Positions 1 to 64,000 of a DNA stretch of 64,000 nucleotides are shown here, piece after piece. The first letter of the stretch is position 1, and every line of letters begins with the position of its first letter. A program made the position numbers and the translations under genes. The DNA comes from Cypionkella aquatica (GTDB lineage: Bacteria > Pseudomonadota > Alphaproteobacteria > Rhodobacterales > Rhodobacteraceae), in NCBI RefSeq assembly GCF_030161095.1, contig NZ_BSPP01000004.1, positions 620,001-684,000 of the forward strand, in the 5' to 3' direction. The notes beneath the pieces were generated by a model, which had not been told where the DNA came from, did no database searches, and was given only the letters and a program-made list of their open reading frames with translations.

Positions 1-616
1 CGCCACGTACCTTTTTCAGAAACCCGCGGATAAACAGGATGTAGGCCGCGATCCAACCCACCAGCAGCAGCGAAATCCAGCCGTTGATCGTGCTGAGCAG
101 CGCAACCGACCCGATTACCGAAGCCAGCGAGAATGCCATCGTCTCGATACTGCCCGAAACCACATCCGTCGCAGCCCGGGCGACCTGCATCTGCTTTTGT
201 GCAATGCGGCCAGCGAAGTCATTGTCGAAAAACGTCACGGCTTGGCCCAATGTCCAGCGATGCATCCGTGACAGGATTAGCGGAAACAGGTTGGGTTCGA
301 CCACAATCGCGGCGGCATGCGTGGTCAGCCCAAAGATCAGCGGGCGGGCGATCAGGTAAAGCCCGACAAAGCTGATGAACAGCCACAGATGGTCACTAAA
401 CACTGTCGACGGATTGGCGGTATTGGCGGCGTCAATCACATCGCCCAAAATCGTCGCCGAAATCGCTTCCATCGAGCCGGAACAGGCCGACCAAAACGTC
501 GCCCACAAAATCCCGGGCCAAGCGCCCTGCACCGCCCAGAGAAAGAATTTCCAGGTGGTCGTGGGCGGGTTGGTCGATGCGGGGCGGAACGGCTTGATTG
601 TGGGGAAAAATCTCAT
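1..616 (-). CDS. ABC exporter subunit (partial, N-terminal part)
   Basis: The reading frame starts with ATG at 614-616 and runs off the left edge, so about 205 residues are visible. They contain hydrophobic segments and a fold typical of the type IV ABC exporter membrane domain; no nucleotide-binding domain is reached. The start overlaps the stop of the next upstream ABC gene by four bases (ATGA), so the two are translationally coupled and probably form a heterodimeric exporter. The upstream partner is similar in layout. The substrate cannot be told from the sequence. Confidence 0.85.
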   Translation of the reverse strand, partial: MRFFPTIKPFRPASTNPPTTTWKFFLWAVQGAWPGILWATFWSACSGSMEAISATILGDVIDAANTANPSTVFSDHLWLFISFVGLYLIARPLIFGLTTHAAAIVVEPNLFPLILSRMHRWTLGQAVTFFDNDFAGRIAQKQMQVARAATDVVSGSIETMAFSLASVIGSVALLSTINGWISLLLVGWIAAYILFIRGFLKKVRG

Positions 617-2454
617 GCATCCGTCTCCAGCCCGATGAACCCGCCGGATTGACGTGCCCAGAACCGAGCATAAAGCCCGTTCGCCCGTAAAAGTTCCGCA
701 TGCGAGCCGGATTCGGCGATCATGCCATCCTCCAGCACCACGATCCGATCCATCGCGGCGATCGTCGAAAGCCGGTGCGCAATCGCGATCACGGTTTTGC
801 CCTGCATCACACCGAAAAGCGCATCCTGAATCGCGGCCTCGGCCTCGGAATCCAAGGCAGAAGTCGCTTCATCCAAAATCAAGATCGGCGCATCTTTCAA
901 GATCACCCGCGCCAAAGCCACGCGTTGCCGCTGCCCGCCCGACAGTTTCACGCCCCGCTCGCCGACATGGGCATCATAACCGATCCGACCCTCGGGGTCT
1001 TGTAATGTCAGAATAAACTCATGCGCATCAGCTTGCCGCGCCGCGTCGATCATCTGTGCTTCGGACGCATCTGGCCGCCCATACAGAATATTTTCGCGCA
1101 CCGAGCGGTGCAGCAAGCTGCTGTCCTGACTGACCATGCCAATCTGTCGCCGCACCGAATCCTGCGTGACGCGCGCGATGTCCTGACCATCAATCAAGAT
1201 GCGCCCGGCCTCGGTATCGTAAAACCGCAGCATCAGCTTGACCAAGGTGGACTTCCCCGCGCCTGAGCGTCCGACAACCCCGATCTTTTCCCCGGGTGCC
1301 ACATCCAGCGAAATCGCCTGCAACCCACCCGAGCCACGCCCGTAATGATGCGAAACCCCCTCGATCTGCACATGGCCGCGCTGGAAATCCAGATCGCGCG
1401 CGCCCGGTTGATCCACCAGCGCAATCGGTTGAGTGATGGTCTGCATGCCTTCCTGCACCGTGCCAAGGTTCTGCACCAGATTGGTCGTCGCCCACATGAT
1501 CCAATACGTCATGTTGTTCAGCCGCAGCACCAAAGTCACAGCTGCCGCCACAGTGCCAACGCTGGCAAGTCCCTGATACCAAAGCCACATCGCCCAAGCT
1601 GTCACCGCCACGATCAACAAGCCGTTCAGGGCTGTCAGGATAATATCCATCTTGGTGACAACGCGCATTTCGGTGAAAAACGTCTGCCGTGCCCGCTCAA
1701 TCGCCTGTTTGCTATAGGCTTCTTCCAGATCATGATGCGCGAACAGCTTCACTGAATGGATATTGGCATAAGCATCCACCACCCGCCCGGTGACAGCCGA
1801 GCGCGCGTCCGAACTCGCCGTCGCCGCAGGCCCCGCGCGCCCGATCGTCCACCGCATCAGCGCAACGTAACCCGCGAACCACAGCACCAGCGGCAGCAAC
1901 AACCGCACATCCGCCCCCGCGAGCATGATCGCAGCCCCCACAAGCGTGGTCGAGGCAAATGCCACCGCGTCAAAGGTCTGAAACACCGCCTCGCCCGCAG
2001 CCGGGGGAGCCTGCATGATCCGGTTGGCAATCCGTCCGGCGAAATCAGATTCGAACCAGCCCACGGGTTGCCGCAACACATGCCGATGTGCCCGCCAGCG
2101 CATCATCGTGCCGAAGTTCGGCAGAATCGTGTTGTGCAACAATGCCACCCCAGTGCCGCCAATCAGGGGCCGCAAAATCAGAACTGCAAGCGCAACAAGG
2201 ATAATTTCGGTGCCATGGGTGGCCCAGATTTGCGCTGGTTCGCCATGCGCTAGCACATCCACCAACCGCCCGACATACCAGATCAACCCAACATCAAATG
2301 CTGAATTCGCGGTGGCCACGATGGCCGTGACCGCAAAAACCCCCTTAAACGGGCGAATATAGTCGCGCAAAAACGGCCACAGTTTGCGCGGCGGCGTGTC
2401 GGTTTGGGCGTAGGGTGCATAGGGGTCAACAAGACCCTCAAAAAACTTGAACAT
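613..2454 (-). CDS. ABC exporter, fused membrane and ATPase domains
   Basis: A full-length exporter half-transporter of about 613 residues: an N-terminal six-helix membrane domain, then an ATPase domain with Walker A (GRSGAGKST), an intact LSGGQ signature followed by RQR, Walker B ending in ILDEATSALD, and an H-loop (AHRLST). These residues should make it active in ATP hydrolysis. I prefer the ATG at 2454, where family members usually begin (MFKFFEG); an in-frame ATG at 2481 would add nine residues. It overlaps the downstream exporter gene by 4 bp, which suggests a heterodimer. Substrate unknown; multidrug or lipid-like export is only a family-level guess. Confidence 0.9.
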   Translation of the reverse strand: MFKFFEGLVDPYAPYAQTDTPPRKLWPFLRDYIRPFKGVFAVTAIVATANSAFDVGLIWYVGRLVDVLAHGEPAQIWATHGTEIILVALAVLILRPLIGGTGVALLHNTILPNFGTMMRWRAHRHVLRQPVGWFESDFAGRIANRIMQAPPAAGEAVFQTFDAVAFASTTLVGAAIMLAGADVRLLLPLVLWFAGYVALMRWTIGRAGPAATASSDARSAVTGRVVDAYANIHSVKLFAHHDLEEAYSKQAIERARQTFFTEMRVVTKMDIILTALNGLLIVAVTAWAMWLWYQGLASVGTVAAAVTLVLRLNNMTYWIMWATTNLVQNLGTVQEGMQTITQPIALVDQPGARDLDFQRGHVQIEGVSHHYGRGSGGLQAISLDVAPGEKIGVVGRSGAGKSTLVKLMLRFYDTEAGRILIDGQDIARVTQDSVRRQIGMVSQDSSLLHRSVRENILYGRPDASEAQMIDAARQADAHEFILTLQDPEGRIGYDAHVGERGVKLSGGQRQRVALARVILKDAPILILDEATSALDSEAEAAIQDALFGVMQGKTVIAIAHRLSTIAAMDRIVVLEDGMIAESGSHAELLRANGLYARFWARQSGGFIGLETDA

Positions 2455-2509
2455 GATGATCTCGCGCGTTGCCCTTGGCATCTAGCGCCAAAGGGGGGCG
2501 AAGGGAACC

Positions 2510-3652
2510 TTACGCCAGCAGGTCAGATTTGCTCAGAACAAGGTCAGAGGCAAGCCAACGCGCCTGAATTTCGCGCAGTTTTTTGCCCAAGGAAGGCCCT
2601 TGCAGCGTCGGCATCAGATCGGCGGCGGTCACCGGTAACGTGCTGGCCGCGCCGCGCGCGATGTCTGCCAGCCAGTTGGCTGGCGGCATGGTTTCAAACA
2701 AAGCCGCACGGCACAGAATGACATCGCGGGCCGCATCCTCGCCCAGTTTCCAACCCAAAGCGGCGGGCGTCAGGGCAGAGCCGATTTCGTCTCTAACAGC
2801 CGTATTAGAGTCTGATTCAGCCCGCGACAGTCGCAAATCACTGCCCGGATCAAGCCCGCCCAGAACTGCCAAACGGCGTTGCCAGCGTGGCGGCAGATCG
2901 GTTTCGAAATGCACCAAAATCGCCAAGGCTTTCGCATCAGCACCCGGCAAAATTCGCGCCAAAACCCCCGCCTGCGCCATTGCCGCAATAGCAGGAGCGG
3001 GGTCGCGGGCAGCAAGCAGCTTGCGCATCTCGGCACCGATCCGTTCTCGTGCCAGCCCAGCGATGCCTTCGAGATTTTCTGCACAAGCGGCTAATCCTTC
3101 GGGATCAATGCCGTTCTCAGGGTCGCCATAGACCGCGTAAAACCGGAAAAAACGCAGGATTCGCAAGTAATCTTCGCGAATCCGCGCCTGCGCATCACCG
3201 ACAAACCGCACCCGCCGCGCAATCAGATCGGGCAGACCGCCCAATGGGTCCAGCACCTCGCCATCCGCCCGCGCATAAAGCGCGTTCATGGTGAAATCGC
3301 GCCGGGCGGCATCCTCGGCAATATTGGTCGAGAAAGCCACAATCGCCCGCCGTCCGTCAGTTTCGACGTCACGGCGAAATGTGGTGATCTCATGCGCCAC
3401 ACCACCCGCGATCACCGTGACCGTGCCATGCTCGATGCCTGTCGGAACAGCCCGGAACCCAGCCTTATCAGCTATGTTAGTGACTGTTTCAGGCAAAGCA
3501 TCGGTTGCCAGATCAATGTCTGATACCGCGACATTCAGCAGGGCGTTGCGCACACAGCCGCCTACAAACAGGGATTGATAACCGGCCGCTGTCAGGGCCG
3601 CGCAAAGGGCTTGTGTGCCGGGGTAATTGATCCAATCGCCGGTGATCTTCAT
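2510..3652 (-). CDS. cca: CCA tRNA nucleotidyltransferase
   Basis: The protein (380 aa) adds or repairs the 3'-CCA end of tRNAs in the cytoplasm. The N-terminal polymerase beta-type head shows the flexible GG motif followed by the metal-binding pair DID (VGGCVRNALL...SDIDLAT, residues about 30-50), then the neck with RRDFTMNALY and the RILRFFRF helix typical of class II enzymes. Its start overlaps the stop of the upstream CoA pyrophosphatase by four bases (3649-3652), so the two are coupled. The order Hsp33, CoA pyrophosphatase, cca is, as I recall, common in Rhodobacteraceae. Confidence 0.95.
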   Translation of the reverse strand: MKITGDWINYPGTQALCAALTAAGYQSLFVGGCVRNALLNVAVSDIDLATDALPETVTNIADKAGFRAVPTGIEHGTVTVIAGGVAHEITTFRRDVETDGRRAIVAFSTNIAEDAARRDFTMNALYARADGEVLDPLGGLPDLIARRVRFVGDAQARIREDYLRILRFFRFYAVYGDPENGIDPEGLAACAENLEGIAGLARERIGAEMRKLLAARDPAPAIAAMAQAGVLARILPGADAKALAILVHFETDLPPRWQRRLAVLGGLDPGSDLRLSRAESDSNTAVRDEIGSALTPAALGWKLGEDAARDVILCRAALFETMPPANWLADIARGAASTLPVTAADLMPTLQGPSLGKKLREIQARWLASDLVLSKSDLLA

Positions 3653-4239
3653 GCTGCCATCTCGGCGAGATTGCGTAAAATACGCGCGGTCGCGCCCCAG
3701 ATGTAGTGCGGTCCGTAAGGCACCGCGAAATAGCGGCGCGGTTGGCCTTTCCAGACCCGACCTTCGATGACGAACTTGGTTTCATCCAGCACATGCGCCA
3801 GCGGCACGGTGAAAACCTCGCTGACTTCGCCCGCCTCAGGCACAGGAGTGAAATCGGCTCTAACAAGGCCCAAAATCGGGGTGATCATGTAATTGGTCAC
3901 GGTTTCATGGCTCGGCAGTCTGCCCAACACTTCGACCTGATCGCGGGGCAGGCCGATTTCTTCCCAGGCTTCGCGCAGGGCCGCCGCCTCTGGGCCCTTG
4001 TCATCTGCGTCGACCTTGCCGCCCGGAAAAGCGATCTGGCCGGGATGATGTTTCAGATGCGAGGCACGTTTGGTCAGGATCAGCCGCGCGCCATCGACGC
4101 GCAACCAAACCGCCACCAAAACCGCTGCCGGGCGCAAAATACGTGCGTCCGGCAGCAGGATTGGGTTCAGATCAAAATCCGACGATTCGCCCGCAGGACG
4201 GGCGAGCGCGTCTTTCAGGCGGGAAATCTCATCCCGCAT
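3649..4239 (-). CDS. NUDIX hydrolase, CoA pyrophosphatase type
   Basis: A NUDIX protein of about 196 residues. The NUDIX box is complete, from GGKVDADD to REAWEEIGL, in the G-x5-E-x7-REUxEExGU pattern; the extra spacing and the upstream ALVAVWLRVDG-like strand fit the CoA-pyrophosphatase subgroup (NudL), which cleaves CoA and acyl-CoA to 4'-phosphopantetheine and 3',5'-ADP. The frame is open up to an ATG at 4284, but the ATG at 4239 leaves only an 11-bp overlap with hslO and fits the family start (MRDEISRLKD). The enzyme subgroup is inferred from motif layout. Confidence 0.88.
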   Translation of the reverse strand: MRDEISRLKDALARPAGESSDFDLNPILLPDARILRPAAVLVAVWLRVDGARLILTKRASHLKHHPGQIAFPGGKVDADDKGPEAAALREAWEEIGLPRDQVEVLGRLPSHETVTNYMITPILGLVRADFTPVPEAGEVSEVFTVPLAHVLDETKFVIEGRVWKGQPRRYFAVPYGPHYIWGATARILRNLAEMAA

Positions 4240-5230
4240 CACCCGGCGCTTTCGTAGCTTCAAAGCCGAGTGTCGCCGGATCAAACTCGTAATGTTTGCC
4301 GCAGAACTGGCAATCGGCGGTCACCACACCTTTGTCGGTAGTCATGTGCTTGATATCTTTGGCAGAATAAATCGACATTGCCTGCACGACCTTTTCTGGC
4401 CCGCAAGAACAGCCGAAGTGCACCACCTGCGCATCATAGACGCGGGGATCCTCTTCGTGGAACAGCCGCACCAAAAGGTCGGTTGGGGCCACGGTTGGCC
4501 CGATCAACTCAATTTCCTCAACCGTGTCCAGCAAAGCATTGGCGCGGGTCCAGTTTTCAGCCTCTGCCCCGCCCAGAATATCGGCATGGCTCAGCAACCC
4601 ACCCTCACCCGAACCCGCCTCGGCAGCAACGGCACCGCCTACGGGCGGCATATGTTGCAGCATCACGCCGCCCGCACGCCAGCGTGCGGCCTCGCCCGGG
4701 ACCTGATTCTTGCCAAAAGTCAGTGCGAATCGGGTCGGGATTTGTTCGGATTGTGCGAAATAGGTCTGGGCGCAATCGGACAAAGACTTGCCTGCAATCG
4801 GGGTAAAGCCTTGATAGGGTTGCATATCCTGGCCCTGATCAATCATCACTGCGAAATACCCCTCACCAATCTGGCTGAAGGGTTCGGCATCCAGATCAAG
4901 CCGATCTGCGTCATAGCTGGCATAGGCGCGGATGCGGGCAGGCTCGCCTTCTTCGGTTGGGCCATAATAATCGGTGGCGATCAGCCGCGCCGGGCCTTTG
5001 CCTCTGATCTGCAAGGACAATTTCCAGCGCAGTTTCACCGATTGGCCGATCAGCGCCGTCAATACCGCGGCTTCGGCCACCAAAGCCTCGATCACCGGCG
5101 GGTAGGCGTGCTGTTTCAGCACATTATCAAGCGCACCATCCAGCCGCGCCACCCGGCCACGGATGTCGGAACGGTCAAGTTGAAAGGGCAGGACGGTATC
5201 GTCCCAAGCGATTTGCATAGGGGAGGTCAT
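4229..5230 (-). CDS. hslO: Hsp33 redox-regulated chaperone
   Basis: A holdase chaperone in the cytoplasm, switched on when oxidation releases zinc from four C-terminal cysteines. Those cysteines are visible as CSC and CQFC, about 30 residues apart, the Hsp33 signature. The 333-aa length is longer than the E. coli protein (about 290 aa). The open frame extends further upstream, but the ATG at 5230 has AGGAAACCCC just before it and the family N-terminus (MQIAWDDTVLPFQL) follows. A promoter resembling the alphaproteobacterial heat-shock consensus lies 32-67 bases upstream (separate entry). It may lead the operon hslO / CoA pyrophosphatase / cca. Confidence 0.93.
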   Translation of the reverse strand: MTSPMQIAWDDTVLPFQLDRSDIRGRVARLDGALDNVLKQHAYPPVIEALVAEAAVLTALIGQSVKLRWKLSLQIRGKGPARLIATDYYGPTEEGEPARIRAYASYDADRLDLDAEPFSQIGEGYFAVMIDQGQDMQPYQGFTPIAGKSLSDCAQTYFAQSEQIPTRFALTFGKNQVPGEAARWRAGGVMLQHMPPVGGAVAAEAGSGEGGLLSHADILGGAEAENWTRANALLDTVEEIELIGPTVAPTDLLVRLFHEEDPRVYDAQVVHFGCSCGPEKVVQAMSIYSAKDIKHMTTDKGVVTADCQFCGKHYEFDPATLGFEATKAPGDAG

Positions 5231-5268
5231 GGGGTTTCCTAAACGTGCCAGTCTTGGCATACCGCGCC

Positions 5269-5297
5269 TATATAAGCAGAGCAACCGCGCACCCAAG
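5269..5297 (-). promoter_or_regulatory. Candidate heat-shock (RpoH-type) promoter of hslO
   Basis: On the minus strand CTTGGG (5297-5292) is followed after 15 bases by CTTATATAGG (5276-5267). The second element matches the alphaproteobacterial heat-shock -10 pattern CYTATNTNNG at every fixed position, as I remember that pattern. The -35 element matches CTTGAC at four of six positions. The spacer is slightly short. The same bases also read as TTGGGT-N16-TATATA for a vegetative sigma factor. The predicted transcript would start about 30 bases before the hslO ATG. Confidence 0.45.
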
Positions 5298-5305
5298 GGG
5301 TAAGC

Positions 5306-5770
5306 ATGATCAAACGCTATGGAAATAGTCCCGAGCCAGGCCGCCGCTATACCCGCCGTCCCGGAGTTTATGCGGTTTTGTGGGATCGGGGTGCGATTCT
5401 GACCACCTTTCAGGCCGAGCCCACGCCGGAATATCAACTGCCCGGCGGCGGTATTGATAAGGGCGAACATCCGATTGCCGCCCTGCACCGCGAGGTGATG
5501 GAAGAGACCGGCTATCACATCGCAGGCATCCGCCGCCTTGGCGCGTTTCGGCGGTTCACCTTCCTGCCGGAATATGACCTGTGGGCCGAAAAGCTTTGCA
5601 CCGTCTATCTGGCGCGTCCCGGTCTGCGGATTGGGCCGCCGACGGAAGCAGGGCATCGCGCGGTCTGGATGCAGCCCGAGGCGGGCTTGCGTCTGCTGGG
5701 CAATCCGGGTGATCGGGCGATGCTGGCGTTGGCTTTGCGTCAGCTGGAATCCGGGTCCGGCCCCAGATAA
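5306..5770 (+). CDS. NUDIX hydrolase, substrate unknown
   Basis: A 154-aa NUDIX protein with a complete NUDIX box (GGGIDKGEHPIAALHREVMEETGY, the pattern beginning near residue 49). It is diverged from hslO and shares a 75-bp promoter gap with it. Compared with CoA pyrophosphatases it lacks the extra upstream motif and looks like a general housecleaning enzyme acting on nucleoside diphosphate derivatives. Its 3' end overlaps the convergent response-regulator phosphatase gene by 31 bp. The substrate cannot be predicted from sequence alone. Confidence 0.88.
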   Translation: MIKRYGNSPEPGRRYTRRPGVYAVLWDRGAILTTFQAEPTPEYQLPGGGIDKGEHPIAALHREVMEETGYHIAGIRRLGAFRRFTFLPEYDLWAEKLCTVYLARPGLRIGPPTEAGHRAVWMQPEAGLRLLGNPGDRAMLALALRQLESGSGPR

Positions 5771-7026
5771 TCGAAGATCAGGCCGGAAACATCGTCTGGA
5801 AACACACCGCCGCCTGCGAATGTGTTCAGATCCCATAGCAGCGCTTCCAGCAGGTCTTGGCTGTGCAACATGCTGTTATGCTGCAACATTTTGATCAACC
5901 CATCACTGCCCAATTCTTCGCCTGCAGGGTTCGGACATTCGGTCACGCCGTCTGACACCAGAAACAAACGATCCCCCGGCTGCAACTCAAAGCTGGTTTG
6001 CGGATATTCTGCACCCTCAATCAAGCCGATCGGCAAACCGCCATCACCCAGCTTTTCAATCCGGCCATCGGCGCGCAGCAGCAGCGGATGCGGATGACCC
6101 GCCTGGACCAAACTCGCCCGTCCAGTGGCAAGATTGATCTCGGCATAGCCCAGTGTGAAATACTGATCGACCTGCAATTCTTCCAGCATCATCCGGTTCA
6201 ACCGCGCCGCCACAATCGCGGGCGGCCAGGCATCGCGCCCGCCATCCGCCGCGATTCGCAGCGCGATATTCTGATCGGGCGAGGCCCCAGACAACAGCCC
6301 CGCCAGCCGTGCTGTCATCATAGCCGATGCCACGCCATGCCCCGAGACATCGACCGAATAGACCACGATTCGCGCAGCATCGACGACAAAGCTGCCGACC
6401 AGATCGCCGCCGACATGGCCCGAGGGCCGCAGCATCAGCGCCGCGCGCCCCGCACCAAAATCGCGCAAACGGTCGCGCACCAGCGTCTGTTGCAGCTTGC
6501 GGGCCTCGATCAGATCGCGGTCAAGCGAATCATACAGCTTTTGCAGCTCCGCCAAAGTGCTGCCGATCAGCCTGTTGTTTTCAACCAGCTCGTCCTGCAT
6601 GCCCAAAATCCGCTCTCCGGCGCGCAGACGGGCGCGCAGCTCATCAGCGCTGACGGGTTTGGTCAGAAAATCATCGGCGCCATTTTCCAGCCCATCTGCG
6701 ATTTCGGTCTTTTCGGATTTAGAGGTCAGCAGGATGAAATAGCCGTAGCCTTCGCGCGGAAGTGCGCGGAAAGCTTTGCAAAAATCCAAACCATTCATGC
6801 CGGGCATCATCCAGTCCGACAGCACAATGTGGAAATCCTGCGTCATGCACAAAGCCAAAGCCTCATCCCCAGAGGCGGCTTCGGTCACATCATAGCCCCA
6901 ACGGGTCAGCTGCATTTGCAGGATTTTGCGCTGCGCCTTGCTATCATCCACCACCAAAACCGGGCGCGCCTCAAAGGCGCTGGGCCTTCGGACGATGCCG
7001 GATAGTGGAAGGAAGCTTGATGTCAC
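5740..7026 (-). CDS. Response regulator with PP2C/SpoIIE phosphatase output
   Basis: A protein of about 428 residues. Residues about 22-140 are a receiver domain: DD after VLVV, the phospho-acceptor Asp in VLSDWMMPG, Thr/Ser in LLTSK and Lys in LTKP. A coiled linker follows, then a PP2C-like serine phosphatase (RsbU/SpoIIE) with VDVSGHGVASAMM, GHPHPLLL and LFLVSDGVTE, carrying metal-binding Asp residues. Such proteins dephosphorylate anti-sigma-factor antagonists under phosphorelay control. Translation starts with GTG at 7026, preceded by AAGAGG. An Hpt protein is transcribed divergently 155 bp away, a possible phosphodonor. No kinase or antagonist is nearby. Confidence 0.9.
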   Translation of the reverse strand: MTSSFLPLSGIVRRPSAFEARPVLVVDDSKAQRKILQMQLTRWGYDVTEAASGDEALALCMTQDFHIVLSDWMMPGMNGLDFCKAFRALPREGYGYFILLTSKSEKTEIADGLENGADDFLTKPVSADELRARLRAGERILGMQDELVENNRLIGSTLAELQKLYDSLDRDLIEARKLQQTLVRDRLRDFGAGRAALMLRPSGHVGGDLVGSFVVDAARIVVYSVDVSGHGVASAMMTARLAGLLSGASPDQNIALRIAADGGRDAWPPAIVAARLNRMMLEELQVDQYFTLGYAEINLATGRASLVQAGHPHPLLLRADGRIEKLGDGGLPIGLIEGAEYPQTSFELQPGDRLFLVSDGVTECPNPAGEELGSDGLIKMLQHNSMLHSQDLLEALLWDLNTFAGGGVFPDDVSGLIFDYLGPDPDSS

Positions 7027-7180
7027 GGTGGCACGCCTCTTGGTTTGTTCCCCCTGTCTGCGCCCAACCTCTTAACGGCAGGTGAAACTTAAAACTGTGC
7101 CTATTCGGGTGGTTAGCGGTTACGTATTGTTAAGCAGGTTGCGGCATCCTTGCGATATGGGGTAGAAGGGCAGGTGTATT

Positions 7181-7507
7181 TTGATCGCATGGGACAGGGT
7201 GAATGACCTTCGGTCAGAGATCGGCAATGACGACTTCGCCGAAGTGGTAGCGATGTTTCTGGAAGAGGCGGATGAAGTGATCGGCCGCATCGCCAAGACG
7301 AGAGAGGCCAAAGCACTGGAAGCGGATTTGCATTTTCTGAAGGGTGCGGCGCTGAACCTTGGCTTCGCGCAGCTTGCAAACCTGTGTCAGGACGGCGAGC
7401 GGCGCGCGGCCTCTGGCGACACCAAGATTGATCTGGCGCAGGTCGCCAGCAGCTATCAGGCCTCGAAACGGGCGCTTAGGGCAGGGCAGAAGGCCAGCGC
7501 TGCCTAA
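7181..7507 (+). CDS. Histidine phosphotransfer (Hpt) domain protein
   Basis: A 108-aa all-helical protein with the Hpt motif HFLKGAALNLGF; the His near residue 51 is the expected phosphorylation site. It should shuttle phosphoryl groups between a hybrid kinase and a response regulator. The start is TTG at 7181, after AGAAGGGCAGG; no in-frame ATG exists upstream. It sits back to back with the receiver-phosphatase gene, and the gap between them should hold both promoters. No cognate kinase is in the window, so the pairing rests on proximity. Confidence 0.85.
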   Translation: MIAWDRVNDLRSEIGNDDFAEVVAMFLEEADEVIGRIAKTREAKALEADLHFLKGAALNLGFAQLANLCQDGERRAASGDTKIDLAQVASSYQASKRALRAGQKASAA

Positions 7508-7513
7508 GCCTGC

Positions 7514-8761
7514 TTAGATCAGGAACTCGGCCAGAATCTCATCATTGGTGATATCGCGGTAGGTGAAGGCCGCAGCATCCAGCTGATCAAACAACGCTTT
7601 GAAATTCTCAGCGGCTTTCGTCTCGATGCCGATCAAAACAGACCCGAAATTGCGCGCCGATTTCTTCAGATATTCAAAGCGCGCGATATCGTCATCCGGG
7701 CCAAGCATGCCCAGAAATTCTTTCAACGCCCCCGGTCGCTGTGGCATCCGCAGGATGAAATACTTCTTCACGCCAGAATAGCGTTGCGCGCGTTCTTTCA
7801 CTTCGGGCAGCCGCTCAAAATCGAAATTGCCGCCAGAGGTGACGCAGACCACGGTTTTTCCAGCGACTTCCCCAGCCAAATCCTGCAACACATCGACCGA
7901 AAGCGCCCCAGCCGGCTCCAGCACGATGCCTTCGACGTTCAACATTTCCAGCATTGTCACACAAATACGGTCCTCTGGGGCCAACAGAACCTCGGCGGGT
8001 TTGACCCACGCCAGTGCCGCAAACGTCTTGTCGCCCAGACGTGCCACCGCCGCACCATCGACAAAACTATTGATCGTGCGCAATTTTACAGGTTCTGCCG
8101 CAGCCAAAGCCGCCGTCAGACTTGCGCCGCCAACAGGCTCGACAAAGCGATACTCTGTCTGCGGCGCTTCAATCCGCAAAAACCGCGTCACGCCTGAGGC
8201 CAGACCACCGCCGCCAACTGGCAGCACCACCAGATCGGGGGCGCGGCCCAACTGCTCCAGCATCTCTACCGCGACCGAGGCCTGGCCCTCGATCACATCC
8301 TCATCATCGAATGGCGACAGGAAATGCGCGCCCTGCTCGGCGCAATAGGTCTGGCTTGCCGCCAAAGTCTGATCGAAATAATCGCCGGTCAGCACGATTT
8401 TCACCGCGTCGCCGCCAAAGGCCCGCGTCTTGTCGATTTTTTGCTGCGGCGTGGTGACGGGCATGAAGATCGTGCCTTTCACTCCGAAATGCTTGCAGGC
8501 AAAGGCGACGCCCTGCGCATGGTTGCCCGCACTCGCGCAGACAAACGCCGTCTGCCCCGGATTATTGGCGCGCACTTTGCGCATCGCGGTGAATGCGCCG
8601 CGCAGTTTATAGCTGCGCACTGGCGACAAATCTTCGCGCTTCAGCCAAATCTCGGCTCCGTAGCGCCGCGACAGATAGTCGTTGCGCTGCAACGGCGTGC
8701 GCGGGAACAATTCGCGCAAAGCACGGGTCGATTGGCGGGCGGCATCAGGAAAATCACTCAT
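7514..8761 (-). CDS. ilvA: Threonine ammonia-lyase (threonine deaminase)
   Basis: A PLP enzyme of 415 residues that converts L-threonine to 2-oxobutyrate and ammonia, the first step of isoleucine synthesis. The PLP-binding lysine is in SYKLRGA, the phosphate-binding loop in LPVGGGGLASG, and the C-terminal part has an ACT-like domain (YFILRMPQRPGAL), which in this family mediates feedback control by isoleucine/valine. ATG at 8761 gives the family N-terminus; the open frame extends seven codons upstream. It converges on the Hpt gene with only six bases between stops. Confidence 0.93.
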   Translation of the reverse strand: MSDFPDAARQSTRALRELFPRTPLQRNDYLSRRYGAEIWLKREDLSPVRSYKLRGAFTAMRKVRANNPGQTAFVCASAGNHAQGVAFACKHFGVKGTIFMPVTTPQQKIDKTRAFGGDAVKIVLTGDYFDQTLAASQTYCAEQGAHFLSPFDDEDVIEGQASVAVEMLEQLGRAPDLVVLPVGGGGLASGVTRFLRIEAPQTEYRFVEPVGGASLTAALAAAEPVKLRTINSFVDGAAVARLGDKTFAALAWVKPAEVLLAPEDRICVTMLEMLNVEGIVLEPAGALSVDVLQDLAGEVAGKTVVCVTSGGNFDFERLPEVKERAQRYSGVKKYFILRMPQRPGALKEFLGMLGPDDDIARFEYLKKSARNFGSVLIGIETKAAENFKALFDQLDAAAFTYRDITNDEILAEFLI

Positions 8762-8797
8762 ATCCCCGATTACGCCCGCCAAAGGTTCAAAAGCAAG

Positions 8798-9550
8798 TCA
8801 GACAAGCGGGCGTCTTTCGATGTAATGGCCATAAAGCGTCGTCAAAATCGACAGGCCCACCATCATCACCGGCCAACCCGCGATCACCTGCCACAAAGTT
8901 GCCATCACGCCATAGCCGCCGAACACGAAAAAGCTGATCAGATTTACCACCACCAGCGCCAGCGTCATGATCACCGCCAATTGCACCAAAGACCGCCAGT
9001 CGCCCTCGGTCGCGCGCCACCCCGCCAGCAGATCGGGCTTCTGATCCAATGCGGTGCCCGGCAGTGCTGCCGCCAGCCGCAGCCCCAGAAAAACCATCGG
9101 CACCTGCACCATCCCCGCCATCAGCACGATGCCAACAAACACCCCGCCTGCCATCACCAAACGGCCAAACAGCAGGCCGACGATCATGCCAAGAATTGCG
9201 CCCAGCACCATCAGGACCAGCCCGATCAGCAGAGATTTGATAAAATACTGCCCCATCCGCTCACCCATGAACGGCGGCACAAAGCCTGCGGGCACCTCGC
9301 CCAGCAGCACATAGCGATGCCAAGCGACCGCAATCCAGATCCCGGTGATCAAAGAGATCACCAGCACCAGCACCGCGCCCAGCCCCAAGCCGCCGCTCAT
9401 CCCGCCCACGCCCACCGACGACAGCGCATAGCCCAGCGCGCCCGTCACCACGACCTGCACCAGATAAAGCACCCCCGAAACCTTCAGCGCAGGGCCAAGG
9501 TTATCCATCACCTGCCGCAGCGAATGTGAGAAAATCTGCACGCCCTTCAT
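8798..9550 (-). CDS. Polytopic membrane protein of unknown function
   Basis: About 250 residues, mostly hydrophobic and Gly/Val/Leu-rich, with roughly six membrane segments (for example around residues 28-50, 60-80, 110-135, 137-160, 200-220 and 225-245). I recognise no catalytic motif. The N-terminus (FSHSLRQVMDNLGPALKVSG) resembles uncharacterised membrane proteins of Rhodobacterales. I favour the ATG at 9550, preceded by GGAGACGAGA; an ATG four codons upstream (9562) is possible. It diverges from argG and follows ilvA's start by about 35 bp on the same strand. Confidence 0.8.
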   Translation of the reverse strand: MKGVQIFSHSLRQVMDNLGPALKVSGVLYLVQVVVTGALGYALSSVGVGGMSGGLGLGAVLVLVISLITGIWIAVAWHRYVLLGEVPAGFVPPFMGERMGQYFIKSLLIGLVLMVLGAILGMIVGLLFGRLVMAGGVFVGIVLMAGMVQVPMVFLGLRLAAALPGTALDQKPDLLAGWRATEGDWRSLVQLAVIMTLALVVVNLISFFVFGGYGVMATLWQVIAGWPVMMVGLSILTTLYGHYIERRPLV

Positions 9551-9677
9551 TCTCGTCTCCATATCCTAAAAAACAATCGCGCCATGTTGGACCGCAGCCG
9601 CCCCCTGTCAACCGCCCCGCTTGCCCTTGACCGCATTTCCCTTTAATCGCGGGCGAAACCCGCATCGGAGTTGCCCC

Positions 9678-10919
9678 ATGACCGCCAAGCTTGCCCCCAA
9701 GAAAGTCGTCCTCGCCTATTCCGGCGGTCTTGATACCTCGATCATCCTGAAATGGCTGCAAACCGAATATGGCTGCGAGGTGGTGACCTTCACCGCCGAT
9801 CTGGGGCAGGGCGAAGAACTGGCCCCGGCCAAGCAAAAAGCCTTGCTGATGGGGATCAAAGAAGAAAACATCCATATCGTCGATGTGCGCGAAGAATTTG
9901 TGCGCGACTTCGTGTTCCCGATGTTCCGCGCCAATGCTTTGTATGAGGGGTTGTATCTGCTGGGCACCTCGATCGCCCGCCCGCTGATCAGCCAGCATCT
10001 GGTGCGCATCGCGCAGGAAACCGGCGCTGATGCGGTGGCGCATGGTGCGACGGGCAAGGGCAACGACCAAGTGCGGTTTGAACTTTCCGCTGCGGCCCTT
10101 GATCCGGCCATCAAAGTCATCGCGCCGTGGCGTCTGTGGGATCTGACCAGCCGCACCAAGCTGTTGGAATTCGCCGAAGCCAACCAAATCCCGATTGCCA
10201 AAGACAAACGCGGCGAAGCGCCGTTCTCGGTCGATGCCAACCTGCTGCACACTTCGTCGGAAGGCAAAGTGCTGGAGAATCCGGCCGAAGAAGCCCCCGA
10301 ATTCGTCTATCAGCGCATCACCCCGGTCGAAAAGGCCCCGGATACCCCAGAGTATGTCGAAATCGGCTTTGAGCGTGGCGATGCCGTCTCGATCAACGGC
10401 GAGGCGCTTTCTCCTGCCACCATCCTTGCACGTCTGAACGATCTTGGCGGCAAACATGGCGTGGGCCTGCTCGATTTCGTCGAAAACCGCTTCGTTGGCA
10501 TGAAATCGCGCGGCCTCTATGAAACCCCCGGCGGCACCATCCTGCTGGAAGCGCATCGTGGCATCGAGCAGATCACCATCGACGCTGGTGCGGGCCACCT
10601 GAAAGACAGCATCATGCCTCGCTATGCCGAGCTGATCTATAACGGCTTCTGGTTCTCGCCCGAGCGTGAAGCGCTTCAGGCTTTGATCGACAAGACCCAA
10701 GAATATGTGACTGGCACCGTCCGGGTGAAACTCTATAAAGGCTCCGCCCGCACCGTGGCGCGCTGGTCCGACTACAGCCTGTATTCTGAAAAGCATGTGA
10801 CATTTGAAGAAGATGCCGGCGCTTACGACCAAAAAGACGCCGAGGGCTTCATCCGCCTCAACGCCCTGCGTCTGCGCCTGATCGCCGCCCGCAACGCCCG
10901 GGTTGCCGACAAAGGCTAA
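9678..10919 (+). CDS. argG: Argininosuccinate synthase
   Basis: A 413-aa cytoplasmic enzyme that joins citrulline and aspartate with ATP cleavage in arginine biosynthesis. The ATP pyrophosphatase P-loop [10 protein letters not shown] lies near the N-terminus, and [13 protein letters not shown] and SIARPLI are family-typical. The ATG at 9678 has CGGAG seven bases before it; an earlier in-frame start at 9621 is unlikely. Length is usual for the family. A strong hairpin terminator follows 18 bp after the stop, so the gene is probably a single transcription unit. Confidence 0.97.
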
Positions 10920-10936
10920 AAGTTTACGCAGTTTGC

Positions 10937-10966
10937 AAGGCCGCACCCGCAAAGGTGCGGCCTTTT
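10937..10966 (+). terminator. Rho-independent terminator of argG
   Basis: A perfect 11-bp inverted repeat (10937-10947 with 10954-10964), loop CGCAAA, ending in a TTTT run. It lies 18 bp after the argG stop and 80 bp before the SCP2 gene. The G+C-rich stem followed by T residues is the classic intrinsic form. Confidence 0.88.
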
Positions 10967-11043
10967 GCATGGTGTGACGCCACGGCGCGGTTGTGCTGCC
11001 CCGCCATCCGGCTACCTTGTCTTGAGGCATCAGGAGAGCACCC

Positions 11044-11328
11044 TTGGCACTGCAAGACATCGCGGCGCGTCTGCGCAAAGAGTTGGAAACCAAGACCTTC
11101 TCGGGCAGTCTCAAGTTTGATTGCGGCGCGTCTGGCCTGATCGTCTTGGCCGACGGCACCGCCACGACCGAAGATCGTGACGCCGATTGCACCCTGCGCC
11201 TGACCGAGGATAACCTGAGCAATCTTTTGAAAGGCAAGCTGAACCCAATGACCGCTCTGGTCACCGGAAAGATCAAGCTGTCCGGCAACCCTGCGGTGGC
11301 AATGGGGCTGGCAAAACTGCTGGGTTAA
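11044..11328 (+). CDS. SCP2 sterol-binding domain protein
   Basis: A 94-aa single-domain protein. The pattern with a mid-protein ADGTATTEDRDADCTLRLT segment and KLNPMTALVTGKIKLSGN is the SCP2 (sterol carrier) domain, a hydrophobic-ligand pocket. In bacteria such proteins are thought to bind lipids or fatty acyl groups; the ligand here is unknown. Start is TTG at 11044 with CAGGAGAG eight bases before it. It precedes the photolyase by 46 bp on the same strand and may be co-transcribed. Confidence 0.85.
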   Translation: MALQDIAARLRKELETKTFSGSLKFDCGASGLIVLADGTATTEDRDADCTLRLTEDNLSNLLKGKLNPMTALVTGKIKLSGNPAVAMGLAKLLG

Positions 11329-11374
11329 GCGCAACGCCCCCTGACTTTTCAAAACAGCGCGCTATCTCCGCGCC

Positions 11375-12910
11375 ATGACAGACAAACCCCGCCTGATCTT
11401 GGTCTTGGGTGACCAGTTGACCGACACGCTTGCAGGCCTGCGCGCTGCTGATCCCGCCCGCGATATCATCGTGATGGCCGAGGTGATGGCCGAATCCACC
11501 GCCGTTCCGCACCACCCGCAAAAAATAGCGCTGGTGCTGACCGCGATGCGCAAATTCGCGCGGCATCTGTCGCAACATGGCTACACCGTCGCCTATTCCC
11601 GGCTGGGCGATCCCGAAACCGGGCCATCGCTGCCCGCTGAAATCCTGCGCCGCGCGGCAGATTATGGCTCTGATCGGCTGTTTGTCACGACTCCGGGCGA
11701 TTGGCGCCTTTTGCAAGCACTGGAGGCCATCCCGCTCAATGTGAGCATGCTGCCCGACGACCGCTTCCTGTGCCCGCCCGAAGCGTTCACCGCTTGGGTT
11801 GCCGAGCGGAAACAGTTGCGCATGGAATGGTTTTACCGCGACATGCGCCGACGCACGGGCCTATTGATGGAAGGCGATCAGCCCATCGGCGGCCAGTGGA
11901 ATTTTGACCCCGAAAACCGCAAAGCCGCCAAACCAGACTTGCTGCGGCCAAAACCGCTGCGCTTTGCCCCCGATGCCGAAACAGAGGCCGTTCTAGGCCT
12001 TGTAGAGACGCATTTTTCAAAACATTTTGGCAAACTTCGCCCCTTCCACTGGCCCACGGACCGCGATCAGGCTTTGCAAGCATTGGATCATTTCATCACT
12101 CATAGCCTGCCCCGCTTTGGCGATGAACAAGACGCGATGCTGACCGATGATCCCTTCCTCAGCCATTCGCTGCTGTCGCCCTGTATCAACCTTGGCCTTC
12201 TTTCGCCGCTTGAGGTTTGCAAGCGGGCCGAGGCTGAATATCACGCAGGCCGCGCGCCGCTGAACGCGGTTGAAGGATTCATCCGGCAGATCATCGGTTG
12301 GCGCGAATATGTGCGGGGCATCTGGGCGCTGAATGGCCCGGATTATCCGACTTGGAACGCACTTGACCACACAGCGGCGTTGCCCGCCGTCTATTGGGGC
12401 GGCAAAACCAAAATGGCCTGCGTGAAGGCCGCCGTCGCGCAGACCCGTGATCTGGCCTATGCCCACCATATTCAGCGCCTGATGATCACCGGGAATTTCG
12501 CGCTTTTGGCCGGAATAGACCCTGCTTTTGTCCACGAATGGTATCTCGCGGTCTATATCGACGCATTTGAGTGGGTAGAGGCTCCGAACACGTTGGGGAT
12601 GAGTCAATTTAGCTGCGGCGGCCAGCTGGGCTCAAAACCCTATGTCTCCTCCGGGGCCTATATTGACCGGATGTCCGACTATTGCGGTAACTGCGTCTAT
12701 AAGGTGAAAGACCGCACGGGCCCCGATGCTTGCCCGTTCAACCTGCTGTATTGGCAGTTTCTGGATCGGCACCGCGACCGCTTTGCGAAAAACCCGCGCA
12801 TGGCGCAGATGTATCGCACCTGGGATAAAATGGCCGAAAGCCACCGCGACACCGTTCTGCGTGAGGCGGATCAGCTGCTGTCAGCCCTGCACAGCGGCGC
12901 GCCGATCTAA
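11375..12910 (+). CDS. FeS-cluster bacterial cryptochrome / (6-4) photolyase-type protein
   Basis: A 511-aa flavoprotein of the photolyase-cryptochrome superfamily, FeS-BCP branch (Agrobacterium PhrB, Rhodobacter CryB). The N-terminal Rossmann-like antenna domain begins LILVLGDQLTD. The C-terminal FAD-binding helical domain contains GFIRQIIGWREYVRG and the late Cys pairs CGNC and DACPF that in this branch bind a [4Fe-4S] cluster. PhrB repairs (6-4) photoproducts in light; CryB has mainly regulatory effects on pigment genes. Sequence alone does not decide which applies. Its stop overlaps the convergent sulfotransferase-like gene by 4 bp. Confidence 0.9.
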   Translation: MTDKPRLILVLGDQLTDTLAGLRAADPARDIIVMAEVMAESTAVPHHPQKIALVLTAMRKFARHLSQHGYTVAYSRLGDPETGPSLPAEILRRAADYGSDRLFVTTPGDWRLLQALEAIPLNVSMLPDDRFLCPPEAFTAWVAERKQLRMEWFYRDMRRRTGLLMEGDQPIGGQWNFDPENRKAAKPDLLRPKPLRFAPDAETEAVLGLVETHFSKHFGKLRPFHWPTDRDQALQALDHFITHSLPRFGDEQDAMLTDDPFLSHSLLSPCINLGLLSPLEVCKRAEAEYHAGRAPLNAVEGFIRQIIGWREYVRGIWALNGPDYPTWNALDHTAALPAVYWGGKTKMACVKAAVAQTRDLAYAHHIQRLMITGNFALLAGIDPAFVHEWYLAVYIDAFEWVEAPNTLGMSQFSCGGQLGSKPYVSSGAYIDRMSDYCGNCVYKVKDRTGPDACPFNLLYWQFLDRHRDRFAKNPRMAQMYRTWDKMAESHRDTVLREADQLLSALHSGAPI

Positions 12911-13638
12911 AGTTTGAACGCTGCCAACCGCTCGTAATACGGCAAAGCCTGCAGCGCCAACTCGGCGTAGACCCCGCCCAGTTTTGGCAGCGGACCCTCC
13001 ACCCCATCGAACCCCGTGCTGCGATGCACCGCCGCATACCAATGCGGAGCCCAGACTCCATCGGCCTCATTTCCACCTGCAGGCCAATGTAGCATCTTGC
13101 GGGTAAACGGCACCTCAATAGCCGCGCAGAGCTTGCGCAACATCTCCTCGGGTGCGGCGCGAATGTCATCGCTGTCGATCACCACCGGTGGTTTGCCAGA
13201 CCAGCCCGCCACCTCGTCAAACAGCTGTGATTGCTGCACAAATCCCACATCGTCCAGCGTGGTGCCTTCGCGTTTCTTCGCATAGCTGGCGATCACCCGC
13301 GCCGGATGCCGGATCAGGAACACATTGGTGCAAGACCGCATCCAGCGCCGATCAAAGCCCTCGATCATGTGCAGGGTCATGTGCTTTTGGTAAAACACCG
13401 CATTGCCCCCCGGCACCGGGCCCTTGCAGATTGATGCCACCACATCCGGGTCAGGCTCGTGCGCGGCGATGATCTCGTCGCGCATCGGATGATCCATCCC
13501 GGTGTACTCCAGATAGGCCGAATAAAACGGCTCATCCCACACGGTGCAATCACCCCGCGCCGCAAAGCTATACATCATGGCGGTGGACAAATTGCGCGGC
13601 CCTGACCACATCGCAATGCGCTTGGCAGTCGCACTCAT
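12907..13638 (-). CDS. Sulfotransferase-family P-loop protein
   Basis: A 243-aa protein with a sulfotransferase-like P-loop (WSGPRNLSTAMMYSF, residues about 11-25) and the second motif FLIRHPARVIASYAK, which in PAPS-dependent sulfotransferases binds the 3'-phosphate. It is shorter than many family members. It is translationally coupled (4-bp overlap at 13635-13638) to an upstream class IV aminotransferase. I recall plant proteins in which a similar P-loop domain is fused to a branched-chain-aminotransferase-like domain, which would strengthen a functional link. The substrate is unknown. Confidence 0.82.
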   Translation of the reverse strand: MSATAKRIAMWSGPRNLSTAMMYSFAARGDCTVWDEPFYSAYLEYTGMDHPMRDEIIAAHEPDPDVVASICKGPVPGGNAVFYQKHMTLHMIEGFDRRWMRSCTNVFLIRHPARVIASYAKKREGTTLDDVGFVQQSQLFDEVAGWSGKPPVVIDSDDIRAAPEEMLRKLCAAIEVPFTRKMLHWPAGGNEADGVWAPHWYAAVHRSTGFDGVEGPLPKLGGVYAELALQALPYYERLAAFKL

Positions 13639-14534
13639 GCCCCCACCAGCGTCTTATACAACCCCCTGATGCGTTCGGTCATCGGCCCCAATTGCCCGGT
13701 GCCAATCACCCGCCCGTCCAATGTCCCCACCGGAGTCTGCGCCCCAAACGTCCCCGTCAGAAAGGCTTCATCCGCTGAATACGTCTCTACAAGGCTAAAA
13801 TTGCGTTCAAACACCGGAATGTCATTGGCGCGGCACAGATCAATCACCTTCTGCCGGGTGATCCCGTTCATGCAATAATCCCCGGTCGAGGTCCAAACTG
13901 CCCCCTTCCGCACGATGAAGAAATTGCACGCATTTGTGGTGTTCACAAAGCCATGCACATCCAACATCAACGCCTCATCCGCGCCAGCCTTCTCGGCAGC
14001 AATGCAGGCCAGAATACAGTTCAACTTGGAATGGCTGTTCAGCTTCGGGTCCTGCGTCATCGGCAAGCCACGCATATGCGGCACCGTCGCCAGCCGGATC
14101 GGTCTCGGTAGCTTCTGCCGCGAATGTTCCATGATGATCACCATCGTCGGCCCACGTTGGCTCAGCTTTGGATGCTGAAACGGCCGCGTCTTCACCCCCC
14201 GCGTCACCATCAGCCGTGCATGCGCATCCGTCACCATGCCATTGGCCTTTTGTGTCTCTAACACGGCCGAAATCACCTGTTCCTGGGTCAACCCAATAGC
14301 CAGATCAATCGCTTTGGCTGCCTCGAACAACCGTGCGATATGCTCGTCCAGAAAGGTCCAGCGGCCATTATACAGCCGGATCCCCTCCCAAACGCCATCG
14401 CCCAACATGAAGCCTGAATCGTAAACCGAGACCATGGCTTGTGCTTTCGGCACAACCTTCCCGTTCACATAAATCAGAATATCTTCATTGCGCGCATCTT
14501 CTTCGGCCTGATGCGTCGATACGTTGTCGGTCAT
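13635..14534 (-). CDS. Class IV PLP aminotransferase (branched-chain/D-amino-acid type)
   Basis: A 299-aa fold-type IV PLP enzyme. Visible marks are YVNGKVVPKAQAMVSVYDSGF near the start of the fold, the likely Schiff-base lysine in SHSKLNC, and a cofactor-binding segment with EALMLD then GFVNTTNACNFFIV. Start at 14534 has AGGAGACTTGCC upstream. The family includes branched-chain amino acid and D-alanine aminotransferases and aminodeoxychorismate lyase; coupling to a sulfotransferase-like gene argues for a dedicated, non-housekeeping substrate. It lies upstream of, and overlaps by 4 bp, the sulfotransferase-like gene. Confidence 0.88.
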   Translation of the reverse strand: MTDNVSTHQAEEDARNEDILIYVNGKVVPKAQAMVSVYDSGFMLGDGVWEGIRLYNGRWTFLDEHIARLFEAAKAIDLAIGLTQEQVISAVLETQKANGMVTDAHARLMVTRGVKTRPFQHPKLSQRGPTMVIIMEHSRQKLPRPIRLATVPHMRGLPMTQDPKLNSHSKLNCILACIAAEKAGADEALMLDVHGFVNTTNACNFFIVRKGAVWTSTGDYCMNGITRQKVIDLCRANDIPVFERNFSLVETYSADEAFLTGTFGAQTPVGTLDGRVIGTGQLGPMTERIRGLYKTLVGA

Positions 14535-14621
14535 GGCAAGTCTCCTGTTTGATGCCACGCTATTGCGCGCGGCAGCAAAGGCCAAGACCCGAAAACCCGC
14601 TAAAAATTATCTAAAATTTGC

Positions 14622-14672
14622 TTTCATCTGTTCATAAATATCCCACGGGGTGCAGGGGTGTGAAACCCCTGC
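14622..14672. repeat. AAATATCCC-type intergenic element with hairpin
   Basis: The gap between the aminotransferase and pyrF contains ATAAATATCCCACGGGG followed by a perfect 8-bp inverted repeat (14652-14659 with 14665-14672, loop GTGAA). A related AAATATCCCCGCCGGAGG word occurs near 17,255. I recall similar words between genes in other Rhodobacteraceae. It lacks a T run, so terminator function is uncertain. Confidence 0.5.
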
Positions 14673-14719
14673 TTATGCCACCAGCACCGCAGCAGAAATA
14701 GTCTCTAACACGGCCTAAT

Positions 14720-15451
14720 TCAGCGATTGGGCAGCGATGCCTGCGGGGATCGCATCTCTGCCACAAGCGCACGCGCCGCAGCCAAAGGGTCGGCCGCTTG
14801 CCACACCGGACGCCCAACGACGATATGATCCACGCCATCGGCAATCGCCTGCGCTGGCGTCGCCACCCGCTTTTGATCGCCCAATTCGGCACCGGCAGGC
14901 CGCACTCCCGGCGTCACGATCAGCTTGCCCACCGCCTGCGGCAAGGCCCGGATCAACGCGGCCTCTTGCGGTGACGCGATCACCCCATCCGCCCCCGCTT
15001 CCAGCGCCCGCGCCGCGCGTTCAATCGTGATCTCTCGGATATCCCCCGGCTTGATCAGGTTCGCATCCAGATCGGCCCGATCCAGCGAAGTCAGCACCGT
15101 CACCGCCAAAATCTTCAGCCCGGTCCCGGCCCGTCCCTCCGCTGCCGCCCGCACCACCTGCGGATCGCCATGCACGGTCAGAAAATCCAGATCATATTGG
15201 GCAATCCCGCGCACCGCCGCCTCGACCGTGGCACCAATGTCGAACAGCTTCATGTCCAGAAAAATCCGCTTGCCCTGTTCCTGCTTCAGCTCATTGGCCA
15301 AAGCAAAACCGCCGCCCGTCAGCATCCCCAGCCCGATTTTGTAGAACGAGACCGCATCGCCCAGCCGCGCCGCCAAATCGAGCCCTTGCACAATATTTGG
15401 CACATCGAGTGCTACAATTAAACGATCGTCAGACAAACGGGCATCCGGCAT
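14720..15451 (-). CDS. pyrF: Orotidine 5'-phosphate decarboxylase
   Basis: A 243-aa TIM-barrel enzyme making UMP from OMP, the last step of pyrimidine synthesis. Catalytic signature: LIVALDVPN near the N-terminus, then FLDMKLFDIG with the Lys/Asp catalytic network, and TPGVRPAG plus VGRPVWQA for phosphate binding. ATG at 15451 has AAGGAGATCGCA just before it. It diverges from the ROK kinase gene with 64 bp between starts. Confidence 0.96.
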   Translation of the reverse strand: MPDARLSDDRLIVALDVPNIVQGLDLAARLGDAVSFYKIGLGMLTGGGFALANELKQEQGKRIFLDMKLFDIGATVEAAVRGIAQYDLDFLTVHGDPQVVRAAAEGRAGTGLKILAVTVLTSLDRADLDANLIKPGDIREITIERAARALEAGADGVIASPQEAALIRALPQAVGKLIVTPGVRPAGAELGDQKRVATPAQAIADGVDHIVVGRPVWQAADPLAAARALVAEMRSPQASLPNR

Positions 15452-15515
15452 TGCGATCTCCTTCGATTTCGGGCGTCATGCGGTCAACAGATCGGCCTGT
15501 CAAGGAGCCTCGCCA

Positions 15516-16373
15516 TTGATCCTCGCGTTCGACATCGGCGGCAGCCGCATAAAAGCCGCCCGCAGCCACAACGGTCAGCTGACGCCCTTGGGCGAAACCG
15601 CGACGCCTGCCGATGATTTTGCCGCCTTCGCCGCGGCACTCGCCGGCTTTCACAGCACCGAAACCGCTGTGGCCATTTCAATCACCGGCGTGGTCGATCC
15701 CACCAGTGGTCGCATCAAGGTCGCCAATATCCCCTGCCTTGATACCCGCAACGTCAGCGCCGATCTGCAGGCCGCACTTGGCCTGCCCGTGCTGATCCTG
15801 AATGATGCCGATTGCTTCGCGATGGCCGAGGCCACTTCGGGCGCCGGGCGCAATCGTCGCAACGTGTTCGGGGTGATCCTCGGCACCGGGGTTGGCGGTG
15901 GCCTGATCCTGAACGGCCAGATTGTCACCGGCCCCGGTGGCTATGCGGGTGAATGGGGGCATGGCCCGGTTGTTGAAAATCCAGCTTTGCCCTGTGGATG
16001 TGGTCAAATCGGTTGTTTAGACACGGTTGGCGGTGCCCGCGGCATAGAACGCTTGCACCTGCATTTCACTGGGCAGACCGCCAGCGCTCAGGCCATTATT
16101 GCCGCGTGGCGGGCGGGTGATCAAAGCACCATGCCGCGCTGGCTGGATCTGGTCAGCGGTCAGTTGGCGATGGTGGTCAACCTGATCGGGGCCGAGATTG
16201 TCCCCGTAGGCGGCGGCCTTGCCAATGATACCGTCCTGATTGCCTGCCTAGATCAAGCCGTGCGCGCCCGTATCCTGCGCCAGACCCACGCGGCCTTGGT
16301 CGTCCCCGCCACCGTATCCGCCGACGCGGGCCTGGCCGGGGCCGCTGCCGCAGGGGAGGCCCGCTTTGGCTAA
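15516..16373 (+). CDS. ROK-family sugar kinase
   Basis: A 285-aa ROK protein. ATP phosphate-binding loop LAFDIGGSRIKAA at the N-terminus, catalytic Asp in LNDADCFA, GTGVGGGLILNG, and a zinc site formed by the GHGPV His with CGCGQIGC. Such kinases phosphorylate glucose, N-acetylglucosamine or N-acetylmannosamine. No DNA-binding domain is present, so this is an enzyme, not a ROK repressor. TTG start at 15516 with AAGGAG eight to nine bases before. It overlaps cutC by 8 bp, so the two are co-translated. Confidence 0.88.
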   Translation: MILAFDIGGSRIKAARSHNGQLTPLGETATPADDFAAFAAALAGFHSTETAVAISITGVVDPTSGRIKVANIPCLDTRNVSADLQAALGLPVLILNDADCFAMAEATSGAGRNRRNVFGVILGTGVGGGLILNGQIVTGPGGYAGEWGHGPVVENPALPCGCGQIGCLDTVGGARGIERLHLHFTGQTASAQAIIAAWRAGDQSTMPRWLDLVSGQLAMVVNLIGAEIVPVGGGLANDTVLIACLDQAVRARILRQTHAALVVPATVSADAGLAGAAAAGEARFG

Positions 16374-17082
16374 CATCATCCTTGAAGTCTGCGTTGATGA
16401 TCCCGCTGGCCTGACTGAGGCTATCGCAGGCGGTGCCGACAGGGTCGAGCTATGCGCGGCGCTTGCCCTCGGCGGGCTGACGCCCTCGCAGGGGTTGATG
16501 GAACTGGCCGCACAGGCAACCACGCCCTGCTATCCGATCATCCGCCCGCGCTCGGGCGATTTCAGCTATACCGTGGCCGAGGTTGCGGTGATGCGCGCCG
16601 ATATCCGCGCCGCCCGCGCCTTGGGTCTGAAAGGTGTTGTGCTTGGCGCAAGCCATCCAGATGGCCGCCTGAATGAAACCGTGCTGCGGGTGCTGCTGGA
16701 CGAAGCCGCTGGCCTTGATGTCACCTTGCACCGCTGCATCGACCTTACCCCCAACAAGCTGCAGGCCGTGGCCACCGCCCGGAGCCTTGGCTTTCGCCGT
16801 ATCCTCAGTTCGGGCGGTGCGCTGACCGCTGCCGATGGGGCCGAGACGCTGGCCGCTATGATGCAGGCCGCAGGCGACGGCGTGATCATCATGCCCGGCT
16901 CGGGGGTTTCTTTGGAAACACTGCCAAAGCTGTCGCATCTGGGCCTGCGCGAAATCCACGCCTCTTGCGCCAGTGCGCTGCCCAGTGGTGGCCCTGCGCG
17001 CGAATTCGGGTTTCAATCGGGCACCGAAAAACGCACAGATCGGGTCAAAGTCGCCGCCCTGAAAGCCGCTCTTTCAGGATAA
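16366..17082 (+). CDS. cutC: CutC family protein
   Basis: A 238-aa TIM-barrel protein of the CutC family: ILEVCVDDPAGLTEAIAGGADRVELCAAL at the N-terminus (shown here as the family motif region, residues 4-32), then IRPRSGDFSY, HRCIDLT and ILSSGGA. CutC was named for copper tolerance in E. coli, but a direct copper role is doubtful and its enzymatic activity is not settled. TTG start at 16366 lies within the ROK kinase gene and is preceded by GGGGAGG. The overlap with a sugar kinase suggests a role in sugar-derivative metabolism rather than metal handling. Confidence 0.88.
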   Translation: MANIILEVCVDDPAGLTEAIAGGADRVELCAALALGGLTPSQGLMELAAQATTPCYPIIRPRSGDFSYTVAEVAVMRADIRAARALGLKGVVLGASHPDGRLNETVLRVLLDEAAGLDVTLHRCIDLTPNKLQAVATARSLGFRRILSSGGALTAADGAETLAAMMQAAGDGVIIMPGSGVSLETLPKLSHLGLREIHASCASALPSGGPAREFGFQSGTEKRTDRVKVAALKAALSG

Positions 17083-17367
17083 ACCTGACCCAAATCGCAG
17101 CAGATCACCCGGAAGTGTTTCGCCCCGCGCAGACGCGCCCGTCGCTGCAAACCCTTAACAAAACCTTAAACCCGCACCTCTAACCTATTGATAAAAAACA
17201 CATAAGAAAGGTCCCGAGTTGGGACCAAGCAAAACCCTCATATCACACTGGCCCAAATATCCCCGCCGGAGGCTCACAGCGCCCCTAAACGGCCCACCCT
17301 TCACAACCGCGTGCCACCCTGCAACCGGCCTCTTGCACCCAACCCCGGCTTGGAGGATTGTCCCGCG
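17083..17367. other. Intergenic region with hairpin and AAATATCCC word
   Basis: A 285-bp gap with no credible gene. It contains an AT-rich stretch (about 17,150-17,210), a perfect 6-bp inverted repeat GGTCCC/GGGACC (17210-17215 with 17221-17226, loop GAGTT), and AAATATCCCCGCCGGAGG near 17,255, related to the element near 14,630. The hairpin could end the ROK-cutC transcript although no T run follows on the plus strand. The region should also carry the promoter of the exporter gene. Confidence 0.5.
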
Positions 17368-18756
17368 ATGGCCTCTACCCGCATCCTCCCGCTTATCGTC
17401 GCCACAGCCCTGCTGATGGAGAATATCGACTCTTCAGTGCTGTCGACCTCGCTGCCGCAGATTGCCAAGGATCTTGGGTCTGATCCGATCCATCTCAAGC
17501 TGGTGCTGACGACCTATCTGCTGGCGCTTGCGGTGTTCATCCCGGCATCGGGCTGGATGGCTGACCGTTTCGGGGCGCGCAAAATCTTCCGCGCCGCCAT
17601 CGTGGTGTTTGCGGCGGGCTCCATCGCCTGCGCGCTGTCCACCAACCTGATCGAACTTGTCGCCGCCCGCGCTTTGCAGGGCATCGGTGGCTCGATGATG
17701 ACTCCGGTGGGCCGCCTGATCGTGCTGCGCGGCACCCCCCGCGCCGGGCTGGTGGGGGCGCTGGCCTGGCTGACGGTGCCGGCTTTGCTGGGTCCGGTGC
17801 TGGGGCCACCCTTGGGCGGTTATATCACCACCTACTGGGACTGGCGCTGGATTTTCTGGATCAACATTCCGATTGCCGTCCTCGGCGTGATCCTTGCCAC
17901 CCTCTACATCCCGGACCTGCGTGAGCCTGAACCCCGCAGCTTTGACACCGCAGGCTTCTTGCTGCTTGGCCCCGGCTTGGCTGGCTTTCTGACCGGTGCC
18001 ACGCTGATGGGCCTGAACCTTGCCTCTCCGTTGCTCGTGTTCACGCTGACCGCAGGCGGAGCTGCCCTGATCGCGCTGTATGTCCGCCACGCCCTGCGGG
18101 TGAACAATCCGATGGTGGACCTGCGCCTGTTGGCACTGCCGACCTTCCGCATCTCTGTCACCGCAGGCACCCTGTTCCGTGTTGGGGTCGGCGCGCTGCC
18201 GTTCCTGTTGCCGTTGATGCTGCAGCTGGGCTTCGGGCTGAACCCGCTGCAATCAGGCCTGATCACCTTTGCGTCGGGCATCGGCGCGCTGGTGCTGAAA
18301 TTCGCGGCCCAGCCGATCCTGCGCCGCTTTGGCTTCCGACGGGTGCTGCTGGTGAATGCGCTGATCTCGGCGGTGTTCATCCTTGCCCCGGCCGGCTTCA
18401 CCCCGCAAACGCCGTGGCTTTTGATGCTGGCTGTGCTGTTTGTCGGCGGGTTGTCACGCTCGTTGCAATTCACCTCTGTCAACGCCATCGCCTATGCCGA
18501 AGTCCCGTCAGAGCGCTTGTCCTCGGCCACTTCGTTCACCGCGGTCTTGCAGCAATTGTCCGGCTCCATCGGCATCACCTTGGCGGCAATGACGCTGGAG
18601 GGTGCGGGCTATCTGCGCGGCACCGCTGCCACTGATCTGGGCAATTTTCCGATCGTGTTTGGCGTGATCGCGATGCTTGCACTGTCCTCGGCGCTGCTGT
18701 TCGCGCGGTTGTCACCGCAGGCAGGCGCGCAGTTGGTCCGTGCCGAGGCTGATTGA
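17368..18756 (+). CDS. MFS drug exporter, DHA2 (EmrB/QacA) type
   Basis: A 462-aa membrane transporter with about 14 predicted helices. The first-loop motif GWMADRFGARKIF (MFS motif A) follows helix 2, and LGPVLGPPLGGYIT is the antiporter motif C typical of proton-driven drug exporters. ENIDSSVLSTSLP near the N-terminus is the DHA2 motif D1. ATG at 17368 has TTGGAGG upstream. No TetR/MarR regulator or membrane-fusion partner is next to it, so it may act alone in the inner membrane. Confidence 0.9.
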   Translation: MASTRILPLIVATALLMENIDSSVLSTSLPQIAKDLGSDPIHLKLVLTTYLLALAVFIPASGWMADRFGARKIFRAAIVVFAAGSIACALSTNLIELVAARALQGIGGSMMTPVGRLIVLRGTPRAGLVGALAWLTVPALLGPVLGPPLGGYITTYWDWRWIFWINIPIAVLGVILATLYIPDLREPEPRSFDTAGFLLLGPGLAGFLTGATLMGLNLASPLLVFTLTAGGAALIALYVRHALRVNNPMVDLRLLALPTFRISVTAGTLFRVGVGALPFLLPLMLQLGFGLNPLQSGLITFASGIGALVLKFAAQPILRRFGFRRVLLVNALISAVFILAPAGFTPQTPWLLMLAVLFVGGLSRSLQFTSVNAIAYAEVPSERLSSATSFTAVLQQLSGSIGITLAAMTLEGAGYLRGTAATDLGNFPIVFGVIAMLALSSALLFARLSPQAGAQLVRAEAD

Positions 18757-18804
18757 CAGAACCGGGGTTTCCGCCGACTCTGCCGCGAAACGAAAGGCCT
18801 GTGC

Positions 18805-19578
18805 ATGGACATCAACCTGAGCTTTGAGCGCCCGGAAGAGGGCCCGAAATCCGGCCCGGTCAGCATCGGCTGGTTTCTGACGCAAGACAAAGGTGCCGTG
18901 CTGTATGATCCGCCCGAGCGTGTGTTGTTTCGGCAAGCGAACAAGGCGCATGCCAAATCGGCCAGCCGCTGCCCGGCGGTGATCCAGCTGGAAAGCCGCT
19001 ATTTCCTGATCAAATGCCCGTTCGACATCCATCTGGGCTTTGGCCGCGATGACAAAGGCAAACCGCATCTGATCAACCGTGCGGGTGCAGCCTCGACCAT
19101 CCGCCCCAATAAGTTGAACGAGGTGATGACGCTGGTGTCCGAGGCCGAATGGCGCTACCCGGATCGCCCTACGGTGCAGATGGCTTTGCCCTACTGCTTT
19201 ATCGCCGATGAGCTGGTCTATATCTCGCAGCTGTCCGCCTTTGCGCATTACCGCCGCGAACAGCTGCCCGGCACGATTTTCGGCGGACGCTTTCCGCTGA
19301 ACATCTGGCCGCGCCCGCTGATGTGGGCGTTTGAATGGCACGAGCCTGAGAAAGACATCATTCTGAAGCGTGGCGAGCCGTTGTTCTACTGCCAGTTTGA
19401 AGCCGAAGGCCCGGATCGCCCGGTGCAGATGGTCGAGGCCGAAAAGACGCCAGAGCTGCAGAAATACCTAGAACAGCTCAGCGGTGTGGTGAATTACGTC
19501 AACCAGACATTTGGTTTGTTCAAAGCCGCCGAAGCCCTGCGGCCAACGAAGTTACTGACTCCAAAAACCAAGACCTAA
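18805..19578 (+). CDS. Conserved-looking protein of unknown function
   Basis: A soluble 257-aa protein with no signal peptide or membrane segment. I do not recognise the family. It is rich in aromatic residues and prolines (SRCPAVIQLESRYFLIKCPFD, residues about 52-72), with Cys residues in two conserved-looking places and MWAFEWHEPEKDIIL near residue 180. Codon use is like that of its neighbours, and it is followed 37 bp later by a beta-propeller gene on the same strand, so the two may form a unit. Function not predicted. Confidence 0.75.
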   Translation: MDINLSFERPEEGPKSGPVSIGWFLTQDKGAVLYDPPERVLFRQANKAHAKSASRCPAVIQLESRYFLIKCPFDIHLGFGRDDKGKPHLINRAGAASTIRPNKLNEVMTLVSEAEWRYPDRPTVQMALPYCFIADELVYISQLSAFAHYRREQLPGTIFGGRFPLNIWPRPLMWAFEWHEPEKDIILKRGEPLFYCQFEAEGPDRPVQMVEAEKTPELQKYLEQLSGVVNYVNQTFGLFKAAEALRPTKLLTPKTKT

Positions 19579-19615
19579 GGCTGGGGTTCTACCGATTGCT
19601 TGAAAGGGTTTCGCA

Positions 19616-20440
19616 GTGCGCAGCTTTCTGGAAATCTACGATCTGGCCGGCGGCACCTCTCGATTGGTGTTGCAAACCGACCGCCATATCGAAGCGCCAA
19701 ACTGGGATCCCTCGGGCGAAAGCCTGCTGATCAACGGCGACGGGCGGCTATATCGGGTGCCGCTGGCCGATCCGGCGATGATTGTGGTGGATACCGGCGT
19801 TGCGCAAAAGCTGAACAACGATCACGGCATCAGCCCGGATGGCCGCCAGATCGTGATTTCGTCGCATCACGAGGGAAAAGGCTCGCAAATTTACCTGATC
19901 CCGGCGGCGGGCGGCGACCCCGTCAAAGCTTCACCCGAGGCGCCCAGCTGGTGGCACGGTTGGTCGCCCGACGGCAAAACCCTGACCTATGTTGCGGCAC
20001 GCGAGGGCAGACGGGTACTGGATGTCTACACTCTGTCGTTGGGCGGGGCAGAGCAGCGCCTGACACTGGGCGAAGGCCATTGCGATGGCCCGGATTTCAG
20101 CGCCGACGGCAACCACATCTTTTACAACTGCGACCGTGACGGCCATGCGCAGATTTGGGTGATGAAGGCTGATGGCAGCGGTCAACGCAAGCTGTTTGCG
20201 GATGATTGCGTCAACTGGTTTCCGCACCCGTCGCCGGATGGCCAGCATTTGCTGTATCTCGCCTACCCGCCCGGAACGACCGGCCATCCCGCCAATCTTC
20301 CGGTGGCTCTGTGCCTGTGCGACCCCAATGGCCAAAACCGCCGCCGCATCCTTGAGTTTACTGGCGGTCAAGGCACGATGAACGTGCCGAATTGGGCACC
20401 CGATTCCAGCGCCTTTGCCTATGTGCGCTACGAGGCCTAA
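19616..20440 (+). CDS. TolB-like WD40/PD40 beta-propeller protein
   Basis: A 274-aa protein built from repeats with the TolB/PD40 pattern, for example NWDPSGESLLIN, GISPDGRQIVIS, GWSPDGKTLTYVA, DFSADGNHIFYN, HPSPDGQHLLYL and NWAPDSSAFAYV, spaced about 43-45 residues apart: six blades. There is no signal peptide, unlike periplasmic TolB, so it should be cytoplasmic. Start is GTG at 19616. Such propellers are protein-protein interaction platforms or, rarely, hydrolases. No peptidase domain is attached. Confidence 0.82.
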   Translation: MRSFLEIYDLAGGTSRLVLQTDRHIEAPNWDPSGESLLINGDGRLYRVPLADPAMIVVDTGVAQKLNNDHGISPDGRQIVISSHHEGKGSQIYLIPAAGGDPVKASPEAPSWWHGWSPDGKTLTYVAAREGRRVLDVYTLSLGGAEQRLTLGEGHCDGPDFSADGNHIFYNCDRDGHAQIWVMKADGSGQRKLFADDCVNWFPHPSPDGQHLLYLAYPPGTTGHPANLPVALCLCDPNGQNRRRILEFTGGQGTMNVPNWAPDSSAFAYVRYEA

Positions 20441-20459
20441 TTCTTGCCTGCTTCAGGCC

Positions 20460-20858
20460 CTAGCTTTGGCCGGGGCTGATCTCGATCGGCGTTTGCGGAC
20501 GCGCAGCAAGCAACCGGTGCGTGTTACTCCAGACCGAGATATAGACTTCTGCAGCGCCATCGGGGGAAAGATGCTCGGGCGTCAGGCCAACGATGCGCAC
20601 GCGCAGATGATCGCCGTGGCGCAAAGGCTCGGTCATTACATTGGTGGCGGCGGGGCCCAGATGCCCCAGATGCCGCAGACTGCGGCGCGGTAGCAGGCCC
20701 AGCAATGGCCGTTTGGCCTGTGCATGAATTGCAATTTTGCCGTCATTTTGCAGATGCAGTTCCGCCGCGTCACCGATGCACAAACCGCTTTTGCCGATAT
20801 GCAGCAGCAAGCCCTGCACCGGGGCCTTGTGGATCAGCACCTGTAAAATATCCTGCAT
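20460..20858 (-). CDS. Small protein of unknown function
   Basis: A 132-aa open frame starting with ATG at 20858, behind AGGCAGG. The sequence alternates hydrophobic strands (LQVLIHKAPVQGLLLHIGKS) with basic stretches (KRPLLGLLPRRSLRHLGHLG), and has no membrane segment or Cys pair. I do not recognise it. It converges on the propeller gene with 19 bp between stops and diverges from clpB. The long in-frame extension upstream of 20858 looks non-coding. Confidence 0.6.
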   Translation of the reverse strand: MQDILQVLIHKAPVQGLLLHIGKSGLCIGDAAELHLQNDGKIAIHAQAKRPLLGLLPRRSLRHLGHLGPAATNVMTEPLRHGDHLRVRIVGLTPEHLSPDGAAEVYISVWSNTHRLLAARPQTPIEISPGQS

Positions 20859-21122
20859 CTTGGCCTGCCTTTTCTTGGTCTTTGCTTCGATTGGGCTGGA
20901 ATACCGCCTCGGGCAAGGCGGCAATTCAACCAAAGCGGTATCGCGCCGACCAATACCCCCGCTATCGGCGGTGCGCCGCCCGAAGCTGCGTAAAATTCGT
21001 GCGACCCCGCAGCAGATGCCCATTGCAAAGCCTTGGGCCGCCCCCCAATTATTCGGCAAGGCCACCGTCGATGTGCTGGTTTCCGGGCATCGCTGGGGCG
21101 CTTAACCAGAGGAGTGTTACCG

Positions 21123-23735
21123 ATGAATTTAGAGAAATTCACGGAGCGGTCGCGCGGCTTCATTCAAGCGGCACAGACCATTGCGATGCGGGAAAGCCAT
21201 CAGCGGCTGGCGCCCGAACATCTGCTGAAAGCTGTGATGGACGATGATCAGGGCTTGGCGTCCAACCTGATTCGCCGCGCCGGGGGTGACCCTGCGCGCG
21301 TGGTGGAATCTTTGGCTCTTGCGATGGGTAAGGTGCCGAAAGTCTCGGGCGATGCGCAGCCCTATATGGATCCGGGCTTGGTGAAAGTGCTGGACGAGGC
21401 TGAAAAGCTGGCCAAGAAGGCGGGCGATTCTTTTGTTCCGGTTGAACGTATCCTGATGGCCTTGGGCATGGTGAAATCCGCCGCCAAGGATGCACTGGAC
21501 GCGGGCGCTGTCAGCCCACAAAAGCTGAACGCCGCGATCAATGACATCCGCAAAGGTCGCACGGCGGATTCTGCCTCGGCAGAGGAAACCTATGATGCGC
21601 TGAAGAAATTCGCCCGCGATCTAACCGAGGCCGCAAGCCAAGGCAAAATCGACCCAATCATTGGCCGGGATGAAGAAATCCGCCGCGCCATGCAGGTTCT
21701 GTCGCGCCGCACCAAGAACAACCCGGTTTTGATCGGTGAACCGGGGGTGGGTAAAACCGCGATTGCCGAAGGTTTGGCCCTGCGCATTGTCAACGGCGAC
21801 GTGCCTGAAAGTTTGCGCAACAAGAAACTGATGGCGCTGGACATGGGCGCTTTGATCGCTGGGGCGAAGTATCGGGGTGAGTTCGAGGAACGTCTGAAAG
21901 GTGTTCTGAACGAAGTCACCGCTGCCAATGGCGACATCATTCTGTTCATCGACGAGATGCACACGCTGGTCGGCGCGGGCAAATCCGATGGCGCCATGGA
22001 TGCTGCCAACCTGATCAAACCTGCGCTGGCGCGGGGTGAGTTGCATTGCGTGGGTGCCACCACCTTGGACGAATACCGCAAATACGTCGAAAAAGATGCG
22101 GCTTTGGCCCGTCGTTTTCAGCCGGTGATGGTGTCTGAGCCAACGGTGGAGGATACGATCTCGATCCTGCGCGGCATCAAGGAAAAATACGAACTGCACC
22201 ACGGCGTTCGGATTTCGGACAGCGCTTTGGTCGCCGCAGCCACCCTGTCGCATCGCTACATCACCGACCGTTTCCTGCCCGACAAGGCGATTGACTTGGT
22301 GGACGAAGCGGCCTCGCGTCTGCGGATGGAGGTGGACAGCAAGCCCGAGGAACTCGACCAACTGGATCGCCAGATCCTTCAGCTGCAAATCGAAGCCGAG
22401 GCGCTGAAGAAGGAAGACGATGCCGCCAGCAAGGATCGTTTGGAAAAGCTGGAACTCGAACTGTCCAATCTGTTGGAGCAATCTGACGCGATGACAGCCA
22501 AATGGCAGTCTGAACGTGACAAGCTAGAGGCCAGCCGCGATCTGAAAGAACAACTCGACCGCTTTCGTGCCGAGTTGGATCAGGTCAAGCGTGATGGCAA
22601 CCTTGGGCGGGCTGGGGAACTTTCCTACGGCATTATTCCGGGGCTGGAAAAACAGCTGGCCGAGGCTGAAGCCCGCGAAGGTGACGCCTTGGTGTCCGAA
22701 GCCGTGCGCCCAGAGCAGATCGCCGAAGTCGTCGAGCGTTGGACCGGGATTCCCGTCGCCAAAATGCTGGAAGGCGAGCGGGAAAAGCTGCTGAAGATGG
22801 AAGAGGAGTTGGGTCGTCGCGTGATCGGCCAACAAGCCGCCGTCACCGCCGTCGCCAACGCCGTTCGCCGTGCCCGCGCTGGGCTGAACGACGAGGGGCG
22901 GCCTTTGGGCAGCTTTCTCTTCCTCGGGCCAACCGGGGTAGGTAAGACCGAGCTGACCAAAGCCGTCGCCGAATATCTGTTCGACGACGACTCGGCGATG
23001 GTGCGGATTGATATGTCCGAATTCATGGAGAAACACGCGGTCAGCCGCCTGATCGGCGCGCCTCCGGGCTATGTGGGCTATGATGAAGGTGGCGTGCTGA
23101 CCGAAGCCGTCCGTCGCCGCCCTTATCAGGTGGTGCTGTTTGACGAGGTGGAAAAGGCCCACCCAGACGTGTTCAACGTGCTGCTTCAGGTGTTGGATGA
23201 TGGCATGCTGACCGATGGTCAGGGCCGCACGGTAAGCTTCAAGCAGACGCTGATCATCCTGACCAGCAACCTTGGCGCGCGGGCTTTGTCCGAACTGCCC
23301 GAGGGGGCCGATCAGGGCGCTGCACGGGCGCAAGTGATGGAAGCGGTGCGGCAACACTTCCGCCCCGAGTTCCTGAACCGACTGGACGAGCAGATCATCT
23401 TCGACCGCCTGAACCGCGCCGATATGACTGGCATCGTCGAGATCCAGTTGCGCAAGCTTGAGGCACGTCTGGCAGGGCGCAAGATTGGCCTTGATCTGGA
23501 CCCCGAGGCGCGTGCTTGGCTTGCGGATGAGGGCTACGATCCGGTGTTCGGCGCGCGCCCCCTGAAACGGGTCATCCAGAATCATCTGCAAAACCCGTTG
23601 GCCGAGATGATCTTGTCTGGCGATGTGCTGGACGGGGCTTTGATCAAGGTCAGCGCCGGGGCAGATGGGCTGATCATCGGCGACAGGGTGTCAGCCTCGC
23701 GCCGTGCGCGGCCACTGCAGGCGGTTGTGCATTAA
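21123..23735 (+). CDS. clpB: ClpB disaggregase
   Basis: An 870-aa AAA+ chaperone that, with DnaK, pulls proteins out of aggregates. N-terminal Clp-N double repeat ([20 protein letters not shown]...), first AAA domain with GEPGVGKT and [10 protein letters not shown], the long coiled-coil M domain (about residues 405-530, rich in [18 protein letters not shown]-type heptads), second AAA domain with GPTGVGKT, and C-terminal arginine finger [10 protein letters not shown]. Start at 21123 has GAGGAG upstream. I found no convincing heat-shock promoter; TTGCAAAG-N13-CCCCAATT at 21023-21050 is a weak candidate. A strong terminator follows. Confidence 0.97.
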
Positions 23736-23757
23736 GCCGGATTGCCGAGAAAACCAT

Positions 23758-23788
23758 AGCCCGCCCTGATGTTCAGGGCGGGCTTTTT
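23758..23788 (+). terminator. Rho-independent terminator of clpB
   Basis: A perfect 12-bp inverted repeat (23758-23769 with 23773-23784), three-base loop TGT, then TTTTT. It lies 22 bp after the clpB stop. Confidence 0.93.
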
Positions 23789-23803
23789 GCTGCAAGCTTA
23801 ACA

Positions 23804-23930
23804 TACCCGATGGCGTGGGATGGACCCGCGCTGCGCGCGCCCTTCGGGTAGATAGGTCCACCCATGGCAGCCACCCCCCCGCGGGGCGCGGGGACCCCCG
23901 GCAGCCAGCGCAGGCTATCCGCCTGCTTTA
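23804..23930. repeat. Interleaved inverted repeats between clpB and tetR
   Basis: The gap between two convergent genes holds two inverted repeats in the order A-B-A'-B': TACCCGA (23804-23810) with TCGGGTA (23844-23850), and TGGGATGGACC (23816-23826) with GGTCCACCCA (23855-23864, one base shorter). This order allows either stem, or a pseudoknot. A C/G-rich run with CCCCGCGGGG follows at about 23,875, then GCAGGC-TATCC-GCCTGC at about 23,910-23,926. One of these hairpins may end the tetR transcript. Confidence 0.5.
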
Positions 23931-23954
23931 AGAGCCGCTGAGATGCGAAAAGGG

Positions 23955-24599
23955 CTAGAGCAGTCCGGTTGCGCCAAAATGTTTCGGGAAGAACGCCATT
24001 GCGGCGGCGTGGACGGTCTGAAGTGCCTCGGCCGGGGTATAGGGGTTGATGATCGAGCTAAGATCGACCCAGACGCCTTCGCATGTTACCCGCAGCACCC
24101 GTGCGATCAGGATTGGGTCGCCGTGATAGCCGCCTTGGCGCACGAGGTCGGCGCAGAGCTGTTCCAGCTTGTTGGTGTAAAGCTGCTCATTCTCGCCACA
24201 GCGATCTTGATACAGCGGGCGTGATTGCGCCTCGCCCCAGAACGACAGCCATGCAGCGAGCCGGGTCGGCGTGCAGATCGCCGGTTCAAAATCAGCGCGC
24301 AGCATGGCGGCGAGCTGCTCTGCGGGGCTGGGGCCTGCCGCAGCCAAGGCAGAGGCCCAGTTCTGGCGGTATTCTTCGGACAGATAGCCAAGGGTTTCGG
24401 CCAAAAGTGCGTCTTTGGTCTTGAAATGAAAATTGACCAGACCGTGCGAGATCCCCGCCTTGCGCGCGACATCGGTCAGCGTGGTGCGGGCATAGCCTTG
24501 GGTGGCGACGACCTCGATCGTCGCCTCGATCACCTGAGTGCGGCGGGTTTCGCGCGACAATTTGCGCGGCGGCGGAATGGTCGGGGCAAGATGGCTCAT
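23955..24599 (-). CDS. TetR/AcrR-family repressor (BetI-like)
   Basis: A 214-aa regulator. The N-terminal helix-turn-helix spans about residues 17-62 (RETRRTQVIEATIEVVATQG, then TTLTDVARKAGISHGLVNFHFKTKDALLAETL). The C-terminal ligand domain resembles BetI-type proteins (RLAAWLSFWGEAQ, RVTCEGVWVDL), whose known members sense choline-related compounds. It diverges from the Rieske oxygenase operon with 78 bp between starts and is the likely repressor of that operon, with a TGAC...GTCA palindrome between the two. Confidence 0.9.
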   Translation of the reverse strand: MSHLAPTIPPPRKLSRETRRTQVIEATIEVVATQGYARTTLTDVARKAGISHGLVNFHFKTKDALLAETLGYLSEEYRQNWASALAAAGPSPAEQLAAMLRADFEPAICTPTRLAAWLSFWGEAQSRPLYQDRCGENEQLYTNKLEQLCADLVRQGGYHGDPILIARVLRVTCEGVWVDLSSIINPYTPAEALQTVHAAAMAFFPKHFGATGLL

Positions 24600-24650
24600 G
24601 GCGCTTTCATAGCTGAAATCGTGGCTTTGAGAAGTCTAACAGTTTCTGAT

Positions 24651-24664
24651 TGACAGACCAGTCA
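24651..24664. promoter_or_regulatory. Candidate TetR operator
   Basis: TGACAGACCAGTCA in the tetR/oxygenase gap is a partial palindrome (TGAC and GTCA arms, with a further inner G-C pair). It overlaps a TTGACA hexamer (24650-24655) that could be a -35 element for the plus-strand operon, although no good -10 follows. Position and symmetry suit a repressor binding site. Confidence 0.4.
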
Positions 24665-24677
24665 GAATCTTGCGAGC

Positions 24678-25835
24678 ATGAGCAAACAGCAATGGTCTGC
24701 CATGACGCAAGTCTCGCCCCACGCCTCATCTCGACTGGAGTTCTGCCCGGCAACCCTGCCGGCGGCAGTTTACCACGACGCTGATTGGTATGCGCGCGAG
24801 AGTGCCACGGTGTTCGCGCAGAACTGGATTTGTGTGGGCCGGTTGGTGGACTTTGTGCCGGGCACGATGCGGCGGGTGCAGGTGGGTGCGGCAGATGTGA
24901 TCGTCTGCCGGGGAGAGGGCAGCATTGCGGCCTATCACAACAGCTGTCGGCATCGCGGGTCTGAGCTTTGCCGGGATGCGGTTCAGCCAATGGGCAAGTT
25001 GATCCGTTGCCCCTATCACGCATTCGCCTATGCCGCCGTTGATGGGCGATTGGTGGCGACGGGCCATGCTGTTCCTACAGCGGATTTTGACCGGGCAACG
25101 CATGGCTTGTTGGCGGTGGCATCGCAGGTTTGGGCCGGTTTCTTGTTTCTGAATACTGCGCAGGCCCCGGGTGATCTGGTCGCGGATGTGGATCTGGCCG
25201 TGCTGGATCATTGGCCGATGCAGGATCTTGTGACGGGCCATGTCTGGAAGGCAGAAATTGCCTGTAACTGGAAGGTGTTCTGGGAGAATTACTCAGAATG
25301 TCTGCATTGCCCGGGAATTCACCCAGAACTCTGCGACCGCGTGCCGATTTACGGGCAGGGGATCATGGCAGCGTCCGAGGCGTTGCATTGGGATGGCGCG
25401 CAGCCTGCGGGCAATCTGAAGCCGGGGGCGGCAAGCTGGACCCCCAGCGGCGCGGCTTGCGGGCCAGAATTCGCCGGGCTGACCGAGGCTGAACGCGCGG
25501 CGGGGTATCACTTCGTCACCTTCTGGCCGACGGCCTATGTGGTCGCGCATGTCGATCATGTGCGCTCGGTGCGGATCGTGCCGCTGGGGCCGTTGCGCAC
25601 TGCGCTGGTGGTGGAATGGCATTTCTCGCCCGAAACCTTGGCCCAGCCGGGGTTTGATGCGGCAGAGGTCGCCGCATTTGCCAAGATCGTGCTGGGTCAG
25701 GATGGCGACGCGGCAGAGATGAACCAGCGCGGGCTGATGTCCCCCGCCTATCGCGGCGGCACGTTGATGCCCGAAGAATATGAGATTCACCGCTTTCACC
25801 AATGGCTTACACAAGAGATGGAGGTCACAAGATGA
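24678..25835 (+). CDS. Rieske non-haem iron oxygenase, alpha subunit 1
   Basis: A 385-aa oxygenase subunit. The Rieske [2Fe-2S] motif is C90-x-H92 and C111-x2-H114. The mononuclear iron site is ENYSECLHCPGIHPEL with H209 and H214; the residue bridging the two metal centres is Glu206 rather than the usual Asp. A bridging Glu and this sequence context are, as I recall, features of the group that includes carnitine, choline and glycine-betaine oxygenases, so a quaternary-ammonium substrate is likely. An ATG at 24702 is an alternative start. It overlaps the second oxygenase by 4 bp. No reductase gene is nearby. Confidence 0.92.
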   Translation: MSKQQWSAMTQVSPHASSRLEFCPATLPAAVYHDADWYARESATVFAQNWICVGRLVDFVPGTMRRVQVGAADVIVCRGEGSIAAYHNSCRHRGSELCRDAVQPMGKLIRCPYHAFAYAAVDGRLVATGHAVPTADFDRATHGLLAVASQVWAGFLFLNTAQAPGDLVADVDLAVLDHWPMQDLVTGHVWKAEIACNWKVFWENYSECLHCPGIHPELCDRVPIYGQGIMAASEALHWDGAQPAGNLKPGAASWTPSGAACGPEFAGLTEAERAAGYHFVTFWPTAYVVAHVDHVRSVRIVPLGPLRTALVVEWHFSPETLAQPGFDAAEVAAFAKIVLGQDGDAAEMNQRGLMSPAYRGGTLMPEEYEIHRFHQWLTQEMEVTR

Positions 25836-27049
25836 CCAAACATGACGCAGACAGCCTGACCATCCCGAATGATTGGGATCGCCGGGGGCTTCCGGCCTGG
25901 ACTTATCATTCCGAAGCGATGTTCGCGTTGGAGCGTGACAATTTGTTCCTGACGCATTGGCAGGTGGTGGGGCATGTCAATGATGTGGCCAACCCCGGCG
26001 ATTGGCTGGGCTTTGACCTTCAGGGTGAACGCGCTGTGGTGATGCGCGGCCAAGATGGCGTGGTGCGAGCGTTTCACAACCTGTGCCGCCATCGCGGCGC
26101 ACGGGTGGTGAATGGTGAAAAGGGCCATTGCAAAGGGGCTTTGGTCTGCCCGTTTCATGGCTGGGTCTATAATCTCGATGGCTCTTTGCGCGGCGCAGCG
26201 CAGCCGAGCAGCTTCGGCGGGTTGGATCGGGCGCAGTTTGGCCTGAAACCGATCAAGATGGAGGTATTCCACGGCTTCATCTTCATCCGATTTTTCCCCG
26301 GCCCGCAGCCCTCGGTCGCCAAAATGCTTGCCCCCTATGCCGCCGATTTTGCGGGTTATCGCAGCGAGGGCGTGCAGCCACTGGATATGCCACATTGGGC
26401 GACCGAACTGCCGGTGAACTGGAAATCGGTGCGCGATGTCGATAACGAAGGTTATCATGTGCCGATGGCCCATCCGGCGTTGCAGGATCTCTATGGCCGC
26501 ACCTACCGCGATCTGCATCTGGATGGCGGGCTGAATGTGTCGATTGGCAGCTTTGGCGATGCCCCGGCGCGGCGGTGGTCGGTGAAGATGTATCTGGCGA
26601 TCACCGAGCGGCAAGACTGGCTGCCCGAACATCTGCAGACGGTCTGGACCTATTACGGGCTGTTCCCCAATGCTGTGTTCGCCTTCACGCCGGAATCGGT
26701 GCAGTTTTATCAGGAAATCCCGATCTCTCCGGGTAAGACGCGGGTGACGGGGCGGATTTACCGGCAGCCGGTGGAATCGCGGCGCATGAAGGTGGCGCGC
26801 TATCTGGCCTACCGCATTGACCGCGACACCTCGGCTGAAGACCAGCAACTGTCGATCTGGTCGAACGAGTCGATGCTGTCGACGGCATTTGAGGGCTTTC
26901 ATCTGTCAGACCTGGAATACGGGCTAAAGCGCCACCACGACAGTCTGCGCGCCTTGATGCCGGTGATGACTCTGCCCGCCGCCCCGCCTGAAGCGGAAAT
27001 CGCGGCGCGCAATGAAGAATTGATTAGCCAAGCAAATGCACAGGGCTAA
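25832..27049 (+). CDS. Rieske non-haem iron oxygenase, alpha subunit 2
   Basis: A 405-aa oxygenase subunit, related to but distinct from its neighbour. Rieske site C85-x-H87 and C106-x2-H109; catalytic iron site DVDNEGYHVPMAHP with H209 and H214 and a bridging Glu206, matching the first protein. ATG at 25832 is inside the upstream stop codon overlap (ATGA) and has GGAGG before it. Two different alpha subunits in tandem could form a mixed oligomer or act on successive steps, for example two N-demethylations. An electron-transfer partner must come from elsewhere in the genome. Confidence 0.92.
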   Translation: MTKHDADSLTIPNDWDRRGLPAWTYHSEAMFALERDNLFLTHWQVVGHVNDVANPGDWLGFDLQGERAVVMRGQDGVVRAFHNLCRHRGARVVNGEKGHCKGALVCPFHGWVYNLDGSLRGAAQPSSFGGLDRAQFGLKPIKMEVFHGFIFIRFFPGPQPSVAKMLAPYAADFAGYRSEGVQPLDMPHWATELPVNWKSVRDVDNEGYHVPMAHPALQDLYGRTYRDLHLDGGLNVSIGSFGDAPARRWSVKMYLAITERQDWLPEHLQTVWTYYGLFPNAVFAFTPESVQFYQEIPISPGKTRVTGRIYRQPVESRRMKVARYLAYRIDRDTSAEDQQLSIWSNESMLSTAFEGFHLSDLEYGLKRHHDSLRALMPVMTLPAAPPEAEIAARNEELISQANAQG

Positions 27050-27083
27050 CCTGCATGAAAACCAACACAACAGGGAGACGGCC

Positions 27084-28184
27084 ATGAAACTGACCCGACG
27101 CAGCGCGCTTGGTGTGATTGGCGGCACTTTGGCCGCGCCCTATGCCCGGCCCTCTTGGGCGCAGGCGGCCACGGTGAATGTCTACAACTGGTCGGATTAC
27201 ATTGGCGAAACCACGCTGGCGGATTTTGAGGCCGAAACCGGCGTCGGTGTGGTCTATGACCTTTATGCTTCTGCCGAAGAAATGCAGGCCAAGATGCTGG
27301 CGGGCTCCACCGGTTATGATGTGGTGCTGATGTCCAGCCTGAAACTGGCCAGCTTCATCACCGCCGGGGTCTATCAAAAGCCAGACCGCGCCAAGCTGCC
27401 GAACTGGAAAAACCTTGATCCGGCGATCCTGAAAATCGTTGAAGGCTTCGATCCCGGCAACCAATATGGCGTGCCCTATATGTGGGGCTCGGTCGGCTTC
27501 ACATTCAACATGGCGATGGTGAAAGAACGTCTGCCGGATGCCGATTTGTCCGATCTCGGCGTGCTGCTGAACCCGGAAAACGCAGCGAAACTGGCGGATT
27601 GCGGGATATCCTTGTTGGACAGCCCGACCGATTTTGGCTTCATGGTGCTCAGCTATCTGGGGCTGGATGCAAGTTCGGCACGAGAGCCGGAATACCGCAA
27701 AATGGCCGATGCGGTCGCCCCGATCCGGCAATATGTCAGCACGTTTGATAACGCCAACTACCTGAACACCCTGCCGAATGGCGAGATTTGCGTGGCCAAT
27801 ACATGGTCAGGCGATTACGGCGTCGCCAAGACCCGCGCGAAAGAGGCGGGGATTGATATTGATCTGCAATATTTCGTCCCCAAAACTGGCGCGCCAGCTT
27901 GGTTTGACAATTGGTGCATCCCCGCAGATGCGCCGAATGTCGAAGGCGCGCATAAGTTCCTTGATTACATGCTGCGCCCCGAAGTGATTGCTGCCTGCAC
28001 CGATTTTACCGGCTATGCGAATGCCAACAGCGCGGCCACGGCCTTGGTGGACCCGGCGATCACCGCGGACCCAGCGGTTTACCCGGATGCCGAAACCATG
28101 AGCCGCCTGTATACCCCCGCGCCGCAATCCGAAGAACAAGACCGCGAAATCACCCGGATCTGGGCCGAGATCAAGGCAGGTTAA
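27084..28184 (+). CDS. Periplasmic binding protein, spermidine/putrescine (PotD) type
   Basis: A 366-aa solute-binding protein. The N-terminus has a twin-arginine-like signal (LTRRSALGVIGG) ending near PSWAQA. The mature part begins ATVNVYNWSDYIGE, the PotD/PotF hallmark, and contains VPYMWGSVGFTFN. Start at 27084 has AGGGAG upstream. Family members bind polyamines or other cationic amines, and some paralogues bind betaines or opines. In this operon the ligand is most likely the substrate of the oxygenases. Confidence 0.92.
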   Translation: MKLTRRSALGVIGGTLAAPYARPSWAQAATVNVYNWSDYIGETTLADFEAETGVGVVYDLYASAEEMQAKMLAGSTGYDVVLMSSLKLASFITAGVYQKPDRAKLPNWKNLDPAILKIVEGFDPGNQYGVPYMWGSVGFTFNMAMVKERLPDADLSDLGVLLNPENAAKLADCGISLLDSPTDFGFMVLSYLGLDASSAREPEYRKMADAVAPIRQYVSTFDNANYLNTLPNGEICVANTWSGDYGVAKTRAKEAGIDIDLQYFVPKTGAPAWFDNWCIPADAPNVEGAHKFLDYMLRPEVIAACTDFTGYANANSAATALVDPAITADPAVYPDAETMSRLYTPAPQSEEQDREITRIWAEIKAG

Positions 28185-28185
28185 G

Positions 28186-29274
28186 GTGGCTGATCCGTTC
28201 ATCCGTATCGAGGGCGTGTCAAAGAAATTCGGCACCTTTCAGGCCGTGCAAGACGTTTCCCTGACCGTGGCGCAGGGCGAGATTTTCTCGCTTTTGGGTG
28301 GGTCGGGCTGTGGCAAAACCACCTTGCTGCGGATGCTGGCGGGGTTTGAAGAACCGACCGAGGGGCGCATTTTCATCGACGGGCAGGATATGGCCGGGGT
28401 GCCGCCGTGGCAGCGCCCGGTGCATATGATGTTCCAAAGCTACGCCCTGTTCCCGCATATGAGCGTTGAGAAAAACGTAGGCTACGGGCTGAAGCACGAG
28501 GATATGACGGCGGCCGCGCGCAAAGCCCGCGTGGCCGAGATGCTGGAGCTGGTGCAGCTTTCGCCATTTGGCCACCGCAAACCGCATCAGATTTCTGGCG
28601 GTCAGCGGCAACGGGTGGCCTTGGCACGGGCGTTGGCGCGGCAACCGAAACTGCTGCTGCTGGATGAACCCTTGGCCGCTTTGGACAAGAAACTGCGCGA
28701 GCATACCCAGTTTGAGTTGATGTCGATTCAAGAGCGCACAGGCGTGACTTTCATCGTCGTGACCCATGATCAGGAAGAAGCGATGACGCTTTCGGACCGG
28801 ATCGCGGTGATGGACAAGGGCCGCGTCAAGCAAGTTGGCGCGCCGACCGAAATTTACGAATACCCGAACTCACGCTTTGTGGCGGGATTTATCGGCTCTA
28901 TCACCGCGTTTCCGGGGCGGGTGTCGGCTCTGGCGGGCGATATGGCAACCGTGCAGGTCGCGGCATTTCAAGCGGCAGTGCAGGCCCGCGCCGTGCCGGG
29001 GCTGACGGTCGGCCAAGAGGTGACTTTAGCGGTGCGCCCCGAGAAACTGGTCATCAGTCAGGCGCGGCCAGAGGCTGAGAATGTCATCGAGGGGCAGGTC
29101 AAGGATTTGGCCTATTTCGGCAAGGATAGTCTCTATCGCATCACTTTGCCCTCGGGCGATCTGATCTCGGTCCACTCTGTCAACGCCGGGCGCTCTGCAG
29201 GTGGGCGGCCTGATTGGGATGACAAGGTTTACCTCAGCTTCGCGCCCCCGGCCGCGATATTGCTGGTGGAATGA
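28186..29274 (+). CDS. ABC importer ATPase, PotA type
   Basis: A 362-aa ATPase with Walker A GGSGCGKT (residues 38-45), SGGQRQR signature, LLLDEPLAALD Walker B, the H-loop THDQEEA, and a C-terminal TOBE-like regulatory domain (VTLAVRPEKLVI). GTG start at 28186 follows the potD-like stop by one base. It overlaps the first permease by 4 bp. It powers import of the PotD-type ligand. Confidence 0.94.
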   Translation: MADPFIRIEGVSKKFGTFQAVQDVSLTVAQGEIFSLLGGSGCGKTTLLRMLAGFEEPTEGRIFIDGQDMAGVPPWQRPVHMMFQSYALFPHMSVEKNVGYGLKHEDMTAAARKARVAEMLELVQLSPFGHRKPHQISGGQRQRVALARALARQPKLLLLDEPLAALDKKLREHTQFELMSIQERTGVTFIVVTHDQEEAMTLSDRIAVMDKGRVKQVGAPTEIYEYPNSRFVAGFIGSITAFPGRVSALAGDMATVQVAAFQAAVQARAVPGLTVGQEVTLAVRPEKLVISQARPEAENVIEGQVKDLAYFGKDSLYRITLPSGDLISVHSVNAGRSAGGRPDWDDKVYLSFAPPAAILLVE

Positions 29275-30191
29275 TGCGCAACCGGATCGCCACTTGGCTG
29301 CAGGGGCGCGGCTATCGCGGGGTGATCATCGGGTTGCCCTATATCTGGCTGCTGCTGTTCTTCTTCATCCCGTTTCTGCTGGTGCTGGCAATCTCTTTCG
29401 GCACCCGCACCCCCACCGCGCCGCCCTTTGGCTATGGCGGCGAGCATCCGTGGATCAGCTTTGTCGGCTATTCGCGACTGTTCCACGACGATCTGTATAT
29501 CCGGGCGTTTCTGGTATCCCTCAGCAATGCAGCCACGGCGACGGTGCTCTGCCTTCTGCTCGGCTATCCGATGTCACTGGCGCTGACGCGGGTTTCGTCC
29601 AGTTGGCGGAATATCTTGCTGATGCTGGTGATTTTGCCGTTCTGGACCTCGTTCCTGCTGCGGGTCTATGCGTGGATGGGGCTGATGGGCAAGAACTCTT
29701 GGTTCAACGCCTTGCTGACCGACGCCTATAATCTGCTGACCCCCGCGGCGTGGCATCTGAACAATATCCCGATGATGCACAGCAATTTCGCGGTGGTTCT
29801 GGTGATGGTCTACACCTACCTGCCGTTTATGATCCTGCCGCTCTATGCCAACCTCGAACGGCTCGATCCGGTGCTGGACGAGGCCGCGATGGACCTTGGC
29901 TCGCGCCCGTTCCGGGTGTTTTTGGACGTGACCCTGCCGCAATCCGTGCCGGGGATTATCGCAGGCGCGATGCTGGTGTTCATCCCAGCGGCGGGCGAGT
30001 TGGTGATCCCGACACTGGTGGGCGATGCCTCCAGCCCGATGATCGGCCGGGTGATCGCGGATGAGTTTTCCTCGGCCTCAGATTGGCCGATGGCGGCTTC
30101 GGTGGCGATTGCTTTGCTGCTGCTGATGGTAGGGCCGATGATGCTGTACACGCATTACCAATCAAAAGCCGAAGCAGGGGACGAGCCATGA
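29271..30191 (+). CDS. ABC importer permease, PotB type
   Basis: A 306-aa inner-membrane permease with about six helices and the EAA loop around EAAMDLGSRPFRVFLDVTLP, which contacts the ATPase. WSSFLLRVYAW-like sequence before it is typical of PotB. It is joined by 4-bp overlaps to the ATPase gene upstream and the second permease downstream. ATG occurs twice in a row at 29271 and 29274; either may start the protein. Confidence 0.93.
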   Translation: MMRNRIATWLQGRGYRGVIIGLPYIWLLLFFFIPFLLVLAISFGTRTPTAPPFGYGGEHPWISFVGYSRLFHDDLYIRAFLVSLSNAATATVLCLLLGYPMSLALTRVSSSWRNILLMLVILPFWTSFLLRVYAWMGLMGKNSWFNALLTDAYNLLTPAAWHLNNIPMMHSNFAVVLVMVYTYLPFMILPLYANLERLDPVLDEAAMDLGSRPFRVFLDVTLPQSVPGIIAGAMLVFIPAAGELVIPTLVGDASSPMIGRVIADEFSSASDWPMAASVAIALLLLMVGPMMLYTHYQSKAEAGDEP

Positions 30192-31027
30192 GACGCCGCC
30201 CGATCTTCCTGATCACCGTGATGTGCTTTGGCTTTGCGTTCTTCTACATCCCGATCCTGTCGATGATGGTCTATTCCTTCAACGGATCACGGTTGGCAAC
30301 GGTCTGGGGCGGGTTTTCGACCAAATGGTATGTCTCGCTGCTGTCCAACAAACAGGTCGGCGCGGCCTTGCTGCTATCGTTGAAAATCGCGGTAGTCTCA
30401 GCCACAGCGGCGACAATCCTTGGCACGATGGCGGGGATCACCCTCGCCCGCTTTCGGCGCTTCAAGGGCCGCACGTTATTCTCGGGCCTCGTCACCGCCC
30501 CGCTTATCATGCCAGAGGTGATCACCGGAATTTCCTCGCTGATGCTGTTCATCCTGATGGCGAAATTTCTCGGCTGGCCATCCTCGCGCGGCTTCACCAC
30601 GGTCACCTTGGCACATATCACCTTCTCGATGGTCTTCGTCACCACGATCATCCAATCGCGCATGCTGCAAGCCGACCGAGCCATCGAAGAAGCCGCGATG
30701 GATCTGGGGTCAAAACCTTGGGCGGTTCTGTTTGACATCACGCTTCCTGTGATCTTTCCGGCGATCCTGTCGGGGTGGCTGCTGGCCTTCACGATCAGCC
30801 TTGATGATGTGGTGATCACCTCGTTCACCACCGGTCCGGGCAACACCACCTTGCCGCTGTTGATCTGGTCAAAGGTCAAGCTGGGGGTGACACCGGATAT
30901 CAATGCTTTGGCGACGCTGACGGTGCTGGTGGTGGGCGCAGGCGTGGCTTTGGCGGGTTATCTGCTGAACCGTTCTGAAAAGCGCCGTGATGCCGATGCA
31001 AGGCTGGCTTATCGTGACAATGACTGA
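30188..31027 (+). CDS. ABC importer permease, PotC type
   Basis: A 279-aa permease with about six helices, beginning MRRRPIFLITVMCFGFAFFY. The EAA loop reads EEAAMDLGSKPWAVLFDITLP, and the LDDVVITSFTTGPG segment is a PotC feature. It completes the PotDABC-like importer. Its 3' end overlaps the start of a 69-aa gene by 8 bp. Confidence 0.93.
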   Translation: MRRRPIFLITVMCFGFAFFYIPILSMMVYSFNGSRLATVWGGFSTKWYVSLLSNKQVGAALLLSLKIAVVSATAATILGTMAGITLARFRRFKGRTLFSGLVTAPLIMPEVITGISSLMLFILMAKFLGWPSSRGFTTVTLAHITFSMVFVTTIIQSRMLQADRAIEEAAMDLGSKPWAVLFDITLPVIFPAILSGWLLAFTISLDDVVITSFTTGPGNTTLPLLIWSKVKLGVTPDINALATLTVLVVGAGVALAGYLLNRSEKRRDADARLAYRDND

Positions 31028-31229
31028 GGGCGATGAAAAGATGCTGGGCGTCAACATTCCGCTGGGCCTGCCCGGATCGGGGCGGCAGCGCTACGCGGCG
31101 GCGATGACCCTGTATCAAGCCGGGACACTTTCCGAGGCGGCGTTAGAAGCGTATCGGATTTGCTCGCCGCTAGACCATCAAGACCCGGCTCCACTGCTGG
31201 CCGTTGTGGCGCAGGGGAGACGGCCATGA
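31020..31229 (+). CDS. Small 69-aa protein in the oxygenase-transporter operon
   Basis: A short frame overlapping the permease stop by 8 bp and the amidohydrolase start by 4 bp, so it is translated within the operon. The core GSGRQRYAAAMTLYQAGTLS, then EAALEAYRICSPLDHQDPAPLL, looks like two short helices and reminds me of small Rhodobacterales proteins, but I cannot name it. It has no signal peptide or membrane segment. The tight overlaps on both sides argue for a real gene. Start could also be ATG at 31041. Confidence 0.65.
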   Translation: MTEGDEKMLGVNIPLGLPGSGRQRYAAAMTLYQAGTLSEAALEAYRICSPLDHQDPAPLLAVVAQGRRP

Positions 31230-32839
31230 CCACAACCTTGATCCACAACGCCAATATCCGCACGATGAACCCCGCCTGCCCGCAGAGTGATGCCATCTTG
31301 CTACAGGATGGCAAGGTGGTTGCGCTGGGCGATAAGGCGCGGTCGCGGGCTGGCGATGCGCGCCAGATAGATGCAGGCGGACGCTTACTGCTGCCGGGGT
31401 TTCAGGACGCGCATATCCACCTGTTGAACGGCGGCACCGATCTGGTGGAAACCGCACAGCTTTACGATTGCACGACGCTGGCGGATATTCAGGCCGCGAT
31501 GGCAGCGCATCAGGCCAGCCAAACCGGCCCAATGATCTGGGGTGCCGGTTGGCAAAGCGGCTTCTTTGGCGATCACAATTTGACCCGCGACATTCTGGAT
31601 GCCGTGGTGCCGGATCGGCCCTGCCTGATCTACGACGGCAACTTTCACAACGCCTGCCTGAACTCCAAGGCACTGCAGATCATCGGCGTCGGCCCCGATA
31701 CGCCCGACCCTTTGAACGGCCACATTGTCCGCGACAGCAGCGGCGTCGCAACAGGCATGCTGCATGAAGAGGCGATCAACTGGGCAACCAACCTCCTGCC
31801 GCAGACCAGTGATGCCACCCGCAGACAGGGGTTGGCGGCAGGCATGGCTTGGGCCAACAAGCACGGCATCACCGGGGTGATTGACCCGTGGATTCTCGAC
31901 CACCACGCGCGGATTTACAGCGAGGGGTTGGATAGCCTGACCCTGCGCGTCGCGGGCGCTTGTCTGGTGACAGCGGCGGATAGCGTCGAGACTATGCTGA
32001 CCCGCCTGCGCGCCTTTCGCGCCGCGCATTGTGGCCAGGATTTCCATCTGAACGCTGCAAAATTCTTTCTCGACGGCGGGCTTGAAAACCGCACCGCAGC
32101 CCTGCTCGCCCCCTATGCGGACGCAGCCAGCGGCAATGCCGCGCTGATGTTCAGCCAAGCTCAGATCGACGCGATGTTCACCGCCTTGGATGCCGAGCGT
32201 TTTCAGATCCATGTGCATTGCATCGGCGATGCCGCCACCCATGCCGCGTTGAACGGCTTTCAGGCGGCGCGGGATGCCAATGGCGCTTGGCCGTCGCTGC
32301 ACCAGATTGCGCATTGCCAACTGGTTGATCCTGTCGACTTTCCACGCTTTGCGGCGTTGGGGGTGATGGCCAACCTGCAACCGCTCTGGGCCTGCAACGA
32401 TCCGATCATCCCGGATGACACGATGGCGATGATCGGCCCCAAACGCGCGCCCAACACCTATGCCTTTCGCAGCCTGATCGACGCGGGCGCGCCCTATTGC
32501 ATCAACTCGGATTGGGCGGTCACCACGCTCAATCCGTTTGAAATCATCGGCACCGCAGTCACCCGCGAACCGCCACGGGCGCGTGGCGTGGCGGAACCGT
32601 TCTTCCCCGATCAATGCCTGACCGTGGAAGAAGCCGTGCTCGGCTATACCACTCACGCCGCTGCGGCTTGCTGGCGCGGCCACTATACGGGCGCATTGAA
32701 ACCGGGCTATTCCGCCGATCTGATCCTGCTCGACCGCGATATTTTCAACGTAAACCCCTATGCGATTGCCGAAACCCGCGTGCTGCTTACCCTGTTCAAA
32801 GGGCGCGAAATCTACCGCGCCGAAACCTTCTCCAGCTAA
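31226..32839 (+). CDS. Amidohydrolase, YtcJ-like
   Basis: A 537-aa metal-dependent hydrolase of the amidohydrolase superfamily. Metal ligands: H-x-H in DAHIHLL, later H residues in FQIHVHCIGDAA and INSDWAVTT (Asp). The C-terminus has GYSADLILLDRD. Start at 31226 has GGGAGACGGCC. YtcJ-like enzymes cleave amide or formyl-amide bonds; the substrate is unknown. It would act on a product of, or precursor for, the upstream oxygenase step. Confidence 0.9.
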   Translation: MTTTLIHNANIRTMNPACPQSDAILLQDGKVVALGDKARSRAGDARQIDAGGRLLLPGFQDAHIHLLNGGTDLVETAQLYDCTTLADIQAAMAAHQASQTGPMIWGAGWQSGFFGDHNLTRDILDAVVPDRPCLIYDGNFHNACLNSKALQIIGVGPDTPDPLNGHIVRDSSGVATGMLHEEAINWATNLLPQTSDATRRQGLAAGMAWANKHGITGVIDPWILDHHARIYSEGLDSLTLRVAGACLVTAADSVETMLTRLRAFRAAHCGQDFHLNAAKFFLDGGLENRTAALLAPYADAASGNAALMFSQAQIDAMFTALDAERFQIHVHCIGDAATHAALNGFQAARDANGAWPSLHQIAHCQLVDPVDFPRFAALGVMANLQPLWACNDPIIPDDTMAMIGPKRAPNTYAFRSLIDAGAPYCINSDWAVTTLNPFEIIGTAVTREPPRARGVAEPFFPDQCLTVEEAVLGYTTHAAAACWRGHYTGALKPGYSADLILLDRDIFNVNPYAIAETRVLLTLFKGREIYRAETFSS

Positions 32840-32848
32840 GAGGCCCCC

Positions 32849-33223
32849 ATGACCCTGACCATGAAACCCGTCGCAGAGGGCGACCGCCGCATCGCCAATA
32901 TCCATACCGCCAAGTTTGAGGAATTTGTCTATCCCGACGGCGTGGCCTTGGGCGATGCGATCTTGCAGCATGACACCGACCTGCCGCTTGGCACGGGCTT
33001 CCACGTCTACCGGATGCCCGCAGGCATGAAAACCCGCAGCCACCGCCATATGGGGCACGAGCAATTCCTGCTGCTCGAGGGCGAGTTGATCGAAAGCGAT
33101 GGCACCGTGTTCCGCGCTGGCGATCTGGTGTTTTACCGCGACGGGACAGAGCATAACTCCTACACCCCCAACGGCTGCCTGTTGGCCGTGCATATCGTTG
33201 GGCCAGAAGAATCGCTCGAATAA
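32849..33223 (+). CDS. Cupin-domain protein
   Basis: A 124-aa single cupin. Motif 1 is HRHMGHEQFLLLEGELIE with its two His and Glu, motif 2 is GDLVFYRDGTEHNSY, so a metal site is likely. It ends the operon, nine bases after the amidohydrolase. It resembles ChrR-like cupins; it could be an isomerase, dioxygenase or ligand sensor. A large hairpin follows 43 bp downstream. Confidence 0.85.
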   Translation: MTLTMKPVAEGDRRIANIHTAKFEEFVYPDGVALGDAILQHDTDLPLGTGFHVYRMPAGMKTRSHRHMGHEQFLLLEGELIESDGTVFRAGDLVFYRDGTEHNSYTPNGCLLAVHIVGPEESLE

Positions 33224-33265
33224 CTGGCGCGGCACGCCTGATTCGGCACGGCGTGGTTAACAACC

Positions 33266-33300
33266 CGGCCATATCGCGAAACCTGCGCGCGATATGGCCG
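33266..33300. terminator. Bidirectional hairpin between convergent genes
   Basis: A perfect 13-bp inverted repeat (33266-33278 with 33288-33300, nine-base loop) lies between the end of the cupin gene and the end of the permease gene. There is no T run, so it may be a Rho-dependent or weak terminator, or protect RNA ends. The rest of the 176-bp gap (GGTTAA-rich) shows no gene. Confidence 0.55.
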
Positions 33301-33399
33301 CTTTCCAGACGGAAAATGGCCGGTTTCTGGGTCGTTAACCTTTGGTTAAATGGCCAATTAACACCGCGTTCTCAACCCGTTAAGGCGCGGGGTTAGCCA

Positions 33400-34449
33400 T
33401 CAGGCCCGTCGGGCCATCAACCAGACAAAAAACAACCCACCCGTCAGCCCCGTCACAATGCCAATCGGCATATCCTCGGGTGCCATCACGATGCGGGCGG
33501 CGGTGTCGGCCCAAGTCAGAAAAATTGCGCCAAACAGCGCTGAAAGTGGCAGCACACGGGCGTTGTCGCCGCCGAAAATCAGCCGCACCAGATGCGGCAT
33601 CATCAGACCGACAAAGCCGATAATGCCCGAAAACGCCACCATAACCCCTGTGATCAACGCCCCCGCGACAAACACCGACAGCCGAAAACGGGTGATCGCA
33701 ATGCCCAACGTGGCGGCGGTTTCATCACCCAAGCTCATCGCATTCAGATCAGGCGCGCGGTGCCACAGCCACGCGCCCGTGGGGATCAGCACCGCCAGCG
33801 GGAACAAAAGGTGCGGCCATTGCGCAAGACCAAGCCCGCCCAGCATCCAGAACACCACCGTATGGGTGGCGCGCGGATCACCCAGAAAGATCAAGATGTT
33901 AGCCCCGGCCATGATGATGAAGCTTACCGCCACGCCCGCCAAAACCAACCGATCCGCCGAGGTGGCGCGGGCGCATTGCGCGATACCCAGCACCAGCGCT
34001 GTCGCCCCCAGCGCTCCCGCAAAGGCCAGCAGCGGCACGGTCAGCAAGCCCAGAAACATCCCCGTATGCATCAGCGCCAAAATCGCCCCGAACGCCCCGC
34101 CGGATGAAATGCCCAGCAGATGCGGGTCGGCCAGAGGGTTGCGGGTGACCGCCTGCAACGCAGCCCCGGTCAGCCCCAAACCTGCACCCACCAAGGCCGC
34201 CAGAATGGCGCGCGGAAAGCGGATATCCCAGACAATCGCCGCGCGACCGGGCGACCATGTGACAGGCACGGCATCGGGAATAACATGATTAAGCGCCACC
34301 CCCCAAACGGTCGAAAGCGGGATCGCAATAGCCCCGATCGACACCGCCAGCAGGATCGACAGCACCAACGCCCCGGCCCCAGCCAGCCCCCAAACGCCGC
34401 GTCGCGACAGCTGCCAAGTGGCGGCGGCGGTTTGTGTTAGCTCTGCCAT
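33400..34449 (-). CDS. FecCD-type ABC importer permease
   Basis: A 349-aa permease with about ten helices and the FecCD/BtuC pattern: VRLPRLLLA-like FPRAILAALVGAGLGLTGAALQ, NPLADPHLLGISSGGAFGA and GIIGFVGLMMPHLVRLI. These carry iron-siderophore, haem or cobalamin complexes. ATG at 34449 has AAGGGCAGG upstream. With the solute-binding protein and ATPase upstream and a cobalamin riboswitch before them, the cargo is most likely a corrinoid or a precursor such as cobalt chelate. This is inference from regulation. Confidence 0.92.
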   Translation of the reverse strand: MAELTQTAAATWQLSRRGVWGLAGAGALVLSILLAVSIGAIAIPLSTVWGVALNHVIPDAVPVTWSPGRAAIVWDIRFPRAILAALVGAGLGLTGAALQAVTRNPLADPHLLGISSGGAFGAILALMHTGMFLGLLTVPLLAFAGALGATALVLGIAQCARATSADRLVLAGVAVSFIIMAGANILIFLGDPRATHTVVFWMLGGLGLAQWPHLLFPLAVLIPTGAWLWHRAPDLNAMSLGDETAATLGIAITRFRLSVFVAGALITGVMVAFSGIIGFVGLMMPHLVRLIFGGDNARVLPLSALFGAIFLTWADTAARIVMAPEDMPIGIVTGLTGGLFFVWLMARRA

Positions 34450-34516
34450 ATCCTGCCCTTCAGAACCGCCCGCGCCAAGGCTGATCCCCGGCGCAGGTGC
34501 GAATGATTTCAATAGT

Positions 34517-35446
34517 TTACTTGGCTGCGAATCCCGCGACCAGCTTTTCCACCGCCTTGATATTGCGCGGGCCGGGGGTGGCTTCGACATATTCCAGCAC
34601 CACGAAACGGTCGTTTTTCACCGCGTCGATGCCTGCAAAAGCCGGAGTTCCTTTCATGAAAGCGATCTTCTGATCCGCCGTCACATCGCCATAGTTGACG
34701 ATCACGATCACCTGCGGATTGCGTTCCACCACAGGTTCCCACGCCACGGTAGTCCAGCTTTTATCCAGATCTTCCATGATGTTAACACCCCCTGCCGCCT
34801 CAATCAGCGCGGTGGGCATGGCGTATTTGCCAGCGGTAAACGGCGTATCCTCGCCACTGTCATAGACGAACACCCGCAGCGGTTTGGCCGTATCGACCCC
34901 CTTGGTAATCTCGGCCAATTTGGCCTTATAGCCATCGATCAAGGTCTTGGCTTTATCCTCGACCCCGAAGATCAGGCCAAGGTTAAGGATGTCATCATAC
35001 ATGTCCTGGATGCTGCTTTTCGCTTTGGCACCCACGAAAATGCAGCTTTCGGTCAATTCGTAGGTCTTGATGCCCAAAGGTTCCAGCGTTTCGGGCGTGA
35101 CCTCTCCGCCGACCTTCATGCCATAGTTCCAGCCGGCAAAAAAGAAGTCTGCATCGGCCCCCGCGAGCACCTCTTTGGTCGGGTATTTCGCGGACAATTC
35201 GGGCAGCTCCGCGACACCATCGCGCATCTCGGCATCAAGGGTTTTCCAGCCGGAAATCCCCGTATAGCCCACCATATGATCGCGCAAACCAAGCACCAGC
35301 ATCATCTCGGTTAGGTTCACGTCGTTGGAAACCGCATGGGCCGGGGCGGTGTCAAAGGTCACGTCACGGTTGCAGCTTTTCACCGTGACGGGAAAGGCCG
35401 AGGCAGTGGTTGCCGAAAGCAAAAGCGCGATAAGGGTCAGTTTCAC
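34517..35446 (-). CDS. Periplasmic binding protein of FecB/BtuF type
   Basis: A 309-aa solute-binding protein with a signal peptide (MKLTLIALLLSATTASA, then FPVTV). The body follows the helical-backbone type III binding-protein layout (VLAGADADFFFAGWN, AAGGVNIMEDLDKSW, NPQVIVIVNY). GTG start at 35446, AGGA eight bases before. Similar proteins are annotated as siderophore, cobalamin or F420-precursor binding proteins, so the ligand is not certain. The cobalamin riboswitch upstream favours a corrinoid. Confidence 0.9.
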   Translation of the reverse strand: MKLTLIALLLSATTASAFPVTVKSCNRDVTFDTAPAHAVSNDVNLTEMMLVLGLRDHMVGYTGISGWKTLDAEMRDGVAELPELSAKYPTKEVLAGADADFFFAGWNYGMKVGGEVTPETLEPLGIKTYELTESCIFVGAKAKSSIQDMYDDILNLGLIFGVEDKAKTLIDGYKAKLAEITKGVDTAKPLRVFVYDSGEDTPFTAGKYAMPTALIEAAGGVNIMEDLDKSWTTVAWEPVVERNPQVIVIVNYGDVTADQKIAFMKGTPAFAGIDAVKNDRFVVLEYVEATPGPRNIKAVEKLVAGFAAK

Positions 35447-35456
35447 TTGGAAAATC

Positions 35457-36224
35457 CTACAGATGAAAGGAAAAGCGCGGCGCTGGACCAGAGCGGTCGA
35501 CGCGGGCGGTAACGTTGAAGGCGGTGGCGATGTGATGCTCTGACAGCGCCTGATCCGGCGGGCCGTCAGACAGCACGCGACCCTGCGACAGCACGAGAAT
35601 GCGGTCGGCATACTGCGCGGCCAAAGTTAGGTCATGCAGGGTGCAAATCACTGTCAAGCCAAGGCCGCGCAACAGCGCCAGCAGTTCAAGTTGGTGGCGG
35701 ATGTCCAGATGGTTTGTCGGCTCATCCAGGATCAGCACATGCGGCTCCTGCGCCAAAGCCCGGGCGACCATGACGCGCTGTTTTTCACCGCCCGACAGCG
35801 TGCCGAAAGCATGATCAGCAAAGCGGTCAAGATCAAGCCGGGTGATCGCGGCGCTTATCACCTCGGCGTCGCGGATAGCGGCGGTGGCGAAACCTGTGCG
35901 ATGCGGCAGACGGCCAAGGGCTACAATTTGGCGCGCGGTCAGGGCGAAATCGCTGGGCTGTTCTTGCAGCACGGCTGCAATCTGGCGGGCGGTATCGCGC
36001 GCCGAGTGCAGCCAGATATCGCGCCCCATCAGGCTGACCGTGCCTTTGCGCGGCGCGACATAGCGATACAACATCCGCAGCAATGACGACTTGCCCGCGC
36101 CATTCGCGCCGCAAATCGCCATCACCTCGCCCTCAGCCACAGAGAAACTGATGTCGGTCAGAATGTCAGGTTTGCGCGGTGGGCCCCAGCACAGGCCGCG
36201 TGCTTCCAGTATCGGTAAAGTCAT
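35457..36224 (-). CDS. FecE/BtuD-type ABC importer ATPase
   Basis: A 255-aa ATPase with Walker A GANGAGKSS, LSGGEKQRV signature and LILDEPTNHLDI, the set expected of FecE/BtuD partners of FecCD permeases. It is the first gene of the operon; the binding protein follows 10 bp later and the permease after it. ATG at 36224 lies about 120 bases after the cobalamin riboswitch core. The unusual order ATPase, binding protein, permease is intact. Confidence 0.93.
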   Translation of the reverse strand: MTLPILEARGLCWGPPRKPDILTDISFSVAEGEVMAICGANGAGKSSLLRMLYRYVAPRKGTVSLMGRDIWLHSARDTARQIAAVLQEQPSDFALTARQIVALGRLPHRTGFATAAIRDAEVISAAITRLDLDRFADHAFGTLSGGEKQRVMVARALAQEPHVLILDEPTNHLDIRHQLELLALLRGLGLTVICTLHDLTLAAQYADRILVLSQGRVLSDGPPDQALSEHHIATAFNVTARVDRSGPAPRFSFHL

Positions 36225-36298
36225 GGAAAGCTACCGCAAAAACAGCGGCTTGTCTGGCCAAAGCCAGCGCATCTGGGCCTGACTGGCCCTTGAAAGTT

Positions 36299-36515
36299 CA
36301 TCATAGCATCCTTCCCCAGGCGCCCCGCCCGGTCGGTTGTTTCGGCTATGATGGCAGGTCTCCTGACTCGCGGGTCGTGGCTTGCCTGCTCCTTCCCGCC
36401 GTGCGGCAGTGGATAACGCAGGTTCGCTCACCGCTTACAGTTGCGGGGGCAGTCACGGATTTGGTGGCTAATGCCTACACCACACCGTATTCCCTTTTCA
36501 TCCGACGCGGCTTTT
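36299..36515 (-). ncRNA. Cobalamin riboswitch with candidate expression platform
   Basis: On the minus strand, reading from 36515, the leader shows the conserved cobalamin-riboswitch blocks in order: AAAAGGGAA, GGTGTGGTG, GCCCCCGCAACTGTAAGCGG, the CCACTG and GGGAAGG segments, and the B12 box AGTCAGGAGACCTGCC (36368-36353). Downstream, CATCATAGC and GCTATGATG (36345-36353 with 36299-36307 on the plus-strand numbering) form a perfect 9-bp stem touching the end of the B12 box, a plausible switching helix. High cobalamin should turn the importer operon down. Confidence 0.93.
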
Positions 36516-36539
36516 CGCTTGGTCGGAACCATCGCCGCC

Positions 36540-36568
36540 AAGAGAAAGCGTTTGCGCCAAACTGTCAA
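36540..36568 (-). promoter_or_regulatory. Candidate promoter of the riboswitch operon
   Basis: On the minus strand a perfect TTGACA (36568-36563) is followed after 17 bases by TCTCTT (36545-36540), a weak -10. Transcription would start about 36,533, just before the riboswitch 5' end, which supports the assignment. The -10 is poor, so confidence is moderate. Confidence 0.45.
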
Positions 36569-36602
36569 TCCGAACAACGACAGGCTGGCGCAGTTTTGCG
36601 CC

Positions 36603-37721
36603 CTATACGACGTCCAGCCAGCCTTGCGCTTTAGACGACGCTTGGATGGTTTCCACCAAGGTCTGAATCCGCAGGCCTTTGCGGAAGTTGAACGGCTCGG
36701 GCGATTTGCCTGCGATGGTGTTGATATAGCCTGCAACTTCAATGGCTTTCAGGTCGTTAAAGCCCAACTGATGGCCTGCTGCTACGCAAAACAGGCCATA
36801 GGGCGCGTGATCGGGCCCAGCCTCGATGCGGCGGAAACCTTGACGGCCCTTGGCGGCGGCGGTGTCAAAATGGTGCAGCACATTGAAATGCTCTTGGCTG
36901 AACGCCAAAGCGCCCTTGGTGCCGTAAACCTCAAAATCATGCTGCATCTTGCGGCCGGTGGCGATCCAGTTGCCCTCGATACTGCCTGATGCGCCGTTCT
37001 CAAAACGCAGGAAGGCGCGGCCAATGTCATCGACGGTGACGGCTTTGCGGCCTCCTTTTCCATCGGGGCGCTCGGCAATCATGGTGACAAGATCGCCCAT
37101 TACGCGGGTGACCGGGCCGCAGAGAAATTCAGCAGTTGCAAGGGCATGGCTGCCAATATCGGCCAAAGCGCCACCACCTGCGGGGTCGTGGCGGAACGCA
37201 TAGGGGCCGCTTGCATCCGCCATATAATCTTCGGCGTGCAGGCCGCGATAGCCACGGATCTCGCCCAACTCTCCGGCCATGATCATCTCACGCGCCAGCG
37301 TCAGCATCGGGTTGCACAGATAGTTGAAGCCGACTTGGGTTTTCACGCCCTTTGCTTCAGCGGCCAAAGTCATCTCCAAGGCATCGGCAGCCATCGGCGC
37401 AAGTGGTTTTTCGCAATAGACATGCTTTCCGGCAGCGATTGCGGCAAGCGACATTTCCTTGTGCAAAGCGTTCGGCGCCGTGATCGACACCACATCAATC
37501 GCCGGATCGAGCATGATGCTGCGCCAATCGGCGGTGGCATGGGCAAAGCCCAAAGTCGTCGCGGCGCGGGCGGCGGCTTCAGGCGTGATGTCGGCGACGG
37601 TGTGCAACTCCAGATCAAACGGCAGTTCGAACACGCGCGGGGCCGAGGTAAAGCCAAACACATGCGCCTTGCCCATAAAGCCGGTGCCGATCAGGCCGAT
37701 GCGAAGTTTCGGTTTGCTCAT
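36603..37721 (-). CDS. Gfo/Idh/MocA-family NAD(P)-dependent oxidoreductase
   Basis: A 372-aa sugar or polyol dehydrogenase-like enzyme. N-terminal Rossmann fold IGLIGTGFMGKAH, the catalytic EKP motif (HVYCEKPLA), and GGGALADIGSHALATAEFL with the expected catalytic His. Family members oxidise inositol, hexuronates or rarer sugars. ATG at 37721 has AAGGAT upstream. It lies on the minus strand just upstream of the riboswitch operon but reads toward it; no transport genes are attached, so the substrate is open. Confidence 0.9.
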   Translation of the reverse strand: MSKPKLRIGLIGTGFMGKAHVFGFTSAPRVFELPFDLELHTVADITPEAAARAATTLGFAHATADWRSIMLDPAIDVVSITAPNALHKEMSLAAIAAGKHVYCEKPLAPMAADALEMTLAAEAKGVKTQVGFNYLCNPMLTLAREMIMAGELGEIRGYRGLHAEDYMADASGPYAFRHDPAGGGALADIGSHALATAEFLCGPVTRVMGDLVTMIAERPDGKGGRKAVTVDDIGRAFLRFENGASGSIEGNWIATGRKMQHDFEVYGTKGALAFSQEHFNVLHHFDTAAAKGRQGFRRIEAGPDHAPYGLFCVAAGHQLGFNDLKAIEVAGYINTIAGKSPEPFNFRKGLRIQTLVETIQASSKAQGWLDVV

Positions 37722-37844
37722 GTCTGGGATCCTTGAGGGCTGCAAAAAGGCGATGAAATCCGCCATAGAGTTGGGGGCTGATCTGGTCAAGCGGCAGGAA
37801 TTTTTGCACGGGCGAGGATCGTCAAATCCCATCAATGCTTGGAT

Positions 37845-38027
37845 TTAACGGCGCTGCTCGGCCAACAGATCGACAAAAGCGTGTCGCGGTGGTGGCATGA
37901 AGCGGCGCAAGAAATACAGCCGCGGGCCATCCAACGGCGTCCACAAATCGGGCAGCGCCTGCACCAAAACGCCCCTGTTCAGATGCGGCTGCGACCAGGT
38001 CTGAAAGATGCAGATCATACCATTTGG
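37845..38027 (-). pseudogene. C-terminal remnant of a LysR-type regulator
   Basis: About 60 residues on the minus strand read like the end of a LysR ligand domain: SQPHLNRGVLVQALPDLW, then LYFLRRFMPPPRHAFVDLL. The conserved PHL-x-x-G-x-LV-x-x-LPD and final RRHMPP-x-x-RAFVDFL patterns are clear. There is no DNA-binding half: the open frame upstream turns into unrelated sequence and meets the end of the adjacent glycosyltransferase gene at 38071. This looks like a deletion scar. Confidence 0.75.
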
Positions 38028-38070
38028 CGCAATCGAACGCGATTGTGGGGATGGCTTAGACGGCGGTGAT

Positions 38071-39228
38071 TTAAGCGCGGGCGCGGCTTTGGGCAAGGTC
38101 GCGCAAGATCTCGGCGCTGCGGGTTGCGCCGTTCAGGTTGATGGCAAGGGCGCGGCTGGGCATCGGGCGTTCGATTTCTGCTTTGATTGCTGCCGCCAAA
38201 CTGGTGGCGGTCAAGCTGGACTCGGTCAGCGCGCGGCAGCGGCCAAGGGATTTCAGCAACGTGGCGCGGTCGGTCTGCTCGGTTTCGCCATCGACGGCAT
38301 AGGGCACCAGAAGGGCGCGGCAGCCAGCCATCAGCACATCTGCTACCGTGTTGTAACCAGCTTGCGAGACGGAAAGTTTCGCGCCACGCATCAAGCTCGC
38401 AAGATCGACCCGAAACCGGGCCAATGTGACATTGGGCGGCAACTTGGCGTTCAGCGCGTCATAATCGGCTTGGGCTAAATTCGGCCCGGTGATGATCAGC
38501 CAGTTCGCAAGGTGCGGCAGCAAAGCAGCAGCACCGATAGCGTCGGTGATCAGGTGCTTGCCCGCAGCCCCGCCGCCTGCCGAAACCAGCACGTCAAACG
38601 TCTCGGTTGGCAGCGGGGGGGCTGGCGGGCAGACAAGGCCCGAATAGGCGATGGGTTTGGTGAGTTGATCGGCCAAAGCAAAGCTGTCGCCGAGTGCTGC
38701 AAAGCTGGGATCGCCGTGCACCAAGACCAGATCAAAGGCGGATTCGACCAGCGCCACGGTTTCCTCATTGCGGCCCGGCTTGATGCGGCGCTGCAAAATG
38801 TCGCGCACCGAGCTGACCAGCGCCGGGCGCGATTCGCTGGCTTGGATCGCGTCGATCAGCGGCAGTAATTCAAACCGGACTTGGCGGCGGCCAAATGGGA
38901 AAGCTTCGGTCAGCACAATATCGGGTTTTGCGGCATGGTAGGCGGCCAGAAGCTGATTTTTGCGGGCTTCAAGATAGGCGGCATCGGCAGGTTCGCCGCT
39001 GGCAGTCACCAAGCCCGCAAATTCGCTGCCAGCGACCGCGAGGGGTGGCAGGGCAATATGCGAGATACCGGGGCCGGGAAACCCCTGAACCGGCAGCCCG
39101 CCAGTCACAAGCGTCACCTCCATACCCAGATCAAGCATGGCGCGGGCAATGCGGCTGGCGCGAGCAAGGTGGCCAATACCCAAAAGATGCTGAACGTAAA
39201 AGAACACTGACGGCGATTTTGGGGTCAT
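38071..39228 (-). CDS. GT28/MurG-like glycosyltransferase
   Basis: A 385-aa GT-B enzyme. HLLGIGHLARASRIARAML at the N-terminus is the MurG/GT28-type acceptor loop, and the second half holds VLVSAGGGAAGKHLI and LMRGAKLSVSQAGYNTVADVLMAGCRALLVPYA, the nucleotide-sugar binding pattern. It overlaps the middle glycosyltransferase gene by 4 bp and is the last of three coupled transferase genes. It resembles the first of the three (40472-41683). Acceptor and donor unknown. Confidence 0.88.
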   Translation of the reverse strand: MTPKSPSVFFYVQHLLGIGHLARASRIARAMLDLGMEVTLVTGGLPVQGFPGPGISHIALPPLAVAGSEFAGLVTASGEPADAAYLEARKNQLLAAYHAAKPDIVLTEAFPFGRRQVRFELLPLIDAIQASESRPALVSSVRDILQRRIKPGRNEETVALVESAFDLVLVHGDPSFAALGDSFALADQLTKPIAYSGLVCPPAPPLPTETFDVLVSAGGGAAGKHLITDAIGAAALLPHLANWLIITGPNLAQADYDALNAKLPPNVTLARFRVDLASLMRGAKLSVSQAGYNTVADVLMAGCRALLVPYAVDGETEQTDRATLLKSLGRCRALTESSLTATSLAAAIKAEIERPMPSRALAINLNGATRSAEILRDLAQSRARA

Positions 39229-40475
39229 GGATGCACGCCTTCGGCCGCGAACAGGGCCACCAGTTCATCAACGCTGCGATGATAATCCAGCGTGGTGCGG
39301 ACTTTTTTGGCAGCAGCCTCGCCATATTGCTGGCGCAGGCTGGGCGAGGTGATTGCAGTTTGCAAGGCCGCAGAAAGGGCTGCGGTATCGTCGGGAGCGA
39401 CAAGCCAGCCGTTTTCCGCGTTGCTGAACAGCTCGGGGATGCCAGAGATATTGGTGGACAGGCAGGCAAGACCTTGGCTTGCGGCCTCGACCAGAACATT
39501 TGGCAAACCGTCGCGATCGCCATCGGCGGTGATCCGGCAGGCAAGGGCGAACAGATCTGACTCGCGATAGGCGGCCAGAACCTCGGCCTGATCGACTGCA
39601 CCTTGCCAGCGGATGCGATCTGCAATGCCAAGACTTTCGGCAAGGCTTTGCAGATCAGATCGTTGCGCGCCCCCGCCCAGATGGGTGAAGCGCCATTGCA
39701 GATCGGCGGGCAGCAAAGCCAGCGCGCGCAGAAGGGTGTCGTAGCCCTTTTTCGGAACCGCGCGGCCAACGCTGACAATTTGAACCGGATCAGCGGCGTC
39801 TGAACCGTCGCGCGCGGGACGGCTTTCTGTAAAGGGAGGGAAGCGATCAAGATTCAGGCCGTGATAGCTGAGATGCACAGTTGCCGGATTTTGCGCCAAG
39901 GATTGCAGGTGCTTATGGCCCATCTCGGTACAAGTCACTGTCCAGTGCGCGCGGTTTAGTTTGGCCGCCAGTTCCCAATCAGGCGAGGTCCAGATGTCTT
40001 TGGCATGGGCAGAGACGCTCCATCCCAGACCCATGATCCGCGCAGCATAATCTGTGACGGATGCAGGGGTGTGTATGAAATGCGCATGCAGCCACGCGCC
40101 GTCCTGCGGCCATTCGGCGACCAGAACCGCCGCTTGCCCAAACCGACGCAGACGATTTCGGCTGCGGTCGCGCCACAGGTCTGCCAACCAGCCTTGCAGA
40201 GCCACTTTGAACCCGGGCTGACGGCGCGCGGCCCAAAGCCCGCGCAAGACCCGCATGGGTTCTTTGTGCAGGTATTCTGGCAGGTAAAGCAGATCCGCTT
40301 CGATTTCGTCATGCACTGCATGCCGCTTTTTGTCGGTTGGATGGCGGAGCGACACGATCACAAGTTTGAAGCCCGCCAGTTCCAATCCGCGCAATTCTTG
40401 CACGATAAAGGTCTCTGACAGCCGTGGGTAGCCTTTCAGCACCACCACGAGTCGTTGTCTGGCGGCAGCAGTCAA
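39225..40475 (-). CDS. GT4-family glycosyltransferase
   Basis: A 416-aa GT-B retaining transferase. N-terminal LKGYPRLSETFIVQELRGLE, a later VGRAVPKKGYDTLLRALALL, and the donor-site E-x7-E-like region NVLVEAASQGLACLSTNISGIPEL. These match the GT4 clan used in exopolysaccharide and lipopolysaccharide assembly. Linked by 4-bp overlaps to transferase genes on both sides. Sugar specificity unknown. Confidence 0.88.
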   Translation of the reverse strand: MTAAARQRLVVVLKGYPRLSETFIVQELRGLELAGFKLVIVSLRHPTDKKRHAVHDEIEADLLYLPEYLHKEPMRVLRGLWAARRQPGFKVALQGWLADLWRDRSRNRLRRFGQAAVLVAEWPQDGAWLHAHFIHTPASVTDYAARIMGLGWSVSAHAKDIWTSPDWELAAKLNRAHWTVTCTEMGHKHLQSLAQNPATVHLSYHGLNLDRFPPFTESRPARDGSDAADPVQIVSVGRAVPKKGYDTLLRALALLPADLQWRFTHLGGGAQRSDLQSLAESLGIADRIRWQGAVDQAEVLAAYRESDLFALACRITADGDRDGLPNVLVEAASQGLACLSTNISGIPELFSNAENGWLVAPDDTAALSAALQTAITSPSLRQQYGEAAAKKVRTTLDYHRSVDELVALFAAEGVHP

Positions 40476-41683
40476 GTTGCGAACCGCAATGAGCTGGGGT
40501 GTTTGGAGCGGGTGGCCAAGTCTTCGCCGACCAGCCGCGCAATGTTGGTCAGACCTTCAAGATGCAGGCCGGGGGTGGCATCTGATGGCAGCGGCCGTCC
40601 GGGCAAGGCGCGCAAGGCGGCCGCCATTCGGGCTGGATCGGCGGCTTCTTCCGGCAGCAGCATCTCGATCATGCCAAGTTCAGCGGCACGGGTGGCGCGC
40701 AAAAGTTGTTCCTCGCGTGGGGTGGTGCGGGGCACGATCAACGCCGGTTTGTCGAAAGACAAAATTTCGCAATAGGTGTTATAGCCGCCCATCGCGACGA
40801 CACCAGCCGAGCCTGCAATCAGCTCTTCCATCCGCGTGTCGAACTCGATCACTTCGATCTGCGGGATACTTTGGCCTTTACGCATGAACTCAGCGCGTTG
40901 GTCGGCGGGCATGTAGGGACCAAGCACCACTAGGGCCTTTTGGTCAAGGCTGGCGTCATGCAGATAGGCGTTCAGCACATTGTCGATCAGATCAGCGCCG
41001 TCGCCACCACCGCCCGTGGTCACCAGCAGATAGTCGCTTTCACGGCGCTTTTCCGACAGCTTTTCCTGCGCCGAGCGGCGTTGCAGAAAGCCCACAAACT
41101 CCATCCTGTCGCGCACCGATTGCGGCACATCAAGGCCGGTCAGCGGGTCGTAGAAATCCGGCGGGCCATAGACCCATATGTGATCATAGGTGCGGTCAAT
41201 CTTGCCCATCACATCGTTGCGCTTCCATTCGGCATCCAGCAGATGCGGCGCATCCATCACCTCACGAAGGCCAAGCACAAGTGTTGTGCCTTTGGCTTTG
41301 AGATAGGCGAGGGTTTCTTCGATCTCACCGCGCAGGCCCATCGGCTCTTTGTCGACGATGAAGATATCGGGGGCGAAGCTTTCGGCGGTATGCCGGATGA
41401 TCGAGCGGCGCATCTTGATCGTGTCAGCCACGTCAATGTGGGTCGCAAGCGACGAATATTCGCCATTGCGCAGTTTGATCACGCTGGGGATTTTCACGAA
41501 ATCAACGCGAGCACGGTAATCAAACGCCCCCGCGATCTGCGAGCCAGAAACGATCAGGACCATCAAGCCGCTGTATTCCTGCACCAAAGCATGCGCGATC
41601 GTCCGGCAACGCCGCAGATGGCCCAGACCGAACGTGTCGTGGCTATACATCAAAATCCGCGCGTTTTCCAAAGAGTGCTTCAT
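40472..41683 (-). CDS. GT28/MurG-like glycosyltransferase
   Basis: A 403-aa GT-B enzyme with HDTFGLGHLRRCRTIAHAL near the N-terminus and VVAMGGYNTYCEILSFDKPALIVPRT near residue 290, the same layout as the third gene of the set. ATG at 41683 has GAGGTAAAGTG upstream. It begins the three-gene transferase unit, 63 bp after the ABC permease gene with no terminator between, so it may belong to the transporter transcript. Confidence 0.88.
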   Translation of the reverse strand: MKHSLENARILMYSHDTFGLGHLRRCRTIAHALVQEYSGLMVLIVSGSQIAGAFDYRARVDFVKIPSVIKLRNGEYSSLATHIDVADTIKMRRSIIRHTAESFAPDIFIVDKEPMGLRGEIEETLAYLKAKGTTLVLGLREVMDAPHLLDAEWKRNDVMGKIDRTYDHIWVYGPPDFYDPLTGLDVPQSVRDRMEFVGFLQRRSAQEKLSEKRRESDYLLVTTGGGGDGADLIDNVLNAYLHDASLDQKALVVLGPYMPADQRAEFMRKGQSIPQIEVIEFDTRMEELIAGSAGVVAMGGYNTYCEILSFDKPALIVPRTTPREEQLLRATRAAELGMIEMLLPEEAADPARMAAALRALPGRPLPSDATPGLHLEGLTNIARLVGEDLATRSKHPSSLRFAT

Positions 41684-41746
41684 TCACTTTACCTCGGAGC
41701 GGATGGTTGAAGATCGGCGGCCTGGAGTGGTCATCGGGCGAACCTG

Positions 41747-42943
41747 CTATTGCGCATAGGGATCGGCGGCATCGCGTAACCCGTCGCCGAGGAAATTGAA
41801 AGCAAGGATCACCAGAATGACCGGGATCACCGGGAACATCAGCCACGGATACAGCGCGATGATGTTGACGCTGCGCGCCTCGGTCAACAGGATGCCCCAG
41901 CTGGAGATCGGTGCGCGCAACCCGATGCCAAGGAAGCTGAGCGCTGTTTCGCCCAAGATCATGCCGGGGATGGTCAAGGTAGCCGAGGCGATCAGATGTG
42001 ACATGAAACCCGGGATCATATGGCGGCCAATGATGCGCGTGCTGCCCGCGCCCATCAGGCGGGCGGCGAGCACATAATCTTCCTCTCGCAACGCCAGCAG
42101 CTTGGATCGCACGCCACGGGCAAGCCCGGTCCAATCCAGCAAGCCAAGGATCACGGTGATGCCGATATAGACCAGGATCGGGCTCCACGTCACCGGGATG
42201 ATCGCTGCAAGCGCCATCCACAGCGGTATCGACGGGATAGATTGCAAAACCTCGATCACGCGCTGGGTGATCGCATCGAACCAGCCGCCGTGATAGCCCG
42301 CAAGGCCACCGATAACGATCCCCAGAATAAAGCTCATGGTGACGCCAAGGATGCCGATGGTCAAAGATATGCGCGCGCCGTAGATCGTGCGCGACAGCAC
42401 ATCGCGGCCAAGGCGGTCGGTGCCAAGCAGGAAAAACTGCCCGCCCTTGGCCGGGCAAACCAAATGGGTGTCGCCCGGAACTAAGCCCCAGAAATTATAG
42501 CTGTCGCCCTCACAGAAAAACCGCAGTTTTTGCACTTGGGTCACATCGTCGGTGTAAATGCGTTGAAGCGTATCCATATCCAGCACTTGCGTGCGGCCAT
42601 AGACAAAGGGGCCGACAAAGCTGCCCTCGTGAAAAAGATGCACGGTTTGCGGCGGCGCATAGATGAAATCGGTATTGCGGGCCTGTTGGTTGTAGGGGGC
42701 CAGAAACTCGGAAATCAGGATAGAGCCATACATGATCAGAAGGAAGATGCCGCAATAATAGGCCATCTTGTGCTTGCGAAACTGCCACCACATCAGTTGC
42801 AGCTGCGAGGCCTGCGCGAATTTCGACTTGGCAGAGGCAGCGTTTTCGGCCTCATACGGATCAAACGGCGCGTCCGAGACATAGTGCTGCATCGCTGCAC
42901 CGGGGGCAGGCAACGAGGTGGGCTGATCGGTTGGATTGCTCAT
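41747..42943 (-). CDS. OppC-type ABC importer permease
   Basis: A 398-aa permease of the dipeptide/oligopeptide class, with an N-terminal cytoplasmic stretch, one helix, a long periplasmic loop of about 110 residues with a CEG/VCPAKGG pair of Cys, and then GTDRLGRDVLSRTIYGARISL and the EAA-type loop AARLMGAGSTRIIGRHMIP. The long loop is typical of YejE/AppC subgroups. It overlaps oppB-like by 4 bp. Confidence 0.92.
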   Translation of the reverse strand: MSNPTDQPTSLPAPGAAMQHYVSDAPFDPYEAENAASAKSKFAQASQLQLMWWQFRKHKMAYYCGIFLLIMYGSILISEFLAPYNQQARNTDFIYAPPQTVHLFHEGSFVGPFVYGRTQVLDMDTLQRIYTDDVTQVQKLRFFCEGDSYNFWGLVPGDTHLVCPAKGGQFFLLGTDRLGRDVLSRTIYGARISLTIGILGVTMSFILGIVIGGLAGYHGGWFDAITQRVIEVLQSIPSIPLWMALAAIIPVTWSPILVYIGITVILGLLDWTGLARGVRSKLLALREEDYVLAARLMGAGSTRIIGRHMIPGFMSHLIASATLTIPGMILGETALSFLGIGLRAPISSWGILLTEARSVNIIALYPWLMFPVIPVILVILAFNFLGDGLRDAADPYAQ

Positions 42944-43938
42944 TTGCTGCTTCCTTTGCCCAGTCGGATGCGCGGGTCAAGAAACGTTAGTGCGATGTCG
43001 GAAATCAGCACGCCGATCACGGTCAGAAAGGCCAGAAACATCAGGAATGATCCCGCCAGATACATGTCCTGACTTTGCAGGGCACGGATCAGCATCGGCC
43101 CGGTGGTTTCCAGCGACAGCACGATTGCGGTCACCTCTGCCCCCGAGATCATCGCAGGCAGGATAGAGCCGATGTCCGAGATGAAAAAGTTAAGCGCCAT
43201 CCGCAGCGGGTACTTCAACAGAACCTTGGTCGGGTGCAGCCCCTTGGCGCGGGCGGTGGTGACATATTGTTTGTGCAATTCGTCCAGCAGGTTGGCACGC
43301 AGACGGCGCACCATCGCAGCCGTGCCAGCCGTGCCAATGATCACCACGGGAATCCAGATATGCGACAGGATCGACGACAGCTTTGCCCAGCTCATCGGTT
43401 CGTTCAGGAATTGCTGATCCATCAGATTGCCGATGGAAACCCCAAACCAGATATTGGCGAAATACATCATCACCAGCGCCAGCATGAAATTCGGCACTGC
43501 AATTCCGATCAGGCCAAGGAAAGTCAGACCATAATCGCCCCAACTGTATTTATGGGTCGCGGAATAGATGCCAATGGGAAAGGCGATGATCCATGTGAAC
43601 AGTATGGTGACGGTGGACAACAGCACGGTCAGCCATAGCCGATCCCCCACAACCTCATTCACCGGCAGGCGATATTCAAACGAATAGCCGAAATCGCCGT
43701 GCAACATGCCGCCGACCCACCAGAAATAACGCACCACCTGCGGCTGATCAAAGCCATAGCGTTCGCGCAGCATGTCAATCTCGGCCAAATCAGCGGACTC
43801 GCCCAGGGCGCGCAGCTCGGAGACATAGCTTTCAAAGTAATCGCCGGGTGGCAGTTCAATGATGAAAAACACCAGAACCGAGATCAGAAACAGCGTCGGG
43901 ATCATCGCAAGGCTGCGCAGGATGACATAGCGAAACAT
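42940..43938 (-). CDS. OppB-type ABC importer permease
   Basis: A 332-aa permease, MFRYVILRSLAMIPTLFLIS at the N-terminus, with six helices and the TARAKGLHPTKVLLKYPLRMAL coupling loop. It follows the binding-protein gene by three bases and overlaps the OppC-type gene. With that gene it forms the membrane channel. Confidence 0.93.
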   Translation of the reverse strand: MFRYVILRSLAMIPTLFLISVLVFFIIELPPGDYFESYVSELRALGESADLAEIDMLRERYGFDQPQVVRYFWWVGGMLHGDFGYSFEYRLPVNEVVGDRLWLTVLLSTVTILFTWIIAFPIGIYSATHKYSWGDYGLTFLGLIGIAVPNFMLALVMMYFANIWFGVSIGNLMDQQFLNEPMSWAKLSSILSHIWIPVVIIGTAGTAAMVRRLRANLLDELHKQYVTTARAKGLHPTKVLLKYPLRMALNFFISDIGSILPAMISGAEVTAIVLSLETTGPMLIRALQSQDMYLAGSFLMFLAFLTVIGVLISDIALTFLDPRIRLGKGSSK

Positions 43939-43941
43939 GGG

Positions 43942-45831
43942 CTATTCCCTCGCCATGTAGAACGTGTCGGGCATGTAGGCGCCCAAAAAGCTTGTGGGGG
44001 TAAAGCCATACAATGCGTCATTGGGGATGTTGCGCATACGGACCGCGCGCACGATTGGCTGCGGTGCTGCATTGACGGTGCCGATAGAGAACACCTGATC
44101 CGCCCAAAGTCGCAGCATTTCACCCCAGATCCGCGTGCGCTGCGGCGTGGTGGTGCTGGCGCGCCACCGGTGCAACAGTTCTATTAACTGAATAGCTTCG
44201 GGCATATCCGGGGCCTTGCCGGCAGTCTGCGCCGAGGCATACCAAGTTCCCCAGACCGGCCATTGCAGCTGATCGGCGCTGGTGGGTGCCAGCCCATCGG
44301 GCGACATGTCGGCGGTGGGCACGGCGTTGTCGAGCCCCTGCCAGACCGCCATCTGCACCTCTCCGCCCATCGCGCGGCTGCGGAAGACGTCGCGCTGGGT
44401 CGAGCGGATGTAAATGGCGATGCCGACATCACGCATGTGGTCGGTGATCAGTTCCAGCACATCGACTTCCATCGTGCTTTCGCCTGCCGTCTCAACCACG
44501 ATGCCCGCCTGCCTGCCATCGGGCAGCAGCCGGATATTGCCACCGCCGCGCTCGGTCAAACCCAATTCATCCAGCAGCGCATTCGCAAGATCGGGGTCAT
44601 ATTGCGCCCAAGCGCTGGCATATTCGGGTTTGTACAGCTGGCTGTCCGGCAAGATCGTATCGGCACTTTCGCGGCCAAGGCCGAAGAAGTTGACCTTGTT
44701 CAACTCTTTACGGTTGATCGCCACTGACAAAGCACGGCGCATCCGAACGTCTTGGAACAGCTTGCGCCACACCGGATCGTTGCAGTTCAGGTTGGGCAGC
44801 AAAGACACGCTTGACCCTTGCGTGCGCCGCCACAGTGAAACCTTCAGCGGATGCTGTTTTTCGGCCTGTTTCATCAGCGTATAGTCGGGGAAAGTTATGC
44901 CATTGGCCTGAAGATCGCTTTCACCGGTTGCGGTTTTGGCCGCGATAATCTCGGCCGAGGCGACGGCCAGTACGATGCGATCAAAGTAGGGCAGTTGTTG
45001 GCCCATCTGATCGACGCGGTGATAATAGGGATTACGCTCGAACACGAATTGCTCGGCTGGGGGGGCGGTGCGCGGACGCCAAGCCTCAAGCGTGGGCAGA
45101 TCGGGGTTTTCCGGGCGGATGCTTCGCACCATTTTGGCATGTAAGCTTTGCCAATCATCGACGCGGTTGATCTCGACCAGTTCGGCCAGCTTCTCGGGTG
45201 TTTGATAGCTGGCGTGGAATTGGCGCATATATTGATGCGGCGCGAACAGGATCAGTGGGAGCGGGGCGGCGAGTTTCGGCAGAAAATCCGGCATCGGGCT
45301 GGCAAAGGTATAGCGCACGGTCAGCGGGTCGATCACCTCAAACGCGACGACCTTGCCATCGGCGATCAGATCGACCGGTGGCCCGCCGCGATAGAGCTCT
45401 GGGTTGTTCATCATGTCGCGCCAGCAATATTCAAAATCGGCGGCGGTGAACGGGCTGCCATCCGACCAGCGATGGCCTTCCCGCAGATGCAGCGTGTAGA
45501 TTCGGTCGTCTTCGGCCTCAAATCCCGCCAGCAGATCGGGTGCCAACCGAAGATCGGCATTATAGCCGACCAATCGCGCATAGCTGTAAATCGGGATAAG
45601 CCGCACATCCCGCTGGCCACTGATCAGCATGCGCAGGCTGCCAGAATACCGCCCGGTAGAACGCCCCATGGCGGGCAGATCGACAACGCGCGGGTTGCGC
45701 GGCAGGCGTTCGGGCAGGGGAGGCAGAGTGCCCAAGCGCACTTCAGCGGCCAAAGACGGCGCTTCGGCAAAGCTGATGCTGGGCAGGGCGACCGAGGCGA
45801 GCAGGGTCAAAGCAGTGCGGCGGGTGATCAT
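43942..45831 (-). CDS. Family 5 (OppA-like) periplasmic binding protein
   Basis: A 629-aa binding protein. The N-terminus has a twin-arginine-like signal ([20 protein letters not shown]). The body has LREGHRWSDGSPFTAADFEYCW and RMRRALSVAINRKELN, both OppA/NikA/DppA signatures. Long members of this family bind peptides, but also sugars, opines and nickel complexes. It overlaps the ATPase gene by 4 bp. The cargo is unknown; the adjacent glycosyltransferases raise an oligosaccharide-linked possibility. Confidence 0.92.
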   Translation of the reverse strand: MITRRTALTLLASVALPSISFAEAPSLAAEVRLGTLPPLPERLPRNPRVVDLPAMGRSTGRYSGSLRMLISGQRDVRLIPIYSYARLVGYNADLRLAPDLLAGFEAEDDRIYTLHLREGHRWSDGSPFTAADFEYCWRDMMNNPELYRGGPPVDLIADGKVVAFEVIDPLTVRYTFASPMPDFLPKLAAPLPLILFAPHQYMRQFHASYQTPEKLAELVEINRVDDWQSLHAKMVRSIRPENPDLPTLEAWRPRTAPPAEQFVFERNPYYHRVDQMGQQLPYFDRIVLAVASAEIIAAKTATGESDLQANGITFPDYTLMKQAEKQHPLKVSLWRRTQGSSVSLLPNLNCNDPVWRKLFQDVRMRRALSVAINRKELNKVNFFGLGRESADTILPDSQLYKPEYASAWAQYDPDLANALLDELGLTERGGGNIRLLPDGRQAGIVVETAGESTMEVDVLELITDHMRDVGIAIYIRSTQRDVFRSRAMGGEVQMAVWQGLDNAVPTADMSPDGLAPTSADQLQWPVWGTWYASAQTAGKAPDMPEAIQLIELLHRWRASTTTPQRTRIWGEMLRLWADQVFSIGTVNAAPQPIVRAVRMRNIPNDALYGFTPTSFLGAYMPDTFYMARE

Positions 45832-47756
45832 GATTTCAACTCTGCCATATCGGCGGATTTATGGGCCAGCACGAAATGGCCATTGCCCAGATCAAGCGGT
45901 GCCATTTGGCTTGCTTCGGCGCGGAACGCCGCCGCCCAGTTCACACTTGTCAGTGCAGAGCTACCCGCGAAGGTCGCAAAATCCAAGCGGCGCTCCAGAT
46001 CGGGATAGGGCACGGCGGCCAGCAGGGCCTTGGTATAAGGATGCACGGGGGCGGTCATGATGGTTTCACGCGGTGCGATCTCAACAATCCGCCCTGCCCA
46101 CATCACGGCCACCCGATCGGCCATATAATCCACAACGGCCAAGTTGTGCGAGATGAACAGATAGGTAAGGCCGAGATCCTTTTGCAAATCTTTCAGCAGG
46201 TTAAGAATTTGCGCCTGCACCGATACATCCAGCGCCGACACAGGTTCGTCACAAACGATCAGGCCTGGCGCCAGCGCGAGGGCGCGCGCAATGCCAATGC
46301 GTTGGCGCTGGCCGCCAGAAAAGCTGTGCGGATAGCGGTGGCGGGCGGACTGACCCAAGCCAATGGCCCCTAGCAAGGCATCAACTGTGTCGCGGCGCTG
46401 GGCGGGTGTACCGCGACGGTGGATATCAAGCGGTTCCGACAAGATATTGCCGACCGTCATCCGGGGCGACAGCGACGACACTGGGTCTTGAAACACCATT
46501 TGAATCTGAGTGCGCAGGCGTTGCAGATCATCGCCCTTGGCCTCCAGCACATCGACCGGGCCAGAGCCATCATCATAGATCACCGAGCCCGCATCCGGCG
46601 TCACCGCGCGCATCAGGATCTTGCTGACGGTGGTTTTGCCGCAACCACTTTCGCCAACCAAGCCCAGACATTCGCCGCGCCTGATGTCAAAGCTGACGCC
46701 ATCCACCGCCGGAGCCGGGGCGGCGCTGGGCTTGCGAAATGCCCAAGCTTGATCGCGGGTCTGATAGGTTTTCGACAGGTTGCGCACCGACAGCAGCACT
46801 TCGGGCGCTTCGTGCTGCCTTGACGCCGTGTCCATTGGTTTTGCGTTGCCGATCGCGGTCATCAACTTGTCATGGTCAACCTTGATGTCCCGCAGTGGGC
46901 GCAACCGATCGCCTTGTGCCATGCCAAAATGAGGAATCGCGGCCATCAGGCCCTTAAGGTAGGGATGCTGCGGGCGGCGGAAAATATCCTCGACCGGGCC
47001 GGATTCCATGATGCGGCCCTGATACAGCACCACCACTTCATCGCTGACATTGGCGACGACGCCAAGATCATGGGTGATCAGCAAAATGGCCATGTTCATC
47101 CGCTGTTGCAGATCGCGCAGCAGCGTCAGGATTTGCGCTTGAATAGTCACATCCAGTGCGGTTGTCGGCTCATCTGCGATCAACAGCGATGGGCTGCAAA
47201 TCAGCGCCATCGCAATCATCGCGCGCTGGCGCATGCCGCCTGAAAGTTCAAACGGATACATATCGAACACTTTGCCGGGCTTGGTAAAGCCGACGAGCGA
47301 CAGCATATCCTCGGCGCGTTCGCGCTGTTCTTTCGCGGAAACGGGTTCGTGAATCCGCAATGCTTCGGTGATCTGATTGCCGATGGTGTGCAGTGCCGAG
47401 AATGAGGTCATCGGTTCTTGAAAGATCATGCCGATTTTGCTGCCGCGGATCGCGCGGATCTGGCGGCCATCACGCGGGAGACCCAATAGCTCAACCGTGC
47501 CACTGGGGGCCGATGGATCGGCCAGCAGCACTTTTCCACTGACACGGGCGTAATCGGGTTGCAGACCCATGATGGTCTGGCCAAGCACCGATTTGCCCGA
47601 CCCGGATTCCCCCACCAAAGCGGTGATCTTGCCAGGCAAAACCCGCAGACCGACGCCTTTCAGGGCGTCTACATGACCCGTCGCCAAAGGAAACGACACT
47701 TTAACGTCTTCGACACGCAGCAAATCCGTGCTTGTGCCAAGTAGTTGTCCTGTCAT
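45828..47756 (-). CDS. Fused dual ATPase for oligopeptide-type ABC importer (DD/F fusion)
   Basis: A protein of about 642 residues with two complete ABC ATPase domains, OppD-like then OppF-like. First: [37 protein letters not shown]. Second: [37 protein letters not shown]. Each has its H-loop. ATG at 47756 gives the family start; longer upstream frame is not supported. It is the first gene of the importer operon. The order ATPase, binding protein, OppB, OppC is unusual but coherent. Confidence 0.92.
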
Positions 47757-48018
47757 CCGAACCGACCCATTTTCTTCTGCTGTCTGGATCACTTCAGATC
47801 CCCTCGCGTGGCGAAGCCTATTGCAAGCTAGAACTTTGTGCACTTTGCAATTAAAAAGTAACAGCCGGGATTGAATTCCTGCTTGGCCACCCCGAAATGC
47901 ACTGATCGTGGCGGCTTTAGCGCTATGCAACGGTCGCACAGCGAAGTTTTGCAATCGCGCACAGAAAATGTGAACCGATGGCACCTGTATCGCGCCAAAT
48001 CCGTGTTATGTTGCCGGA
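47757..48018. other. Divergent promoter region with TTGCAA repeats
   Basis: A 262-bp gap between the importer operon (minus) and the DUF3095 gene (plus). It contains ATTGCAA (47820-47826) and TTGCAAT (47845-47851) as an inverted pair, and a further TTTTGCAATC at about 47,948. TGTGAACCGATGGCAC (about 47,970) has one good CRP half-site only. I see no gene in it. Confidence 0.4.
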
Positions 48019-49194
48019 ATGACAGAGCCAAACACCCTGAGCTTTCTTGCAGACCAGCCGATCTTCGCCGAATTTGAAGACGTGGCCAATCTGTCACGCT
48101 ATCGTTCGCTGCCAGATGGTTGGGCGTTGGCGGTGGCTGATGTGGTCTCCTCCAGTGATGCGATTGCGCGCGGCAAGTATAAATCGGTGAATATGGCCGG
48201 TGCCTCGGTGATCACGGCCGTGCTGAACGTGCTTGATGGGAGCAACTTTCCCTTCGTGTTCGGCGGCGATGGCGCGGTGATCGCGGTGCCGCCCGAAGGG
48301 ATTGAGTCGGCAGCGACGGCTTTGGCTGCAGTGGCGCGCTGGATCGAAGAAGATCTGGGTCTGAATATGCGTACCGCGATTGTGCCACTGTCAGCCATCC
48401 GTGCGGCGGGCCACGATGTGCGGGTCGCGCGGTTTCAAGCCAGCCCCGAGATGACATTCGCGATGTTTGCGGGCGGCGGCTCGGCTTGGGCCGAAGCGCA
48501 GATGAAACAGGGACAGTTTGCCGTGGCGATGGCCCCTCCCGGCAGCCGGGCCGATTTGACCGGGCTGTCGTGCCGATGGAACCCGATCCAATCGCGCAAT
48601 GGTCAGATTGTCTCGATCATTGCACTGCCCACCGCACAAGCCCGGATGGATGCTTTTCGCGCCTTGGTGTCACAGGTGGTAACTTTGGCCAATATGGCGG
48701 GTGGGTCGGGCAACCCGTTGCCGCCCGAGGGACCTAATCCGCAGTTGACGCTGGCCGGCGTTGCGACTGAGGCTAGCGCGCTGGCGCCGCCGGGCAAACG
48801 CTTTGCCGCCAAGCTGAAGGTGGTCGTCGCAATCGTGATGACCGTGGTTCTGCACCGCACTGGCTGGACCTTGGGCAGTTTCAACGCGCGCGAATATGCG
48901 CGGCAACTGACCCGCAATACCGATTTCCGCAAGTTTGATGATGGTTTGAAAATGACGATTGATGTCAACGCCGATGGCCTTATGGCGATAGAATCCCTGC
49001 TTGAAACTGCTGCCGCTGCAGGGGTTTGCCAGTTTGGCCTGCACAAACAGGATTCTGCACTGGTCACTTGCATTGTGCCATCGCTGCGGGCGCATGATCA
49101 CATGCATTTCATCGACGGCGCGTCAGGCGGCTACGCACAAGCGGCCACCGCGATGAAAGCCAAAGCCGCCGCGATGACGCCCGCGCTTTCATGA
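48019..49194 (+). CDS. DUF3095 protein, possible class III cyclase relative
   Basis: A 391-aa protein of the DUF3095 family: LALAVADVVSSSDAIA, the invariant RGKYKSVNMAGASVITAVLN, and PFVFGGDGAVIAVP. Asp41 (VADV) and Asp84 (GGDG) are 43 residues apart, close to the 44-residue spacing of the two metal-binding Asp in the cyclases encoded downstream. The Lys that selects adenine (KFMGDG in the cyclases) is Val here. A cyclase-like fold is thus possible, with altered or no activity. It leads a run of plus-strand genes containing two cyclases, a cNMP-binding protein and an ABC-like protein. Start ATG at 48019. Confidence 0.85.
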   Translation: MTEPNTLSFLADQPIFAEFEDVANLSRYRSLPDGWALAVADVVSSSDAIARGKYKSVNMAGASVITAVLNVLDGSNFPFVFGGDGAVIAVPPEGIESAATALAAVARWIEEDLGLNMRTAIVPLSAIRAAGHDVRVARFQASPEMTFAMFAGGGSAWAEAQMKQGQFAVAMAPPGSRADLTGLSCRWNPIQSRNGQIVSIIALPTAQARMDAFRALVSQVVTLANMAGGSGNPLPPEGPNPQLTLAGVATEASALAPPGKRFAAKLKVVVAIVMTVVLHRTGWTLGSFNAREYARQLTRNTDFRKFDDGLKMTIDVNADGLMAIESLLETAAAAGVCQFGLHKQDSALVTCIVPSLRAHDHMHFIDGASGGYAQAATAMKAKAAAMTPALS

Positions 49195-49344
49195 CAAACG
49201 CCTTGCTTGGATAGGGCGCTTGCGATTGAGTGCAGTGAGCGATGGTTTTAAAGCAAAATTTGGTTCATTGCAGGCTTAGCAGTCGCCACTGCGCCCTGCG
49301 TTTCTATTTTCTCGCCGACCGATCTTGTGGAGGGCTTTAAGGCC

Positions 49345-52065
49345 ATGCTGGACCCCAACATCTCACGCTACATCTGGACCCACACAAAGCGGCAGCAGCT
49401 TTGGGTTCTGGCGGTGGTCGCGGCGTCGATGATTCCGTATTTTCTGTCGCTGAACCTGCCCAAGCAGATTGTGAACGGACCTATTCAAGGTGATGGCTTT
49501 GCCGATCCTGCTGCCATGCAAACCTTTATGCAAATCTCATTTGATGTGCCGTGGTTTGGCACAGTGTCCCTGTTTGACGGCGTGCAGCTGGATCGATTGA
49601 ACACGCTTTTCGCGCTTAGCGGTGTGTTCTTGCTGTTGGTGATCGTCAACGGGCTCTTCAAATATTACATCAATACCTACAAAGGCCGATTGGGCGAGCG
49701 GCTGCTGCGGCGGATTCGCTTTACGCTGGTGGATCACATTCTGCGCTTTCCCCCCTCTACCTTCAAACGGCTGAAGGGGGCCGAAATCTCAAGCATGGTC
49801 AAGGACGAGGTCGAGCCCTTGGGCGGCTTTACCGGAGATGCTTTTGTGGCTCCCGCGCTGTTGGGCGGGCAGGCGATCATGGCGCTGGCCTTCATCTTTG
49901 TGCAAAGCGTGCCGCTTGGGTTGATCACCACCGCCCTGGTCGCGGTGCAGGCACTGATCATCCCCCGAATGCGGCGGCGTTTGCTGGTGTTGGGTCGAGA
50001 GCGGCAGCTGACCGCCCGCGAATTGGCGGGCCGCGTCAGCGAGATCGTGGACGGCATCAATACGATCCACTCTTACGACACCTCGAATTTCGAGCGGGCG
50101 GACATCGCGTCGCGGCTCGGGCGGATCTATAAAATTCGCTTTGATATTTATCAGTGGAAGTTCATGGTGAAGTTCATCAACAACTTCCTCGCTTCGGTGA
50201 CGCCATTCCTGTTTTACAGCATCGGCGGCTATCTGGCCTTGCAAGGTCAGCTGGATATTGGCCAGTTGGTCGCGGTGATCGGGGCTTACAAAGATTTGCC
50301 CGGCCCGCTGAAAGAATTGATCGACTGGGATCAGAACCGTCAGGATGTGCAGATCAAGTACAATCAGGTCATCGGGCAGTTTGCCGTGGATGGTTTGATT
50401 GACCCTGAGATACAGGCAGTTTCGACCGAGCGCGCTGATGGCAAGCTGACCGGGCCGCTGGCCGCTGTAAATTTGGGGGTGACCGATGACACTGGCGCTG
50501 TGGGGCTGGACCGCGTCAACTTCTCGCTGATGCCCGGAGAGTCGGTGGCGATCATCGGCAATGCAGGTTCGGGTGCCGATGTAATGGCCGAAGTGATGGC
50601 GCGCATCGTTTGGCCGACCCACGGCCAAATCAGCATCGGCGCGGCGGATTTGCACGCTTTGCCCGAATCGCTTTCAGGCCGTTCCATCACCTATGCGGGG
50701 ACCGATGCCTATTTTTTCTTCGGAACAGTGCGAGACAACTTGCTTTACGGGTTGAAGCACGCGCCGATCACCGATCTGGTATTTGAAGGTGCTGCGCTGA
50801 CGCAGCGTCAGTGGGAGAAGCGCGAGGCGCTGTGGGCGGGCAATCCAGAATTCGACATTCACTCGGATTGGATCGACTTTGAGTATCAGGGTGCCGCCGA
50901 TATGACCGCCTTGATGCCGTCGGTTTATGCGGCGTTGGATGCAGTGGCGCTGACGCGCGACATGTTCGATCTGGCACTAAGGTCGCACGTCAATTTGGCA
51001 GAGCATGGCGATCTAAAGGCCAAAACCGTCGAGATGCGCCGCATCCTGCGTGACGCGCTCACCCAGCAGGATCTGAACGGTTTGATCGAACCGTTCGAGC
51101 CGGGCACTTACAACACTGAAGCCACGGTGATCGAGAATTTGCTGTTTGGCAACGCACGCACGCCGGAACTGATGGCCGGGGCGATCATCAACAATCCATA
51201 TTTCCTGAGTCTCTTGAAGCAGCGCGGTCTGGCAGATGCTCTGTTTGCCGTCGGCACCGAGATTGCACGCAACGCGATCGAACTGTTCAGCGATCTGCCA
51301 CCCGACCATCCGTTCTTTCAGCAACTGACCTTTATGCGGGCCGATGATATCCCCGTTTACAGTATCGTTTTGAAAAAGCTGGATAAAAGCGCCACCAGCG
51401 TGACCGAATCCGACCGTGCCATGATGATCCGGCTTAGCTTTGACTATATCGAACCCCGGCACCGTTTTGGTCTGCTGACACCCGAGCTGATGACCCGCAT
51501 CGTCGATTTCCGCACGGATTTCCACGGCGGGCTGCCAGCCAACCTGAAAGACGCAATCGAGCTTTACGACCCCGAGCAATACATGGTTTCCGGCACATTG
51601 CTGGACAACATGCTGTTCGGACGCATCAGCCAGAAATACCGTGATGGGGTGGAGCGGATTTATGCGGTTGCAGGTGGCGTGCTGCGTGATCTGGGCATCT
51701 ATGAAACCTTGCTCTCCATTGGGCTGGATTTCCACATCGGGGCGGGTGGCAAGCGGCTGACCTCGGTGCAGCGCCAGAAACTGGCGCTGGCGCGGGCGTT
51801 GATCCGGCGCTCGGATTTCTACTTGTTTAACCGCCCGCTGTCGGCTTTGGACACCCGCACGCAAGAACAGGTCCTGATTTCGGCGTTGAAATATTTGCGC
51901 AGGGACGGTCGCGCGCCAGCGGTTGCTTGGGTGATTTCACATGCGAAATTTGCGCGATTGTTCGACCGGGTCGCGGTTTTCGAGCGTGGCCGATTGGTTG
52001 AAGAAGGCCCTCATGCAGAACTTTTACAAAAGAATGGTATCTTCAAGGATCTGATATCTGCATAG
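49345..52065 (+). CDS. ABC-exporter-like protein with degenerate, expanded ATPase domain
   Basis: A 906-aa protein. Residues 1-340 form an exporter-type membrane domain (helices near 20-38, 88-108, 172-206, 280-312). The ATPase region begins about residue 375 but has lost key residues: the P-loop is GNAGSGAD (405-412, Lys replaced by Ala), the signature is LTSVQ (805-809), and Walker B reads YLFNRPLSALD (Asp and Glu replaced by Asn and Arg). The H-loop His866 remains. Between P-loop and signature are about 390 residues instead of about 110. Three copies of a T-x2-[DE]-N-[LM]-L-[YF]-G motif (461, 594, 751) lie in this stretch. ATP hydrolysis is unlikely. Confidence 0.85.
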   Translation: MLDPNISRYIWTHTKRQQLWVLAVVAASMIPYFLSLNLPKQIVNGPIQGDGFADPAAMQTFMQISFDVPWFGTVSLFDGVQLDRLNTLFALSGVFLLLVIVNGLFKYYINTYKGRLGERLLRRIRFTLVDHILRFPPSTFKRLKGAEISSMVKDEVEPLGGFTGDAFVAPALLGGQAIMALAFIFVQSVPLGLITTALVAVQALIIPRMRRRLLVLGRERQLTARELAGRVSEIVDGINTIHSYDTSNFERADIASRLGRIYKIRFDIYQWKFMVKFINNFLASVTPFLFYSIGGYLALQGQLDIGQLVAVIGAYKDLPGPLKELIDWDQNRQDVQIKYNQVIGQFAVDGLIDPEIQAVSTERADGKLTGPLAAVNLGVTDDTGAVGLDRVNFSLMPGESVAIIGNAGSGADVMAEVMARIVWPTHGQISIGAADLHALPESLSGRSITYAGTDAYFFFGTVRDNLLYGLKHAPITDLVFEGAALTQRQWEKREALWAGNPEFDIHSDWIDFEYQGAADMTALMPSVYAALDAVALTRDMFDLALRSHVNLAEHGDLKAKTVEMRRILRDALTQQDLNGLIEPFEPGTYNTEATVIENLLFGNARTPELMAGAIINNPYFLSLLKQRGLADALFAVGTEIARNAIELFSDLPPDHPFFQQLTFMRADDIPVYSIVLKKLDKSATSVTESDRAMMIRLSFDYIEPRHRFGLLTPELMTRIVDFRTDFHGGLPANLKDAIELYDPEQYMVSGTLLDNMLFGRISQKYRDGVERIYAVAGGVLRDLGIYETLLSIGLDFHIGAGGKRLTSVQRQKLALARALIRRSDFYLFNRPLSALDTRTQEQVLISALKYLRRDGRAPAVAWVISHAKFARLFDRVAVFERGRLVEEGPHAELLQKNGIFKDLISA

Positions 52066-52079
52066 TCAGGTTGCAAGTG

Positions 52080-52095
52080 GTCACAAAACTGTGAC
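52080..52095. repeat. GTCACA-AAAC-TGTGAC inverted repeat
   Basis: A perfect 6-bp inverted repeat with a 4-base centre, 15 bp after the ABC-like gene and 49 bp before the cNMP-binding gene. The arms are in the opposite order to a CRP site (TGTGA first), so it is not a normal CRP site. It could be a hairpin or an operator. Confidence 0.4.
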
Positions 52096-52143
52096 GTGGC
52101 AGCTTGGCCTATCCAGCAGGTGCAGCAATGGGAAGGTCGCGAC

Positions 52144-52611
52144 GTGTTACTGAATGACGAAGTCAAAATGCTGAAACAAGTGCCATTGTTTGCGGGAGTT
52201 TCGCCTGCAAAGCTAAAGCTTTTGGCCTTCACATCTGAACGGGTTTCTTACCGTTCGGGCGATGTGCTGTGTCGTCAGGGTGATGCGGGTGACGCTGCCT
52301 TTGTGTTGCTGTCGGGGCACGCAGATGTAATCGTTGATGGCCCCACCGGGCAGATCAAGGTCGCTGATCTTGAAGAAAACGCCATCGTCGGTGAAATCGC
52401 TATCCTGTGCGATGTGGCCCGGACCGCCACCGTCAAGGCAGCCACGGCAGTTGAGGCTTTGCGGATCAGCAAGGAAAACTTCTTCAAACTGATGTCGGAT
52501 TTCCCGGAAATGACCATTGAGGTTGTGCGGGTTCTGGCCGACCGTCTTAGCCAGACCACGGTGGAACTGTCAGAGGCGCGCAGCCGGGTTGCCGAACTGT
52601 CCAAGCGTTGA
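52144..52611 (+). CDS. Stand-alone cyclic-nucleotide-binding protein
   Basis: A 155-aa single-domain CNB protein. The phosphate-binding cassette is GEIAILCDVARTATV, with Glu84 and Arg93 in place to hold the ribose and cyclic phosphate. There is no helix-turn-helix or effector domain, so it must act by binding a partner. GTG start at 52144 has AAGG eight bases before. Thr after the Arg (RTA) recalls cGMP-type cassettes in eukaryotic kinases, a weak hint only. It lies between the degenerate ABC protein and the hydrolase. Confidence 0.9.
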   Translation: MLLNDEVKMLKQVPLFAGVSPAKLKLLAFTSERVSYRSGDVLCRQGDAGDAAFVLLSGHADVIVDGPTGQIKVADLEENAIVGEIAILCDVARTATVKAATAVEALRISKENFFKLMSDFPEMTIEVVRVLADRLSQTTVELSEARSRVAELSKR

Positions 52612-52838
52612 GACAGCCCAGCCTGCCATGATTTGGACAAGAGCTGCCGGTAATGCGGACAAGCATGGCTTTTCTTTTGTTCAGTTGTGCAATCGGGACT
52701 CGCATCTGGCCAAGATGCTTCCTATCCTAAAAGTATCAGCGATCTGGGGACTCTGATCTTGACGACGTGCGGTGATGAAAAAGCTTCTGGCTTGTGCGTA
52801 AGGCATGGCGGAGGGCAGCTTTTGGGCTTGCCTTTCGT

Positions 52839-53672
52839 ATGACTGAACGTGCCAAGTTCCAGCTGAAGCTATGGGGCACACGTGGCGGCCTTTCGGTTAG
52901 CGGGCCGCAATTTGTGGAATTTGGCGGCAACACCACCTGTATCGAAATGCGCTGCGGCGATGATGTGATGATGTTCGATGCGGGCAGCGGAGCGCTTTCG
53001 GCGGGGGCGGCTATGGCGGCCGAGGGTTGCAGGGATGTGACGCTGTTTTTCACTCATACCCATTACGACCATATCTGCGGTCTGCCGTTCTTCAAACCGC
53101 TGTATTGCAAGCAGTCGCAGCTGCGGCTGTGGTCGGGCCACATGGGCGCTGCGATGACGACGCGGCAAATGTTGAAAGAATTCATGCGTGATCCGTTTTT
53201 CCCGATTGGGCCGGATTACTGCAGCGCGGGCATTGATGCGCGCGATTTCAAGGTTGGTGACGTGCTGACGCCGCATCCCGGTGTGCATATCCAGACCGGC
53301 TTGCTGAACCATCCCGGCAATGCGGTGGGCTACCGGGTTGAATTTGGTGGCCGCTCGATTGCGATTATTACCGATACCGAACATGAGCCGGGTGTGCTCG
53401 ATCCTGCCGTGTTGCGGTTGATCGACAAGGTGGATTTGTTTCTGTATGACGCGACCTTTACCGATGCCGAGATGGCGACCTACAAGGGGTTCGGCCATTC
53501 TAGCTGGCAGCAAGCCGTACGGTTGGCGCAAGCGGCGGGTGCAAAACAGGTCGGCTTTATCCACCACAGTTTTCACCGCAGCGACGCAGATCTCTTGCAG
53601 ATCGAGCAGGACGCCAAGGCGCAATTCGCCGGTGCCTTCTGCGGTCGAGAGCTTCAGGTGATTGACCTTTAG
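52839..53672 (+). CDS. Metallo-beta-lactamase-fold hydrolase
   Basis: A 277-aa MBL-fold enzyme with KLWGTRGGLSVSG at the start and the metal motif THTHYDH (72-78); further ligands are His in LNHPG and Asp in ITDTEH and a final HHSFH. It belongs to the group with WGTRGS starts that includes phosphodiesterases acting on RNA or small nucleotides. Neighbouring cyclases make cyclic-nucleotide phosphodiesterase a reasonable idea. ATG at 52839 preferred; the ribosome site is weak. Confidence 0.88.
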   Translation: MTERAKFQLKLWGTRGGLSVSGPQFVEFGGNTTCIEMRCGDDVMMFDAGSGALSAGAAMAAEGCRDVTLFFTHTHYDHICGLPFFKPLYCKQSQLRLWSGHMGAAMTTRQMLKEFMRDPFFPIGPDYCSAGIDARDFKVGDVLTPHPGVHIQTGLLNHPGNAVGYRVEFGGRSIAIITDTEHEPGVLDPAVLRLIDKVDLFLYDATFTDAEMATYKGFGHSSWQQAVRLAQAAGAKQVGFIHHSFHRSDADLLQIEQDAKAQFAGAFCGRELQVIDL

Positions 53673-53802
53673 TCTACCGCTGTTCACGGTTTCGCCAGCT
53701 TGGACAGCGTTGTGGAAATGCTTCTTTTTTGTGACAGTGAAACCCGCTAAGAGCAGCATCTTTCCCATATTCGCGTTCGCATGGGGGAATAAGGACAGTT
53801 GC

Positions 53803-55167
53803 GTGCAATCTAATTTCTCCTCCATCCGGGATTTTCTGGTTTATCTATGGACGGGCGGGCCGTATGGCGAATCCGTGCCGGCCCGGGTGATGGCCGAGAT
53901 TGATCGGCGTGAAACCGCAGCCGAGCAAACCATAAGTTGGGCGCAGCTTGGCATCGTGGGCTTTTTTACCGCGCTCTATTGGATCGCCCCGCGCGCCGAG
54001 GGCGGTTTTGGCGAAAACTTTGTGCCGATGACGCTGGCAGCCTATCTGGTCTTCACGGTTTTCAGGGTGTTCCTGTCGTATCGCATGGTGCTGCCCGGTT
54101 GGTATCTGCTGCTGTCGATGGTGGTCGACGTGGGCTTGCTGTGCGGCATGATCTTTTCGTTTCACATCCAGTATAATCAGCCGCCTGCGTTTTATCTGAA
54201 ATCTCCAACGATGATTTATCTGTTCTTTTTCATTGCCTTGCGGGCTTTGCGATTTGATCCGCGCTATGTCTTGATGTCTGGGCTGATTGCAGCTTCAGGC
54301 TGGGTGTTGATGGTGCTTTATGCGCTGACTTATGACATGGGCGACATGCACATCACCCGCAATTATGTTGAATACCTGACCTCGAACACCATCCTGATCG
54401 GGGCGGAGATTGATAAGGTTATGACGCTGCTGGGTGTCACGTTGATTTTGACCTTTGCGCTGTTTCAGGCGCGATCTGTGCTGATTGACGCCATTCAAAG
54501 CCATGCCGCTGCCGATGATCTCAGCCAATTTTTCGCACCCGAAGTGGCCGATCTGATCACACAATCGGCGCAGATGCCCGCCAGTGGCCAAAGCGAAGTG
54601 CGTTCGGCGGCAATCATGTTTGTCGATGTGCGCCGCTTTACCACCACGGCGCTTAGCCTGCCGCCGGCGACGGTGATGCGGGTGTTGGAGCACTATCAGC
54701 AGATCGTTTTGACGGTGATCGAGCAGCAACACGGCCAGATCGACAAATTCATGGGCGATGGAATTCTGGTGACTTTCGGGGCGCTTCAGCATGGCGAGAC
54801 ATATGCGGCAGATGCATTGCAGGCGGCATCATCCTTGATCGCTGCGTTGGACGAGCGGCAAGATGAATTCGCCGCGCTGGGCTGGCCCGGCCGTTTTGTG
54901 GTTGGCGTCGCCGTCGCGTCGGGGGATGTAACGGTGGGGATCGTAGGCTCGCAGGGGCGCTACGAATTTACCGTGATTGGCCATGCGGTCAATCTCGCCT
55001 CAAAGCTGGAAAGCGCCAACAAGGCACAACATACCCGCGCTTTGACCGATGCCATCACCCATGCCCGCGCTGAAGCGCAGGGCTATGCCAATCCGGCGGT
55101 GCTGCGGCGGGACGGCGTGGTCGTGAAGGGCTTGAGCGCACCCGTCGACCTTGTGGTTTTGGCATGA
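53803..55167 (+). CDS. Membrane-anchored class III adenylate cyclase
   Basis: A 454-aa protein. Five or six membrane helices span about residues 45-225, followed by a class III cyclase domain: Asp275 (MFVDVRRF) and Asp319 (KFMGDG) for metals, Lys315 and Thr390 for adenine, Asn397. The transition-state Arg expected at 401 is Lys (NLASKLE). Lys/Thr selectors fit class IIIb adenylate cyclases. GTG start at 53803, AAGGA before it. It overlaps the next cyclase by 4 bp. The Arg-to-Lys change may slow it. Confidence 0.92.
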   Translation: MQSNFSSIRDFLVYLWTGGPYGESVPARVMAEIDRRETAAEQTISWAQLGIVGFFTALYWIAPRAEGGFGENFVPMTLAAYLVFTVFRVFLSYRMVLPGWYLLLSMVVDVGLLCGMIFSFHIQYNQPPAFYLKSPTMIYLFFFIALRALRFDPRYVLMSGLIAASGWVLMVLYALTYDMGDMHITRNYVEYLTSNTILIGAEIDKVMTLLGVTLILTFALFQARSVLIDAIQSHAAADDLSQFFAPEVADLITQSAQMPASGQSEVRSAAIMFVDVRRFTTTALSLPPATVMRVLEHYQQIVLTVIEQQHGQIDKFMGDGILVTFGALQHGETYAADALQAASSLIAALDERQDEFAALGWPGRFVVGVAVASGDVTVGIVGSQGRYEFTVIGHAVNLASKLESANKAQHTRALTDAITHARAEAQGYANPAVLRRDGVVVKGLSAPVDLVVLA

Positions 55168-56879
55168 GCGATCTGAGCCGAGTTGGCGACATGCACGCCC
55201 GGCCAGACGGCTGGCGCAGGCTCGCCCAGCGACTGCGCTCAAGTGCCAGCGTGCTGCGGTTGTGGTCGGGACTGATCCTGTTCGGTTTTGCTGCGCTGCA
55301 TTTGCTGAATCACGCGCTGGGGTTGGTATCGCTTGAGGCGATGCAGGCGGGGCAGGATCTTCGACTTGCCGTCACCCGCAGCACACTTGGCACGCTGATC
55401 TTGTGCGCCGCGGCTTTGGTGCATTTCTGTCTTGGCATGTGGCGGTTTATCTATCTGCGCACGTGGCGGATTGGCTTGCGGGGTGTTGTGCAATTGCTGT
55501 TCGGCTTGCTCATTCCGATTCTGCTGATCCGGCATGTGTTGGGCACACGCGGCGTGCATGAGTTTTTTGGCATCGCTGACAGATATGCCTATGCGTTGCG
55601 AGCGATGTGGCCCGGCGAGGCGGTGCGGCTGGCCCTGCTGGTCACCCTTGTCTGGGTGCATGGCTGTATCGGCCTGCATATGTGGCTGTCGCCGAGGCCG
55701 TGGTATCGTCGCAACCTTTGGGCGGTCTACGGGCTGGCGGTGTTGATCCCAACGCTGGGCTACGCGGGCTATGTCTCTGCCGGGCGGTTGGAACGGCTGC
55801 GCGGTGGCGGGTCCAACCCATTCACACCCGAACAATACGCCTTGATCCAAAGCAGGTTGGTCGAATGGCCCTACGCCTACTTCTTCATCCTGATGACAGG
55901 CATGGCGATCTGGTTTCTGCTATTGGTGGCCAACCAGATGGGCGCGCGGGTGACGGTGCGCTATGCCTACGGCCCGACCATCACGGCATCGCGTGGCATG
56001 TCGGTGCTAGAGATCAGTCAGGCCAACCGCATCCCGCATGCGTCGGTTTGCGGCGGTCGGGCGCGGTGTTCAACCTGTCGGGTGCGGGTGCTAGAGGGGT
56101 TCGACCAACTGCCGGCGCCCTCGGCAACCGAACAGCAGGTGTTGCGGCGGGTGGGTGCGCCCGCGAATGTGCGCTTGGGCTGTCAGCTGCGGCCCACGGC
56201 GGATGTGATGATCTCAACCCTGCTGCCCGCCAATCTGGAGCAAGGCCGGACCGGCGATTTCGACAAATACCATTGGGGGGTCGAGCGCGAGGTGACGCTG
56301 TTGTTCTGCGATTTGCGCGGCTTTACCAAAATGTCGGAAGGCCGTCTGTCGTTCGATGTCGTGTTCGTGCTGAACCAGTTTCTGGGCCGCATGGCCGAAG
56401 CGATCGAAGACAGCGGCGGCTTTGTCGATAAATTCATGGGCGATGGCATCATGGCGATATTTGGCATGGATGCAGCCCCAAGTGATGGCGCGCGCCAAGC
56501 CATCGCAGCTGCCCGCGCGATGAGTGGGGTGCTGGACAGTTTGAATCAAAGCCTGCACGAGGAGTTGCGTATTCCTTTGGCCATGGGGATCGGTATTCAC
56601 TCTGGCCCGGCGATTCTGGGTCGGATCGGCTCGGTGCAGCGCACGGAATCGGTGGCGCGGCTGACCGCCTTGGGCGAGACTGTAAACATCGCCAGCCGTC
56701 TGGAAAGCGCCACCAAGGAACTGGGCGTTCAGGCTGCGGTTTCTGCCTATGCGCTAAAGCTCTCCGGCCTACAGCCGAATGAAACCACGATTCCCCGCAC
56801 AGTTGAAATCAGGGGCCTTAGTCAGCCGTTGGATATCGTGGTGGCGCGGCGGGCGACGGGTCTGCCGCAGCCGGGATGA
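55164..56879 (+). CDS. Membrane adenylate cyclase with His-rich anchor and [2Fe-2S] domain
   Basis: A 571-aa protein with three parts. (1) Six membrane helices (about 34-257), with His46/50, His87, His124 and His166/172 inside or at the ends of helices, as in cytochrome b and SdhC-like anchors. (2) A ferredoxin-like domain with Cys296-x5-Cys302-x2-Cys305 and Cys340, the adrenodoxin-type [2Fe-2S] set. (3) A class III cyclase domain: Asp383, Lys423, Asp427, Thr501, Asn508, Arg512, all active-site residues present. A related layout is known in CyaC of Sinorhizobium meliloti, described as quinone/redox responsive. The 3' end overlaps the convergent phosphoesterase gene by 62 bp. Confidence 0.92.
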   Translation: MSDLSRVGDMHARPDGWRRLAQRLRSSASVLRLWSGLILFGFAALHLLNHALGLVSLEAMQAGQDLRLAVTRSTLGTLILCAAALVHFCLGMWRFIYLRTWRIGLRGVVQLLFGLLIPILLIRHVLGTRGVHEFFGIADRYAYALRAMWPGEAVRLALLVTLVWVHGCIGLHMWLSPRPWYRRNLWAVYGLAVLIPTLGYAGYVSAGRLERLRGGGSNPFTPEQYALIQSRLVEWPYAYFFILMTGMAIWFLLLVANQMGARVTVRYAYGPTITASRGMSVLEISQANRIPHASVCGGRARCSTCRVRVLEGFDQLPAPSATEQQVLRRVGAPANVRLGCQLRPTADVMISTLLPANLEQGRTGDFDKYHWGVEREVTLLFCDLRGFTKMSEGRLSFDVVFVLNQFLGRMAEAIEDSGGFVDKFMGDGIMAIFGMDAAPSDGARQAIAAARAMSGVLDSLNQSLHEELRIPLAMGIGIHSGPAILGRIGSVQRTESVARLTALGETVNIASRLESATKELGVQAAVSAYALKLSGLQPNETTIPRTVEIRGLSQPLDIVVARRATGLPQPG

Positions 56880-58491
56880 TCGCGGTGTCATCGGCCTGCA
56901 TCCGATCAAGCGAGGTTTGCAGCACCGATAGAAACCGCCACAGGAAAGCAGCTGCACCTTGGCGCGGATCGGCTGCGGGGTCGCCAAAAGCAGCGGCAAT
57001 GGCGCGGTAACCTGCAAGTCGCTCCGCCGTAATCCAGTTTTTTGCCAAAGGCCCAGCGACTTTGATCAGGTAGGCATCGATGATCAGCTCCGACAGCGGG
57101 TAATCAACAAGGCTTTGCGCGGCAAGCCCATGCCGCAGCGCAAAATCTTCGGCACTGATACCCGCCAGTTCAAGCAAAAATCGCGCGTCTTTTCCGGTCA
57201 GCAAGCCCGCAATCTCGGCAGGCCAGTCATACTGCAACCGTCGCTCTGTTACATTCGCCCGCCTCTGCGCGGCAAGAAAGGTCCCGAATGGCAACGGCGG
57301 TCCTTGCCGCCCCTCGGCCTGATACAGGGCCGAAATCTTGGGGTCTGGCGGCAGCTCATTCAGGGTGATGGTCTGCGCGGTGGCTGTTTTTGCATCGGCT
57401 TGGATGATCTTGAACGCAGGCGGAAACGCCACAAGCGAGGGCATCGAAATATCTGTCAGCGCACCCGCTTCTGTCACCAGATGGTTGGTCGCGTTGACAT
57501 GCATGTGCCCCCCGATATGCCAGCGCAATCCGGCCGCGATCAGGGCCTGTGCCACCTCTGGCCCCGGCGTGCGCCGGGTGTTGCTTGTTGGGCCGAACAG
57601 CGCATGCTCAGACTGCGCCGCATCTTGAAACGGGTCCAACACTGGATAATGCGACACCGTCAGCAAGGTTTTCCCAAGCGCCCGCGCCCGCGACGTGACA
57701 TCGGTGATCCACGCCAGCAGAAACGGCTTTACCCGCAGCAACGCATTCCAGCCCGCATCTGATGGGCCGAGAAACGCCTTTTTGCGTGTGGCATCATGCC
57801 GACCACCGCACGGCTCGAACACATTGGCATCCAGCATCAACAGCCAAAGGCCGGGCTCTGGCTCCACCAGATAGGATGCATCCATCAGGGTCTGCGTAAC
57901 ACTGCCGTCGGCAGACTGGGCGCGATACATCCGGCTTTCGATCTGGTCGCTGGCCGAGAATGGGGTTTCCCAATGCAGATAATCTGGCTGTCGAAACAAC
58001 CCAAACCGCGCAATCGGCAACAGCGCCTCTGGTTGCCCGGCACAGCGCATCGCGGGTGACAGAATGGCCGGATGGTCGCTGACATAGATCGGGTCGCTGG
58101 ACACAGTGACGGTTTCACCCGGCGCGCTGACATAGGGGCTGGTGACGTGTTTGCCATGCGGGCCGTAAAGGTCGTGATTGCCGGGTATCGCGTAAAAGCG
58201 CAGCCCGTGCCGAGCCTCGAACCGGTCCAGCACAGCGACCAGCCGCCGAACATTTTCGACCTGCCCGTCATCGCTGTAATCGCCCGCCAAGACGACATGG
58301 CGCACCCCTGCCGCTGCGATCTTTTCAAGCGCCGCAGTCAGGGCACCCGCGCTTTCATTAAACGCCCGCGCTGCCGTCCTCGTATCGGCCCAGCTGCGCA
58401 TCGCGCGGTTTGCGCCCTCGATCACTAGGCCAAAATCGCCCGTCGTGTCGTGAAAATGTGCATCAGCCAGCACTGCCACCCTGTGCAACAT
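56818..58491 (-). CDS. Calcineurin-like metallophosphoesterase
   Basis: A 557-aa metallophosphoesterase with the full motif set: D-x-H (Asp10/His12), GDYSDDG (Asp71), GNHD (105-107), SHYP and GGHMH. It is much longer than CpdA cAMP phosphodiesterase (about 275 aa); the C-terminal 200 residues have no match I know. It faces the redox-type cyclase with a 62-bp overlap of coding 3' ends. A cyclic-nucleotide phosphodiesterase role fits the context but is inference; lipid or nucleotide phosphatase is possible. No signal peptide is obvious. Confidence 0.88.
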   Translation of the reverse strand: MLHRVAVLADAHFHDTTGDFGLVIEGANRAMRSWADTRTAARAFNESAGALTAALEKIAAAGVRHVVLAGDYSDDGQVENVRRLVAVLDRFEARHGLRFYAIPGNHDLYGPHGKHVTSPYVSAPGETVTVSSDPIYVSDHPAILSPAMRCAGQPEALLPIARFGLFRQPDYLHWETPFSASDQIESRMYRAQSADGSVTQTLMDASYLVEPEPGLWLLMLDANVFEPCGGRHDATRKKAFLGPSDAGWNALLRVKPFLLAWITDVTSRARALGKTLLTVSHYPVLDPFQDAAQSEHALFGPTSNTRRTPGPEVAQALIAAGLRWHIGGHMHVNATNHLVTEAGALTDISMPSLVAFPPAFKIIQADAKTATAQTITLNELPPDPKISALYQAEGRQGPPLPFGTFLAAQRRANVTERRLQYDWPAEIAGLLTGKDARFLLELAGISAEDFALRHGLAAQSLVDYPLSELIIDAYLIKVAGPLAKNWITAERLAGYRAIAAAFGDPAADPRQGAAAFLWRFLSVLQTSLDRMQADDTAIIPAAADPSPAAPPRYPTAD

Positions 58492-58500
58492 GACGGAGCC

Positions 58501-58986
58501 TTAGCCTTGCTTGCGGTATGCAAAGTAAAGATTGCGACCAATGCCAGATGGCATATCCAGCGGCTTCAGTCGCGGATGCACCAGCTGCAAACCACTGACG
58601 GCGACGCCACCCTGCATCAGCAGATCGACGCAAAGCTGCGGCAACCACGTCTGTACACCGGCATCCTTATCAGCATAGCCGGTCCCAATATCGGCATGCA
58701 CCATTGCGGCATCCGCTTTGGCATAGGTTGTTGCGGTTTGCGAAATCTCGCCGAGAATCAGGTCAGCGGCGGGGGGCGTAGATGTGCCATGCGACGCCAC
58801 GGCGCGATCAAACACGATGACGCGCCGCCCAGAAAAGGCTTCGAGAAGATGGCTGTAGGTGCGGCCATTGCCCAGCCCGATCTCAAGGATCGCACCGCCA
58901 TCCGGCAGCAGACTTTGCGCGGCAATCAGGTTCAGAATGTCGCGCTGCGCTGTGATGCGGTCAACGAACAGATCCAGACGGGACAT
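58501..58986 (-). CDS. SAM-dependent methyltransferase (PF12692-type)
   Basis: A 161-aa class I methyltransferase with the AdoMet loop LEIGLGNGRTYSHL and start MSRLDLFVDRITAQRD, as in the small S-adenosyl-L-methionine methyltransferase family of alphaproteobacteria. ATG at 58986 has GGAAGG eight bases before it. It precedes the phosphoesterase on the same strand by nine bp and follows the nucleotide-sugar dehydrogenase by 58 bp. Its substrate may be a sugar or lipid. Confidence 0.82.
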   Translation of the reverse strand: MSRLDLFVDRITAQRDILNLIAAQSLLPDGGAILEIGLGNGRTYSHLLEAFSGRRVIVFDRAVASHGTSTPPAADLILGEISQTATTYAKADAAMVHADIGTGYADKDAGVQTWLPQLCVDLLMQGGVAVSGLQLVHPRLKPLDMPSGIGRNLYFAYRKQG

Positions 58987-59044
58987 CGGGCGACCTTCCG
59001 GTTTATTGGTTTGGATGTGCCTGAGTTTGGCTGTGCCAGACCGA

Positions 59045-60388
59045 TTACGCTTTGACGATGTGATTGCCCGCGATGTTATGGCGGGCAAAGACGTTGCGGG
59101 TGTCGATGATCAGCGGCGCATGTGCTGCCAGCAAGGCATAATCCAGCCCGTCATGGTCGGTGGCTATCAGCACTGCATCAAACGACTGGATCGTGCACGA
59201 ATCAAGCGGCACCGAACGGCGCCCCATCAACGCGCCATAAGCCCGCGTTTTCGGAATTTCGGACACGAAAGGATCGTGATAGCTGGCCTGCCCGCCACGT
59301 TCTTCAATCAGCTCGATCAGTTTCAGCGATGGGCTTTCGCGAATGTCCGGCACGTTTTTCTTATAGGCCAGACCGATCACCAGCACGTTGGATCGGCTCA
59401 GCGCTTTGCCAGAGTGAAGATCCAACGCCTCGGCCAGACGGCTGGCAACATGGCGTGGCATCGCCGCGTTGATCTCACCCGCAAGTTCGATGAAGCGGGT
59501 GGGAATGTCATATTCCCGGGCTTTCCACGTAAGATAAAACGGGTCAATCGGGATGCAATGTCCGCCCAAACCCGGGCCGGGGTAGAACGGCATATAGCCG
59601 AAAGGCTTTGTCTTGGCGGCCTCTATGACTTCCCAGATATCGACGCCCATCGCTTCGTAAATCACCTTCAACTCGTTGACCAAAGCGATATTGACGGCGC
59701 GAAACACGTTTTCCGTCAGCTTGACGGCCTCGGCGGTGGCGGTTGAAGATACCGGCACCACAGTTTTTACCACGGCGGCATAAAAAGCTGCAACCAACAC
59801 ACCCGCAGCCGCACCATCGCCCGCAACAATCTTGGGAATGGTTGAGGTGTCATAGGCCCGGTTGCCGGGATCTTCACGTTCAGGCGAAAACCCAAGGTAG
59901 AAATCTTGGCCCGAAACCAAACCGCCAGCCTCTAGGATTCGCTTCACCGGGCCGTCGGTGGTGCCGGGATAAGTCGTCGATTCCAGCACGATCACCTGAC
60001 CCGGGCGCAAGGTTTTGGCGATGTCGTCGCAGGTGCGGGTGATGAAAGACAGATCAGGCTCGCGGTGGCGGGTCAGCGGGGTTGGCACGCAGATCACAAT
60101 GACATCGCAGAACCCAAGTCCCGCGAAATCAGCGGTGGCGGTGAAACGCCCGGCTGCAACCTGCTCGGCCAGCACTGCATCTGGCACCGCCTCGATATAG
60201 CTTTTGCGCGCATCGACGGCGGTAATCTTGCCGGGATCGGTGTCAAATCCCGTGACATGGAAGCCCGCCCGCGCTGCGGTGATTGCCAATGGCAAGCCGA
60301 CATAGCCCAGACCAATCACCCCGACACGGGCCTTGCGACTGGTGATGTTTTGCAAAAGCATCGAATGGGGCAAGGGGCGATCCGCCAT
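59045..60388 (-). CDS. UDP-N-acetylhexosamine-type 6-dehydrogenase
   Basis: A nucleotide-sugar dehydrogenase (447 aa): IGLGYVGLPLA NAD-binding fold, ESTTYPGTTD, the catalytic Cys in GPGLGGHCIPIDPFYL, and LAYKKNVPDIRESPS. It performs the two-step oxidation of C6, making a uronic acid. WbpA/WecC-like patterns suggest UDP-GlcNAc or UDP-ManNAc as substrate. In-frame ATG codons at 60388 and 60361 both fit. The product would feed a surface polysaccharide. Confidence 0.9.
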   Translation of the reverse strand: MADRPLPHSMLLQNITSRKARVGVIGLGYVGLPLAITAARAGFHVTGFDTDPGKITAVDARKSYIEAVPDAVLAEQVAAGRFTATADFAGLGFCDVIVICVPTPLTRHREPDLSFITRTCDDIAKTLRPGQVIVLESTTYPGTTDGPVKRILEAGGLVSGQDFYLGFSPEREDPGNRAYDTSTIPKIVAGDGAAAGVLVAAFYAAVVKTVVPVSSTATAEAVKLTENVFRAVNIALVNELKVIYEAMGVDIWEVIEAAKTKPFGYMPFYPGPGLGGHCIPIDPFYLTWKAREYDIPTRFIELAGEINAAMPRHVASRLAEALDLHSGKALSRSNVLVIGLAYKKNVPDIRESPSLKLIELIEERGGQASYHDPFVSEIPKTRAYGALMGRRSVPLDSCTIQSFDAVLIATDHDGLDYALLAAHAPLIIDTRNVFARHNIAGNHIVKA

Positions 60389-60533
60389 GGCTGAGGGTGG
60401 TTCCGAGATGGGGCAGTTTGGCAGGCCTGTCAAGGATGCGGCAACCTGCCGGATCACTACGATTCCGGTCGCCCTGCGCCGGCTTTGCGCTTAACCTGTG
60501 GGTGTTGCTTGCAAACCAGCCGGATCATTGCCC

Positions 60534-61652
60534 ATGACGCGCCCTGAACGCCGCCTGCGGATCGCCTTCTACGCGCCTTTGAAGGCCCCGACGCATCCGG
60601 TGCCTTCGGGGGATCGTTTGATGGCACAACTGCTGACGCAATGCTTGAATATTGCGGGTCATCATGTCGATCTGGTGTCTGATTTACGCGCCTATCTGGG
60701 CGACGCGCAGGATGTGACCGGTTGGGCAGCTTTGCAGGCAGCGGCCAAACTGGAGCAAGACCGGATCTGTGCGGATTGGGCCAAGAGCGGCCCGCCCGAT
60801 CTGTGGCTGTGCTATCATCCCTATTACAAGGCGCCCGATCTGCTGGGACCAACCCTCGCGCAACAATTTGGCCTGCCCTATGTCACGATTGAAACTTCGA
60901 TCTCTGCGCGGCGCAATCTGGGGATCTGGAGCGAGATGCAGGCCCAGGTTGAAAAAGGTGTGCAGCAGGCCAGCCTGAATTTGTGCTTGACCGCGCGCGA
61001 TGCGGCGGGTTTGCAACTGGCCACCCCAAGCGCACGATTTGCTAGGTTTGCGCCGTTCATCCAGACCGATGCTTTCGCAGCCCCGCCAAATCCGCAACCT
61101 GGCCATCTGGTCACGGTGGCGATGATGCGCCAAGGCGATAAGGCTGACAGTTATCGCAGGCTTGCGGCAACTTTGGCCTTGCTGCCGAGTGATCTGGAAT
61201 GGCGGCTTGCTGTGGTCGGCGGGGGACCCCTTTGCGACGAAGTACGCGCGATGTTCAGGGGTCTGCCTGCGGATCGAGTAAATTGGCTGGGCGAGCAACC
61301 TCCGCAGCAGATCGCGACACTTCTTTCGCAGGCTTGGGCCTATGTCTGGCCGGGCTGCGGAGAGGCTTACGGCCTTGCGTATCTAGAGGCTCAGGCGGCT
61401 GGCGTTCCAGTGGTGGCGCAACGCGTGGCGGGGGTGCCAGAGGTGGTTGCAGATGGCGAAACCGGATTTCTGACAGCAGAAGGCGATGATGCGGCGGCGG
61501 CGGCGGCCATTGCCCGGCTGTTGCGTGATCCTGACTTGCAGCGCCGCATGGGTCAGGCCGCACGCGTTCGGGTTCTGCGCGATCATGCGCTGGCGGGGGC
61601 CGCGCACCGCCTTAGCACCGTTTTGCAAACATTGGTAAAGGTTGCCGTATGA
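60534..61652 (+). CDS. GT4-like glycosyltransferase
   Basis: A 372-aa GT-B transferase. Donor-site region PGCGEAYGLAYLEAQAAGVPVVAQRVAGVPEVV, and VTVAMMRQGDKADSYRRLAATLALLP near residue 205. It diverges from the dehydrogenase gene and overlaps the deacetylase gene by 4 bp. The N-terminal half is diverged and the acceptor is unknown. Start is ATG at 60534. Confidence 0.88.
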   Translation: MTRPERRLRIAFYAPLKAPTHPVPSGDRLMAQLLTQCLNIAGHHVDLVSDLRAYLGDAQDVTGWAALQAAAKLEQDRICADWAKSGPPDLWLCYHPYYKAPDLLGPTLAQQFGLPYVTIETSISARRNLGIWSEMQAQVEKGVQQASLNLCLTARDAAGLQLATPSARFARFAPFIQTDAFAAPPNPQPGHLVTVAMMRQGDKADSYRRLAATLALLPSDLEWRLAVVGGGPLCDEVRAMFRGLPADRVNWLGEQPPQQIATLLSQAWAYVWPGCGEAYGLAYLEAQAAGVPVVAQRVAGVPEVVADGETGFLTAEGDDAAAAAAIARLLRDPDLQRRMGQAARVRVLRDHALAGAAHRLSTVLQTLVKVAV

Positions 61653-62374
61653 CGCAGGCATTGCAAAACGCATTGGATCAAAGGGCAGCTGCTGGAAACC
61701 CGGCGCGGCTGTGGTTGCGCGATGACGATGCGAGAGCGCCCAGTGTGGCACTGGATCAATTGTTGGGCGTTACCGAAGCCTCCAGCGTCCCTGTCACACT
61801 GGCGGTTATTCCTGCCGATGCGGGTGCCGCGTTGGCCGCGCGGCTGCAAAAAGCCGCAGGCGTGTCGGTTGCCGTGCATGGCTGGTCGCATCGCAACTAT
61901 GCCCCAGAGTTTGAGAAAAAGCAGGAACTGGGCGCGTACCGGCCGATACCGCAAGTCTTGGCCGAGCTTGAGCGTGGATTTGTGCGACTGTCGCAGCAAT
62001 ACCAGCAACATTTCACCCCGGTGCTGGTGCCGCCGTGGAACCGCATCAGCCCCGATGTGGTGGCAGGCTTGCCCGGTATCGGCTTTCAGGCGCTTTCAGT
62101 ATTTGGCCCCGAACGGCAAGCCGCGCTGCCGTTGATCAACACCCATGTTGATGTGATCGACTGGCGCGGCGGGCGCATGGGGCGGCCAGATGCGGTGCTG
62201 ATGGACGAGATTGCAGCCGCCATCACCCGAGGCGACCAGCCGATCGGCGTGCTGACGCATCACCTTGTGCACGATGCGCAGGTCTGGGGCTTTCTGGCGC
62301 GCTTGTTCGCCTTGACGGTTGGTCATCCCGGCTGCCGTTGGGTCGGTCTGCCAGAGCTTATCCGCTTACCATGA
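61649..62374 (+). CDS. NodB-like polysaccharide deacetylase
   Basis: A 241-aa protein with the NodB carbohydrate-deacetylase outline: LWLRDDDARAPS (metal Asp pair), SVAVHGWSHRNY (HGxxH-type His pair), PPWNRIS and GVLTHHLVHDAQ. Metal ligands look complete. It probably removes acetyl groups from a polysaccharide or sugar-lipid. It overlaps the upstream glycosyltransferase by 4 bp and converges on the next one with a 9-bp overlap. No signal peptide seen. Confidence 0.85.
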   Translation: MTQALQNALDQRAAAGNPARLWLRDDDARAPSVALDQLLGVTEASSVPVTLAVIPADAGAALAARLQKAAGVSVAVHGWSHRNYAPEFEKKQELGAYRPIPQVLAELERGFVRLSQQYQQHFTPVLVPPWNRISPDVVAGLPGIGFQALSVFGPERQAALPLINTHVDVIDWRGGRMGRPDAVLMDEIAAAITRGDQPIGVLTHHLVHDAQVWGFLARLFALTVGHPGCRWVGLPELIRLP

Positions 62375-63343
62375 CTTCCACGCGATCAGCAGCCCGCCAT
62401 CGGCTTGATGGATCTGGGTGCGCAATGCCTCGACATCTGCGACATCTGCGCGATCCGGCAACGCCCCGGCAACCAGTGTTTGCGGCGCAACACTGACCGA
62501 TCCGCCGCGTGTTGCCAATGTAAAGACCAACGGCCCTGTGGACCACCAGGCTGGCGCCTGCGGCAACAAAGCCAAAACTTGCGGCAAACGCTGGTTAAGT
62601 CGATGCAAGGCGGGGTGGTTTGGTGGGGTGGCGATAAATGAATTGGCCAGCAACAGCCCGCCAATCCCGGTTTGGCGCGGCACGGTCTCTGGCCACGCGC
62701 TCATGCCTGTCAGCGGCAACAGATCGTGAAAGCCGATGTCGTCGCGCGCCGGGAACCAATCGCAATCAAGATAGATTCCGCCCTCTGCCGCCAGAATCGC
62801 ATAGCGGGCAACATCGACCGCGCCCGGATAATCCCGCCGCGCTAGCATCGCCGCATACACCGGCAGGTCAGACAAGCCCAGCCGCTGCAGATCGTCTTCT
62901 TGCCACAGCCGATAGCGGTAGCCCTGCGCCGCCGCATGATTTCGCCACGCAGCCACCGTTGCGGGCACGGGCAGATTGCCGATCCAGATCTGATGGATGA
63001 TGCGTGGCACCGCCGCGCGGTTGGCGTCTGTGATGGCGCGTTGCTCCGCGGTTGAGAACTGGAACAGCGGCGCCAGTATCTCGGATGGCGGCACAAGATG
63101 AAACTGATAGCCGGCCCGCGCCACCACATCACCTTTGGCCTTTGCCAGATGCAGCCGCGCAGCATGCAGACGGCGCGGCAGGCCAATCACGGTTTGTGCA
63201 GGCAAGGCGATGATCGTCGGATCAGCCGCCAACCCATCCAGCACTATCTCCGCCGCCGCCAAATCCCCCGACGCGACCAAGGCTTTTGCGGTCGCAATGC
63301 CATCATCCATGCGCTGCTTGGGCGTCACCCTATGGCCTTTCAC
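62366..63343 (-). CDS. GT32-like (DXD) glycosyltransferase
   Basis: A 325-aa transferase with IPRIIHQIWIGNLPVP and the donor-metal motif in DVARYAILAAEGGIYLDCDWF (DCD), as in the OCH1/TcdA-like GT32 group. The N-terminal 100 residues look like a short helical repeat. GTG at 63343 follows the upstream stop with no gap; ATG at 63310 is the other option. It is the second minus-strand gene of the polysaccharide set. Confidence 0.86.
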   Translation of the reverse strand: MKGHRVTPKQRMDDGIATAKALVASGDLAAAEIVLDGLAADPTIIALPAQTVIGLPRRLHAARLHLAKAKGDVVARAGYQFHLVPPSEILAPLFQFSTAEQRAITDANRAAVPRIIHQIWIGNLPVPATVAAWRNHAAAQGYRYRLWQEDDLQRLGLSDLPVYAAMLARRDYPGAVDVARYAILAAEGGIYLDCDWFPARDDIGFHDLLPLTGMSAWPETVPRQTGIGGLLLANSFIATPPNHPALHRLNQRLPQVLALLPQAPAWWSTGPLVFTLATRGGSVSVAPQTLVAGALPDRADVADVEALRTQIHQADGGLLIAWKSW

Positions 63344-64000
63344 TTAGAACCACTGGCCCGGTTCCATCAATCCCAGATCCATCAATTGCTGGCTGTGCCA
63401 GTCAAAGGCGGTCGAGTTGTGCCATTTGAAATCAACAATATCAAACCGCGATCCGGCGTTCGACCGCAAAGCTTTTGCGGTGCGAAAGCTTACAATGGCA
63501 GTGGTGATATTGTGATGCCAAGGGCAAGCATAGGTGTTGTACTCTTCATCCGAAAAGGTGAAATCCGGCCGCAGCACCAGCCCCGGCTTGGCACGAAACA
63601 AGGCAATTCGGTCGATCTTACGGCGCGGCACCGGGATATGTTCTTCAAACCGCCAACGCAGGCCGCCAAAGAAATCCAACTGCCGTTCTTTGGGATAGTT
63701 GTGGTTGGCGACATCGGGGCGACCCAAGGCGTAATAACCAGATTTGTCCAGATGGGCGCGATCCAGCGATACTGCGTTGGGAAAGCTGTTCAGATCATCC
63801 GCGTAGAGATCGACGACGTAAGACAACACTGCATCACGACGTTCTTCGGTGTGAAACGCCAACATCTCGCGGATATTGCGGGTCTCGCAAAACGGGTGGA
63901 ACAGATACTCGGCATTGTAGCAGTAATACATCCACAGGCCCGGAGCCGCCGCGATCACCTTGTTCACCGCGTCAACCAGCAGCTCGACCGTGGGGGTTTC
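63344..64000 (-). CDS. GT2-family-like glycosyltransferase (partial, C-terminal part)
   Basis: The frame runs in from beyond 64,000 and ends at 63344; about 218 residues are visible. Conserved-looking pieces are HLDKSGYYALGRPDV, DFFGGLRWRFEEHIPVPRRK, EYNTYACPWHHNITTAIVSF and LMDLGLMEPGQWF, which I associate with Rhodobacteraceae proteins annotated as glycosyltransferase family 2. The catalytic N-terminal part is outside the window. Its stop is directly followed by the GTG of the next gene. Confidence 0.75.
   Translation of the reverse strand, partial: ETPTVELLVDAVNKVIAAAPGLWMYYCYNAEYLFHPFCETRNIREMLAFHTEERRDAVLSYVVDLYADDLNSFPNAVSLDRAHLDKSGYYALGRPDVANHNYPKERQLDFFGGLRWRFEEHIPVPRRKIDRIALFRAKPGLVLRPDFTFSDEEYNTYACPWHHNITTAIVSFRTAKALRSNAGSRFDIVDFKWHNSTAFDWHSQQLMDLGLMEPGQWF

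Follow-up and report, generated by a model that had tools for sequence, protein, structure and literature searches.

Transcription factors are the best-known route by which cAMP and cGMP act in bacteria. Described systems that resemble the locus studied here come from S. meliloti: Travin et al. (2023, PMC10128002) report that a surface polysaccharide which protects against phazolicin depends on nine genes located between smb21252 and smb21271. This PPP polysaccharide has been linked to peptide-antibiotic protection and possibly to symbiosis. In the Tn-seq of the same study, cyaA insertions were depleted; the cyaA mutant itself showed a small change in sensitivity, and the authors think of gene regulation. 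SMb21257 is described as a truncated adenylate cyclase (PMC12542648) and SM_b21272 as a LacI regulator (PMC11387232), while CyaC of S. meliloti is reported to work with the transcription factors Clr and CycR (PMC10463352).

The DNA analyzed here is a 64-kb stretch of Cypionkella aquatica (GCF_030161095.1, contig NZ_BSPP01000004.1, forward-strand positions 620,001–684,000), hereafter the window, to which all coordinates are relative (Table 1). Domain searches recovered every part that an earlier note, made from the sequence alone, had named for 48019–58491: DUF3095, an ABC-like protein, CNB, MBL, two Guanylate_cyc proteins and Metallophos. The grouping exceeds chance, because the order DUF3095–ABCx–CNB–MBL–AC1–AC2–MPE is common to four same-genus genomes and both class III cyclases found in the genome lie here. 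The borders were drawn too narrowly: the CNB/ABCx/cyclase unit belongs to a surface-glycan locus of about 38–62 kb that also encodes glycosyltransferases, a deacetylase and an Opp-type importer.

Table 1. Features of the surface-glycan locus, in window coordinates
Feature	Position	Strand	Remark
GT28a, glycosyltransferase with GT28 C-terminal domain	38071..39228	-	
GT4b, glycosyltransferase group 1	39225..40475	-	
GT28c, glycosyltransferase with GT28 C-terminal domain	40472..41683	-	
Opp-type permease, OppC-like	41747..42943	-	
Opp-type permease, OppB-like	42940..43938	-	
SBP_bac_5 solute-binding protein	43942..45831	-	
Opp-type ABC importer ATPase, two ABC_tran stretches	45828..47984	-	
DUF3095 protein (PF11294)	48019..49194	+	Asp motifs may point to a divergent relative with class III cyclase/GGDEF fold
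ABCx, type-I-exporter-like TMD and degenerate NBD with three tandem Q-loop/helical units	49327..52065	+	
ABCx family-specific region, first Q-loop to degenerate signature, repeated unit	50713..51711	+	without Pfam match
CNB, one cNMP-binding domain, without HTH match	52096..52611	+	alternative start GTG at 52144 fits relatives
MBL-fold hydrolase, Lactamase_B_2	52794..53672	+	weakly matches NF041851 (cyclic nucleotide-degrading phosphodiesterase) and RNase Z
AC1, membrane class III cyclase, Lys at transition-state Arg position	53662..55167	+	start uncertain, 53803 possible
AC2, SdhC-like membrane part, 2Fe-2S ferredoxin domain and class III cyclase, full active-site set (CyaC-like)	55164..56879	+	
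Metallophosphoesterase (MPE), Metallophos, convergent	56818..58491	-	in 11/80 close relatives' loci
SAM methyltransferase PF12692	58501..59088	-	
Nucleotide-sugar (UDP-glucose/GDP-mannose) dehydrogenase	59045..60457	-	
Group 1 glycosyltransferase GT_A	60498..61652	+	
Polysaccharide-deacetylase-like protein	61649..62374	+	PF01522 slightly below cutoff, 21.2 of 23.1 bits

A row on S. meliloti pSymB holds GT_A, deacetylase, MBL, DUF3095, UGD, cyclase, Opp importer, GT28c/GT4b/GT28a, ABCx and CNB. With gene numbers inferred by counting between SMb21257 and SM_b21272, the PPP cluster smb21252–smb21271 has the same gene set as the window locus. The earlier note, which knew of no described system with this make-up, missed the surface-glycan locus around the unit, an S. 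meliloti counterpart of which is in print (PMC10128002). The accessible part of that paper describes a putative surface polysaccharide and makes no mention of CNB or of a dead ABC protein, and the nine PPP genes, which it does not name, may not include ABCx or CNB. The cyclase of the PPP stretch is called truncated, whereas both cyclase frames in the window are open. In the S. meliloti 1021 record, ABCx shows an apparent frameshift; in strain 2011 the frame is open. MsbA2/SMb21191 was considered as the ABCx orthologue and rejected; the S. meliloti ABCx would lie inside the smb21252–21271 stretch.

We collected 148 loci (80 close and 68 diverse) with 10-kb flanks. CNB adjoins ABCx in 127 of them, and another 14 encode the two as a fusion, so that they are on the same strand or fused in 141/148. 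Among the close loci, CNB is a same-strand neighbor in 77/80; among the diverse ones it is a same-strand neighbor in 50/68 and fused at the ABCx C-terminus in 14/68. The remaining loci have CNB away from ABCx (L108, L159, L164 and L179) or 4.4 kb distant (L110), or are short contigs (L094 and L183). The 14 fused proteins form one clade (FastTree support 0.956), which points to one fusion event as far as seen and not to independent fusions.

The CNB frame of 171 aa contains PF00027 (cNMP_binding) and has no HTH family match, the C-terminal helix-turn-helix of CRP/FNR being absent; for this reason CNB was rejected as a transcription factor. The solved CNB-like chain 5d1i was likewise rejected as a CNB orthologue, being a distant match. 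In an alignment of 43 CNB sequences (38 of the 80 close loci, the window and four others), the phosphate-binding cassette retains Gly99 in 43/43, Glu100 in 42/43 and Arg109 in 43/43. With these cNMP-contact residues conserved and the genes staying together in relatives, the link between CNB and ABCx withstands the condition that the earlier note set for its refutation and is well supported.

ABCx combines an ABC_membrane TMD (PF00664, E 1.3e-23) with a partial ABC_tran match, and profile matches indicate an MsbA-like fold. Its NBD carries three tandem Q-loop/helical units, and the Asn of a repeated NLLFG-type motif is kept at two positions in 147/147 ABCx proteins. The supposed degeneracy of this protein proved to be a family trait. 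The Walker A Lys occurs in 0/80 close aligned members, the Walker B Asp is replaced by Asn in 80/80, and the catalytic Glu and the H-loop His are each found in 2/80. The window protein, one of the two with His (residue 872), retains none of the other motifs: the Walker A Lys, Walker B Asp, catalytic Glu and LSGGQ signature are all absent. Across the wider set, Lys, Asp and Glu coincide in 2/147, both without the H-loop His, and all four in 0/147. Identity is higher in the TMD (0.495) than in the NBD halves (0.31 and 0.28), in contrast to seven canonical exporters, which were chosen for intact ATPase motifs (TMD 0.56, NBD 0.70). ABCx is thus predicted to lack ATP hydrolysis of the usual type. 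Among papers on inactive or pseudo ABC proteins in our literature search, which covered mostly papers outside subscription, none was on this family by title.

These data bear on the possibility that ABCx, by itself or in a heterodimer whose canonical partner is encoded elsewhere, is still an ATP-using exporter of the glycan or a lipid-linked precursor, and that CNB only tunes it. The MsbA-like fold would suit such a protein, as would the presence among diverse members of the Walker A Lys in 32/67 and of Glu at the catalytic position in 32/67; MsbA2 of S. meliloti, a different protein, has been described as a polysaccharide ABC exporter (PMC12239276). However, the complete set of four residues is found in no member, and no second exporter TMD is encoded in the 38–62-kb segment of the window. 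Because the window group has lost the Walker A Lys, Walker B Asp, catalytic Glu and H-loop His together, even a heterodimer would presumably have no consensus site, and we regard this explanation as unlikely.

Neighbors of the close loci were counted by profile, as BLAST best-hit counting mixes in paralogs of the importer ATPase and of the glycosyltransferases. At least two of the four locus glycosyltransferases accompany 60/80 close loci and 41/50 diverse loci of the split type, making them the split type's most constant neighbors after CNB. None of the four lies within the stretch in 14/14 fused loci; with 20-kb flanks, Ruegeria L241 has no locus glycosyltransferases and the fused Azospirillum L240 has them. 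Alternatively, the ABCx–CNB pair might be neither transporter nor channel and serve in the membrane as a scaffold or sensor through which glycosyltransferases are assembled or regulated, the dead NBD with its repeated helical units offering an enlarged cytosolic surface. Yet conservation is highest in the TMD, as would not be required if ABCx served simply as an anchor, and some fused types have no locus glycosyltransferases nearby, so that we judge a scaffold improbable.

A cyclase lies within 10 kb of ABCx in 36/80 close and 12/68 diverse loci, and 34/80 close loci have neither cyclase, MBL nor DUF3095 at that distance. In 13 plasmid loci of rhizobia with 20-kb flanks, we found a cyclase in 10/13, DUF3095 in 10/13, CNB in 13/13 and a metallophosphoesterase in 1/13. 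Part of the absence of cyclases at 10 kb is due to the short flank, as exemplified by R. leguminosarum pRLN2, which scores none at 10 kb and yet has a cyclase and DUF3095 at 11–14 kb. The view of cyclases and DUF3095 as merely accessory, which was based on the 10-kb flanks, is weakened by these counts. Their association with CNB–ABCx, presumed in the earlier note, is seen in most plasmid loci, with the cyclase a less constant member than CNB.

It is conceivable that CNB–ABCx is a unit and that the cyclases, MBL, DUF3095 and metallophosphoesterase are functionally unlinked neighbors, with CNB sensing another ligand or the general cNMP pool. The loci without a cyclase within 10 kb (56/68 diverse, 44/80 close) would agree with this, as would the residues following the conserved Arg, which deviate from the canonical R-[TS]-A in 11/14 fused proteins. 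Against it stand the plasmid loci and the composition of the genomes. Our search of the window genome found two class III cyclases, both in the locus, no class I cyclase and two CNB-domain matches, of which the one other than CNB is FNR-like by reading; no further CRP-like regulator was found in it. Class III cyclases occur in 5/5 same-genus genomes with the locus and in 0/10 without it, the locus itself contributing two. The plasmid counts at 20 kb lowered our estimate for unlinked neighbors from unlikely to quite unlikely.

The proposal of two class III cyclases stands as far as the domains are concerned, both being present, and is qualified for AC1, in which Lys replaces the transition-state Arg, as it does in its four counterparts from the same genus and in five further domains examined. 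Owing to this replacement, AC1 may be weak or inactive as a cyclase. AC2 has Fer2 (E 7e-7) and Guanylate_cyc (E 3e-16) domains and an anchor of five hydrophobic segments with a weak sdhC match (E 0.008). Its active site, DKDTNR, keeps the two metal-binding Asp, the base-binding Lys and Thr/Asp, and the transition-state Asn and Arg, the last also kept in four same-genus counterparts. AC2 shares with CyaC of S. meliloti the order of an SdhC-like membrane part, a 2Fe-2S domain and a class III cyclase with K, T, N and R (PMC10463352). Unlike the CyaC system, the AC2 stretch contains no Clr or CycR gene, and the likeness of AC2 to CyaC is one of sequence.

DUF3095 (PF11294, E 7e-125) has conserved Asp motifs at D41 and D84, 43 apart, close to the spacing of 44 counted in AC2, in keeping with the cyclase-like spacing previously pointed out. 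By hhalign, its similarity to class III cyclases was weak but specific (E 0.0016 with 22 sequences; E 2.5e-4 with 52 sequences, probability 43%), and eight control families gave E 0.1 or worse in both runs. No PDB sequence matched DUF3095 at E 1, and the literature search, with subscription papers mostly outside it, returned no publication on the family. MBL scored 42.9 of 400 bits against NF041851, under the curated cutoff. The metallophosphoesterase is present as claimed, but on the strand opposite to the rest of the unit and convergent with it; it is not a steady member of the unit (11/80 close, 1/13 plasmid loci).

A transcriptional mode of action, as with Clr in S. meliloti, with CNB as a degraded CRP-type regulator, would fit the control of polysaccharide genes by cAMP–Clr in S. 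meliloti (PMC5498481) and the Crp/Fnr-family label of CNB in the R14 record, but it is very unlikely, given that CNB lacks an HTH match, that its best solved-structure matches are mostly kinase CNB domains, that fusion to a membrane protein argues against DNA binding in the fused group, and that the only CRP-type regulator found in the window genome is FNR-like.

We favor a glycan locus in which ABCx–CNB is the cyclic-nucleotide-controlled membrane component, with a signal mainly from AC2, and give this reading about an even chance. As the counterpart of the PPP locus in S. meliloti, it would make a surface glycan. ABCx would still have a type I exporter's TMD and NBD-like body but lack the usual ATP hydrolysis, and CNB would bind a cyclic mononucleotide, dock at the cytosolic NBD end of ABCx, which is the fusion site in some members, and change its state. 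This switch would turn glycan export, flipping or assembly on or off post-translationally. In the window genome, AC2 would be the main source of the signal and may sense quinone or redox state, and MBL, perhaps together with the metallophosphoesterase, would remove the signal. The neighborhood, the CNB–ABCx pairing and fusion, the loss of ATPase motifs, the cNMP-contact residues and the class III cyclases of the locus lend support from sequence; cNMP binding, docking, gating, cargo and the roles of AC1, MBL, MPE and DUF3095 we infer. The interpretation in the earlier note is partly supported: the pairing bears out its central idea, that CNB works with the ABC-like protein, while gating would be a further step.

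More tentatively, and at somewhat under an even chance, ABCx–CNB may represent a new class of cNMP-gated membrane protein, an ATP-free ABC body switched by a CNB partner or fused domain, occurring in about one-third of the alphaproteobacterial genomes sampled and acting directly on the export or assembly of surface glycans, with no transcriptional step. The data suggest an unreported direct control of the cell surface by cAMP or cGMP via CNB–ABCx in many alphaproteobacteria; in our search, to which subscription papers were mostly external, no publication tied a CNB protein to a degenerate ABC exporter, a cyclase and glycan export. If true, a pseudo-ATPase ABC family with a cNMP sensor would be a direct post-translational output for cyclic nucleotides, and the little-understood PPP polysaccharide of rhizobia would gain a testable control switch.

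Compared with known systems, ABCx shares the TMD fold and overall layout of MsbA and other type I ABC exporters but differs in lacking ATPase motifs and in having three tandem Q-loop/helical NBD units and a steady CNB partner. The bacterial cNMP-gated channels SthK and mll3241 (MloK1) are also membrane proteins under CNB-domain control, and the window CNB matches their CNB domains; those are potassium channels, whereas here the membrane part is of the ABC type and CNB is usually a separate protein. The family cyc_nuc_ocin (TIGR03896), bacteriocin-type transport-associated CNB proteins, is likewise named for association with a transport system; the window CNB matches it at 44.8 of 161 bits, far under the cutoff. 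In CFTR and SUR, the body of an ABC exporter has become a channel or regulates one; they are eukaryotic, have at least one working ATP site and are not known to be linked to CNB. ABCx, if our reading is true, would be an example of an ABC exporter diverted from ATP.

The genes named in the earlier note were all found in the sequence, and the locus extends past the borders drawn there, on both sides.

Genes of the locus and of its border, with their positions in the window
Gene	Position	Direction	Remark
Three glycosyltransferases	38071–41683	minus	
Two importer permeases	41747–43938	minus	
Importer solute-binding protein (SBP)	43942–45831	minus	
Opp-type importer ATPase	45828–47984	minus	left of DUF3095
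DUF3095 protein	48019–49194	same as ABCx to AC2	
ABCx (ABC-exporter-like protein)	49327–52065	same as DUF3095 to AC2	
CNB (single-domain cNMP-binding protein)	52096–52611	same as DUF3095 to AC2	
MBL (MBL-fold hydrolase)	52794–53672	same as DUF3095 to AC2	
AC1 (class III cyclase)	53662–55167	same as DUF3095 to AC2	start uncertain
AC2 (class III cyclase)	55164–56879	same as DUF3095 to AC1	
Metallophosphoesterase	56818–58491	opposite to the six-gene run	overlaps AC2 end
Methyltransferase, nucleotide-sugar dehydrogenase (UGD), glycosyltransferase, deacetylase-like protein	58501–62374		right side
Gly_transf_sug sugar-transferase-like gene	62366–63343		borders the locus
Gene without Pfam match	63344–63967		borders the locus

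By its motifs, ABCx is a pseudo-ATPase, and its build is unusual. In an 80-row alignment of close relatives, the Walker A Lys was kept in none and the Walker B Asp was Asn in all, while the catalytic Glu and the H-loop His were each kept in two, the window ABCx being among the His keepers. In 67 proteins of a diverse set, Lys was present in 32 and Glu at the catalytic position in 32, and decay is therefore uneven. Lys, Asp and Glu occurred together in two of these 147 proteins, both lacking the His; no protein had all four residues, in agreement with the earlier view that the ABC-like protein appears unable to hydrolyze ATP. The residues retained in the diverse set would fit an ABCx that is still an ATP-using exporter tuned by CNB, but the motifs, incomplete in all 147 proteins, leave this unlikely. 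Identity among nine diverse members was 0.495 in the TMD versus 0.31 and 0.28 in the NBD halves; in seven canonical exporters from related genomes, chosen for intact ATPase motifs, it was 0.56 versus 0.70. The stretch from Walker A to the signature contains three tandem units, each with one NLLFG-type motif (hhalign E of 3e-15 for units 2/3, 6e-8 for 1/2 and 1e-7 for 1/3; 0.12 or worse for seven control pairs in the same comparison). All 147 proteins have the motif Asn at positions 604 and 761, and 144 have it at position 471.

Of 385 genomes sampled evenly across the class, 131 (87 of 277 genera) had the family by a profile of the ABCx-specific region; of 398 phylum-wide genomes, 31 did, all of them listed as same class, family or own. 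The nearest named relative (89%) is on a Cypionkella MAG contig (L034), and two Granulosicoccus/Granulosicoccaceae-labelled MAGs (L108 and L109) were the only non-Alphaproteobacteria by title noticed among the matches listed. In the close set, the best 80 of at least 495 relatives, mostly Rhizobiales, with neighbours counted by profile, CNB adjoined ABCx in 77; in L094 ABCx reaches the contig end, in L110 CNB lies 4.4 kb off, and in L108 it was not found within 15 kb of sequence. The 68 diverse loci (60 fetched places, mostly one per family code with some paralogues, plus L025–L032) had an adjoining CNB in 50, always on the same strand, and a CNB fused to ABCx in 14; none was seen in L159, L164, L179 and L183, the last a 5-kb contig. 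Since species may be common to both genome sets, the totals of 147 and 148 do not count independent events. All 14 fused proteins fall into one clade, and a fusion or fission event is therefore seen once. Two or three fused paralogues occur together in some same-family genomes (G190, L186–L188; G367, L189 and L190).

Glycan genes accompany this pair. Within flanks of at most 10 kb per side, some shortened by contig ends, the best 80 of at least 495 relatives had the glycosyltransferases GT4b in 60, GT28a in 59, GT28c in 59 and GT_A in 39, strong matches to the importer ATPase in 59 and to SBP in 50, the deacetylase in 39, UGD in 25 and the methyltransferase in 13. Two or more of these four glycosyltransferases lay within about 10 kb in 41 of the 50 split-type and none of the 14 fused-type diverse loci, these counts being lower bounds owing to short flanks; in a fused Azospirillum locus outside that set (L240), the importer and glycosyltransferases adjoin. 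An ABCx–CNB scaffold for glycosyltransferases, which the split-type loci would suit better than the fused ones, is doubtful.

Cyclases are less constant neighbours of ABCx than CNB. In the same best 80 of at least 495, MBL was found in 37, cyclase in 36, DUF3095 in 21 and the metallophosphoesterase in 11; cyclase, MBL and DUF3095 were all missing within 10 kb or less in 34, largely because of the short flank. The similarly short diverse flanks had cyclase in 12 of 68 (10 split, 2 fused) and MBL in 7 of 50 split-type and none of 14 fused-type loci, again as lower bounds. When 13 plasmid loci picked from the listed matches were labelled by profile over 20 kb per side, CNB was present in 13 (two fused), the importer ATPase in 12, GT4b in 11, cyclase and DUF3095 in 10 each, UGD in 8, MBL in 6 and the metallophosphoesterase in 1. 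Cyclase and DUF3095 were absent at 20 kb from Rhizobium rhizoryzae (L237), the fused Azospirillum locus and a fused Ruegeria locus (L241); on R. leguminosarum pRLN2, none was seen at 10 kb (L085) and both at 20 kb (L229). From pRLN2 and the 13-locus counts, therefore, both are regular locus members in rhizobia, more distant from ABCx than in the window. The cluster described earlier is confirmed, and its interpretation is supported in part: CNB and ABCx stay together in relatives, cyclase and DUF3095 accompany them in rhizobia at 20 kb per side, and the metallophosphoesterase is seldom present. A CNB–ABCx unit that has no functional tie to the cyclases nearby, which the many 10-kb flanks lacking a cyclase would fit, is improbable, its odds being lowered by the 10 of 13 at 20 kb. 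CNB is followed after a few kb by the cyoABCD ubiquinol oxidase genes in two annotated Rhizobium plasmid loci (L229 and L230, both at 25.9–30.1 kb), a possible redox link.

At E 0.001, two class III cyclase domains were detected in the window's genome (99.9% complete), both in the locus; no class I cyclase was found, and the two CNB-domain matches are CNB and a protein that on reading has an FNR-type Cys cluster and an HTH-like end. Fifteen same-genus genomes were compared: class III cyclases, 2 to 5 per genome, occurred in all five that carry the ABCx locus and in none of the other ten, five of which are less than 90% complete, within searches that divergent cyclase or CNB families would escape. 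Because the locus itself supplies two cyclases, it is these zeros, and the absence of other cyclases from the window's genome, that are informative. In one same-genus genome (G005; L228, C24 581.5–587.5 kb), a CNB-domain protein lies about 2 kb from a cyclase at a separate site, possibly another cNMP system.

CNB has PF00027 as its sole Pfam domain, and the cNMP-contact residues are kept in 43 aligned proteins (Gly 43, Glu 42, Arg 43). In the 14 fused proteins, a permissive search pattern matched Gly-Glu (8) or Gly-Asp (6) plus Arg, with the canonical Thr/Ser-Ala behind Arg in only three. AC2 has a complete class III active-site set behind an SdhC-like membrane part and a 2Fe-2S domain, the same order as in S. 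meliloti CyaC, whose activity is said to increase on oxidation by quinones (PMC10463352). The transition-state Arg is Lys in AC1, its four same-genus counterparts and five further cyclase domains among 64 aligned; such AC1-type sequences are at window 53662–55167 and in L021–L024, L034, L112, L182, L192 and L193. The alignment of DUF3095 to class III cyclases centres on two Asp motifs (E 2.5e-4, probability 43%; 0.1 or worse against eight control families), which is suggestive of a relation, not proof. DUF3095 occurs in 48 of 349 phylum genomes, and eight listed large genomes of family code f171 with it (L197–L204) are absent among the ABCx matches listed. MBL resembles RNase Z, its match to MBL cyclic-nucleotide phosphodiesterases being far under the cutoff.

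The best-supported reading is that a redox or quinone signal would act on AC2, whose cNMP would be sensed by CNB, which in turn would act through ABCx on glycan export or assembly. The neighbourhood, the CNB–ABCx pairing and a probably dead ATPase are supported by comparison of sequences; cNMP binding by CNB, docking, gating of ABCx and the cargo are what we infer. The link between CNB and the ABC-like protein put forward in the earlier note thus holds as conserved co-occurrence (77 of the best 80 of at least 495; 50 of 68 plus 14 fused), and gating would be its putative consequence. Within the literature searched, no description of a cNMP-linked ABC pseudo-ATPase is known to us.

S. meliloti 1021 pSymB carries the same genes one after another: GT_A, deacetylase, MBL, DUF3095, UGD, cyclase, Opp importer, GT28c, GT4b, GT28a, ABCx and CNB. 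The cyclase and ABCx each lie there in two overlapping frames. The broken ABCx frame (L116, NC_003078.1, about 841.7–844.4 kb) has open counterparts in 2011 (L114), a sister record, and in R14 (L115), and 8 of 40 among the ABCx matches listed were in two pieces. In R14, the second gene past CNB encodes a LacI regulator. Counted from the LacI regulator SM_b21272 (PMC11387232) and the truncated adenylate cyclase SMb21257 (PMC12542648), ABCx and CNB fall inside smb21252–smb21271. According to Travin et al. (2023), the PPP surface polysaccharide, which gives protection from phazolicin, requires nine genes of this interval, and ABCx and CNB may not be among them; mutants in smb21252 and smb21265 show hypersensitivity, and cyaA insertions were depleted, with a small sensitivity change in the cyaA mutant itself (PMC10128002). 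Seven of these nine genes are reported to be upregulated during Myxococcus attack (PMC10315480). The setting of the window locus, added here to the earlier finding, is that of a PPP-type glycan locus.
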